Shown one piece after another: positions 1 through 32,536 of a DNA stretch of 32,536 bases. Origin of the DNA: an uncultured delta proteobacterium (lineage in GTDB: Bacteria; Desulfobacterota; Syntrophia; Syntrophales; Smithellaceae). Location of the stretch: assembly GCA_903904655.1 (NCBI GenBank), contig CAIVDK010000351.1, positions 1 through 32,536 on the forward strand, written 5' to 3'. The notes beneath the pieces are model-generated. The model was not told the origin of the DNA and searched no databases. It saw only the letters and a list, made by a program, of their open reading frames with translations. Position numbers and translations under genes: made by a program. Numbering within the stretch: position 1 is the first letter of the stretch; every line of letters begins with the position of its first letter.

Positions 1-1250
1 AATTCCAGGTCATCGCCGCCTTTCGGGCCGTACTCCTTATCTATTTTGGAACAACGCCTCAGGAACTCAACGAAGAAGTAAGCGTGCGGCATGTTCAAAT
101 CATGCATTGCCGCATCGACCGCCTCTTTCAACAAAACGGCTGCCTGTTGTCGCAACTCCGAGAGAGCCAGCGCTTTTTCGCACAGCTCGCCCGCGATTGC
201 GGTTTTTTCTTTTGTCAGCTCATCCAGCTCTTCTTCCACGCTTTCGACGCTCTGTAACTCTTCTTCCATCTCCTGTTTTCTAACCAGCACTGCGTCAAGG
301 GATGCGCCGTGTTTCCGTTTGAGCCGGCTGATTGCATCCAGGCGTTCGTCAATGGTTGCGAGCCTTTCCGGATCAAATACCAGTGTTTTGCCGTAATCGC
401 GCAACGTGCGTGCCACTTCCTGCAAAACGATGAAACTGCCCTCCACATCGGCTTGCGACAGATTCAAGCCCGGATCAATCTTCTGTATTTCCTTGATCTG
501 CGAAAGAACCTCTTTGAGCTGATCGCTTACGCAACGGTTCTCGGCGTAAAGCAACGCGTAGGCCCGATTGGCATAATCCGCAAGCTTTTGGGCGTTAACC
601 ATCAGTTTTTTTTCATCGGCCAGCGCCACGTCTTCTCCCGCGCGGGGATTGAGGTCTGCTATTTCTTTGAGCTGAAATTGGATCAGGTCTATTTTTTCCG
701 CGCGATGACGGCGCATATTTTCCAGTTTTTCCATCCGGTTCAGAATCTGCTGATACCGGAAATAGACGTTTTCATACGTCTTGCGCGCCGGAAGGCAGCC
801 GCCGAATTCATCGAGAATGTCGATGTGGTTTTCGGCACATAGAATAAGCTGATGTTCATGCTGTCCGCATATATTGATAAGAGATTCACTGATCGTAGCC
901 AGATTCGCCAGTGTGGCCATCTGCCCGTTAATTTGCGCCCTGTTTTTACCGGTGCGCGAAATCACCCGGCGGATGACCAGTTCCTCGGTGGCTGCAAATC
1001 CCATTCCGGCCAGTTTTTCCTGAAGCAGGCTATCGTTCCTGATGTTAAAGAGCGCTTCCACGGTGGCGGTATCCGTCTGCGTCCGAATCATTTCCGCCGT
1101 GGCCCGATCACCCAGAAGCAGACTGACCGCTCCGATCAGAATGGACTTTCCGGCGCCGGTTTCTCCCGAAATGATATTCAAGCCTTCATCAAATGAAACA
1201 TGAAGCTCGTCAATGATGGCAAAATTGGTAATGCTCAGTTCATGAAGCAT
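1..1250 (-). CDS. recN: DNA repair ATPase RecN (3' part missing)
   Basis: SMC-like ATPase acting in double-strand break repair. The minus-strand frame is open from 1250 to the window edge, giving about 416 residues and lacking the C-terminal Walker B half. The N-terminus MLHELSITNFAIIDELHVSF is typical of RecN, followed by the Walker A motif GETGAGKS at about residues 29-36. Next comes a stretch containing ICGQHEHQ, usual in RecN, and then a long charged coiled-coil-like region. The start at 1250 overlaps the 3' end of nadK by 11 nt, so the two are probably translationally coupled. An ATG at 1243 would give an ATGA overlap but is out of frame. The identification is secure; the C-terminus cannot be judged. 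Confidence 0.93.
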   Translation of the reverse strand, partial: MLHELSITNFAIIDELHVSFDEGLNIISGETGAGKSILIGAVSLLLGDRATAEMIRTQTDTATVEALFNIRNDSLLQEKLAGMGFAATEELVIRRVISRTGKNRAQINGQMATLANLATISESLINICGQHEHQLILCAENHIDILDEFGGCLPARKTYENVYFRYQQILNRMEKLENMRRHRAEKIDLIQFQLKEIADLNPRAGEDVALADEKKLMVNAQKLADYANRAYALLYAENRCVSDQLKEVLSQIKEIQKIDPGLNLSQADVEGSFIVLQEVARTLRDYGKTLVFDPERLATIDERLDAISRLKRKHGASLDAVLVRKQEMEEELQSVESVEEELDELTKEKTAIAGELCEKALALSELRQQAAVLLKEAVDAAMHDLNMPHAYFFVEFLRRCSKIDKEYGPKGGDDLE

Positions 1251-2133
1251 TTTTTCTTTTTCCAGTCCCTGTTGGTAAACTGCCCCAACCCAGTTTGGAA
1301 CGCAATATCTCTCCGTAGCTTCGGTGCGGTGAAAGAACCAGTCTTGTGTAATATTTTGATTTTCGAATCGTTATGACATCGCCGGAGCTGATCCGGTAGG
1401 ATTCCTGGCCGTCCAGGGTAACCGTCGCGCCGCTTTCTTTAGACCACAACGTGATTTGTAAGTCGGAATTTTCGGGGAAAATAATCGGCCGGTTCGTTAG
1501 CGTGTGGGGACAGATCGGATTGATAATGATTAAATCCTTACCCGGAAAAACAATCGGGCCGCCGGCTGAAAGCGAATAGGCCGTCGATCCTGTTGGCGTG
1601 GAAATAATGAGACCGTCGGATTTATAGGTGGTCAGATATTGATTATTAATAACTGTTTCCAGTTCCACAATACGGGAGAGATTGCCGCGGTTGATTACCA
1701 CGTCGTTCAATACAATGCCCGAACCAATGATTTTTTTGCCCCGGCGGATTTTCACATCCAGCATCATTCTTTTTTCCGTCAGAAAATCGCCTTTTAGAAT
1801 CAGTTCAAGGGCCACATAGGTTTCGTTTAAATTGACCTCCGTGAGATAGCCAAACGTCCCCATATTGATGCCGACAATGGGCACAGGGTGCTGGGCGACA
1901 TAGCGGGCGGTGCGCAGCATCGTGCCGTCTCCGCCGAGCACGGCAATCAAATCCACCTTGGACGCCAGGTCTTCGAGTTTAAATCCTCCTCCGCCGCCGA
2001 TGGCGGCGGCGATGTTCGCCTCCAGCGAAACTTTAATGTTCCTGTCTTCCAGCCATTGTTTCAACGCCCCGGCAAATCCGGCGATATTTTCTTTTTCAAT
2101 GTTGGCAATAATGCCGACTTTCTTAATTTTCAT
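1240..2133 (-). CDS. nadK: NAD(+) kinase
   Basis: Phosphorylates NAD to NADP in the cytoplasm. The 297-residue product has the family motifs in order: GGDGT (about 67-71), NDVVINR (about 143-149) and TPTGSTAYSLSAGGPIV (about 179-195). It ends in a KLGWG-type tail common to bacterial NadK. I chose the ATG at 2133 (MKIKKVGIIAN) rather than the longer frame beginning at 2169, because GGAG lies a normal distance upstream and homologues start this way. A run of five glycines (about 46-50) sits in the linker before the GGDG motif. It overlaps recN by 11 nt, a common pairing in bacteria. Confidence 0.95.
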   Translation of the reverse strand: MKIKKVGIIANIEKENIAGFAGALKQWLEDRNIKVSLEANIAAAIGGGGGFKLEDLASKVDLIAVLGGDGTMLRTARYVAQHPVPIVGINMGTFGYLTEVNLNETYVALELILKGDFLTEKRMMLDVKIRRGKKIIGSGIVLNDVVINRGNLSRIVELETVINNQYLTTYKSDGLIISTPTGSTAYSLSAGGPIVFPGKDLIIINPICPHTLTNRPIIFPENSDLQITLWSKESGATVTLDGQESYRISSGDVITIRKSKYYTRLVLSPHRSYGEILRSKLGWGSLPTGTGKRKNAS

Positions 2134-2257
2134 GATGATTAGCTCCAAAAGGACATCGTTTCGTAACATAAATAAAAGACGCTGTCTATGGATAAATGTT
2201 TTCCGGACACCGTTGAAAACTCTATGATTTATAAAGGCATTTTAAGAACATAAATCC

Positions 2258-2286
2258 TTGACAGGATCGCTTTCGATAAGATAGGG
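2258..2286 (+). promoter_or_regulatory. possible promoter of the rdgC-like gene
   Basis: A perfect -35 hexamer TTGACA (2258-2263) lies upstream of the gene starting at 2310. The best -10 at 17-18 bp spacing is poor (ATAGGG/TAGGGT), so only the -35 half is convincing. The 176-bp gap also has to hold the divergent nadK promoter. Confidence 0.3.
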
Positions 2287-2309
2287 TGCGCGCCTGTGAG
2301 GTGATGAAT

Positions 2310-3386
2310 ATGGGTTTGATCAAGGGCAATTTCTCTTTTATGCAGTTTTCAGTGGAAGGCCAGTTGCCGCAGGCCTTTACCACTTTTATCAACAACCGGA
2401 TCAAAGGCAACTCGTTTCGGGAAGCGCGCAATTCCACGGAAGAAAAACGCATGGGCTGGGTATCACTTACGGATATCCTGGATACCGACTTTGAAAAAGC
2501 CAACTATGCGCTGGGTGATTATCTGATTTTTTCGTTGCGGATCGACCGCAAATTGATTTCCCCCAAACTGCTGAAAATTCGTTTCATGGAAGAACAGCGA
2601 CGTTTCATGGCCGAACACAATCAGACCCGCATCGGCAAATCCATGAACGAAGGCATCAAAGAAAAAGTCAAACTGGAACTGATGACCAAAAGCGATCCCG
2701 TGCCTTCTTTCTATGATGTTTTGTGGGCTGTCGGTCAGAACAAAGTTTATTTTTCATCTCTGACCGACAAGGTCGCTGATGATTTCGTGGATTTATTCAA
2801 GAAGACGTTTTCGCTCGGTTTGAAGCGCATCCTGCCGCAGGAACATCCACTGGCGCTGAAAAACAAAACCGAAGGCGATGTCGCCGCTGAGGACATTTCA
2901 TTGATCGGACGCGAGTTCCTTACCTGGCTGTGGTTTAAATCCGAAGAAAGAAACGGCCGCATTGCACTCACCAAAACGGAAGAAGTCGAATTACATCTGC
3001 TTAAACGGATCGCACTGGAAGCGGGTGAAGGAGAGTATTCGCAGGGCGTGGTCTGTTCCGGACTTCACGCCGAGCTTAAAGAAGGCAAGGAAGCCATTCG
3101 GCAGGGGAAAAAAGTAAAAGAGACGGGCATGAAACTTCACCGCGATCAAAACGAATGGGAATTTAATTTTAAAGCCGACACATTCTACTTTCAATCTCTG
3201 AAAATGCCGGTGGTGGACTGGCAGGAAACACCGGAAGACCCGTCCGCAAGCCTTTTGGAGCGCATTTATCTGATCGAGAACGCTGTCAAGACTATCGATG
3301 ACCTCTTCAAATCGTTTCTGGCGATTCGTTTTTCCACGGATTGGGCGGAAAAGGAAAAACCGGCACTTACAAAGTGGTTGAAATAG
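2310..3386 (+). CDS. rdgC: RdgC-like recombination-associated protein
   Basis: Probably a distant RdgC-family protein. RdgC binds double-stranded DNA as a ring dimer and modulates RecA. Family-like features are the early MGWV segment (about residue 44 onward), a following acidic/aromatic strand, a charged helix (KIRFMEEQRRFMAEHNQTR) and a segment resembling the RdgC 'LLPRAFSRFSQTMMWID...' region (SDPVPSFYDVLWAVGQNKVYF). At 358 residues it is longer than the roughly 300-residue E. coli protein. I chose the ATG at 2310 because GAGG lies 8 nt upstream; a GTG at 2286 and an ATG at 2304 are alternatives. It diverges from nadK-recN, a DNA-repair setting that fits. A REP-like repeat begins at its stop codon. 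Family assignment is by eye. Confidence 0.65.
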   Translation: MGLIKGNFSFMQFSVEGQLPQAFTTFINNRIKGNSFREARNSTEEKRMGWVSLTDILDTDFEKANYALGDYLIFSLRIDRKLISPKLLKIRFMEEQRRFMAEHNQTRIGKSMNEGIKEKVKLELMTKSDPVPSFYDVLWAVGQNKVYFSSLTDKVADDFVDLFKKTFSLGLKRILPQEHPLALKNKTEGDVAAEDISLIGREFLTWLWFKSEERNGRIALTKTEEVELHLLKRIALEAGEGEYSQGVVCSGLHAELKEGKEAIRQGKKVKETGMKLHRDQNEWEFNFKADTFYFQSLKMPVVDWQETPEDPSASLLERIYLIENAVKTIDDLFKSFLAIRFSTDWAEKEKPALTKWLK

Positions 3387-3432
3387 ACTGACCCCCTGTA
3401 AGGGGGCGCGAGGCGAAATCGACTGAAGGCTG
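3386..3432 (+). repeat. REP-like palindromic repeat, copy A (single)
   Basis: Contains the hairpin core CCCCCT-GTA-AGGGGG followed by GCGCGAGG and, after a short insertion, GACTGAAGGCT. The same order of core and arm recurs at 20691-20732, 20854-20893 (inverted), 31961-31995 and 32063-32106 (inverted). This copy has no inverted partner nearby and begins at the stop codon of the rdgC-like gene. Confidence 0.7.
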
Positions 3433-3504
3433 AATACCAAAGACTGATGGTCTTGTGAAGAGTTATTTATGATTTTAGGAAGGGTAATTTTAGAGGATTT
3501 ACGC

Positions 3505-4155
3505 TTAACGTTTCAGATACGGCTGGAGCGTATTTTCCAGTAGCTGCCTTTGCTCTTCAAAATCTTGATTGTCTTTGGTTGGCGGCAATTTCATCAGTGG
3601 ACAGAAAGTCACGGTAACGCAGGCAAACGGTTTGGGTACCATATATTTATCCCAGCTCCCCGCATACCAGGCACGATTGGCGGTTACGTAGGCAGGCGCG
3701 ATGGCGGCATCCGCGCCGGAAGCGAGTGCGATGACGCCTGCTTTGACAATACCGGCCGGACCGCGCGGACCGTCCAGTAAATGCCCCGCTATACAGCCCT
3801 GCTGCAACCGGGAGATCATTTCTTTCAAGGCTGGCCCCCCGTTCCGCGACGATGAACCTCTGACCGGAAAAACATGCGCCGCCTCGGCTACGCGCGACAC
3901 GATATCCCCATCCGTGCTTTTGGAAATCATGACACAGGTGGGATATTTTCGATAGCGGAGAAACAGCCTCAGGCCAACAAAAAACTGCTGATGCCAGCAG
4001 CAAATCAGAACTCTGCCCCCCTGCTCCAGATGGTTGATCCACTCGACATCATTAATCACTTTCAGACGAAACGTCATTGAATAGATCAGGGCCAGATAAT
4101 AAATCATGCTTCCACCCAATCTAACTGTTGCAATCCTGCGCAGCTTCTTGAACAT
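3505..4155 (-). CDS. DUF374 / LPLAT-like lysophospholipid acyltransferase
   Basis: Predicted acyltransferase of the DUF374 family, related to LpxL/lysophospholipid acyltransferases that transfer fatty acids to lipid A or phospholipid precursors at the inner membrane. Diagnostic elements are CCWHQQFFV near residue 53 (the H(X)4D/E-like site is HQQ in this family), SRNGGPAL, and DGPRGPAG. The latter is typical of DUF374. The N-terminus has a hydrophobic segment (about residues 15-28). I chose ATG 4155 because GAGGGAG precedes it at good distance; the frame stays open upstream to 4224. The 216-residue length fits the family. The acyl acceptor is not evident from sequence. Confidence 0.85.
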   Translation of the reverse strand: MFKKLRRIATVRLGGSMIYYLALIYSMTFRLKVINDVEWINHLEQGGRVLICCWHQQFFVGLRLFLRYRKYPTCVMISKSTDGDIVSRVAEAAHVFPVRGSSSRNGGPALKEMISRLQQGCIAGHLLDGPRGPAGIVKAGVIALASGADAAIAPAYVTANRAWYAGSWDKYMVPKPFACVTVTFCPLMKLPPTKDNQDFEEQRQLLENTLQPYLKR

Positions 4156-4316
4156 GTCAAACTCCCTCATTAGCGGAGACAAAATAATCATGGATGACGT
4201 TTCCATGCAAGAACAAATTAACATTTGACCTTGATTATCGGCCGGCGATTGTTTAAAGAATCTGTCAGTTACTGATCGGACGCATCACAAAAAGACAAAC
4301 ACGCGAGGCATGATTC

Positions 4317-5903
4317 ATGAGCCACAACCTCATCATTGAAAGTATGAGCCAGACTGATTTTTACCCACACTGTCCTGAAAAGGTTGAACTGGTGCAAACG
4401 CATATTTCCTACGTCTTCATTGCCGGCGATTTCGTGTATAAAGTAAAAAAACCGGTAAATTTCGGTTTTCTCGATTTCACCACACTCGAAAAAAGAAAAT
4501 TCTACTGTGAAGAAGAACTGCGCCTGAATAGACGCCTTGCCCACAATATCTATCTTGATGTTGTGCCGATTGTGCAGGATGATCTGGGACATCTGTCGCC
4601 CGGCGGCGATGGAAAAACCGTCGAATACGCCGTCCGCATGAAGAAGCTGCCCCTGGACAAGATGCTCAAAATCTTACTTGCCAAGGGTCAGGCTGATGCA
4701 AAAATCATGGATGCCGTGGCCGGAAAAATCGCCCGGTTTCACGCGGCCGCGCAGACCGGCGGCGCCATTGACGAGATGGGATCCACCAAGACCATCCGCC
4801 GCAATCACGAAGAAAATTTTACGGAAATTGAAAAGTATGTCGATGTCACCATCCCTGCCTACCAATACCAGTTCATCAAAGAATATGTGGAAAGATTCCT
4901 GGCCGTCAACAAACATCTTCTGGAAAAAAGAGTCGCGGAACATAAAATCCGGGAATGCCACGGCGACCTTCACCTGGAACATATCTGCATTGCCGATGAA
5001 ATTATTATTTTTGACTGCATTGAGTTCAATGAGCGATTCCGGTTCAGCGATGTGGCGGCCGAGGTGGCTTTCCTGACGATGGACCTCGATTATAACGGTT
5101 ACTTCCGTCAGGCTGAAGACTTTGCGCTCTCGTATCTGAAATACTCCGGCGACACGGATATGCACGCTCTTTTAAATTTTTACCGCTGTTACTACGCTTA
5201 CGTTCGCGGAAAAGTCACCAGTTTTCGCCTGGATCAAAAAGAAATACCAGCAGCCCTGCGTGCTGAAATAAAACAGACCGCCTTGAAATATTTTAATCTG
5301 GCTTATGCTTACGCAGCGCACCTGGAAAAACCGGTTTTGATTCTTACCGCGGGACTGATCGGCTCCGGCAAAAGTTACCAGGCACGGCATCTGGCGGGGC
5401 GACTCGGCGCGGACGTGATCCGCACGGATGTTCTGCGCAAAGAACTGCTGCGGATCGCGCCTGCCGAAAAACACCATGAATCGTTCGGGCAGGGTATTTA
5501 CGCCAGTGATATTTCCCGGAAGACCTATGAAAAAGCCATCGATCTGGCCGCAGAAATAATTATGCAGGGCAAGCCGGTTATTATCGACGCCTCTTTTAAA
5601 AACCGCTCAGATCGCAAAGAGGCCGTCGATCTAGCCGGAAGACTTCATGTGCCTTTTTATGTCATTGAATGTACCTGTCCCGATGACCTTGTTAAAATAC
5701 GCCTGAAAAAAAGAATGCTGGATAATGACAATCCATCCGACGGCCGCTGGGAAATCCTGCAGGAGCAGAAAAAACAATACGAAGAAATAAGCGAAATTCC
5801 CGAAGGCTTCTACTTTAAAGTTGATACGTCGGGCAATCCGGAAATTGTCCGACAAAATATTATTCGCGCGCTCAAAATGGCCGAATTACAGGTTAGAAAA
5901 TAA
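4317..5903 (+). CDS. APH-like phosphotransferase fused to P-loop kinase
   Basis: Two-domain protein of 528 residues. The N-terminal half resembles aminoglycoside phosphotransferase/choline kinase folds: VYKVKKPV near residue 40 supplies the ATP lysine, HGDLHLEH (215-222) the catalytic loop, and FDCIEF (232-237) the metal site. The C-terminal half is a small nucleotide kinase-like domain with Walker A GLIGSGKS (346-353), then RTDVLRKEL. This arrangement corresponds to COG2187 joined to COG0645, seen in many bacteria. The substrate is unknown; antibiotic resistance should not be assumed. It is divergent from the acyltransferase gene and convergent with bamD, with only 5 nt between stops. Confidence 0.85.
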   Translation: MSHNLIIESMSQTDFYPHCPEKVELVQTHISYVFIAGDFVYKVKKPVNFGFLDFTTLEKRKFYCEEELRLNRRLAHNIYLDVVPIVQDDLGHLSPGGDGKTVEYAVRMKKLPLDKMLKILLAKGQADAKIMDAVAGKIARFHAAAQTGGAIDEMGSTKTIRRNHEENFTEIEKYVDVTIPAYQYQFIKEYVERFLAVNKHLLEKRVAEHKIRECHGDLHLEHICIADEIIIFDCIEFNERFRFSDVAAEVAFLTMDLDYNGYFRQAEDFALSYLKYSGDTDMHALLNFYRCYYAYVRGKVTSFRLDQKEIPAALRAEIKQTALKYFNLAYAYAAHLEKPVLILTAGLIGSGKSYQARHLAGRLGADVIRTDVLRKELLRIAPAEKHHESFGQGIYASDISRKTYEKAIDLAAEIIMQGKPVIIDASFKNRSDRKEAVDLAGRLHVPFYVIECTCPDDLVKIRLKKRMLDNDNPSDGRWEILQEQKKQYEEISEIPEGFYFKVDTSGNPEIVRQNIIRALKMAELQVRK

Positions 5904-5908
5904 ATTGA

Positions 5909-6697
5909 TTATGGTTTGGAAGCTTCTTTGTCTTTTGTTTTTGCTTTTGTTTTTGCTTCAATTTTTGTTTTTTCTTTTTCTTCTTTTAGTTTTTGTGCTT
6001 TTTCTTCTTCGGCAAGCCGTGCCTTCGTTTCCGCAATGTATGCCTCTACCTTCAAATCCAGGCCCACGCCGGCATAATCGCGTGCGATGGCTTCAAAACG
6101 TTTCAGAGCAGCATCATACTTTTCCTGTTTGAAATAAAAATTACCCACATAAAACTCATGCTCAGCAAATTTCGATTTACATTCCCGAATCATTTTTTCG
6201 GCCAGGATGGAAAATTTGCTTTGCGGGAAACGGGCAACCAGCTTTTCAAACTCTCTTCTGGCTTTTATGGTTTCCGTCTGGTCCCGGTCAATCGCTCCAA
6301 TTTGCACGTAGTGGCACATCCCCACCTGATAAAATGCATAGGGGACATTTTCATTCGTCGGATAAAACGTTGTAAAATCACGATAGGCTATTTCCGCCTC
6401 CACGTATTCCTTATCACTGTAAAAAGAATCCGCGATGCCCAGCTCGGCTAAGATGGACAGTTCGTGAAGTGGATATTCTTCCTTGAGGCGAACATAGAAT
6501 CCCCTCGCTTTTTTATAGCTGCCGTTCTGATATTCAGCAGTGCCAAGCGAGTAAAGAGATTCCGGCGTAGATTTGACCGGTTCGTTCTTACGAAAAAAAT
6601 CAAAAATATTGCCTTTCAACAGGCTCGATTTGTCAAATGAGCAACCGCTGCAAAGCAACATAAAGACTATGATCATGCTGATGTTTTTTAATTTCAC
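5909..6697 (-). CDS. bamD: outer membrane assembly lipoprotein BamD
   Basis: Lipoprotein component of the BAM complex, which inserts beta-barrels into the outer membrane. It has a lipoprotein signal peptide with lipobox LCSGC and lipidated Cys19. TPR-type helical repeats follow from about residue 45 to 215 (SLGTAEYQNGSYKKA, AEIAYRDFTTFYPTN, ARREFEKLVARFPQS, and a final YKFKQEKYDAAL-type repeat). The last 35 residues are a Lys/Glu/Ala low-complexity tail, longer than in E. coli. The 262-residue length fits. It lies 63 nt downstream of trxA on the same strand and could be cotranscribed. Confidence 0.88.
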   Translation of the reverse strand: MKLKNISMIIVFMLLCSGCSFDKSSLLKGNIFDFFRKNEPVKSTPESLYSLGTAEYQNGSYKKARGFYVRLKEEYPLHELSILAELGIADSFYSDKEYVEAEIAYRDFTTFYPTNENVPYAFYQVGMCHYVQIGAIDRDQTETIKARREFEKLVARFPQSKFSILAEKMIRECKSKFAEHEFYVGNFYFKQEKYDAALKRFEAIARDYAGVGLDLKVEAYIAETKARLAEEEKAQKLKEEKEKTKIEAKTKAKTKDKEASKP

Positions 6698-6760
6698 AAG
6701 AATTCCTAATCAGAATTTACTAAAAGCACTTTATTCCGGTTGTATTCGTCAGAACGGATA

Positions 6761-7090
6761 TCACAGGCTTTTCTTTATAAACGCTTCGAGTTTATCTTTC
6801 GGCGCAAGACCAATGAGGGTGTCCGATACTTTTCCATCTTTAAACATGATCAAGGTCGGAATACTGCGAACACCGTACGCAACCGCTGACTTCTGAGAGT
6901 CGTCAACATTCAGTTTCATGACTTTAATTTTGTCTTGATACTGAACGGCGATCTCTTCCACAAGCGGTCCGATGGCCTTGCACGGCCCGCACCAGGGCGC
7001 CCAGAAATCAATCAGTACCGGTTTGTTGCTTTTCAGGACTTCCCCCTCAAAATTGTCGTCGGTGGCCACACCAAGAAATTGGCTACTCAT
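6761..7090 (-). CDS. trxA: thioredoxin
   Basis: Small cytoplasmic disulfide reductase. The 109-residue product carries the active site WAPWCGPCK with Cys34 and Cys37, and the cis-proline motif SIPT (Pro78). The segment PTLIMFKDGKV and the C-terminal helix are typical. The RBS GGAGGG lies directly upstream. A minus-strand promoter with TTGACT (-35) sits about 55 nt before the start. The adjacent purine phosphorylase is divergent. Confidence 0.95.
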   Translation of the reverse strand: MSSQFLGVATDDNFEGEVLKSNKPVLIDFWAPWCGPCKAIGPLVEEIAVQYQDKIKVMKLNVDDSQKSAVAYGVRSIPTLIMFKDGKVSDTLIGLAPKDKLEAFIKKSL

Positions 7091-7120
7091 GAAACACGCC
7101 CTCCTTTTTTATTTGCCGAC

Positions 7121-7150
7121 TATATGTCACAGCGCAGTAAAAAAAGTCAA
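7121..7150 (-). promoter_or_regulatory. putative sigma-70 promoter of trxA
   Basis: On the minus strand, TTGACT (7150-7145) is followed 18 bp later by CATATA (7126-7121). The predicted transcript start lies some 20-25 nt upstream of the RBS and ATG at 7090. It is divergent from the phosphorylase promoter. Confidence 0.5.
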
Positions 7151-7186
7151 ATGCTATTTGCCGCCCCCTGACAAGCCCTTTCTTTT

Positions 7187-7215
7187 TTGACTGTGTCTTC
7201 TTTATCTGCTATAAA
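7187..7215 (+). promoter_or_regulatory. sigma-70 promoter of the purine phosphorylase gene
   Basis: TTGACT at 7187-7192 and TATAAA at 7210-7215 are separated by exactly 17 bp. The start codon follows 25 bp after the -10, with GGAGG in between. This supports translation from ATG 7241 rather than from the upstream TTG at 7187, which is the -35 element itself. Confidence 0.7.
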
Positions 7216-7240
7216 TCATCCCACATTTAAGGAGGTTGAT

Positions 7241-7981
7241 ATGGGACGGGTCGGTGTATTAGCAGGCACGATTATGATGGAAAGAAGCCATCTGATTCAA
7301 AAAGGCAGCAAGCAACGGATCAAAAATCAACATGGCGAAGCGCTGGCCGTTTTGACGGATGAGATGGTCTTTATTGTCCGGCACGGCACTGATCCCGCCG
7401 AATATATTTTGCCGCACAAAATCAACCATCACGCCAATCTTCAGGCGTTGAAAGATCTCGGCGTTACCGACGTGGTTGGCATCAACTCAACCGGATCATT
7501 GAAAATAAGTTTGCGTCCGGGCATGATCGTCATTCCCGATGATTTTATCACCCTCACGGCGACACCAACCATTCATCAGAATAAAGCCGTCCACATCACG
7601 CCTTCCTTAAATGAATCCGTGCGCCAAAAACTGATCGCGGCGGCGCAAAGCTGTAACCTGGACGTTGTCGAAAAAGGAACCTACTGGCAGGTTACGGGGC
7701 CCCGCCTGGAAACCCGGGCGGAAATCCGGATGATGGCGAATTTTGCCGATATTGTCGGTATGACGATGGCCAATGAAGCGGTGATCGCCCTGGAAATGGG
7801 TTTGTCTTACGCCTCGGCCTGTTCCATTGACAATTTCGGCAACGGGCTTATGGAAAAGCCGCTCAGTTTAGAGGAAATTATTGCCGGGACACGCAAAAAT
7901 GCGGACATGATGATGAGGCTTTTGGAAAACTACGTTGGTTTAAGTCGGAGACTTGAGCCAACCAGGCCAACCGGGACATGA
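7241..7981 (+). CDS. MTAP/PNP-family purine nucleoside phosphorylase
   Basis: Phosphorolysis of a purine nucleoside or 5'-methylthioadenosine-type substrate (nucleoside phosphorylase family 2). Family signatures are IVRHGT with LPHKINHHANL (about 45-64), a phosphate/ribose region (GINSTGSL), TYWQVTGPRLETRAEIR (about 147-163) and VGMTMANEAVIALE. The Asn-type base-recognition region reads SIDNFGNG. The usual N-terminal GGSG motif is altered to VGVLAGT. ATG 7241 is chosen from the GGAGG and the promoter just upstream. The last 14 residues (from GLSRR) look like an added tail: a near copy of the codons before the tail recurs at the stop codon. Substrate specificity cannot be read from sequence. 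Confidence 0.82.
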   Translation: MGRVGVLAGTIMMERSHLIQKGSKQRIKNQHGEALAVLTDEMVFIVRHGTDPAEYILPHKINHHANLQALKDLGVTDVVGINSTGSLKISLRPGMIVIPDDFITLTATPTIHQNKAVHITPSLNESVRQKLIAAAQSCNLDVVEKGTYWQVTGPRLETRAEIRMMANFADIVGMTMANEAVIALEMGLSYASACSIDNFGNGLMEKPLSLEEIIAGTRKNADMMMRLLENYVGLSRRLEPTRPTGT

Positions 7982-7995
7982 TGAGGCTTTTGAAA
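7903..7995 (+). repeat. short direct repeat spanning the phosphorylase stop codon
   Basis: The segment GGACATGATGATGAGGCTTT (7903-7922) and its continuation TTGGAAA recur at 7974-7995 as GGACATGATGAGGCTTTTGAAA, with a 3-nt deletion and one further difference. The offset is 71 nt. It suggests a tandem duplication that extended or altered the 3' end of the gene. Confidence 0.5.
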
Positions 7996-8009
7996 CAGTG
8001 CAATCAACC

Positions 8010-8098
8010 ACCTCGCAGCAAACTGTCGAGGTATGAAAAGAACGTTATGATATCGCGAGCCCGCTGCGGAGAATTGACGCTCGTCCCGCAACAGCGGG
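8010..8098. repeat. nested inverted-repeat element between convergent genes
   Basis: First stem: ACCTCGCAG-CAAA-CTGTCGAGGT (8010-8032), a 9-bp stem with one bulged T. Second: CCCGCTG (8060-8066) pairs with CAGCGGG (8092-8098). Within it CCCGC-AACA-GCGGG (8085-8098) can form an alternative hairpin. It lies between the stops of the purine phosphorylase and the flavodoxin/ferredoxin gene. It may terminate transcription in both directions or be a degenerate dispersed palindromic element; there is no clear T-tract. Confidence 0.5.
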
Positions 8099-8131
8099 AT
8101 TAAATTACAGGCGGCTGTATGCGGCATATCA

Positions 8132-9079
8132 TCAAAGGCTGCAAGTCTGGAACTCTAATGGTTCCAGAATGTTTAATTTCTTGCGTTTGAGGTATTCCGG
8201 AAAACCATACAGGCGTTTCCCGCGATACGCCATCACCACCGCGCCTGCCGGACAGTTATTCAGGCAACCGAAGCAGGCCAGGCATTTATCGCGATCCACA
8301 AATTGTTTCTCCGGATGGATAGCGGCTACCGGACATTTTTTCACGCAGGTCCGACAGTTGATGCATTGGGCGGCATCGACGGTGTGTTCACTGATCGCTT
8401 TCTTGTTGAGCCAGACCAAAGGCAGCATCCGCACCATTTCCCGGAGCGCGATTTCGGAAGCATAGGAAACCGGTTGGCCTCGTTTGACTCTCTCCAGAAC
8501 CTGCCTGGTGAAGTTCCGCACCTGATTGTAAGTGGCCTCATTGGGCAGATGTTGGCCCGATCGCTGGTTGGCACTGTCCCAGTCCGGCGTGGGATAGGCC
8601 GGAATACTACGAAAGGCGTCCATGTCCACGGGAACCCCTTCCTTTTCCGCTAAAAGATGAAGGATATGACACAGGGCGTTATGCTGATTGCCTTCCGGCC
8701 CGCCGAAAGACACGAACGCAGCTACAGGCGTTCCCGTAATTTTCGGCATCGCGCCCAGCCAGTCGCTGACATTAGAAGGAATATCGTAATAAAAAACCGG
8801 CGAGCCGATCAGGATTAGATCATAATCCGCCAGGCGTTTTTTATCGAAGCTCCGCATGTCGGCCAGATCTGCCGTCAACCCCCCGTCTTTCAGGATACAG
8901 GCCATCAGTCTTCCATAGCGGCTGGTAAATCCCGATTGACTGTAACACAAAACAAGCGCACGTTTCGGATTGCGGGTTTTCAATTCCCGTTGGATCGCCC
9001 TCGCCTGTGCGGGAAGCGGCAGGCTTAAAGCGGCGTAGAGCATGGCGCTTTTTTTAATAAAGTTGCGTCTGTTTTCCAT
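8132..9079 (-). CDS. EFR1-type flavodoxin/ferredoxin fusion with Tat-like leader
   Basis: Predicted electron-transfer protein of 315 residues. The leader NRRNFIKKSAM followed by a hydrophobic stretch ending PAQARA (to about residue 28) resembles a Tat signal. Next is a flavodoxin-like domain (ALVLCYSQSGFTSRYG, residues 41-56, the FMN phosphate loop; LIGSPVFYYDIPSNV, 90-104). The C-terminus has two [4Fe-4S] motifs: Cys239, 242, 245, 249-Pro and Cys266, 269, 272, 276-Pro. This matches the EFR1 family architecture. Export is unusual for a flavodoxin-ferredoxin, and the leader could instead be a membrane anchor. Partner enzymes are unknown; it lies downstream of the paaK-ACT group. Confidence 0.8.
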   Translation of the reverse strand: MENRRNFIKKSAMLYAALSLPLPAQARAIQRELKTRNPKRALVLCYSQSGFTSRYGRLMACILKDGGLTADLADMRSFDKKRLADYDLILIGSPVFYYDIPSNVSDWLGAMPKITGTPVAAFVSFGGPEGNQHNALCHILHLLAEKEGVPVDMDAFRSIPAYPTPDWDSANQRSGQHLPNEATYNQVRNFTRQVLERVKRGQPVSYASEIALREMVRMLPLVWLNKKAISEHTVDAAQCINCRTCVKKCPVAAIHPEKQFVDRDKCLACFGCLNNCPAGAVVMAYRGKRLYGFPEYLKRKKLNILEPLEFQTCSL

Positions 9080-9116
9080 GCAGTTCCTTGCCGGGCATCT
9101 TTCAATTGTTTACCGG

Positions 9117-9265
9117 TCAATGTTTATTTTTCTCGCGGCCGATGCGAATTAAATACCTCAGCAGAAATGTGCCGATGCCCAGCGCCTGATCCTCGCTAAA
9201 GCGCTTTTCGCGTCGGTCAGTCTTTCCTGATCAGTCTCTTTCCAGTTAAATATCATATCATTCAT
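9117..9265 (-). pseudogene. possible small ORF interrupted by a frameshift
   Basis: From ATG 9265 (or 9256, with AAGG at better distance) one frame reads MNDMIFNWKETDQERLTD and then soon meets a stop. The next frame continues from about 9208 as DRREKRFSEDQALGIGTFLL, then RYLIRIGREKNKH and a stop at 9117. Joined, they would give a small protein of about 50 residues with a basic amphipathic end. This could be a decayed gene or a sequencing indel. It sits between the CQLGxF-repeat protein and the flavodoxin/ferredoxin gene, all on the minus strand. No homologue is recognised. Confidence 0.3.
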
Positions 9266-9303
9266 CCTTCATGAAAGTCCGGGCCGTGAATCTTCCCGTA
9301 AAT

Positions 9304-9738
9304 TCAGAAAGCGCCGAGCTGACAGGGTTTGACTTTAATTTTCAGTTTCTCACAGGCGGCGCAGAGATCCGCTCGTTTGATCTGAAGTTTGTCCGCGATT
9401 TCCCAGGCCGCAATGCAGGAAAGCCGCTCATTAACCAGCGCCGCCGTAATGTTTTTTTCCAGCTCAGGCGAAATAGATTCGGCAGCCTGCACCAACTTTT
9501 TCTTTCCATCGTAACCGAAAAGCCCCAACTGGCACTGAACAATATTGATATTGAGCATATCGATGGCCACACCGATTTCACTCATCGGCGTATTCTTTGT
9601 CTGAGACATTTTTTCCGCCGCCTTGCAGGCAATGTTGTTGTCTGTAACCTGCTTAAGGATTTCCTGTTTCAAATCTTCGGGCACCTTCGTGCCTACCGGA
9701 TGCTTTTCGAAAAATTTGCCTTTGTCCTGATGTGCCAT
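9304..9738 (-). CDS. uncharacterised protein with two CQLGxF modules
   Basis: 144-residue soluble protein. It consists of a short lead and two related modules: residues 27-74 (ILKQVTDNNIACKAAEKM... to VQCQLGLF) and 97-144 (ITAALVNERLSCIAAWEIAD... to VKPCQLGAF). Each has a Cys early in a helix (Cys38, Cys108), a following helix pair and a terminal CQLG-x-F with a second Cys (Cys69, Cys139). The pattern resembles a small winged-helix fold (CxxAxxIAxxLxIxxxxLxxAxxxLxIKV) and could bind metal or DNA. This is inference. A good RBS (GAGGATAAAACT) precedes the ATG. It lies 13 nt after the ACT-domain gene, so the two are likely cotranscribed with paaK. Confidence 0.75.
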   Translation of the reverse strand: MAHQDKGKFFEKHPVGTKVPEDLKQEILKQVTDNNIACKAAEKMSQTKNTPMSEIGVAIDMLNINIVQCQLGLFGYDGKKKLVQAAESISPELEKNITAALVNERLSCIAAWEIADKLQIKRADLCAACEKLKIKVKPCQLGAF

Positions 9739-9751
9739 AGTTTTATCCTCA

Positions 9752-10207
9752 TTAATACTTCATGTAGTGGAACGGCTCTACCGCCGACAGGGATTCTGTA
9801 TCCAGTGTTTTAAATCCATTCTTTTCCACGAGCTTTTCCGTTTTTTCGATTTGATCCACATCCACGACAAATACAGCTCTGGCCGAGCTTTCAAGCACAA
9901 AACCATAAGCGTTGTTGATATTGATCCCTTCCCGATACAAAAGCTGCATTAGCTTATCCAATCCGCCCGGCTTATCGGGAATCAGCACGGCCAAAACGCT
10001 CTTCAGATGCACCGTCATGCCTGTATCCGTCAGCGCTTTTTCCGCGCTCTGCGGGTCGTCGACGATCAAATTGATCACCCCGAACGTATCGGAAGTCGAT
10101 ATGGTTGTCGCCCGGATGCTGATTTTGGCCTTGGCCAGAACGCTCGTGACATGAGCCAATTTTCCCGGTTTATCTTCCGCAAAAACAGAAAGCTGATAAG
10201 CAATCAT
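9752..10207 (-). CDS. tandem ACT-domain protein
   Basis: 151 residues made of two ACT domains: QLSVFAEDKPGKLAHVTSVL (about 5-24) and VLAVLIPDKPGGLDKLMQLL (about 71-90). Each has the typical beta-alpha-beta start with Asp-Lys-Pro-Gly at the ligand-binding turn. ACT domains bind amino acids or related small molecules. Genes of this kind often sit beside phenylacetate-CoA ligases in anaerobes. Here paaK stops just 16 nt upstream, which implies a shared transcript and perhaps allosteric control of the ligase. The RBS is GAGGGGG, 5 nt from the ATG. Confidence 0.85.
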   Translation of the reverse strand: MIAYQLSVFAEDKPGKLAHVTSVLAKAKISIRATTISTSDTFGVINLIVDDPQSAEKALTDTGMTVHLKSVLAVLIPDKPGGLDKLMQLLYREGININNAYGFVLESSARAVFVVDVDQIEKTEKLVEKNGFKTLDTESLSAVEPFHYMKY

Positions 10208-10223
10208 AATTTCCCCCTCGAAT

Positions 10224-11522
10224 TTATTCTTTTCGGTTGTCGATTACCCTGACTGCCTTCCCTTCCCCTTTCGGAATGCTGTCGGGTTCGACCAATTCGA
10301 CTTTCGGCGTGATTAAGATTTCGCCTTTTAATTCCTCAATGATTTTCTTTTTTAATTTTTCCAGCTGTTTCAAATCGCCGGAAAAATATTGCTTGCCCAC
10401 TTCCACCTTTACGGTCATGTCGTCATTGTACCCTTCTCTGGTTAAAATGATCAGGAAGTTTGTGCCGACACCCGGAATGTCCATCAGCTTCTTTTCGATC
10501 TGCATCGGGAAAATATTCACGCCCTTGAGGATCAGCATATCGTCCGATCTGCCCTTGATCCTTTCGATCCGGCGATGCGTCCGTCCGCAGGCACAGGGTT
10601 CCGGGATAATCCGGGTCAAATCCTTGGTGCGGTAACGGATGAGCGGCATACCCTCTTTCTGCAAAGATGTCATAACCAGTTCACCTTCCTCGCCGTCGGG
10701 AACCGGTTGCAGCGTTTTCGAATCAATAATTTCCACCAGGAAACTGTCTTCCCAGATATGCATGCCTTCCTGGTAGGGGCATTCAAAGGCCACACCCGGC
10801 CCGTTCATTTCGGAAAGGCCGTAGGAATTGAATGCCTTATAGCCGTATATTTCTTCGATCTTTTTGCGCATCTTTTCCGTGTGCGGCTCCGCGCCCAGGA
10901 AAGCGATTTTTACGGACGTGTCTTTGCGCGGATCAAGCTTCAGTTCATCAAAAACCGTGGACAGATGCAGGGCGTAGCTGGGGATGACATGAACTGCCGT
11001 GGTGGTAAAATCACGCATCAACTGAATCTGGCGTTTGGAGTTGCCGGCGCCCGCCGGAATAACCAGTGCGCCAATTTTTTCAGCGCCGTAATGAAATCCC
11101 AGACCACCCGTAAAAAGTCCATAGGTCATCATGTTTTGAAAGATATCGCCTTTGCGCATACCGGCCATGTAGAGGCATCGCGCCAACAGATTCGTCCAGA
11201 CGGCGATATCTTTGGCGGTGTGAAAGACGACCGTCGCCCGACCGGTCGTTCCCGATGACGAGTGCATTCGCACCAGTTCGTCTTTTGGTACAGCGGTAAA
11301 ACCGTACGGCCAGTGTTCGCGCAAATCGTCCTTGGTCGTAAACGGAAACTTGGTGATATCCAAAAGGGATTTCACCGAGCTTACACCAATCCCCTTTTCC
11401 TGGAATGTTTTGCCGTAATAATAAGATTTTTCCGCTTTGATAAGCGTATCCTGAAGCGCAACCAGTTGCGCCGCTTCCAGTTTGGAACGATCCATGGTCT
11501 CTACTTCTTTTTCCCAGTACAT
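10224..11522 (-). CDS. paaK: phenylacetate-CoA ligase
   Basis: Adenylate-forming enzyme that activates phenylacetate (or another aryl acid) with ATP and CoA, in the cytoplasm. The 432 residues include the P-loop SSSGTTGRATV (88-98), GLSEMNGPGV, the conserved IRYRTKDLTR and the hinge/C-terminal subdomain with GRSDDMLILKGVNIFP. The ending GEGKAVRVIDNR is normal for PaaK. The ATG at 11522 has GGAGG at good spacing. Downstream come an ACT-domain gene and the CQLGxF-repeat gene. In an anaerobe the substrate might be phenylacetate from Phe/aryl degradation or a related arylcarboxylate; sequence alone does not decide. Confidence 0.9.
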   Translation of the reverse strand: MYWEKEVETMDRSKLEAAQLVALQDTLIKAEKSYYYGKTFQEKGIGVSSVKSLLDITKFPFTTKDDLREHWPYGFTAVPKDELVRMHSSSGTTGRATVVFHTAKDIAVWTNLLARCLYMAGMRKGDIFQNMMTYGLFTGGLGFHYGAEKIGALVIPAGAGNSKRQIQLMRDFTTTAVHVIPSYALHLSTVFDELKLDPRKDTSVKIAFLGAEPHTEKMRKKIEEIYGYKAFNSYGLSEMNGPGVAFECPYQEGMHIWEDSFLVEIIDSKTLQPVPDGEEGELVMTSLQKEGMPLIRYRTKDLTRIIPEPCACGRTHRRIERIKGRSDDMLILKGVNIFPMQIEKKLMDIPGVGTNFLIILTREGYNDDMTVKVEVGKQYFSGDLKQLEKLKKKIIEELKGEILITPKVELVEPDSIPKGEGKAVRVIDNRKE

Positions 11523-11598
11523 TTAATCCTCCAGAAAACATACATTTGGATCTTTTCTACAATGATGACGTCCTTTTATCAAGGCAAATCTCAGGCGC

Positions 11599-12486
11599 TC
11601 AGACCCGCACATAACGATTGTCTTTCTTCATAATTCTACCCTGCCCGAGTAAATAGTCTAAGTGCTTGCCGATTAAAACCTTTTCGTTGAATTCAAAAAA
11701 CTCTTTCGGCTCGCGCGGCTTGCCGTAAATCAGCCAGGCGGAGCAAATCTCCCCAAGCGTTTTCGGCTGCTCCAGAAAGGACAGGAGTTTATTTTCCCGC
11801 TCATAAACAATGTTTTCATAGGCATCCCAGAGCGATCCGGGATTTTCTTCATAAAGTCCCGAATTGTGTGCGGCCACCCATCTTCGGGCGGGAATTGCTT
11901 TGAGTTTACGGATGGAGGCAATTGTCTCTTCAATGCTGGAGGCCACATCCCCATACCAGGGACCAAACGACGTCAGATCGTAATCCCCGAGGAAAAGAAG
12001 TTCTTCCTCAGGAAAAAAGAAAGACAGGTGTCCCGGGGTATGCCCCGGCGTGGCAATGATCTGGACGGAAAGCCCGCCCAGATCAATCGTTTCATCATCT
12101 GCAAGAAAACGCGCTTGGGATATTGGCTGATAGTTAAATTCTTCGATCATGATTTTTTCCCAATAGCCGCGCTGATCGGGACTTTGTAAACCATACCAAT
12201 CCAGGAACACATCAAGATCCGTCAGCGGCGGAAAATCACGCCCGGAGATCCATAACGGACAGTTCTCAAAGAGATTCAGATAGCGGATGTGATCTTCATG
12301 CCAGTGCGAAAGCCAGACCCAATCGACGCCTTCATCTTTTAAGCACATCAGCTTTTCCTGGGAGCACGCGGGATCGATAATCACCCGTGTCTTGTCCCCT
12401 TGCAAATACAGAGAATGATTAAAAGGGTACTTCCCCCCGTTGTCACCGTAAACAAAACGAATCCGCCCAAACTGACGATCCTGCAT
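11599..12486 (-). CDS. MBL-fold metallo-hydrolase
   Basis: Metallo-beta-lactamase fold protein of 295 residues. Metal ligands are visible: HWHEDH (61-66), the second-shell His in TPGHTPGHL, Asp in GDYDLTSFG and His in AAHNSG. The C-terminal 70 residues are helical and wHTH-like (LGEICSAWLIYGKPREP, then LGQGRIMKKDNRYVRV), as seen in LACTB2-like or glyoxalase-II-like relatives. The substrate is unknown. It lies 76 nt upstream of paaK on the same strand, so a link to CoA-thioester metabolism is possible but not shown. Confidence 0.85.
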   Translation of the reverse strand: MQDRQFGRIRFVYGDNGGKYPFNHSLYLQGDKTRVIIDPACSQEKLMCLKDEGVDWVWLSHWHEDHIRYLNLFENCPLWISGRDFPPLTDLDVFLDWYGLQSPDQRGYWEKIMIEEFNYQPISQARFLADDETIDLGGLSVQIIATPGHTPGHLSFFFPEEELLFLGDYDLTSFGPWYGDVASSIEETIASIRKLKAIPARRWVAAHNSGLYEENPGSLWDAYENIVYERENKLLSFLEQPKTLGEICSAWLIYGKPREPKEFFEFNEKVLIGKHLDYLLGQGRIMKKDNRYVRV

Positions 12487-12716
12487 CTTATGACCTCCCG
12501 TAAAAATTGCTCGACACTATAGAAAATTCTCCATTCGATTTCCTCCCGATCAGCCCTTCCTTATCGCATCAAAAATGTATGATCCGACCTATGCTGAAAT
12601 TATACCCTGTAATCATAGCACTCAAGATGTAATTTCAATGCTCGTTTTGAGCCGTATAAAAACCGGTTGAGATTTTTCTCTGACTTTTTTTAATCCTCGT
12701 AATCCTTAAAACATTT

Positions 12717-15700
12717 CTACCGTCCCAAAATCACGTCTCCTGTATCCGTGATGAGCTTTTCCGGCAATTGAAAAAGTCGCCGAAAAGTATCCAGCGTTCC
12801 TTTGGCCAGCGACCGCACCGGCATGGGACTCACATTGGGGTCATCCCAATTTCCATCAACTTTGAAATGGACGGTAATGAGATGACCGCCTTCGTCGGTG
12901 AGAACCCACCCCGCAATGGGAATTCTCGCCGCGATACGATCCAGGGTTTGCAGCGGATGCACGCCGACAATGTTGTCCAATTTCTTTTTCAGCAGATCAA
13001 CTTTCCCCACACCCGAAATCTGCATGGCATCGCTGTCGATGAGGAAATCGTCCGAGGATAAGACGCCGTTCTTGAGCAACAGACCTGCTGTGATCGACGT
13101 ATAGGGCATCCCGTCTTTTGCCATATCCGGCAGCTGAAATTTCAGCAATTGAGAGACATTGAGCAGCGAGAATATTTTGGAAAATACGGAAAACTTTTGC
13201 AGGACGCCCTTTTCAGCTCTGACCTTAAAAGTGCCAGTCGCTGTCTTCGTAAAATCGTTCATAATGCTTCCTGTAGCGGTCACATCTCCCGCAAGCGACA
13301 TTTTTCCGGTCAGCGTACGGTCTCCAATATCCAGGAGTGCCTTGAACTTTTCCAGCGATATTTTATCAAGGGAAAAATTTGCCTGATATCGGTTCTGGCC
13401 ATCGGGACGAATCTCCACCCTGCCCTTTCCCTTGAGGCTTCCATCGAGAACGCCTGCTTCCAATGTCTCGATAGACAGAATTCCCTGACTATATTTGAAC
13501 CCGGCGCCTAGTTTTTTGAAATCAAAGCCGTTGAATACACCGGCATCCACACGCAGGGTCAAGTCCAGCTCTATCTTGGAAGGAGAATTATCGCCTTGCT
13601 TTGAATACTCCAAGGTCATCAGGCGAGCAACATCATCCGAATGGATATACGGGGAATTCAGGGTTAGAACGATCTTCGGCTCAGCAAAATCCGGAACATC
13701 CCCTGAAAAATTAAAAATGGACTTTCCCAGTGAGAGCGAAAGCCGGTCCACATGGAAGCGGCTATCTCCGACGGCAATTTGTCCCTTCATATTTTGAAAG
13801 CTGACGTCGCCTTCCGGGGCAGACAATCCCACATCTGTGGCCTTGAGCAGTGGCGTATCGAATTGACAGGTGACTTTCGCCTTGCGGAAATTTCGCATCC
13901 TGCATTTCCCCTGAATAACGCTGTCGCCAATGCGTGCTTTGATCAGCGATGTTTCCATTTTGTTGCCTTTGAAGGCAACCACGCCTGTTAACCCACTTAT
14001 CGGCTTAACCGCATCCGCAGGCTTAAACGCAACGTTGGTCAATGAAACAGTACCATTCCAAAGGAAAGAACCCGACTCGCGAGGATCGCTGCGACCGGTC
14101 ATATCGATCAGACAGGACCCGACAGGATCAAATTTCCGCAACCCCGACAGAATCGAGACGGCTTCGCGGATATCAAACGTATTGGACCGAACGTTCAGCG
14201 ATAGGGATTCCTTTCCCGAGAAGCGATAGGTGGCGGAGCCGTTTAAGGTCACCGGCGACAAATCATATTTAAAGGAAGAAACACTAACAGCATTCTTGTT
14301 CAGAATGATTTCGGCGGAAAGTTGATTTTGTTTCGCCTTGGGTTTTTCCATGACATCCAGATACGCATAGCCGGCCTGGGTCAGATCCCAGCGGGCGCTG
14401 ATCTGGTAATTCTCAGTCGGACCCTTTCCCGAGAGATGAAGCGTTGAAGGCCCGTCAAAGGCGAGATTGCTATTTTTATCTTTTCCTAAAAACCATAGGA
14501 CCTCATCACGGGCGGGCTGAAGGGTCATGTTAACGGCGTAGATGACAGGCGGCGGCAGGGCAAAATCGGAAATGCCACCGTCGAGCTTGCAGGGCGACGT
14601 ACCAAAACGGCCCGTCATATTCCGTAGTGAAAACCGTCTGTTTTTCAGTTCCAGCACACCGCTGATGTCCTGAAAGTCAGGGGTCTTGTCACCGACGCCG
14701 ACCACAAAAACGCCTTTATTGACTTCCGCCAGGATGGAAAGGATACCGGCATTTTCTTGTTTCATTATGTCGGCAATCTCGCTTAGCCTGCCTGCGAGCT
14801 TTCCTTCGACCAGGCGGAAGTCGCCGCCCGTGACGTGATCCTCAATGAAACGCCCAACCCCTTGAGGAATGATTCCCCAGGGGATATAAGATTGCATTTC
14901 TGTAAGCGGGAAGGCGGCGGTTGCGGCGGTTGCTGTGAGCAGAGGATCTTCCTTATCCATGTCCTGGATGGCAAAGCGGCAGGCGACAGCAATGCGATCA
15001 ACCACCAGACGGGTAACGTCCAAGTTAAGATGGCCGGCATTGCGCGTTAAGACGTAATCGACATGGACAGTCCGCGGATGCAAAGGCTTCCGGAAAACAT
15101 GCGGATAGTGCAGCAGGGCGTCTTTCACCGTAATGGTTCCTTTCGATGTGAGCTGCGAGACAGTTCCCGAAATCGTCGTCTGCAAATCCAGCCGTCCAGC
15201 CAATTGTTCGATAGACACATGACCGCGCAGGTAAGGCTGGTAATGATTGATATCCATTCCCGTCAATCGGATGGACGCATCCAGTGTGCCCTCCTCAATC
15301 GGTTTTTCGGAAGGAGAGGGGCGAAAGGTTCCCTCAATCGAAAGCGCTCCCTGATTTTTATTTTCGTTGAGGGTGGCTGTGATACTGAAACGGGACGTTT
15401 TGCTAAAAAGCCGCGGATCGATCCGGCATTGCAGATTAGTAAGCGAGGTCGTAAGACCTGCCGCGCCTGCCGTCTGGTCGGTAAAGATCAGCACACCTTT
15501 CTCAATGGTGATTTTCCGCAGATCCAGAGTCATCTCCGGTTTCTCTTGTCGATTCAGAAGATCGGCAATATTCAGAATACCTGCCTGATCCCGCTTCAAT
15601 GACAATCGAGGTTGATCGAGAATAGATTCCCGAAGAACCACGCGCTTTACCAAAAGAGGAAGAAGATCCACCCGGAAAGAAGCGGTGCCCACATGGAGTA

Positions 15701-15968
15701 AATCGGAGGACCGGTCTTTATCCCGGATCACAAGATTGGTGAATTGTAACGCCAGCCCATTGCGGAGCGTCAGCGTGGCTTTTCCCTTTTCATAAGTAAC
15801 ATCGCGATCCAATGCGTTGCCCGCGCCTGTCGTGATTTTTTCCCGAAACGTATCGAGTTGTGACAACTGGTAGGACGCATAAAACCACGCACCCGCTAAC
15901 AGCGAAACAAGCACGATGAGCGCGATGGCGGCTATCAGGAGACCTTTGATCAGGGCACGTTTTTTCAT
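12717..15968 (-). CDS. AsmA-family inner-membrane protein (AsmA-like C-terminal domain)
   Basis: 1083-residue protein with an N-terminal membrane anchor (hydrophobic at about residues 9-31, preceded by KKR). A long periplasmic part of repetitive beta-strand character follows, rich in LNG/GSGTI/LSGKG/GTVS-type segments. The C-terminal region (IETLEAGVLDGSLKGKGRVE, GTFKVRAEKGVLQKF, ISGVGKVDLLKKKLDNIVGVHPL) is typical of AsmA/YhdP-like proteins. These form bridges that help move phospholipids between inner and outer membranes. The ATG 15968 begins MKKRALIKGL. It stands alone, with intergenic DNA on both sides. Family assignment is confident; the particular paralogue is not. Confidence 0.85.
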   Translation of the reverse strand: MKKRALIKGLLIAAIALIVLVSLLAGAWFYASYQLSQLDTFREKITTGAGNALDRDVTYEKGKATLTLRNGLALQFTNLVIRDKDRSSDLLHVGTASFRVDLLPLLVKRVVLRESILDQPRLSLKRDQAGILNIADLLNRQEKPEMTLDLRKITIEKGVLIFTDQTAGAAGLTTSLTNLQCRIDPRLFSKTSRFSITATLNENKNQGALSIEGTFRPSPSEKPIEEGTLDASIRLTGMDINHYQPYLRGHVSIEQLAGRLDLQTTISGTVSQLTSKGTITVKDALLHYPHVFRKPLHPRTVHVDYVLTRNAGHLNLDVTRLVVDRIAVACRFAIQDMDKEDPLLTATAATAAFPLTEMQSYIPWGIIPQGVGRFIEDHVTGGDFRLVEGKLAGRLSEIADIMKQENAGILSILAEVNKGVFVVGVGDKTPDFQDISGVLELKNRRFSLRNMTGRFGTSPCKLDGGISDFALPPPVIYAVNMTLQPARDEVLWFLGKDKNSNLAFDGPSTLHLSGKGPTENYQISARWDLTQAGYAYLDVMEKPKAKQNQLSAEIILNKNAVSVSSFKYDLSPVTLNGSATYRFSGKESLSLNVRSNTFDIREAVSILSGLRKFDPVGSCLIDMTGRSDPRESGSFLWNGTVSLTNVAFKPADAVKPISGLTGVVAFKGNKMETSLIKARIGDSVIQGKCRMRNFRKAKVTCQFDTPLLKATDVGLSAPEGDVSFQNMKGQIAVGDSRFHVDRLSLSLGKSIFNFSGDVPDFAEPKIVLTLNSPYIHSDDVARLMTLEYSKQGDNSPSKIELDLTLRVDAGVFNGFDFKKLGAGFKYSQGILSIETLEAGVLDGSLKGKGRVEIRPDGQNRYQANFSLDKISLEKFKALLDIGDRTLTGKMSLAGDVTATGSIMNDFTKTATGTFKVRAEKGVLQKFSVFSKIFSLLNVSQLLKFQLPDMAKDGMPYTSITAGLLLKNGVLSSDDFLIDSDAMQISGVGKVDLLKKKLDNIVGVHPLQTLDRIAARIPIAGWVLTDEGGHLITVHFKVDGNWDDPNVSPMPVRSLAKGTLDTFRRLFQLPEKLITDTGDVILGR

Positions 15969-16168
15969 AGTCGCTTACAGTCTAAAGTATTTCAAGATTA
16001 TATACGCAATTAATATGTCTGGATAAAAATTGTCATAACGACATGATCATATACTACAGTCAGCGCCCGATTTATTTCAACAAAAAACTGGAGATATTTT
16101 CTTAACAACCACAATAGACAAAAAGCGGAAACCCTTGCGTCTCTCAATATACTGAGGTTCAACCGCAT
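15969..16168. other. intergenic DNA, nothing recognised
   Basis: AT-rich stretch upstream of the AsmA-like gene that presumably holds its promoter. No convincing -35/-10 pair, RNA gene or ORF was found. The decayed YggT-like frame starts at its right end. Confidence 0.4.
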
Positions 16169-16332
16169 ATGGCTAACCCACGACTGAACCGTTATGCCGC
16201 GGCACCAAGGTTGTGTGGTATATTCTAGGTCTCATCGAAGTGATATTGGCGTTGCGATTTGTCTTAAAGCTGCTTTGGGGTTATGGCTATGCTGGACACA
16301 AATATCGAAAACCAGCCGAACAATCGCGTTAA
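16169..16332 (+). pseudogene. frameshifted remnant of a small YggT-like membrane protein
   Basis: ATG 16169 is preceded by GAGG and opens as MANPRLNRYAAAPR before a stop at 16226. A second frame starting around 16211 reads VVWYILGLIEVILALRFVLK, then LLWGYGYAGHKYRKPAEQSR and a stop at 16330. VWYILGxIExxLAxRFxLKLL is the first transmembrane segment typical of small YggT-family-like proteins. Two frames are needed and the second membrane segment is absent, so I read this as a truncated, frameshifted remnant. A sequencing indel would explain the shift but not the short end. Confidence 0.45.
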
Positions 16333-16334
16333 TT

Positions 16335-16400
16335 AAAAAATCTCCGCTAATGCCATCCCAATGACGCGAACTGAGCCAACCGGAACGGACATTAGGGAGA
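16335..16400 (-). terminator. terminator-like hairpin after the beta-oxidation pair
   Basis: Read on the minus strand, TCTCC-CTAATG (from 16400) pairs with CATTAG-C-GGAGA (ending 16341). The stem is about 11 bp with one bulge and a loop of nearly 40 nt, followed directly by six T (16340-16335). It lies 17 nt past the stop of the 3-hydroxyacyl-CoA dehydrogenase gene. The large loop makes it imperfect as an intrinsic terminator. Confidence 0.45.
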
Positions 16401-16417
16401 ATTGTTTTAGGGCGATA

Positions 16418-17569
16418 TCACACTTTGATTTTGCCTTCTTTCATCATTTTTGTGGCCTTAAAAATATCGAGAGGGAACTTTTTGTATATTTCTTCAAGCT
16501 TTACCAGGAGAACCGGATAACCGATCCCCTGAGCGAGCGCAAAGGGACCAAAAGGAGACCCGCCGCCGTTGGCCATCGCCAGATCGATTTCCTTGGGATC
16601 ATCCGCCACACCTTCTTCCAGCACTTTCGTCGCTTCGTTGACCTGTAACGCAACCAGATGATTCAGATCGAATTCCTTGGTCGCCTTAGCCAGATCAATG
16701 GCCGGTCTGCCCTTCGACCAGTCATAAAACCCCTTACCCGTTTTTTTACCGAGGTTGCCGACTTTCAAATAAGATTCTATCGCGTCGGAAGGTTTGTAAT
16801 CGCCGGAAAGCACCGAAGCAAAATATTCCAGACCATGCACCGCGACATCAATGCCAACATAGTCCAAAAGTTCGAATGGCGCCATCGCCATGATGGGCTT
16901 AAACGCTGCGTCAAACTCTTCCGGCGTGGGATGGCCCGCTTCCAGAATTTTGGAAAGCAAAAGCAACGTCGGTTCGTTGACCCGGTTGTAAATGAACCCC
17001 GGCGAGTCTTTCCTAACGATAACCGGAACTTTTTTAATTTTTTTGGCGATGTCATAGCCGATCTGAATAGATTCGTCGGATGTCTTGCCGCCTTTGATGA
17101 CTTCCACCAGTTTCATCAGAATGGCCGGGTTGAAAAAATGATAGCCGATCACCTTCTCCGGCCTCTGTGTGGCCAAAGCAATGTCCGTGATGCTGATATT
17201 GGATGTGTTCGACGCCAAAATGGCGTGCTTGGGGGCGAACTTGTCCAGATCGGCAAAGACGCTTCTTTTGAGTTCGAGTTTTTCCGGCACGGCTTCAATA
17301 ATGAAATCCGCATCCTTCACAGCTGTCTGCAAATCCACCATCGGAGTAAGACGCGCCAGAGCGTCATTGTATGCCTCCGGTGTCACTTTTCCTTTTTCCT
17401 TGAATTTGTCAAAACTGGCTTTGATACCGGCCATTCCTTTATCCACAAATCTCTGTTCGATGTCCCGCAAAACAACGGTATAACCGCCCAACAAGCAGGA
17501 TGCCGCGATTCCGTGTCCCATATCTCCTGCACCGATCATTGCAATCTTCTTTACGTCTTCAGCTTTCAT
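16418..17569 (-). CDS. 3-hydroxyacyl-CoA dehydrogenase
   Basis: NAD-dependent oxidation of 3-hydroxyacyl-CoA in beta-oxidation. The 383 residues contain the Rossmann motif GAGDMG (13-18), IIEAVPEKLELK, the ASNTSNI segment, GYHFFNPA with catalytic His, and KDSPGFIYNRV. A second 3HCDH C-terminal domain includes GNLGKKTGKGFYDWSKG and DLAMANGGGSPFGPFALAQ. There is no crotonase domain, so this is the stand-alone form. It follows the acyl-CoA dehydrogenase gene by 58 nt and both probably form one fatty-acid or acyl-CoA oxidation operon. Chain-length preference is unknown. Confidence 0.9.
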   Translation of the reverse strand: MKAEDVKKIAMIGAGDMGHGIAASCLLGGYTVVLRDIEQRFVDKGMAGIKASFDKFKEKGKVTPEAYNDALARLTPMVDLQTAVKDADFIIEAVPEKLELKRSVFADLDKFAPKHAILASNTSNISITDIALATQRPEKVIGYHFFNPAILMKLVEVIKGGKTSDESIQIGYDIAKKIKKVPVIVRKDSPGFIYNRVNEPTLLLLSKILEAGHPTPEEFDAAFKPIMAMAPFELLDYVGIDVAVHGLEYFASVLSGDYKPSDAIESYLKVGNLGKKTGKGFYDWSKGRPAIDLAKATKEFDLNHLVALQVNEATKVLEEGVADDPKEIDLAMANGGGSPFGPFALAQGIGYPVLLVKLEEIYKKFPLDIFKATKMMKEGKIKV

Positions 17570-17627
17570 TTTGATTTTCCCTCCTTACCTTTAGGATTTT
17601 TGCCCTGATTTCGTCGTTATCATATAT

Positions 17628-19493
17628 TTACTCTTTCAGCGCTCCGGTAAAGTTGTCCGCCTCGACCTTCAGCGCCGCGCCTTCGTTGTTCATGATGCAG
17701 GCAAGGCGGCCGTAGAATTTGGGAAATTCCGCGCCGATGAAAAACTGCGACGACAGCACGCGGCCGCTGTAATAGGCGGCTTCCGGGTTGTCGGCCAGAA
17801 TCTTCTGCCGGTCGGCGCCTTTGGCATCGCCCAACAACGCTTTGGCTTTGGGAGTGGTGATGGTGAGGCTCCATAGATGCAGCCAGGCCAGAATCAGCGG
17901 ATACATGGCCTGCTGGAAGGGTGTTGCGTTATTGAGCAGAAGGAGAATCTTCATTTCGCTCATCTGCTTCTTCATCATCTCGATCATCTCGTCGAGTTTT
18001 GCCAGACCGTCGACGACCGGATTGACATACTTGTCGTCGACGACGCCTTTGGCCTTCGCAATCGTGCCATTCATCCATTCCTTGAGCTGGGAGTAGTTGT
18101 ACATCTCGGGATTCATGAGAATCTTGCGCATGACCAGGTCGAGTGACTGGATGGCGTTGGTCCCCTCATAGATCGAAAAAACTTTGGTGTCGCGGGCGTA
18201 CTGTTCGACCGGGTATTCCTGGCAGAAGCCGTAACCACCGTAAACCTGCATCGCCTCGGCGGTGACGAGCCAGGAGGCGTCGGAGATGCCGGCCTTCACG
18301 ATCGGAGTCAGGATTTCGACGATACCGGTCGCTCTTTTCACTTCTTCGGGATCTTTCGATGCATGCATGATATCCTCGTGATAGGCAAGGAAGAGGCACA
18401 GCATACTCATCCCCTCGACGTTGCTCTTCATGTAAAGGAGCATCCGCTTCACGTCCGGGTGATTGATGATGGTCACGGGGCCGCCTTTGGGATTGGTAAT
18501 GAGGGCGCTCTGAACTCTGTTGCGGGCGTAAGTTACAGCGTGCAGGTAAGCGGCACTGGAGCAACCCAGGGCTTGGACACCCGTGTGGATGCGGGCTGCG
18601 TTCATGAGATGGAACATGACCTTCATGCCTTCGCGTTCTTTGCCCAGCAGGTAGCCGACGCACTTGCCGTTATCGCCAAAATTCAGCGAGGAGGTGGCGT
18701 TTCCTTTAAGGCCCATTTTGTGCTCGATGCCCGAACAGATCATGTCGTTGCGCTTGCCCAGGGAACCATCCTTGTTGATGAGGACTTTGGGAACGACGAA
18801 GATCGAGATCCCCTTGGTCCCTTCCGGATCGCCTTCGATCCTCGCGAGGACCGGGTGAATGATGTTCTCGTTCATGTCGTGTTCGCCGTTGGAGATGAAA
18901 ATCTTTGAGCCGGTGATCAGATAGGTACCATCGGCTTGCTTGACCGCCTTTGTTTTCAGAGCCCCGACATCGGATCCGGCGCCCGGCTCCGTCAGACACA
19001 TGGTGCCGCCCCATTTTCCTTCCAGCAGCTTGGGAACAACCATGTCATAGAGTTCCTTATTAGCGAAGGGGGCGATGATGGCGAGCGCCCCGGTGATCGA
19101 GCCGCAATACATTGTCAGGGATGTGTTTCCGGCATTGAAATACTCGGCGCAGGCCATCGAGATGCTGGAGGGGAGACCCATCCCGCCCATTTGCTGGGGC
19201 AGGGCCAGGGAATGGAATCCTGACTCGATATAGGCATTGAATCCCTTTTTGAACGATTCGGGAACCTTGACCTCGCCCGTTTTGGGATCGAACTTCAGGC
19301 CCGTCTTGTCCCCTTCGGCATTGGTCGGATAAAACTGCTGGATGGCAATCTTTTCTGCCAGTTCGAGCGTATCTTCATAGACGCTCCTGTCAAAATCTTT
19401 GAATGCCTCAAACCGGCTCAGTTTCTCCAGCTCCAGCATTTCAAACAGGGTAAAACGGACATCACGTGAATCTATTAACTGATTTAACGACAT
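17628..19493 (-). CDS. acyl-CoA dehydrogenase (long form with C-terminal extension)
   Basis: FAD-dependent first step of beta-oxidation. In 621 residues: N-terminal extension, CLTEPGAGSDVGALK (166-180, FAD/substrate contact), KIFISNGEHD (about 197-206), YGGYGFCQEYPVEQYARD (418-435) and the catalytic base in IYEGTNAIQ (Glu443). About 150 further residues follow, matching the C-terminal domain of the ~600-residue acyl-CoA dehydrogenases common in syntrophic and sulfate-reducing bacteria. The RBS (AAGGAGG) is strong. The gene looks more GC-rich than its neighbours. An upstream palindrome GAACGTTC within AT-rich DNA could be a regulator site; this is speculative. Confidence 0.92.
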   Translation of the reverse strand: MSLNQLIDSRDVRFTLFEMLELEKLSRFEAFKDFDRSVYEDTLELAEKIAIQQFYPTNAEGDKTGLKFDPKTGEVKVPESFKKGFNAYIESGFHSLALPQQMGGMGLPSSISMACAEYFNAGNTSLTMYCGSITGALAIIAPFANKELYDMVVPKLLEGKWGGTMCLTEPGAGSDVGALKTKAVKQADGTYLITGSKIFISNGEHDMNENIIHPVLARIEGDPEGTKGISIFVVPKVLINKDGSLGKRNDMICSGIEHKMGLKGNATSSLNFGDNGKCVGYLLGKEREGMKVMFHLMNAARIHTGVQALGCSSAAYLHAVTYARNRVQSALITNPKGGPVTIINHPDVKRMLLYMKSNVEGMSMLCLFLAYHEDIMHASKDPEEVKRATGIVEILTPIVKAGISDASWLVTAEAMQVYGGYGFCQEYPVEQYARDTKVFSIYEGTNAIQSLDLVMRKILMNPEMYNYSQLKEWMNGTIAKAKGVVDDKYVNPVVDGLAKLDEMIEMMKKQMSEMKILLLLNNATPFQQAMYPLILAWLHLWSLTITTPKAKALLGDAKGADRQKILADNPEAAYYSGRVLSSQFFIGAEFPKFYGRLACIMNNEGAALKVEADNFTGALKE

Positions 19494-19679
19494 AAATACC
19501 TCCTTAAAAATAATATTTTTTATCCCTTGTTAATACGGGACGGGTATCAAGATTTTTTTGACAAACGCTCAGAGATTGATATCGAACGTTCATTTTTTTC
19601 TTAGCAGATAAGAAATGAAACGCAAGAAATATTTTTAATTATCTTCAATGTTTATGATTTTAAATAAAAAAATTACTCT

Positions 19680-20039
19680 TTATTCTTCTCCTTGATAGAT
19701 GCAGCCGGATTCTGGACTTTCCTGAACGATGATCTTATACAATTGCGGCAGTACGGGTCGAAGCCGCCGCCAGATCCACTGGCATAAGTTTTCCGAAGTG
19801 GGATTTTCCAGACCTTCGATATTGTTTAAATTTTTATGATCCAATTGGTCCAGGACCGGTTCAAAAGCAGCCGAAATATCGGCAAAATCCATAACCCAGC
19901 CGGTGCGGGGGTCGGCAAAACCCCGGATGTGAATTTCAACGCGGAAGGAATGGCCATGCAGCTTGGCGCACTTGTGGCCGACAGGAACACAGGGCAGATG
20001 ATGCGCCGCGTCAAATTTGAACACTTTATAAATTTCCAT
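19680..20039 (-). CDS. queD: 6-carboxy-5,6,7,8-tetrahydropterin synthase QueD
   Basis: Converts 7,8-dihydroneopterin triphosphate to 6-carboxytetrahydropterin in queuosine (preQ0) synthesis. The 119 residues match E. coli QueD along their length: DAAHHLP with Zn-ligand His13, catalytic Cys24 in GHKCAKLHGHSF, Zn ligands His28 and His30, DFADISAAFEPVLDQLDHKNLN and ENPTSENLCQWIW, ending in GCIYQGEE. It starts 10 nt after queE and belongs to the same transcript. Confidence 0.95.
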   Translation of the reverse strand: MEIYKVFKFDAAHHLPCVPVGHKCAKLHGHSFRVEIHIRGFADPRTGWVMDFADISAAFEPVLDQLDHKNLNNIEGLENPTSENLCQWIWRRLRPVLPQLYKIIVQESPESGCIYQGEE

Positions 20040-20049
20040 TTTTCATTCC

Positions 20050-20679
20050 TTATCGAACACCTAATATTTTATGCAACTGCAAACTGATTCGCCACTCGGG
20101 ATGAGCCAGAACATACTCCAAGGTCTGCCTTGTGGCCTGTTCCTGACCAGCGCCATCCATTGGCTGCAGAAAAAAATGCCGGAAATTGAGTTTTACATAT
20201 TGTTCCAGTTCGGCCCCGTCCTGCGGATAGACCAGTTTCAACTCATGCCCGCTTACCTGCGCCAACTCCACAGAGGCTTTGGGACTGACACAAATCCAAT
20301 CAATGCCCGCAGGCGCTGCGAGCGTGCCGTTGGTCTCCACGGCTATTTCAAAATTTTCTTCATGCAGGGCGGCAATCAACTCGTCATCGATCTGCAGCAA
20401 GGGTTCTCCGCCGGTGCAAACCACAAAGCGGCGACCGTTTGATTGCGGCCAGTTTTGAGCTATCTTTTTGACCAAAAAGTTTGCGGTTTTATATGATCCG
20501 CCATCGTTGCCGTCCGTCCCGACAAAATCCGTATCACAAAATTTGCAGAGCGCATCTTTTCGGTCTTCTTCTTTACCGGACCACAAATTACATCCGGCAA
20601 AACGGCAAAAAACCGCCGGGCGGCCACTGTAATAACCTTCCCCCTGGACCGAATAAAATATTTCCTTAACAGAATACAT
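20050..20679 (-). CDS. queE: 7-carboxy-7-deazaguanine synthase QueE
   Basis: Radical-SAM enzyme forming 7-carboxy-7-deazaguanine. In the 209 residues the cluster cysteines follow a CX14CX2C spacing (Cys30, Cys45, Cys48), the known QueE variant of the usual CX3CX2C loop. FYSVQGEGYYSGRPAVFCR (8-26) is characteristic, as are CTGGEPLLQ (SAM-binding GGE) and VETNGT. It lies between queD (10 nt downstream) and a 200-bp repeat-filled gap that separates it from queC. QueC, QueD and QueE together supply the preQ0 part of the queuosine pathway; queF/tgt/queA are not in the window. Confidence 0.94.
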   Translation of the reverse strand: MYSVKEIFYSVQGEGYYSGRPAVFCRFAGCNLWSGKEEDRKDALCKFCDTDFVGTDGNDGGSYKTANFLVKKIAQNWPQSNGRRFVVCTGGEPLLQIDDELIAALHEENFEIAVETNGTLAAPAGIDWICVSPKASVELAQVSGHELKLVYPQDGAELEQYVKLNFRHFFLQPMDGAGQEQATRQTLEYVLAHPEWRISLQLHKILGVR

Positions 20680-20690
20680 AAGTCCTTTAT

Positions 20691-20732
20691 GCTGAAGGCT
20701 GACCCCCTAAAGGGGGCACGAGACCGAAGGCT
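20691..20732 (+). repeat. REP-like repeat, copy B (left half of doublet)
   Basis: GCTGAAGGCTGACCCCCTAA followed by AGGGGGCACGAGACCGAAGG and CT. Core CCCCCT-AA-AGGGGG plus arm CGAGACCGAAGGCT. The arm is complementary, 12 of 14 positions, to the arm of inverted copy C 120 bp away, so the pair could fold as one long hairpin. Confidence 0.75.
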
Positions 20733-20792
20733 AAAGCCATTCAAGCCATGTTCGAATTTAACTTTGTGTCTTTGCGCCCCTGTAACTCTGTG

Positions 20793-20825
20793 CCTCGCGC
20801 CACCTCGCTTACCCTCGCGCCACCT
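20793..20825. repeat. 13-bp direct repeat inside the REP doublet spacer
   Basis: CCTCGCGCCACCT occurs at 20793-20805 and again at 20813-20825. The second copy merges into the small palindrome CACCTTCAGGTGG. The neighbouring phrase CTTTGTGTCTTTGCGCC (from about 20762) has a repetitive T/G/C texture and is not coding. Confidence 0.6.
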
Positions 20826-20853
20826 TCAGGTGGTCAGAGTATCAGGTGGTTGT

Positions 20854-20893
20854 CCTTCAGCCTTCAGCCTCGTCCCCCCTTAGGGGGTCAGCC
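20854..20893 (-). repeat. REP-like repeat, copy C (inverted; overlaps queC end)
   Basis: Reads CCTTCAGCCTTCAGCCTCGT, CCCCCCTTAGGGGGTCAGCC on the plus strand, the inverse orientation of copy B. Its end overlaps the last codons and stop of queC (stop at 20882-20880), so the QueC C-terminus RLTP is encoded by repeat DNA. Confidence 0.75.
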
Positions 20894-21596
20894 TATACTT
20901 CCCTGGATCCTTCAGCCCCGCTTCCTGAAAGCCTTTCAAACGCAGCAGACAGGAATCACACTGACCGCAGGCAGCGCCGTCCGTTCCCGGATCGTAGCAA
21001 CTATGCGTCAGGGAATAATCAACGTCCAATGCCATGCCTTTACGAATAATCTGCGCCTTGCTTAACGCGATGAGCGGTGTATGAATTTTTAATTTTTGTT
21101 TGCCCTCCACACCGGCTTTGGTCGCCAGATTGGCCATGCGTTCGTAGGCCTCAATATATTCCGGGCGGCAGTCCGGATAGCCGCTGTAGTCCAGGGCATT
21201 CACACCGATAAAAATGTCGGACGACCCGATCACCTCCGCCCACGCCAAAGCATAAGAAAGAAAGATGGTATTGCGCGCCGGAACGTAGGTGATTGGAATA
21301 TCCTTCCCCATTTCTTGCACTGAGCGGCTCTTGGGAACGTCCAGGTCACTGGTCAGAGCGGATCCCCCGATACGACGCAGATCAATATCAACCGTCAGGT
21401 ATCGAGGCACGAAATAGCGTTTGGCAATGCGCGCGGCGGCTTCCAATTCAACCAGGTGACGTTGACCATACCGGAAGCTCAAGGCACATATCTCAAATCC
21501 CCTGCTCCGGGCAATGGCCAGTGTGGTGGCGGAATCAATGCCGCCGGAGAGCAAAATGACAGCTTTCTTGATTGGTTTATCGACTTCGTTTTTCAT
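20880..21596 (-). CDS. queC: 7-cyano-7-deazaguanine synthase QueC
   Basis: ATP-dependent conversion of 7-carboxy-7-deazaguanine to preQ0. In the 238 residues: PP-loop [10 protein letters not shown] (15-24), [41 protein letters not shown], and the Zn site [18 protein letters not shown] near 203-220. The family fold is complete up to [11 protein letters not shown]. The last residues KYRLTP and the stop fall in a REP-like repeat, so the original 3' end was probably replaced. It is separated from queE by about 200 bp but is on the same strand, and follows tatD by 40 nt. Confidence 0.95.
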
Positions 21597-21636
21597 GGTC
21601 AGATTTTCTATCAGATTTTGTAAAAAATCGCCCGAG

Positions 21637-22413
21637 CTATTTAGCGGGAGAGGTTTTGATGCGGAAAAGCTTCCGGGTGTTAACGGCTGCCGTTTGCGCC
21701 ACGTCTTCCCAGGTCATGCCCTTGATTTCGGCAACTTTTTTTGCCGTATGGATAATAAATGACGGTTCGTTTCTTTTACCGCGATGCGGGACGGGCGTCA
21801 GATAAGGACAATCCGTTTCCAAAAGAATCGAATCAAGCGGCGCCTGCCTTACAACCTCATGCAACACTTTAGACTTATCAAAAGTCACGACACCGGGCAC
21901 GGAAATATAAAAACCCAGGTCAATACACTTCTTGGCCATGGCCCAGTCACCGGAAAAACAATGAAAGACACCCCAGCGGATGCCGGAGGTTTTCACCATG
22001 CTGAGCGTCTCTTCATGAGCGTCGCGGTCATGGATAATTACCGGCAGATTGAGTTCGTTCGCCAATTCCATTTGCTTGGCAAACATTTCTATTTGTTTTT
22101 CACGCGGCGAAATATTGCGAAAGAAATCCAGACCAATTTCGCCATAGGCGACAACTTTCGGATCTTGCGCCAGCACCTTCAGTTCATCGAATGATTTGTC
22201 GTTTGATTTGGCCACATCATGGGGATGAACCCCGACGGTTGCATAAACGTTTTCGTATTGACGGGCAATCATTAGCGCTTTACGGCTCAAGCCCGGATTT
22301 GTTCCCACTGTGATGATACAGTCAACCCCTGCGAGGCTGGCCCGTTCGATCACGTCCTTACGGTCGGAATCGAATTCTTTCATTTCCAGGTGGGCATGGG
22401 AGTCAACCAGCAT
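21637..22413 (-). CDS. tatD: TatD-family metal-dependent hydrolase (DNase)
   Basis: TIM-barrel metallo-hydrolase of the TatD/YcfH family, reported as 3'-5' nuclease or deaminase-like fold. The 258 residues show DSHAHLE (His6, His8), GVHPHD, GEIGLDF (metal-bridging Glu), [21 protein letters not shown] and [21 protein letters not shown]. The gene is 5 nt behind a small 55-residue gene and 40 nt before queC. A joint transcript is likely. The subfamily (TatD, YcfH or YjjV) is not decided; the length fits YcfH-type. Confidence 0.9.
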
Positions 22414-22418
22414 AACTC

Positions 22419-22586
22419 CTACTTTTCGTTGGCCTGAAACGGAATTTCTTCTGCATTATCGGCCATATCGGGCAGCTTCTTTAAAAGAGCGGATAAATCT
22501 TTTTCTGATAATTCACCGATCAGTACCTTGCGGGAAATGATTCGGCGGTCGGTTTTGAGTAATTCTGAGTTGATTCTTCTGGGCAT
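22419..22586 (-). CDS. small conserved-looking protein, 55 residues
   Basis: ATG 22586 with GGAGG 6 nt upstream opens a 55-residue frame, MPRRINSELLKTDRRIISRK, then VLIGELSEKDLSALLKKLPD and MADNAEEIPFQANEK. It is basic in the first half, acidic in the second, and predicted helical with no membrane segment. The stop is 5 nt before tatD, which argues for translation in the same operon. I do not recognise the family. Strong RBS, tight spacing and clean frame make it more than a chance ORF. Confidence 0.7.
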   Translation of the reverse strand: MPRRINSELLKTDRRIISRKVLIGELSEKDLSALLKKLPDMADNAEEIPFQANEK

Positions 22587-22757
22587 TTAAATCCTCCTGG
22601 GAAACATAGCCTGTAAACTTTTTCATATTCATTCTTAACTATGGCGGACTAGTATTCTATTTTAACAACATAATCAAGCCCCAAGAGTTTTGTGATGAAT
22701 TGTGGCATTAAATAAATATTCAACTTTGATGACACAGTTGCCGTACATATCATAAAA

Positions 22758-23585
22758 TTATCTTTTCAAGCGGGGGTCGGACGCGTCGCGTATGCCTTCA
22801 CCCAATAAATTATAGCCGACTACCGTGATAAGAATCGCCAGGCCCGGATAAAGCGACAGCCACCAGGCGATATCGATATTATCTTTGCCTGCCGTCAGAA
22901 TATTCCCCCAGCTGGGCGTCGGCGGCTGCACGCCGATTCCCAAAAAACTCAGGGCCGACTCCGTCAGAATCGCACCGGCAATGCCGAGGGTAGCCGCAAC
23001 CAGAATGGACGCCAGCGCGTTGGGTAGAATGTGCATAAAAATAATCCGTGCATCATTTGCGCCTATGGCCCGGGCCGCCCGCACGAAATCCCGCTCGCGA
23101 AGCGAGACAAAATCCGCCCGCACCAGGCGAGTCACCCCCATCCAGCCGGTGAGCCCAATCACAATCATAATATTCCAGATCGAAGGCTCCAGAAAGGCGA
23201 TCACCGCCAGGATCAGGAAAAAAGCGGGAAAACAAAGCATGACATCCACAAATCGCATGATCACCGCATCGATCCAACCGCCGTAGAAACCGGCAACGGC
23301 GCCCAGAATCATCCCGATGAGAATTGCGAGACCCGTGGCGACAAAACCGACCTTCAGCGAAATTCGCGCTCCCCAAATCATTCGGGAAAGAACATCGCGC
23401 CCCAGCTGATCCGTGCCAAACCAGTGTTCACCGGACGGCGGCGCCAGGACATTTCTCAGATCAATCGCGCCGGGATCGTAAGGCGCAAGCACGGACGCCA
23501 GGAGCGACACGACAAACAGTAAAATTACAATACCACAGCCGGTCAGCGCCAGTTTGTTCTTATAAAACATTTTCCAGAAACCCAT
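22758..23585 (-). CDS. dppC: DppC-type ABC transporter permease
   Basis: Inner-membrane subunit of a dipeptide/oligopeptide/nickel ABC importer. The 275 residues have an N-terminal OppC-type leader (MGFWKMFYKNKLALTGCGIV), then LAPYDPGAIDLRNVLAPPSGEHWFGTDQLGRDVLSRMIWG, typical of DppC/OppC. About six membrane spans and the EAA loop near RAARAIGANDARIIFMHILPN follow. It follows the DppB-type gene by 12 nt. No ATPase or solute-binding protein lies in the window, so the cognate parts are elsewhere or absent. The substrate is unknown. Confidence 0.88.
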   Translation of the reverse strand: MGFWKMFYKNKLALTGCGIVILLFVVSLLASVLAPYDPGAIDLRNVLAPPSGEHWFGTDQLGRDVLSRMIWGARISLKVGFVATGLAILIGMILGAVAGFYGGWIDAVIMRFVDVMLCFPAFFLILAVIAFLEPSIWNIMIVIGLTGWMGVTRLVRADFVSLRERDFVRAARAIGANDARIIFMHILPNALASILVAATLGIAGAILTESALSFLGIGVQPPTPSWGNILTAGKDNIDIAWWLSLYPGLAILITVVGYNLLGEGIRDASDPRLKR

Positions 23586-23597
23586 CGTTTTACTCTT

Positions 23598-24572
23598 TCA
23601 CGAAATGCGGATACGCGGATCCGCCAGCGCATACGACAAATCGGCAATCAAATTCCCCACCAACGTCAAAATCGCGCCTATCAGCAATATTCCCATGACC
23701 GTCGGATAGTCACGAGCCATCACCGACAGGTAAAACAATTGCCCCATGCCCGGAATCGCAAAAATAGTTTCAAAGATGACACTGCCTCCGATCAGGCCGG
23801 GGATGGACAATCCCAGGATGGTAATCGCCGGCAATAGCGCATTGCGCAAGGCATGTTTATAAATAACCTGTCTTTCGCTCAACCCCTTGGCGCGCGCCGT
23901 CAAAATGTAATCCTGCCTGATGACCTCCAGCATATTCGCCCGCATGTAGCGGGAAAGCCCGGCCAATCCTCCGAAAGCGGATATGAAGACCGGCAGAATC
24001 AGATGCTTGACCAGATCCGCCAACTGTCCCCAGGCACTGAGATATTCATAATTCAGGGACCGCAATCCCGAAATCGGCAGCCACCCCAGGTGAATGCCGA
24101 AAAAAATCATCATGAGCAACGCCAGCCAGAAGGTCGGCACAGCAAAACCGATAAATACAAGCACAGCGGTCACTTTATCAAAAAGCGAATCCTGATGAAC
24201 CGCCGACAAAACGCCAATCGGCACAGCCACCGCAATAATAATGATCAGCGATAGGAAATTGATAATAACTGTGATCGGCAGACGCTCCAGAATCTTGTCT
24301 GCCACCTTCCGGTGGTCGGATGAAAAGGAAGTGCCCAAATCACCGCGCCCCAGTTTCGTGAGCCATGACCAGTATTGAACATGGATGGGCTTATCCAGTT
24401 CATACATGCTCATCAGCCGCTCTTTCATCTCGGTCGACGCTTTCGGATTCATCTGCGTCTGCAAATCCGTTGGCGATCCGGGCGCCAGACGCATCACAAA
24501 AAAACAAATAACGGTGATGCCGAGCAGAAGCGGAATCATAAAGAGGATTCTCTTGATCAGATAGTTACTCAC
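23598..24572 (-). CDS. dppB: DppB-type ABC transporter permease
   Basis: Partner permease of the DppC-type subunit. The 324 residues begin [20 protein letters not shown], a standard DppB/OppB start. RLAPGSPTD follows and there are six predicted spans. The EAA motif is [26 protein letters not shown], and [16 protein letters not shown] and [10 protein letters not shown] are typical near the end. It starts 24 nt after the TIM-barrel isomerase gene, so the three form one minus-strand unit. Confidence 0.9.
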
Positions 24573-24596
24573 ATTATTCTCCGCGGTAGGTTTTTT

Positions 24597-25400
24597 TTAA
24601 TCCGCCTTATCCCCGTCATACCAAAGCGATATTTTTTGCAAATTAACCACCGACTGCCAAAGATGTTCCTGCGCATGCGCTTCCAGCGTGATCGTTGGCC
24701 TGGCTTTCATATCTTTCAGCGCCATGAAAAACCGCTCGAAAGGGAACGTCGCCGCGCCCACCGGCAGATGCTCATCAAACTTGCCGAAGTTATCATGCAG
24801 ATGCAGATGACCGATATAACGGCCCATCTGCTCCATCCAGGCTTTCAAAGGCGCATAGGAAAAGACATTGAAATGCCCCGTGTCAAAACAAAAACAAATC
24901 TGATCCGAAGCAAGCATTTCAAACAACCGGCTTAAAATGTGCGGTTCTTTTTCATAAACATTTTCCAGAGCAATGATGGTCGCTGCGTCTTTGGCCACCG
25001 GAATAAGCTGACGCCAGAAATTGACGCTATTTTCCAGCCACAAATCATCGCAGTCCACATAGTAGCGGTCGTCAAAGGACGGATGGCAGACAATTTTCAG
25101 TGGTTGAAAATGCGGTGTTAGGTCAAACACCTGTCGAATCCGATCCAGGCTGCTCTTTCGGATCTGATCATCGAGCGCACCGGGACGCAAATCTACAAAA
25201 GGAGCGTGAAAAGTCACTTTCAATCCGGCATCTTTTAATCTGTGAGCGGTCTCGGCACACTTATTTTTATCCAGTGATTGTAACGCATAGTGGCTGAAAT
25301 AAATCTCCAGATTGAGCTTCTTCTCCAGAATCATCGGCAGATACTGGGACAGGAGCTGATAAGGCATATGCGCATGAATTTTTCTTAAAATATCGAGCAT
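24597..25400 (-). CDS. xylose-isomerase-like TIM-barrel protein
   Basis: AP endonuclease family 2 / sugar phosphate isomerase-epimerase fold, 267 residues. Signs are LKVTFHAPFVDLRPG, ICHPSF-type strand (KIVCHPSFDDR), IALENVYEKEPH (metal-binding Glu), CFCFDTGHFNVF (Asp/His), YIGHLHLHDNFGKFDEHLPVG and ITLEAH. These match a metal-dependent isomerase, epimerase or endonuclease barrel. Position directly before dppB suggests it acts on an imported compound, but substrate and reaction are open. ATG 25400 has AAAGGGA upstream. Confidence 0.8.
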   Translation of the reverse strand: MLDILRKIHAHMPYQLLSQYLPMILEKKLNLEIYFSHYALQSLDKNKCAETAHRLKDAGLKVTFHAPFVDLRPGALDDQIRKSSLDRIRQVFDLTPHFQPLKIVCHPSFDDRYYVDCDDLWLENSVNFWRQLIPVAKDAATIIALENVYEKEPHILSRLFEMLASDQICFCFDTGHFNVFSYAPLKAWMEQMGRYIGHLHLHDNFGKFDEHLPVGAATFPFERFFMALKDMKARPTITLEAHAQEHLWQSVVNLQKISLWYDGDKAD

Positions 25401-25601
25401 TTCAAAATCCCTTTCAAGATGGATAAGGAACGTTGATTTACCATAGTCATTTTTTTTTCACAACACCAATGAGGAGAACCTGAGTTAACATGCTGCCAGG
25501 GCAGAAGAGAAGTCGGTACTCTGCACGAATTCTGAAGGACGGGGCTTCCGATACCCATTCTTGAGGCATTAGAGGAATGAAAATTGATGAACTCGTAAAA
25601 A

Positions 25602-25619
25602 ATCCTGGCGCAGCAGGAT
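25602..25619 (+). repeat. small inverted repeat upstream of the hydrolase gene
   Basis: ATCCTG-GCGCAG-CAGGAT, preceded by GATGAACTCGTAAAAA. It lies 35 bp before the start codon at 25654 in a 253-bp gap between divergent genes. It could be an operator or part of a dispersed repeat. Nothing else was recognised in that gap; two tiny ORFs in it look like chance. Confidence 0.35.
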
Positions 25620-25653
25620 CGAAAGTGCAATAATAAAAGAGGAGGCAGAACTC

Positions 25654-26454
25654 GTGAAAGACCACCAATGGATTCCCAGCCGCGGCCAGCGGCTATCAGC
25701 CATGGTTCACCTTCCGGATCAGGGCAAAGTAAAAGATCCGGTAATCGTGATGTGTCATGGCTTCACAGGAGACAAGATCGGCATGAACCAAATGAACGCC
25801 AGACTGGCAGCGGCATTGGAGTCAGCCGGTTACGCGGTCATACGGTTTGACTTTCTGGGATCCGGTGACAGCGATGGTGAGTTCGCTACGGATACCATCG
25901 TAGCAGGCTGGCTGACAGATACCGCAAATGTTATGCAATGGGTTTCTGAACAACCGGAATTTTCCAGTCTGCCTATTGTGCTTTACGGCCATAGCCTGGG
26001 CGGTCTGATTGCCCTGTGCCACAAAGATGAAGGCGCCAGGGTGGCGGCCAGAATCGCGTTTGCCCCTGTTGTCGATGCAGTGGAGAACCTGAGAACATCC
26101 ATTTTGGGACAGGATTTATGGCAAAAGTCTTTTCGCGGTGAAACCATTGCCAACTTTTACGGCAAAGCCTACTCCCTGCGACCACAATTTGTCCACGATT
26201 TAGCGGAAAACCGTTATGACCCGCTCCATGATGCCGCAGTGCTGACGACTCCGTTGCTGGTCGTGCATGGGACATCCGATGTAGCGGTTCCCATTGAAGG
26301 TTCGCATATTTTATTTGAAAGATACAACGGCCCCAAAGAAATGAAGGTTCTGGAAATAGATCATGTGGCAGCTGGGCAGCTGGGTCCCTGGATAGCCGCC
26401 ATAATTGAGTGGTTGGACAGAACTTTCCCCGACAGGCGAATGCGTGCTATATAA
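25654..26454 (+). CDS. alpha/beta hydrolase (serine esterase/peptidase-like)
   Basis: 266-residue alpha/beta-hydrolase. The oxyanion region is MCHGFTGDKIG (33-43), the nucleophile elbow is GHSLGG (Ser114), with acid Asp209 in VVHGTSDVAVP and His237 in IDHVAAG. The FDFLGSGDSDGEF segment is typical of the DUF1100/dienelactone hydrolase-like or FrsA-like esterase group. There is no signal peptide, so it is cytoplasmic. It starts with GTG; GGAGG lies 8 nt upstream. It diverges from the TIM-barrel gene. The substrate is not evident. Confidence 0.85.
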   Translation: MKDHQWIPSRGQRLSAMVHLPDQGKVKDPVIVMCHGFTGDKIGMNQMNARLAAALESAGYAVIRFDFLGSGDSDGEFATDTIVAGWLTDTANVMQWVSEQPEFSSLPIVLYGHSLGGLIALCHKDEGARVAARIAFAPVVDAVENLRTSILGQDLWQKSFRGETIANFYGKAYSLRPQFVHDLAENRYDPLHDAAVLTTPLLVVHGTSDVAVPIEGSHILFERYNGPKEMKVLEIDHVAAGQLGPWIAAIIEWLDRTFPDRRMRAI

Positions 26455-26619
26455 GCAAATCTTCTGAGCTACTCGATGGCTGGCCTACCTTCCGGGATGG
26501 GATACTCTCCCGTTGGACCACACGATCTTGCCCGGCCGCACAAATGTCCCTAAATTCCTTGTCGTTCCACGCCCTCTTTTACTCGTTCCTGTTCATCGCG
26601 CAATTGCTGGCTGAGCGGA

Positions 26620-27477
26620 TCAAAACTGATAAATCATCATCATCCCACCGCTGAAATCGTGGTTTGCATCGGTGAAGCCGACGGATCCATAGATTTCCCA
26701 CGAGATCCGGCGCGATTGCATGAAGTTTAGTTTGATCTGTCCCTCTGCCTGAGCCTCCGCCCCCTCGGAACGCGAGGACGAGCCTTTGGCCAGCACGGAG
26801 ACAAATAGCCGCTCCGTCGCCTGGATGCCTACCCCGCCGAGATAGCTGGCATAGTTACGACCGGGATAGTCGGATTTGCTATTCTGGAAGATATAGGCCC
26901 CCTCCCCGAACAGTTGAACGTTTCCCAACCACTTAGAGACCGAAAATCCGGGTCCCGCTTCAACGGTACCGGTTCCCAAACCGCGGTCCAGATCTCCCGA
27001 GGGGACCTTCACATAGAAAGTGGCCCTAGCTTTGTGGGTTTTCTCTCCATCCTGCAACAGGGTCCAGCCGGTTGTCATATTAACATCTCCCACGCCGGAC
27101 GCTTGCACCGTTGTCGCTGCAATCGCCGCCGTCGGCGATCTGTTTGCACCTCGACCCCGTCCGGTGCCGCCGGAGTTGGTCACTACCACACCGCTGTCGG
27201 ATTTGCTGGACAAGTAAAGAAGAGGGACTCCAATGGTGATATCCACTTTGTTTAAAGGATACAAAAAAACAGACAGCGGCAACTTAACCAGTGTGGCATT
27301 GGCGCCTACGCCGTAATCGCCGTGCGAGACCTCAATCCCTAGACCGACAGCGGTTGATGCAGCGTTTTCGAGACGAGGCTCACCATCACGTGCCAAGACC
27401 TGTGACGCTTGCGCAAATAGTGCCAAACAGAGAAACACTCCTACTTTATTTCGTATGCTCATAGTCATGCTCGTCAT
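26620..27477 (-). CDS. exported outer-membrane beta-barrel-like protein
   Basis: About 285 residues. A signal peptide (SIRNKVGVFLCLALFAQASQ then VLA/RDGEP) precedes a beta-rich mature part with alternating aromatic/small residues and a C-terminal Phe (MMMIYQF), as expected of an outer-membrane barrel. The layout (VDITIGVPLLYLS, GVGDVNMTTGWTLL, FYVKVPSGDLDRGLGTGT, GPGFSVSKWL) resembles the MetA-pathway 'phenol degradation/transporter' family. Residues around GGTGRGRGANRSP form a Gly/Arg-rich loop. The upstream frame to 27510 starts with TTG, so ATG 27477 (or 27468, whose RBS spacing is better) is preferred. It is the last of four exported-protein genes. Confidence 0.72.
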   Translation of the reverse strand: MTSMTMSIRNKVGVFLCLALFAQASQVLARDGEPRLENAASTAVGLGIEVSHGDYGVGANATLVKLPLSVFLYPLNKVDITIGVPLLYLSSKSDSGVVVTNSGGTGRGRGANRSPTAAIAATTVQASGVGDVNMTTGWTLLQDGEKTHKARATFYVKVPSGDLDRGLGTGTVEAGPGFSVSKWLGNVQLFGEGAYIFQNSKSDYPGRNYASYLGGVGIQATERLFVSVLAKGSSSRSEGAEAQAEGQIKLNFMQSRRISWEIYGSVGFTDANHDFSGGMMMIYQF

Positions 27478-27534
27478 TTCCTTTCGGTGCTCATGGAAAA
27501 TCGATTTCAACCGCCCGCCCTGACCATGATGAGT

Positions 27535-28056
27535 TCATCGTCCGCGGTGTCCCCCCGCACCGCCACCGCGCATACCCTGGCCCCCGGAACCGCCCTCGCG
27601 GAGTCCGCCGGACCAGGCGGGGATTCCATTTTCACCGCGCAGCACAATGGTTGCACCACCCGGTGAGATGATCCGCTCTGACAACAGATAGGTTCTTCCG
27701 TCCTTGCCCTGGGCAAGCGAGCCCCGCACGGTAACCGGGTCGCCAATCTTCCAGTCCAGGTTATCGTCCTGAAGATACCAGGCAGGTCCAAGAACCACGA
27801 CAATCTGTTCGCCCGGGAGATGCAGATCGAAGGCCATCAGGCCTCCGGCAAGCGGGCGAGGGGAGACCGCAATCGATCCGCTGATCTTCACAACCGTGTT
27901 ACGGTCATACCCCTGTTCCAGATTCAGACCACTTTTATTCGGATCCTTGGAGTCACCGAACCCCCAGACTGCGTCAGCCGTTCCTCCCAGCAGGAGCAGA
28001 AGGATTGCTGCCGCAATCAAGATATAAAAGCACTGAATTCCTCTCATTTTCTCCAT
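27535..28056 (-). CDS. exported OB-fold-like protein with Gly-rich tail
   Basis: 173 residues from ATG 28056 (MEKMRGIQ; ATG 28047 is an alternative). Signal peptide or anchor (FYILIAAAILLLLLGGTADA), then a small beta-barrel-like domain: VVKISGSIAVSPRPL, DLHLPGEQIVVVLGPAWYLQ, WKIGDPVTVRGSLAQGKDGR, TYLLSERI. This recalls bacterial OB-fold periplasmic proteins (BOF/DUF5666-like). The tail is Gly/Arg-rich (GGSGGQGMRGGGAGGHRGR). No function is recognised. The frame extends to 28233 but that part only shadows the preceding 72-residue gene. Spacing to neighbours is 25 and 57 nt. Confidence 0.72.
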   Translation of the reverse strand: MEKMRGIQCFYILIAAAILLLLLGGTADAVWGFGDSKDPNKSGLNLEQGYDRNTVVKISGSIAVSPRPLAGGLMAFDLHLPGEQIVVVLGPAWYLQDDNLDWKIGDPVTVRGSLAQGKDGRTYLLSERIISPGGATIVLRGENGIPAWSGGLREGGSGGQGMRGGGAGGHRGR

Positions 28057-28081
28057 CACCCCGACACGCACTAAGATTGCC

Positions 28082-28300
28082 TCAGCTCTGGCAAGAGCCG
28101 TCCTTCTTCCGGTCCCGCTGCCGGGTCTGATTGGCGGCCAAATCGTATCCGGCTTTCTTTTCCATTGTATAGCTTTGGCAAGAACCGTCCTTCTTCCGAT
28201 CGCCTTTCCGAATCTGATCGCCTGCAGAAGCAATGCTTACAACACACAAACTCACCACCACCATCGTGAATCCCATCTTCAACCATTTCGAAACATTCAT
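28082..28300 (-). CDS. small exported protein with duplicated DRKKDGSCQS
   Basis: 72 residues with a clear signal peptide (KWLKMGFTMVVVSLCVVSIA then SA/GDQ). The mature ~45 residues contain DRKKDGSCQS twice, the second at the very C-terminus, separated by YTMEKKAGYDLAANQTRQR. Each copy has a single Cys. AAGGAGG lies 6 nt before ATG 28300, an excellent RBS. The neighbouring 104-residue protein has the related RRDGSFQS. No family is recognised; the cysteines could bind metal or form a disulfide, or the repeat could be an assembly or processing site. It belongs to the sigma-54-controlled exported-protein group. Confidence 0.72.
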   Translation of the reverse strand: MNVSKWLKMGFTMVVVSLCVVSIASAGDQIRKGDRKKDGSCQSYTMEKKAGYDLAANQTRQRDRKKDGSCQS

Positions 28301-28355
28301 TTCAAACCTCCTTCGTCTTAATTCAAAAATATCAAGTTAAAAACCCCTGCATTCC

Positions 28356-28372
28356 GCTCATTTTTAATGAGC
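28356..28372 (-). other. intergenic stem-loop between two exported-protein genes
   Basis: Perfect dyad GCTCATT-TTT-AATGAGC, 4 nt past the stop of the 104-residue gene. There is no adjacent T-tract (a TTTTT run follows only after about 15 nt), so it may act in mRNA processing or partial termination rather than as a full terminator. Confidence 0.5.
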
Positions 28373-28376
28373 CTTG

Positions 28377-28691
28377 TTACGGCGTCGTGCTTTGGGGATG
28401 GTTGATCCCCGTACCATCCATCACACCGCGGCCATTGGCGGGGCGGGTGGTGGAGCCGTTTGCCGTGGTTCCGGTACTCTGGAAAGACCCGTCACGACGC
28501 TGGGAACCCTCCGGCCGAACCTGATTTGTAGACTGATTCATAGACCGGGTCTGCGACTGGGTTTTTGTCTGAACCCCCTGGCCGCTACCTGCACCTGCTC
28601 CTGTTCCGCCTCCGCGGGCAAAGGATTCGCCCCCAAAAGCCAGTGCAGATCCCACCAATACCGCTATCACCATCATGTGCTTTGCTTTCAT
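28377..28691 (-). CDS. small exported Gly/Ser/Thr/Gln-rich protein
   Basis: 104 residues. A signal peptide (KAKHMMVIAVLVGSALAF then GGESFA/RGGG) precedes a low-complexity mature chain rich in Gly, Ser, Thr, Gln and Asn, with no Cys and no evident fold. It carries QRRDGSFQSTG, related to DRKKDGSCQS in the next gene. The RBS AAGGAGAGACGAAG precedes ATG. Some 55-70 nt upstream on the same strand is a sigma-54 type promoter, and farther up are two dyad sites. It is the first gene of the exported-protein operon. Function is unknown; an intrinsically disordered periplasmic or surface peptide is likely. Confidence 0.7.
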   Translation of the reverse strand: MKAKHMMVIAVLVGSALAFGGESFARGGGTGAGAGSGQGVQTKTQSQTRSMNQSTNQVRPEGSQRRDGSFQSTGTTANGSTTRPANGRGVMDGTGINHPQSTTP

Positions 28692-28745
28692 CTTCGTCTC
28701 TCCTTGTGGATGTAATCGGGAATCATTCCCGTTGCCATAGGATAA

Positions 28746-28761
28746 AGCAGAAGCCGTGCCA
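28746..28761 (-). promoter_or_regulatory. putative sigma-54 (-24/-12) promoter
   Basis: The minus strand reads TGGCAC-GGCTT-CTGCT, one base away from the consensus TGGCAC-N5-TTGCW. The predicted start is near 28735, leaving about 44 nt of leader before ATG 28691. An NtrC-family sigma-54 activator is encoded right upstream, which supports the call. Confidence 0.72.
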
Positions 28762-28834
28762 ATCTCTTCATAAATCGTATCTCACTGTTATCGCTAATGT
28801 ATATACAAAAGGATAAAACCCCCGTGAGACTAAT

Positions 28835-28850
28835 GGTGCAATTGCTGCAC
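28835..28850 (-). promoter_or_regulatory. putative activator (UAS) site 1
   Basis: GGTGC-AATTG-wise dyad: GGTGCAATTGCTGCAC on the plus strand, containing the perfect palindrome GTGCA-N5-TGCAC. It matches site 2 at all positions outside the 5-bp spacer. It is centred about 95 bp upstream of the -12 element, a usual distance for NtrC-type enhancers. Confidence 0.6.
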
Positions 28851-28856
28851 TTATGC

Positions 28857-28872
28857 GGTGCCGATTCTGCAC
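28857..28872 (-). promoter_or_regulatory. putative activator (UAS) site 2
   Basis: GGTGCCGATTCTGCAC, the same GGTGC-N5-CTGCAC pattern as site 1 and 22 bp away, i.e. two helical turns on the same face. It lies just after the stop of the sigma-54 activator gene. Confidence 0.6.
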
Positions 28873-28878
28873 CTTCGA

Positions 28879-30231
28879 TCAACTGTCTGTAAGACCATAC
28901 TCTTTGAGCCGGTACTGCAAGGTGCGCTTCGATATTCCCAGGCGCTCCGCCGCCAGGCGGCGGTTCCCGCCGCACTGTGTCAGGACTTCCAGAATGGCCG
29001 CCTGCTCCCGATTCTGCAAGCTGCCGTCGCTTGCAACCGGTGGTGATTGGACCGGTCGGCGGATCAGCTCCGGAAGCTCGTTCAGTGTGATCCTGCCGCT
29101 GCTCAATATCACGGCCCTTTCGATGACATTCTGCAACTCCCGAATGTTTCCCGGCCAGTCGTAGCCAGAAAAGGCTGCGAGCACATCCTGCTCGACAAGA
29201 GAAATCGCCCTTCCGATCTGCCGGGCCGCCCGTGATACCAGGTACTCGGTCAGGACTGGCAGCGCGTCGCGCCTTTCCCGCAGTGGAGGAAGATGGATCG
29301 GAAAGACGTTCAGGCGGTAGTAGAGGTCTTCCCGGAAACGTTTTTCACGAACTTCGACTGCTAGGTCCCGGTTGGTAGCCGCGACAATCCTCACATCTGC
29401 CCGGATCTCTCGACTACCCCCCAGGCGTTCAAAAGTCCTTTCCTGCACGACCCGCAGCAACTTGGCCTGCAACACCAGGGGCAGCTCGCCGATCTCATCC
29501 AGGAACAAGGTTCCGCCGGCCGCCAGTTCGAATTTCCCCGGACGGACCTGTGTGGCGCCGGTGAAGGCCCCCTTCTCGTGACCGAAGAGCTCGCTCTCCA
29601 TCAGCGTTTCGGGGATTGCCGCACAGTTTACGGCGACAAAAACAGCGTCGCGTCGCCGACCGGCAAGATGGATCATCCGGGCCGCCAGTTCCTTTCCGGT
29701 GCCGGACTCGCCGGTGATCAGGACCGAGGCGGGGGTGTCTGCCACATTCCCGATCAGGCTGTGCACATCCGCCATTGCCACGCCGGCGAACATCACTTTT
29801 TCCGGTGGCAGCCCGGCCGCCTCCCGCTCCTTCAGGACGGTCAGGGTTAGCTCCCGGCGATGGTTATCTAAGGTCCGCCGCACCAGAGCCCTCAAGGCAT
29901 CTGGATCTTTCAGCGGCTTCGTGAGAAAATCGGCGACGCCCTCCTTGAGCGCCGATACGGCATCTTCTACCGTACCGAAGGCGGTTAGCAAAACGAACGG
30001 TGGGGCAATTCCCTCGGATTTAGCCTGGCGGAACAGCTCCAACCCCTCCATGCCCGGCAGCCGCAGATCCGAAAGGACCAGATCGAAGGAGCGGCGACGC
30101 AAGGACAGCAGGGCCTGTTTGCCGTCCTTCTCCTCGACGATGTCGTAACCTTCATCCTCCAGAACCGTGACCAAAAGCGACCGAAAGGTCGGGTCATCCT
30201 CAATAATCAGGATGGTGGCCTGATTCATCAT
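28879..30231 (-). CDS. NtrC-family sigma-54-dependent response regulator
   Basis: 450 residues. The receiver domain has acidic pocket EDD (11-13), phospho-acceptor Asp55 in LSDLRLPGM, Thr/Ser region LLTAFG and Lys105. The AAA+ domain has Walker A GESGTGKE (174-181), GAFTGA (221-226, sigma-54 contact), Walker B TLFLDEIG (241-248), ATNRDL, RxDLYYRL and the arginine-finger region. The C-terminal Fis-type helix-turn-helix is NRRLAAERLGISKRTLQYRL. It overlaps the kinase gene by ATGA. It most resembles ZraR/HydG-type regulators. Two dyad sites and a sigma-54 promoter follow directly, making the downstream exported-protein genes its likely targets. Confidence 0.93.
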   Translation of the reverse strand: MMNQATILIIEDDPTFRSLLVTVLEDEGYDIVEEKDGKQALLSLRRRSFDLVLSDLRLPGMEGLELFRQAKSEGIAPPFVLLTAFGTVEDAVSALKEGVADFLTKPLKDPDALRALVRRTLDNHRRELTLTVLKEREAAGLPPEKVMFAGVAMADVHSLIGNVADTPASVLITGESGTGKELAARMIHLAGRRRDAVFVAVNCAAIPETLMESELFGHEKGAFTGATQVRPGKFELAAGGTLFLDEIGELPLVLQAKLLRVVQERTFERLGGSREIRADVRIVAATNRDLAVEVREKRFREDLYYRLNVFPIHLPPLRERRDALPVLTEYLVSRAARQIGRAISLVEQDVLAAFSGYDWPGNIRELQNVIERAVILSSGRITLNELPELIRRPVQSPPVASDGSLQNREQAAILEVLTQCGGNRRLAAERLGISKRTLQYRLKEYGLTDS

Positions 30232-31490
30232 AATGGCTCCCTCTTTTTACAGGGCGGCAGCAGGACGATAATCTCTGCCCCGCCCCCGTCGGCATTGGCG
30301 GCGCTGATTATGCCTCCGCACCCTTCGACGATCTTGCGGCAGACCGCCAGCCCCAGACCGCTGCCCCGCAGGCGGGTTGTGAAAAAGGGGTCGAAAGCCC
30401 TTTTCAGCGCCTCTTCGCTAAGCCCAGCGCCGCTGTCCCGAACCTTCAACGTGATCATCTTCCTACTCTTTGTGGCCGACAGCCACACCGTCCCTCCCGC
30501 GGGGATCGCCTGCAAAGCGTTGCTGAGAAGATTGATCAGCAGTTGTTGCAGCCTTTCTGGGCGGCAGGCTATCCGTATGTCGGGCAGGGTCGACAGCTCC
30601 GGTTTTGCGGGCTGGGTTTCGTTGCGCTCAACCGTGTTCCACACTTGATCGATAAACGCCTCATTCAGCAGGGTGCAGCCGTCGCCGGGGTCGTCCTGTC
30701 GGGTGTAATCGAGCAGGTCGCTGACCAGCCCTTCCAATCGGACCGTTTCCTGCGCGATGAGGGCGGCGAATTTCCGGGACCGATCGTCGGTGATCCGCTC
30801 CTCCAGCAACTGGGCGTATCCCTTGATACCGGCTAGGGGCGTGCGCACCTCGTGGGCCATCACCGCGCCCAACTCGCCGAGCCGGGCCATCTGTTCCTGC
30901 CGGGCCAGCTGTTCCCGTCGTCGAACTTCACGCTTCTGCAGTCGAACCAGTAAAAAGCCTAACACCCAGGCCCCCGCTGTCAGCGTCAACAGGAGGGTCG
31001 TGCCGGTGCGGGCTCGGTTGATGATCTGATCGGCCTGCCAGGTATGCAACACCAGCCGCAGAATCAGGGTTTCCCCGGGCAGGTGCAGTAGGAGATGAGA
31101 CTCATAGGCCTCCTCCCCTGTGCCCAGGCGGATACTGCTTTCGACGGGCGCGGCAGCGGAGAAAGCGGGAAGGTAGCGGTCGTCGCCAACGGTTTCTCCT
31201 GTCAATTCGGGGTTCTGGTGGAAACGGATCCGGCCGGAACGGTCGATCAGGGCAAAATAGGCAATGTCGCGGTAGCGAAAATCTGAGAGGGCTTTAAAAG
31301 ATGGATCGCGGGCGGCGAGATTCTCTATCGTCTGCCTCAGGGAGAACGCCAGTCCCTGCAGCAAAACCCGAGCCACCGGTCGGGCGTTTTGTTGGCTGGA
31401 TAGAGCAAACCACAGCAGGAAGACGGTCATAAGGATGCCGCCCGTCAGCAGCAGGGTATACGCTCCGGGTCGTTTCATCTGAAAATGCAC
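30228..31490 (-). CDS. membrane sensor histidine kinase
   Basis: 420 residues. Transmembrane helices at about 11-30 and 164-183 flank a periplasmic sensor region (31-163, PAS/Cache-like; FALIDRSGRIRFHQNPELTG is typical of ZraS-type sensors). HisKA has the phospho-acceptor His213 in MAHEVRTPLAGIKGY. The ATPase domain shows N-box LLINLLSNALQAIP, DSGAG (352-356), FDPFFTT and GSGLGLAV (376-383). The start is GTG 31490 with AAGG too near, or ATG 31478; both keep the first helix. There is no HAMP segment of normal length. It is cotranscribed with the response regulator. Confidence 0.9.
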   Translation of the reverse strand: MHFQMKRPGAYTLLLTGGILMTVFLLWFALSSQQNARPVARVLLQGLAFSLRQTIENLAARDPSFKALSDFRYRDIAYFALIDRSGRIRFHQNPELTGETVGDDRYLPAFSAAAPVESSIRLGTGEEAYESHLLLHLPGETLILRLVLHTWQADQIINRARTGTTLLLTLTAGAWVLGFLLVRLQKREVRRREQLARQEQMARLGELGAVMAHEVRTPLAGIKGYAQLLEERITDDRSRKFAALIAQETVRLEGLVSDLLDYTRQDDPGDGCTLLNEAFIDQVWNTVERNETQPAKPELSTLPDIRIACRPERLQQLLINLLSNALQAIPAGGTVWLSATKSRKMITLKVRDSGAGLSEEALKRAFDPFFTTRLRGSGLGLAVCRKIVEGCGGIISAANADGGGAEIIVLLPPCKKREPL

Positions 31491-31537
31491 GCCTTCATTC
31501 TGACCATCGTCTCTTTAGCTTATCTTCAAGCAGTAAT

Positions 31538-31705
31538 TTATCCGATTTTTTTGTTTACGGGCGCTTCTATCTCTTGAATAAAATATTCCATTACTTTTGC
31601 AGCAGCACTGAAAGCAACAGCGGCACCTGATCCAATGAGCACTTTTTGCCACCAAGGCATTTCCTTTATCACTTTTGCGGTAGCCTTAATCATAGTGCGT
31701 ATCAT
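31538..31705 (-). CDS. small hydrophobic protein, 55 residues
   Basis: ATG 31705 with GAGGG 9 nt upstream. The product reads MIRTMIKATAKVIKEMPWWQ, KVLIGSGAAVAFSAAAKVME, YFIQEIEAPVNKKIG. It has a basic amphipathic start, a small-residue-rich helix (about 21-42) that could lie in or on the membrane, and a short polar end. It lies 47 nt upstream of the histidine kinase gene on the same strand but is more AT-rich. No family is recognised. Confidence 0.55.
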   Translation of the reverse strand: MIRTMIKATAKVIKEMPWWQKVLIGSGAAVAFSAAAKVMEYFIQEIEAPVNKKIG

Positions 31706-31960
31706 TACATAGTCCCTCTTTGGAATTTACTAAATTTCTGAGATAAACATTATGATTAAATCTTATGATATTAATCAGTTATACCATTTCGTGTCATGAT
31801 TCTTCATATCATAGTTATGGAAAAAACAATATCATTTGTTCCGGTTTGAAGAACTAATCCATTTCGCGGTAGCCATCCCATCGCAATCTTTCCTAGGCTT
31901 AAAATGACGTATTGTCAAGTATTAGCAATTGTGACATAGAGAAACAGTCCGAAGGATAAA
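31706..31960. other. AT-rich intergenic DNA, nothing recognised
   Basis: No ORF, RNA gene or convincing promoter was found. A TTGACA on the minus strand (about 31912-31917) lacks a good -10 partner. The region lies between the divergent small hydrophobic protein gene and the REP-like doublet upstream of rsfS. Confidence 0.4.
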
Positions 31961-31995
31961 GGCTGACCCCCTTGAAGGGGGCACGAGACTGAAGG
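31961..31995 (+). repeat. REP-like repeat, copy D (left half of doublet)
   Basis: GGCTGACCCCCTTGAAGGGG, GCACGAGACTGAAGG. The same core and arm as copy B. The arm CGAGACTGAAGG is perfectly complementary to CCTTCAGTCTCG of copy E 68 bp away. Confidence 0.75.
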
Positions 31996-32062
31996 TCTAT
32001 TTTGTGCGCCTTCGGCGTTATAGGTTTCCTTAATGACGGCGCGTTTCACGCCTTTCATCTTA

Positions 32063-32106
32063 TCCTTCAGTCTCGCGCGCCCCGCAGGGGGGGCGGCCTT
32101 CAGTCT
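32063..32106 (-). repeat. REP-like repeat, copy E (inverted partner of D)
   Basis: TCCTTCAGTCTCGCGCGCCC, CGCAGGGGGGGCGGCCTTCA, GTCT. Inverted relative to copy D and more diverged in its core (CGCCCC-GCA-GGGGGGGCG). It ends 12 nt before the ribosome-binding site of rsfS. Confidence 0.7.
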
Positions 32107-32130
32107 AAAAACTTATTCAAGGAGGTTTTT

Positions 32131-32526
32131 TTGTCAGTTAAAAAAAATGAATCGGCTCGGCGTCTGCTTTTATGCATCAACGCCGTCTTGCAGAAAAAAG
32201 CGAAAAATATCGTTGTTTTGAATGTCAAAGAGACTTCTTCCTTTACGGACTATTTGCTGATCTGCTCGGGTGCAACCGACCGGCAGGTGCAGGCTGTTTC
32301 CGATGCAATCCAGGAATATCTCAAGAAAGAAGATATCAGACCGCTGGGTGTAGAAGGTAAAACCAATGCGGAATGGATTCTGCTGGATTATGATGATGTG
32401 GTCATCTCCGTTTTTCAGGAGTCGGCTCGCTCATTCTACGGTCTGGAAGACTTGTGGGACGCGCCACGCATGAAGATTGACGAAAATGCCGCCGAAATAA
32501 AAAAATTAACCAAGGATATGGTTTGA
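32131..32526 (+). CDS. rsfS: ribosomal silencing factor RsfS
   Basis: Binds the large ribosomal subunit (protein L14) and blocks joining with the small subunit in poor growth. The 131 residues carry the DUF143/Iojap signature: VLNVKETSSFTDYLLICSGA, TDRQVQAVSDAIQEYL, GKTNAEWILLDYDDVVISVF and SARSFYGLEDLW. The start is a TTG at 32131, read from AAGGAGG just upstream and from homologue length. The longer frame back to 32002 only runs through repeat DNA, and the nearby ATG at 32148 is out of frame. Stop TGA lies 10 nt before the window edge. The REP-like doublet occupies its upstream region. Confidence 0.92.
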   Translation: MSVKKNESARRLLLCINAVLQKKAKNIVVLNVKETSSFTDYLLICSGATDRQVQAVSDAIQEYLKKEDIRPLGVEGKTNAEWILLDYDDVVISVFQESARSFYGLEDLWDAPRMKIDENAAEIKKLTKDMV

Positions 32527-32536
32527 TTTTAAGTGA

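Follow-up and report, generated by a model that had tools for sequence, protein, structure and literature searches.

A candidate sigma-54-dependent two-component cassette for exported proteins in Deltaproteobacteria and its possible link to metals

In the zinc and envelope response system ZraPSR of E. coli, a kinase and an NtrC-type activator are combined with a sigma-54 promoter and a small exported target. The regulators CusR and SilR are of the OmpR type, which is the kind known for copper and silver. For small Met/His-rich exported proteins, the comparator is SilE (PMC5008109). The locus described below lies in a stretch of 32,536 nucleotides (“the window”) from an uncultured delta proteobacterium of the Smithellaceae (contig CAIVDK010000351.1), and its logic is best read as similar to that of ZraPSR and Cus/Sil, while its parts are different.

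Like ZraPSR, the cassette comprises a kinase and an NtrC-type activator, a sigma-54 promoter and a small exported target, and of the solved structures ZraS is the nearest to its kinase core. It differs from ZraPSR in the low scores against the NCBIfam models of ZraS (176 bits versus a cut-off of 479) and ZraR (365.7 versus 760), in the lack of a Metal_resist (PF13801) match in its two small exported proteins (S104 and S72) and its OB-fold protein, and in the addition of this OB-fold protein and of an outer-membrane barrel. The only PF13801 match of the genome is located on a separate contig (C167). The Cus/Sil systems with SilE/PcoE are resembled by one branch of the cassette, which has small Met/His-rich exported proteins and in which several loci adjoin genes for CusA/CusB/CusC, a P1B ATPase or a multicopper oxidase. 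However, the cassette activator is NtrC-type, not OmpR-type like CusR/SilR, and the subtype found in the window has neither a Met/His-rich small protein nor Cus genes nearby. No description of the cassette was found in the titles and abstract openings of the literature searched, and to this extent we agree with an earlier, sequence-only reading of the window, in which no named system could be matched.

The six open reading frames of the block (26620-31490) are all on the minus strand, and the activator, S104, S72, OB-fold and barrel genes follow each other with gaps of 187, 76, 34 and 66 nt, as expected from the compact arrangement proposed earlier. The sensor histidine kinase (30228-31490; Pfam HisKA and HATPase_c) overlaps by 4 nt with the activator (28879-30231; Response_reg, Sigma54_activat and HTH_8), which consists of a receiver, an AAA+ sigma-54 domain and a Fis HTH. 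Judged by eye, the kinase has a periplasmic sensor flanked by two TM segments, in which the signal would be perceived. Its best PDB match is ZraS (9jfj), restricted to the kinase core (profile positions 187-413); hence the designation “ZraS-like” is appropriate for this core and not for the sensor region, which is outside the match. Each of the positions H91, H149, E56 and T124-G125 is conserved in 92-99% of the 72 kinases compared. The block is richer in GC (57.9%) than the stretch 1-25400 (49.1%), in accordance with the earlier impression.

S104 (28377-28691, minus strand) is a small exported Gly/Gln-rich protein representing the S family, whose members are of low complexity, rich in Gly, Gln and Thr, and share an invariant motif in 27 aligned proteins; in S104 this C-terminal motif is SQRRDG(T/S)F..TGTTANG.T.R...G.G..DG. 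S72 (28082-28300, minus strand), also small and exported, carries two copies of RKKDGSCQS, and its gene has a 55-nt internal repeat (D1). The signal peptides of all exported proteins of the block were assigned by eye. S104, S72 and the OB-fold protein are below the cut-off of every Pfam family. A search of gene neighbourhoods with these proteins was partly productive: S and the OB-fold protein recur beside the kinase and activator genes, whereas none of the other fetched loci yielded S72.

The next gene (27535-28047, minus strand) encodes an exported protein with a Gly-rich tail, assigned by structure model and family alignment. The predicted structure (pLDDT 79.6) has the five-stranded barrel of an OB fold and is superimposed on PriB by VIA-align with Z 9.5 and rmsd 2.0 over 78 residues, so that the model bears out the former description as “OB-fold-like”. 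The similarity to PriB/SSB-type proteins is limited to the fold, the cassette protein being, by eye, exported and Gly-rich-tailed, and its core residues, also by eye, are not CusF-like metal ligands. Lysyl-tRNA synthetases, the top Foldseek rows for this model, were set aside as carriers of a common OB module. Among viral contigs, 11 stretches matched the OB-protein pattern, and none encoded a relative.

The barrel-like outer-membrane protein (26620-27468 from its ATG, minus strand; an alternative TTG start is possible at 27510) is FapF/Phenol_MetA_deg-like, its PF13557 score of 22.7 bits being just past the cut-off of 22, in line with the earlier description as barrel-like; the single-sequence model reached pLDDT 29, too low to be usable. 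The protein was aligned with 8 relatives. When its profile was compared with the PDB, FapF chains were the only matches (E 0.003-0.005), and the NCBIfam FapF model gives 11 bits against a cut-off of 700. Together with the low-complexity, Gly/Gln/Thr-rich S and its invariant motif, this weak similarity would fit a Fap-like secretion route, in which S would be a structural or matrix component outside the cell, carried by the OB-fold protein and exported via the FapF-like barrel under sigma-54 control. We consider this unlikely: the FapF match spans about 53 of the 293 profile positions, no other Fap family was matched by the eight window proteins scanned, cassettes of clade A use an unrelated OmpG-like barrel, and S has only about 80 mature residues without a long repeat.

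The putative sigma-54 (-24/-12) promoter TTGGCACGGCTTCTGC is located at 28747-28762 on the minus strand, where TGGCACGGCTTCTGC (28747-28761) has one mismatch to the consensus. Taken alone this site is weak, because the window holds 28 sigma-54 sites with up to two mismatches versus 33.5 expected. The assignment is made strong by the comparison with relatives: a sigma-54-type site precedes S in 66 of 67 loci scanned, at a distance of about 34-100 bp (approximate for L103), including 7/7 loci where S is ahead of the kinase pair, and the -12 C is kept in 21 of the 66, the window among them. In L108, the sole miss, such a site occurs at a greater distance upstream. The scan excludes seven loci in which S was unusable (L057, L089, L091, L094, L098, L156 and L172) as well as L109-L120. 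The promoter proposed earlier, one base from consensus, is thus retained.

Upstream of it, after the stop of the activator gene, are two dyads, GGTGCAGAATCGGCACC (28857-28873) and AGTGCAGCAATTGCACC (28835-28851), both on the minus strand, each with one mismatch to GGTGCA-N5-TGCACC and each a probable activator site. The window has 3 sites with up to two mismatches to this pattern versus 1.2 expected. A scan of 48 loci gave GTGCA-N-TGCA dyads before S in 42 of them, and in 6 of the 7 where S comes ahead of the kinase pair. Loose dyads (up to three mismatches) occur within 390 bp around the stop of the activator gene in 27/33 loci, their density outside this region being about 0.64 per kb (311 in 483 kb). 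Among the sites listed for the genome, no close pair other than that of the window occurs, while single dyads are not enriched (53 versus 75 for a reversed-pattern control), so that the proposed genome-wide motif search distinguished the pair and not the single sites. An extended regulon was rejected: three further perfect GGTGC-N7-GCACC sites of the genome (C443, C177 and C330) were without a convincing sigma-54 site where expected.

The kinase, NtrC-type activator, S and OB-fold protein, usually joined by the barrel, form a recurrent set that was found in at least 13 phylum families and in two deep clades, the activator tree comprising 74 distinct sequences. Comparison between loci shows joint conservation of the gene set, the predicted sigma-54-type site and the dyads. 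In all of 20 further loci (taken from the best profile matches among 395 genomes of the phylum) the activator and kinase genes are beside the OB gene, and in family f46 an OB-family match was detected in 52 of 76 genomes, one of these weak. Conserved co-occurrence, named beforehand as the outcome that would support a system, was in this way found across many families. Homologues lacking the regulators, named as the opposite outcome, are not the rule and occur as exceptions: L112, L171 and L176 have no kinase or activator in the available stretch, L179 retains only an activator remnant, and in genome G393 the S gene and the OB-kinase-activator set are on different contigs. G216 contains an S-like gene (E 6e-7) unaccompanied by OB, kinase or activator genes in 13 kb.

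None of 19 genomes from the window's own genus has an OB match, and the window's cassette is related to copies from another family. It is situated in an insertion hot spot, within an insert (25401-32049) between an AP_endonuc_2-family gene and rsfS that is absent in G008 and G014. Our best reading is that the cassette moves horizontally through many Deltaproteobacteria as a self-regulated unit, and we propose, with moderate confidence, that it represents a self-contained, horizontally moving envelope-response system.

Composition of S divides the cassettes into two subtypes: the Met+His fraction is 0.04 in S104 of the window and 0.10-0.18 in S of the Met/His-type loci, and the genomes G536 and G553 each harbour paralogous cassettes representing the two subtypes. 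Copper/silver markers (CusA, CusB, CusC, P1B ATPase, DUF302 and multicopper-oxidase homologues, up to about 8 kb either side) are near 6 of 14 Met/His-type loci (L105 being counted by DUF302 alone), versus 0 of 35 loci of the RDGS type, to which the window belongs (Fisher p 2e-4, which is not exact because the Met+His threshold of 0.08 was chosen after inspection of the data and the loci share ancestry). For the other 8 Met/His loci, none of these markers was seen in the searched stretch. The count omits L040, the source of the query genes, and L039, L156 and L172, where S was not picked, and the RDGS group includes L103 and L107, for both of which a wrong ORF had first stood in for S; before L103 was moved to this group and L040 left out, the values were 7/16 versus 0/34. 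The initial “CusB/CusA” groups proved to be partly general RND, HlyD and MacA-like proteins, which were uncounted under stricter thresholds. In L040 and L184 the metal neighbours are on the same strand as the cassette (in L040 also by Pfam).

An “envelope or metal response” had been suggested for the window. The metal part is favoured by the copper/silver genes around one branch and disfavoured by the window itself, where 19501-32536 contains no copper/silver marker gene among the homologues searched. We rejected copper alone as the explanation, since neither a metal gene nor a Met/His-rich S was found in the window. For the RDGS type and clade A, metal hints come from other neighbours: DUF2202, a domain of unknown function, is inside or adjoining the operon in L156, L157 and L052, and PF13801 matches are located about 5 kb from the L156 cassette (above the cut-off) and about 7 kb from the L155 cassette (below it).

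A general envelope-stress operon of the ZraPSR or Cpx kind, with chaperones as products and misfolding or membrane damage instead of one ligand as the signal, would agree with the ZraS-like kinase core, the sigma-54 logic, the export of every product and the occurrence, partly judged by eye, of RND or ABC efflux genes in the vicinity of several loci. We give it a low probability, since a generic chaperone fails to explain the strong differences in S composition between branches, and the window's operon has no ZraP/Spy-type protein. Less probable still is a redox or electron-transfer accessory operon for envelope c-type cytochromes. L053 has a dihaem cytochrome gene (PF09626) between S and OB, a CCP_MauG protein is encoded near L052, and L107 has, by eye, a similar peroxidase-like gene, but these are 3 loci only, and none was noticed in the window.

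In the four Met/His members used for composition (L040, L099, L104 and L105), the OB tails and barrel loops are Met-rich; the OB-tail comparison comprised these and L100 and L103. Tentatively, the cassettes may form an undescribed class of dedicated export to the envelope, in which each senses its own periplasmic ligand and secretes S via its own barrel, the OB-fold protein serving as carrier. S would be adapted to the ligand, and so, for the most part, would the OB tail and the barrel loop, with Met/His for copper or silver and DG(S/T)-rich sequences for another, perhaps hard, metal. The S, OB and barrel proteins do not strictly change together, since L100 and L103 pair a Met-rich OB tail with an RDGS-like S; the activator of L100 is within the Met/His branch.

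Returning to the envelope-response system, the cassette is probably a previously undescribed means by which cells cope with metals at their surface, since one branch often sits among copper/silver resistance genes. The kinase would sense a periplasmic signal and phosphorylate the activator, which may bind the dyads and, with RpoN, switch on S, OB and barrel genes. We suppose that S, which may be periplasmic or secreted, is a small and disordered binding protein, that the OB-fold protein is its periplasmic partner or carrier, and that the barrel serves as its outer-membrane exit or anchor. In the Met/His branch, the composition of S and the frequent location of the cassette in copper/silver islands make Cu(I)/Ag(I) the probable signal and ligand, and S may act like a SilE-type sponge. 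In the RDGS branch of the window, the ligand is probably another metal or the signal a related envelope stress, which is the weakest step of the scheme.

On the basis of sequence alone, the presented analysis delineates a conserved candidate regulon of Deltaproteobacteria with its promoter, regulator and targets, including small and OB-fold protein families that here reach no Pfam or NCBIfam cut-off. The two subtypes predict that the ligand response should track S composition. The cassette also brings an NtrC-type two-component system into possible connection with copper or silver.

The cassette of the window (26620-31490, minus strand) has six genes, and these genes and their regulatory sites were recovered at the positions assigned by the sequence-only reading. 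The kinase and activator genes overlap by 4 nt. Past the activator stop lie two dyads and a sigma-54-type site (one mismatch), and then, on the same strand as the activator, four genes, which encode the small exported proteins S104 and S72, the OB-fold protein and the barrel. The block is indeed GC-rich, as had been stated (57.9% GC vs 49.1% at 1-25400). The adjoining region 31491-32049 has 39% GC and, upstream of the kinase, contains a 55-residue ORF without family (31538-31705, minus strand).

This architecture is close to certain. The OB protein is matched in 42 of 197 relatives and, by profile search, in 108 of 395 genomes of the phylum; in f46, another family of the phylum, 52 of 76 genomes match the OB family, one of them weakly. 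Several matches represent a generic OB protein and lack a cassette kinase or activator in their vicinity (loci L042, L043, L044, L046, L054, L055, and L058, some on short contigs); the cassette type is a distinct branch. Activator and kinase adjoin the OB gene in all 20 further loci taken from the best profile matches, and both are present in 10 of 12 named loci (Smithella, HGW-Deltaproteobacteria-13 and -19, CSP1-8, RBG_13_43_22, and others), although half a dozen of these loci apparently come from genomes already covered; the remaining two without the set are L112 and L114, the latter a short contig. The co-occurrence proposed earlier as a check is therefore borne out by recurrence of the gene set, with exceptions: L112, L171, L176, and L179 have small, OB or barrel genes with no intact kinase pair nearby. 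In L179 (7012-7375) the activator is reduced to a C-terminal remnant beside S-OB-barrel and CusA/CusB genes.

The earlier OB-fold-like call agrees with the predicted structure, which has an OB fold (model pLDDT 79.6) and matches PriB (Z 9.5, rmsd 2.0, 78 residues). In the sensor region of the kinase, two histidines (H91 and H149) and E56 are conserved. The window-type S proteins share an invariant motif between linkers of free length (27 aligned). A profile search for S in 297 genomes of the phylum gave 10 matches, five strong and five weak, and all five genomes with strong matches (G000, G250, G304, G351, and G393) also hold the cassette. Since in G393 the S gene (L204, 7207-7533) lies on a different contig from OB-kinase-activator, and a weak S-like gene in G216 (L206, 6607-6987) has no cassette gene within 13 kb, S can stand apart from the cassette. 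S72 contains a 55-nt imperfect tandem duplication (78%, window 28084-28225), which gives RKKDGSCQS twice; no relative of S72 was found in the other fetched loci.

Sigma-54-like sites with up to two mismatches number 28 in the whole window vs 33.5 expected, so a single such site there means little and the promoter case rests on the relatives. A perfect TGGCAC-N5-TTGC occurs far from the cassette at 401-415 (minus strand). Of 67 loci, 66 carry a TTGGCA(C/T)-type site some 34-100 bp ahead of S, and in 49 of the 67 the best score reaches the 99th percentile of mononucleotide-shuffled sequence. The -24 GG and -12 TG are present in all 66 selected sites, the scoring rewarding these letters and not site position; the -12 C is present in 21 of the 66, the window's among them. 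Most clade-B copies (L099-L106, L151-L187) have G, A or T in its place, and the window retains C. A scan of 48 loci, comprising the window and clade B, detected GTGCA-N-TGCA dyads upstream of S in 42. Seven loci (L101, L182, L185, L186, L188, L189, and L190) have the gene order S-OB(-barrel)-kinase-activator, and the sigma-54-type site still precedes S in all seven and the dyads in six, which argues that both elements are part of the S operon rather than of the activator 3' end. Sigma-54 control of the cassette is very likely.

The activator tree (74 distinct rows) spans 13 family labels and contains two clades, A and B, which have the kinase, activator, S and OB genes in common. Clade A (Syntrophales-type and others) usually terminates in an OmpG-like barrel (28 loci, five being second records of the same genome; OmpG E 0.0017, profile vs PDB), and clade B, the window included, in a FapF-like one (FapF E 0.003, profile vs PDB). 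The tree suggests transfer of the cassette between lineages. The window activator pairs with that of L039 (genome G142; same gene order) with support 100/100, and these two form with 11 f46 rows (99/64 alone) a 13-row group (100/100). Copies from the window's own family (L048 and L052) belong to clade A and are separated from the window's copy by a 100/100 split of length 0.91, and an OB match is absent in all 19 same-genus genomes, several of them incomplete.

The insertion point between the AP_endonuc_2 gene and rsfS is a hot spot (window 25401-32049; loci L210-L214). In G008 and G014 the two genes are neighbours with nothing inserted, their matches lying 266 and 285 bp apart; G007 has 3.8 kb filled by other genes, and G004 and G009 have other genes on the same side. 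By eye, these non-cassette genes are AbiEii-like and type I restriction-like. G020, of another genus, has a clade-A cassette near the same AP gene. Directly before rsfS, the window carries a long imperfect inverted repeat (31959-32100, 37-nt arms, 81%).

The cassette works similarly to ZraPSR and Cus/Sil, but by the tests made it is a member of neither. A probable metal link appears in one clade-B branch (15 rows, 100/97), where S is Met/His-rich in every row except L100. All four Met/His members examined (L040, L099, L104, and L105) have Met-rich OB tails and barrel loops, but L100 and L103 share the Met-rich OB tail although their S is RDGS-like, as in the window. L040 is a copper island, with Pfam matches to a multicopper oxidase, DUF302, a P1B-type ATPase carrying HMBD and YHS domains, an OEP protein and a CusB-type adaptor, and, by eye, the start of a CusA-like gene; L181, L184, and L187 resemble it by homology. 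A lipoprotein-like protein of about 290 residues without Pfam match follows or joins the clade-B operon in multiple loci (L040 10464-11381; also L099, L103, L104, and L156), being present in 12 of 14 Met/His vs 4 of 35 RDGS loci.

The earlier guess of an envelope or metal response gains support from the Met/His branch: at least one strict copper/silver homologue lies in the fetched stretch of 6/14 Met/His vs 0/35 RDGS loci (p 2e-4, with L040 excluded as the query source, L105 counted through DUF302 alone, the subtype threshold fixed after a first look and the loci related by descent). Weaker hints suggest that metals may also concern the RDGS subtype and clade A: DUF2202 is inside or adjoining the operon in L156, L157, and L052, and a Metal_resist protein is encoded about 5 kb away in L156 and, below the cut-off, about 7 kb away in L155. 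Because G536 and G553 each hold one cassette of each subtype, the two subtypes probably respond to different signals. Metal handling is likely for the Met/His branch and is a fair guess for the cassette of the window.

Follow-up and report, generated by a model that had tools for sequence, protein, structure and literature searches.

ZraP-ZraSR is a zinc-responsive sigma-54 envelope stress system of enterobacteria, and FapF is the amyloid transporter of the Fap functional amyloid system. We analyzed a 32,536-nucleotide stretch of DNA from an uncultured delta proteobacterium of the Smithellaceae (contig CAIVDK010000351.1; hereafter, the window), which carries an operon that can be compared with both. 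As in ZraPSR, a sensor kinase and an NtrC-type regulator adjoin a gene for a small exported protein with a predicted sigma-54-type promoter, and in one relative (L166) that slot holds a ZraP-like protein. Unlike ZraPSR, the operon encodes small proteins that bear no relation to ZraP and, in addition, an exported OB-fold protein and frequently a beta-barrel; its kinase and regulator score well below the ZraS and ZraR equivalog model cutoffs (176 bits against 479 and 365.7 bits against 760, respectively). A ZraP-type effector (Metal_resist/LTXXQ) was seen in relative L166 only, and neither small protein of the window gave a significant Pfam match to it. As in Fap, low-complexity secreted proteins are encoded together with a barrel, for which a weak structure model gives FapF as the closest fold.

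All genes of the operon lie on the reverse strand. They encode a ZraS/AtoS-like sensor histidine kinase (positions 30228-31490), an NtrC/ZraR-type sigma-54 response regulator (28879-30231), a 104-residue small exported protein (28377-28691), a 72-residue small exported protein with a tandem repeat (28082-28300), an exported OB-fold protein with a Gly/Arg-rich tail (27535-28059, with a possible start at the in-frame ATG at 28047) and an outer-membrane beta-barrel of the PF13557 family with a FapF-like predicted fold (26620-27468). The 104-residue protein is the usual occupant of the slot after the regulator; the 72-residue protein comes from an extra gene between it and the OB gene. Both small ORFs have good ribosome-binding sites (AAGGAGG, AAGGAGA) and encode hydrophobic, signal-peptide-like N-termini. 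A preliminary description had reported that they share a motif, and we confirmed the ORFs and its coordinates: DRKKDGSCQS, the Cys form, occurs twice in the 72-residue protein (28172-28201 and, at the extreme C-terminus, 28085-28114), and RRDGSFQS, the Phe form, once in the 104-residue protein (28476-28499), all on the reverse strand. The resemblance is slightly longer than the motif itself, running as [ND]QxR and then [KR][KR]DGS[CF]QS. A degenerate DNA pattern for DGS(C/F)QS has three matches in the window, all in these two ORFs, against 0.04 expected, and none of 100 shuffles reached three. The two copies in the 72-residue protein are not independent, because a single 55-nt tandem duplication (78% identical DNA) spans both; neither this duplication nor the operon setting figured in the preliminary description. 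Pfam and NCBIfam searches returned no significant family for the small proteins, the whole 72-residue protein found no convincing relative among 59 related genomes, and a full-text literature search on the strings GPGDGTGN, DGTGYG and RDGSCL found no related paper.

The operon was probably acquired horizontally, to judge from its composition and distribution: the block at 26620-31490 has a GC content of 0.54-0.61, the 72-residue gene excepted, against 0.49 in the first 25 kb of the window, and we found neither OB homologues in the other 19 species of the genus searched nor proteins of the 104-residue type in the other 50 family members searched. The 72-residue gene looks like a later insertion, extra to the operon, because its GC content is 0.507 and it is absent from the equivalent position in the other operons examined.

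We then asked how widely this arrangement occurs. The shared gene order runs from a ZraS/ZraR-like kinase and a sigma-54 response regulator through the small protein to an exported OB-fold protein, frequently with an outer-membrane beta-barrel as well. Scanning one genome per species for homologues of the 104-residue protein gave 16 named loci in Geobacter, Trichlorobacter, Syntrophobacterales and other deltaproteobacterial genomes. Kinase, NtrC-type regulator, 104-residue homologue, OB protein and beta-barrel occur together in 10 of them; at the remaining six, contig ends interrupt the locus or some genes are missing. The OB family itself is present in 120 of the 395 genomes sampled across the phylum, and we examined 34 loci chosen by their OB gene. 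At 13 of these, a kinase-regulator pair adjoins a small protein that carries the motif, either intact or degenerate (LHDGFR in L145 and LKDGSS in L157 were counted). Four loci carry a low-complexity exported slot protein without the motif (L155, L156, L158, L172), four have a regulator-OB operon without any slot protein (L146, L147, L148, L163), and one has the ZraP-like Metal_resist protein in the slot (L166). At L142 (3869-5849), a small RRDGSC protein is encoded directly upstream of two tandem OB genes, beside a Metal_resist gene, and no two-component system was seen in that vicinity. A raw listing of neighbors further includes Nramp, MgtE_N, cation efflux, ZnuA, Fur-family regulator and Metal_resist genes near L140, L143, L159, L142 and L160, the Metal_resist genes being those near L142 and L160. 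Literature searches for the operon returned general sigma-54, ZraSR and Fap papers only.

Upstream of the 104-residue gene, the window carries a predicted sigma-54-type -24/-12 site (TGGCACGGCTTCTGCT; 28746-28761, reverse strand) at a distance of 55 bp, followed further upstream by two palindromes, TGCAATTGCTGCA (28837-28849) and GGTGCCGATTCTGCACC (28857-28873), which are putative regulator-binding sites. The -24/-12 site has one mismatch; chance alone would give about one site of this quality per window, and the weight rests on conservation. At about 25 of 36 loci, some of them related and hence not independent and a few with approximate start codons, a TGGCAC or TGGCAT element of the -24 type and TGCA-N5-TGCA palindromes precede the small gene at similar distances; Geobacter-type loci have a degenerate -12 element. 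These conserved elements are strong, if not formal, evidence for regulation. Altogether, the sequence data make the operon and its regulation very likely.

The motif is conserved well beyond the window. We built a profile from the three window units and searched 395 genomes of the phylum, recovering small exported motif proteins amid many chance matches. Many of the chance matches fell in unrelated or antisense frames; the short motif by itself is unspecific and carries weight in small exported ORFs only. Across 15 orthologues of the 104-residue protein, RRDG[ST]F is nearly unchanged, and in the 16-sequence alignment of the family R65, R66, G68 and F70 are invariant, D67 is replaced by Asn in one sequence and position 69 is Ser or Thr. 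Over a 36-codon core, the 104-residue gene and its near relative in L100 differ by 14 synonymous and 3 nonsynonymous codons. The motif is almost certainly under selection by these sequence measures. The Cys form is found in relatives of the 72-residue type (L055, L059, L071, L085 and others), small exported proteins in which [KR]DGSC or a close variant occurs one to five times, frequently at the extreme C-terminus. The motif was originally read as a functional unit set in otherwise unrelated low-complexity exported proteins, and its near-invariance in one family together with the recurrence of [KR]DGSC elsewhere bears it out as a conserved unit. The suggestion that the Cys is not always needed holds too, as Phe stands there in every aligned 104-residue orthologue, while the other small proteins as a rule have [KR]DGSC. 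The thiol is therefore dispensable, and metal binding through the motif Cys, one of the roles first considered besides possible cross-linking or a processing or sorting tag, is unlikely to be general; we rejected Cys chelation of metal as a general role on account of the invariant Phe.

A third type of small protein, found in other families and carrying RLRDGSC followed by GPGDGTGN and DGTGYG, connects the two forms. It occupies the operon slot of the 104-residue protein, including in L162, a genome of the window's own family. Profile comparison relates it to the 104-residue family with an E-value of 3.5e-11, partly over the signal peptide, and to the 72-residue repeats with an E-value of 1.4e-6 over 21 columns. 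Both forms even coexist in one chain in two relatives of the 104-residue protein (L108, L109), which combine KRNGSC or KRDGSC with RRNGTF or RRDGTF. The two window proteins most likely share the motif because both belong to one undescribed family of floppy envelope proteins present in many Desulfobacterota. In the operons with LRDGSC proteins, a different putative outer-membrane barrel with a GYDSNVxR N-terminus and without a Pfam match follows the OB gene (L162 4324-5148; L159 4024-4842; L160 4181-4960).

We further investigated the OB protein encoded after the small proteins. Its AlphaFold model has a confident core with OB-type beta-barrel strands, and Foldseek matches this core to the OB domain of lysyl-tRNA synthetase (LysRS; E-value 4e-6). 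It thus resembles known OB-fold domains (PF01336 tRNA_anti-codon; the LysRS anticodon-binding domain) in its predicted OB-like barrel, and differs from them in being exported and in its Gly/Arg-rich tail. The window protein matches nothing in Pfam or NCBIfam. A paralogue in L150 (5557-6156) matches PF01336 weakly (E-value 0.006) and the magnetosome protein MamS weakly and far below cutoff (E-value 8e-4); comparing the OB profile with solved structures by sequence yielded short or insignificant matches, which were set aside. The window protein (tail at 27535-27600) and its homologues end in GGRRGR, GRMGR or GGMMRR, tails that are unusual for an exported OB-fold protein and reminiscent of RGG tails. 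Since the 34 loci had been chosen by their OB gene, we tested linkage separately with the motif profile, which predates the OB search. A profile match lies less than 2.5 kb from an OB gene in four genomes against 0.057 expected (P ∼ 4e-7), where the distance was chosen after the matches had been seen and three of them fall within 230 bp of the OB gene. In one genome the two parts are fused in a single 250-residue protein composed of an OB-like domain and NQTRTRDRKKDDSCQ, the OB-like half being a modest match (hhalign probability 94% over 72 columns).

From these observations we propose that the 104- and 72-residue proteins would be consecutive products of a single envelope operon, which the adjacent ZraS/ZraR-like kinase and sigma-54 response regulator would switch on, presumably in response to stress from metal or on the envelope. 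The slot that follows the regulator would usually encode a short, Sec-exported protein, disordered to judge from its composition, with a conserved core of [KR]DG[ST][C/F] plus DGTG elements; the 104-residue protein would be its standard occupant in the Phe form and the 72-residue protein an added tandem-repeat relative in the Cys form. The motif itself may be a short docking motif, in which a DGS/T turn would present a single hydrophobic side chain (Cys or Phe) next to basic residues and tether the disordered protein to a folded partner in the envelope; the most plausible candidate is the product of the next gene, the OB-fold protein. A hydrophobic anchor is favored over a metal-binding thiol because Cys and Phe interchange, and the gene order and the fusion protein make the OB protein the likeliest partner. 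Most likely, the small proteins are disordered and act in the periplasm as outputs of a response to envelope or metal stress. As a whole, an envelope operon with motif-docked disordered proteins is our best explanation, held tentatively and at a little under an even chance; that the motif docks to the OB protein in particular is possible rather than probable. The OB protein cannot be the whole story, because motif proteins also occur at ECF sigma-factor loci with no adjoining OB gene (L054, L057, L058, L197), and the partner may be a protein other than, or additional to, the OB protein. At such loci (L054 2673-5474; L057 7489-10755; L197 5139-8529), DGSC proteins repeatedly have as neighbors an ECF sigma factor, an anti-sigma-like protein of the CBM48/AMPK1_CBM type and a secreted, helical protein whose tail is Gly-rich, and this is a second regulated context for DGSC proteins.

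The small proteins might instead stand in for ZraP, sensing or buffering periplasmic metal and feeding back on the kinase, with the motif contacting metal or the kinase. Their operon position next to a ZraS-like kinase is equal to that of ZraP, the slot in L166 is filled by a ZraP-like Metal_resist protein, and Nramp, CDF, ZnuA/Fur and Metal_resist genes lie near some loci. Yet these neighbors come from a raw listing with no background rate, no metal gene was seen beside the window operon, and the dispensable thiol speaks against it as well, so that we regard a ZraP-like role as unlikely.

The barrel raises another possibility, that the small proteins are secreted through it to serve outside the cell as structural or adhesive subunits and that the motif is a repeat or export-recognition element. 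The candidate cargo is suitably repetitive and rich in Gly, Ser, Thr and Gln, and the best 18 Foldseek matches of the window barrel are FapF (TM 0.60-0.67), although they were obtained with a weak model (pLDDT 61) for which the next specific family, the COG4313 channel, is almost as close by TM. By sequence, the barrel scores barely above the gathering score of PF13557 Phenol_MetA_deg (22.7 bits against 22). FapF has an N-terminal periplasmic coiled-coil platform (PMC5557850). No coiled coil is present in the model of the 282-residue window barrel, whose first strand begins at residue 39, just past the signal peptide, and the FapF family model gives it 11.1 bits against a cutoff of 700. The missing coiled coil and this score led us to reject membership of the Fap system. 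In addition, the GYDSNVxR-type barrel is not clearly related to that of the window by sequence profile, and LRDGSC operons have either such a barrel or none found by profile. With the barrel model this weak, we consider secretion of the small proteins as cargo quite unlikely.

Tandem copies could also mark precursors cut at dibasic KK or KR to release short peptides that begin or end with DGSC and serve as signals or other small products. Dibasic residues do precede each DGSC in several members, in keeping with the tandem repeats and the frequent C-terminal placement, but LRDGSC members lack the dibasic pair, the 104-residue type contains just one copy and is not built of repeats, and no dedicated protease or modifying enzyme was seen in the operon, which makes processing very unlikely. 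Finally, the absence of any function, with chance convergence of low-complexity charged sequence plus one tandem duplication, would account for the many chance matches of the short motif in unrelated frames and for two of the three window copies, but is extremely improbable and, at the sequence level, already contradicted by the near-invariance of the motif in 104-residue orthologues, with the preponderance of synonymous changes in their core and the linkage of profile matches to OB genes also against it.

These results describe a small exported protein family that lies outside the curated databases searched and comes with a sensor pair and a predicted promoter. What appeared as a lone sequence oddity becomes a defined, testable operon across Desulfobacterota, including relatives in Geobacter and Trichlorobacter, and suggests a new output for a stress response of the ZraSR kind. 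The broadest version, in which a phylum-wide family of disordered exported proteins docks by a [KR]DG[ST][C/F] short linear motif with a Cys or Phe anchor under sigma-54 or ECF control, is speculative and rather unlikely to hold at this breadth. If true, it would give the bacterial envelope a counterpart to the short linear motifs of eukaryotes, governed by sigma-54 two-component systems in some genomes and by ECF sigma factors in others.
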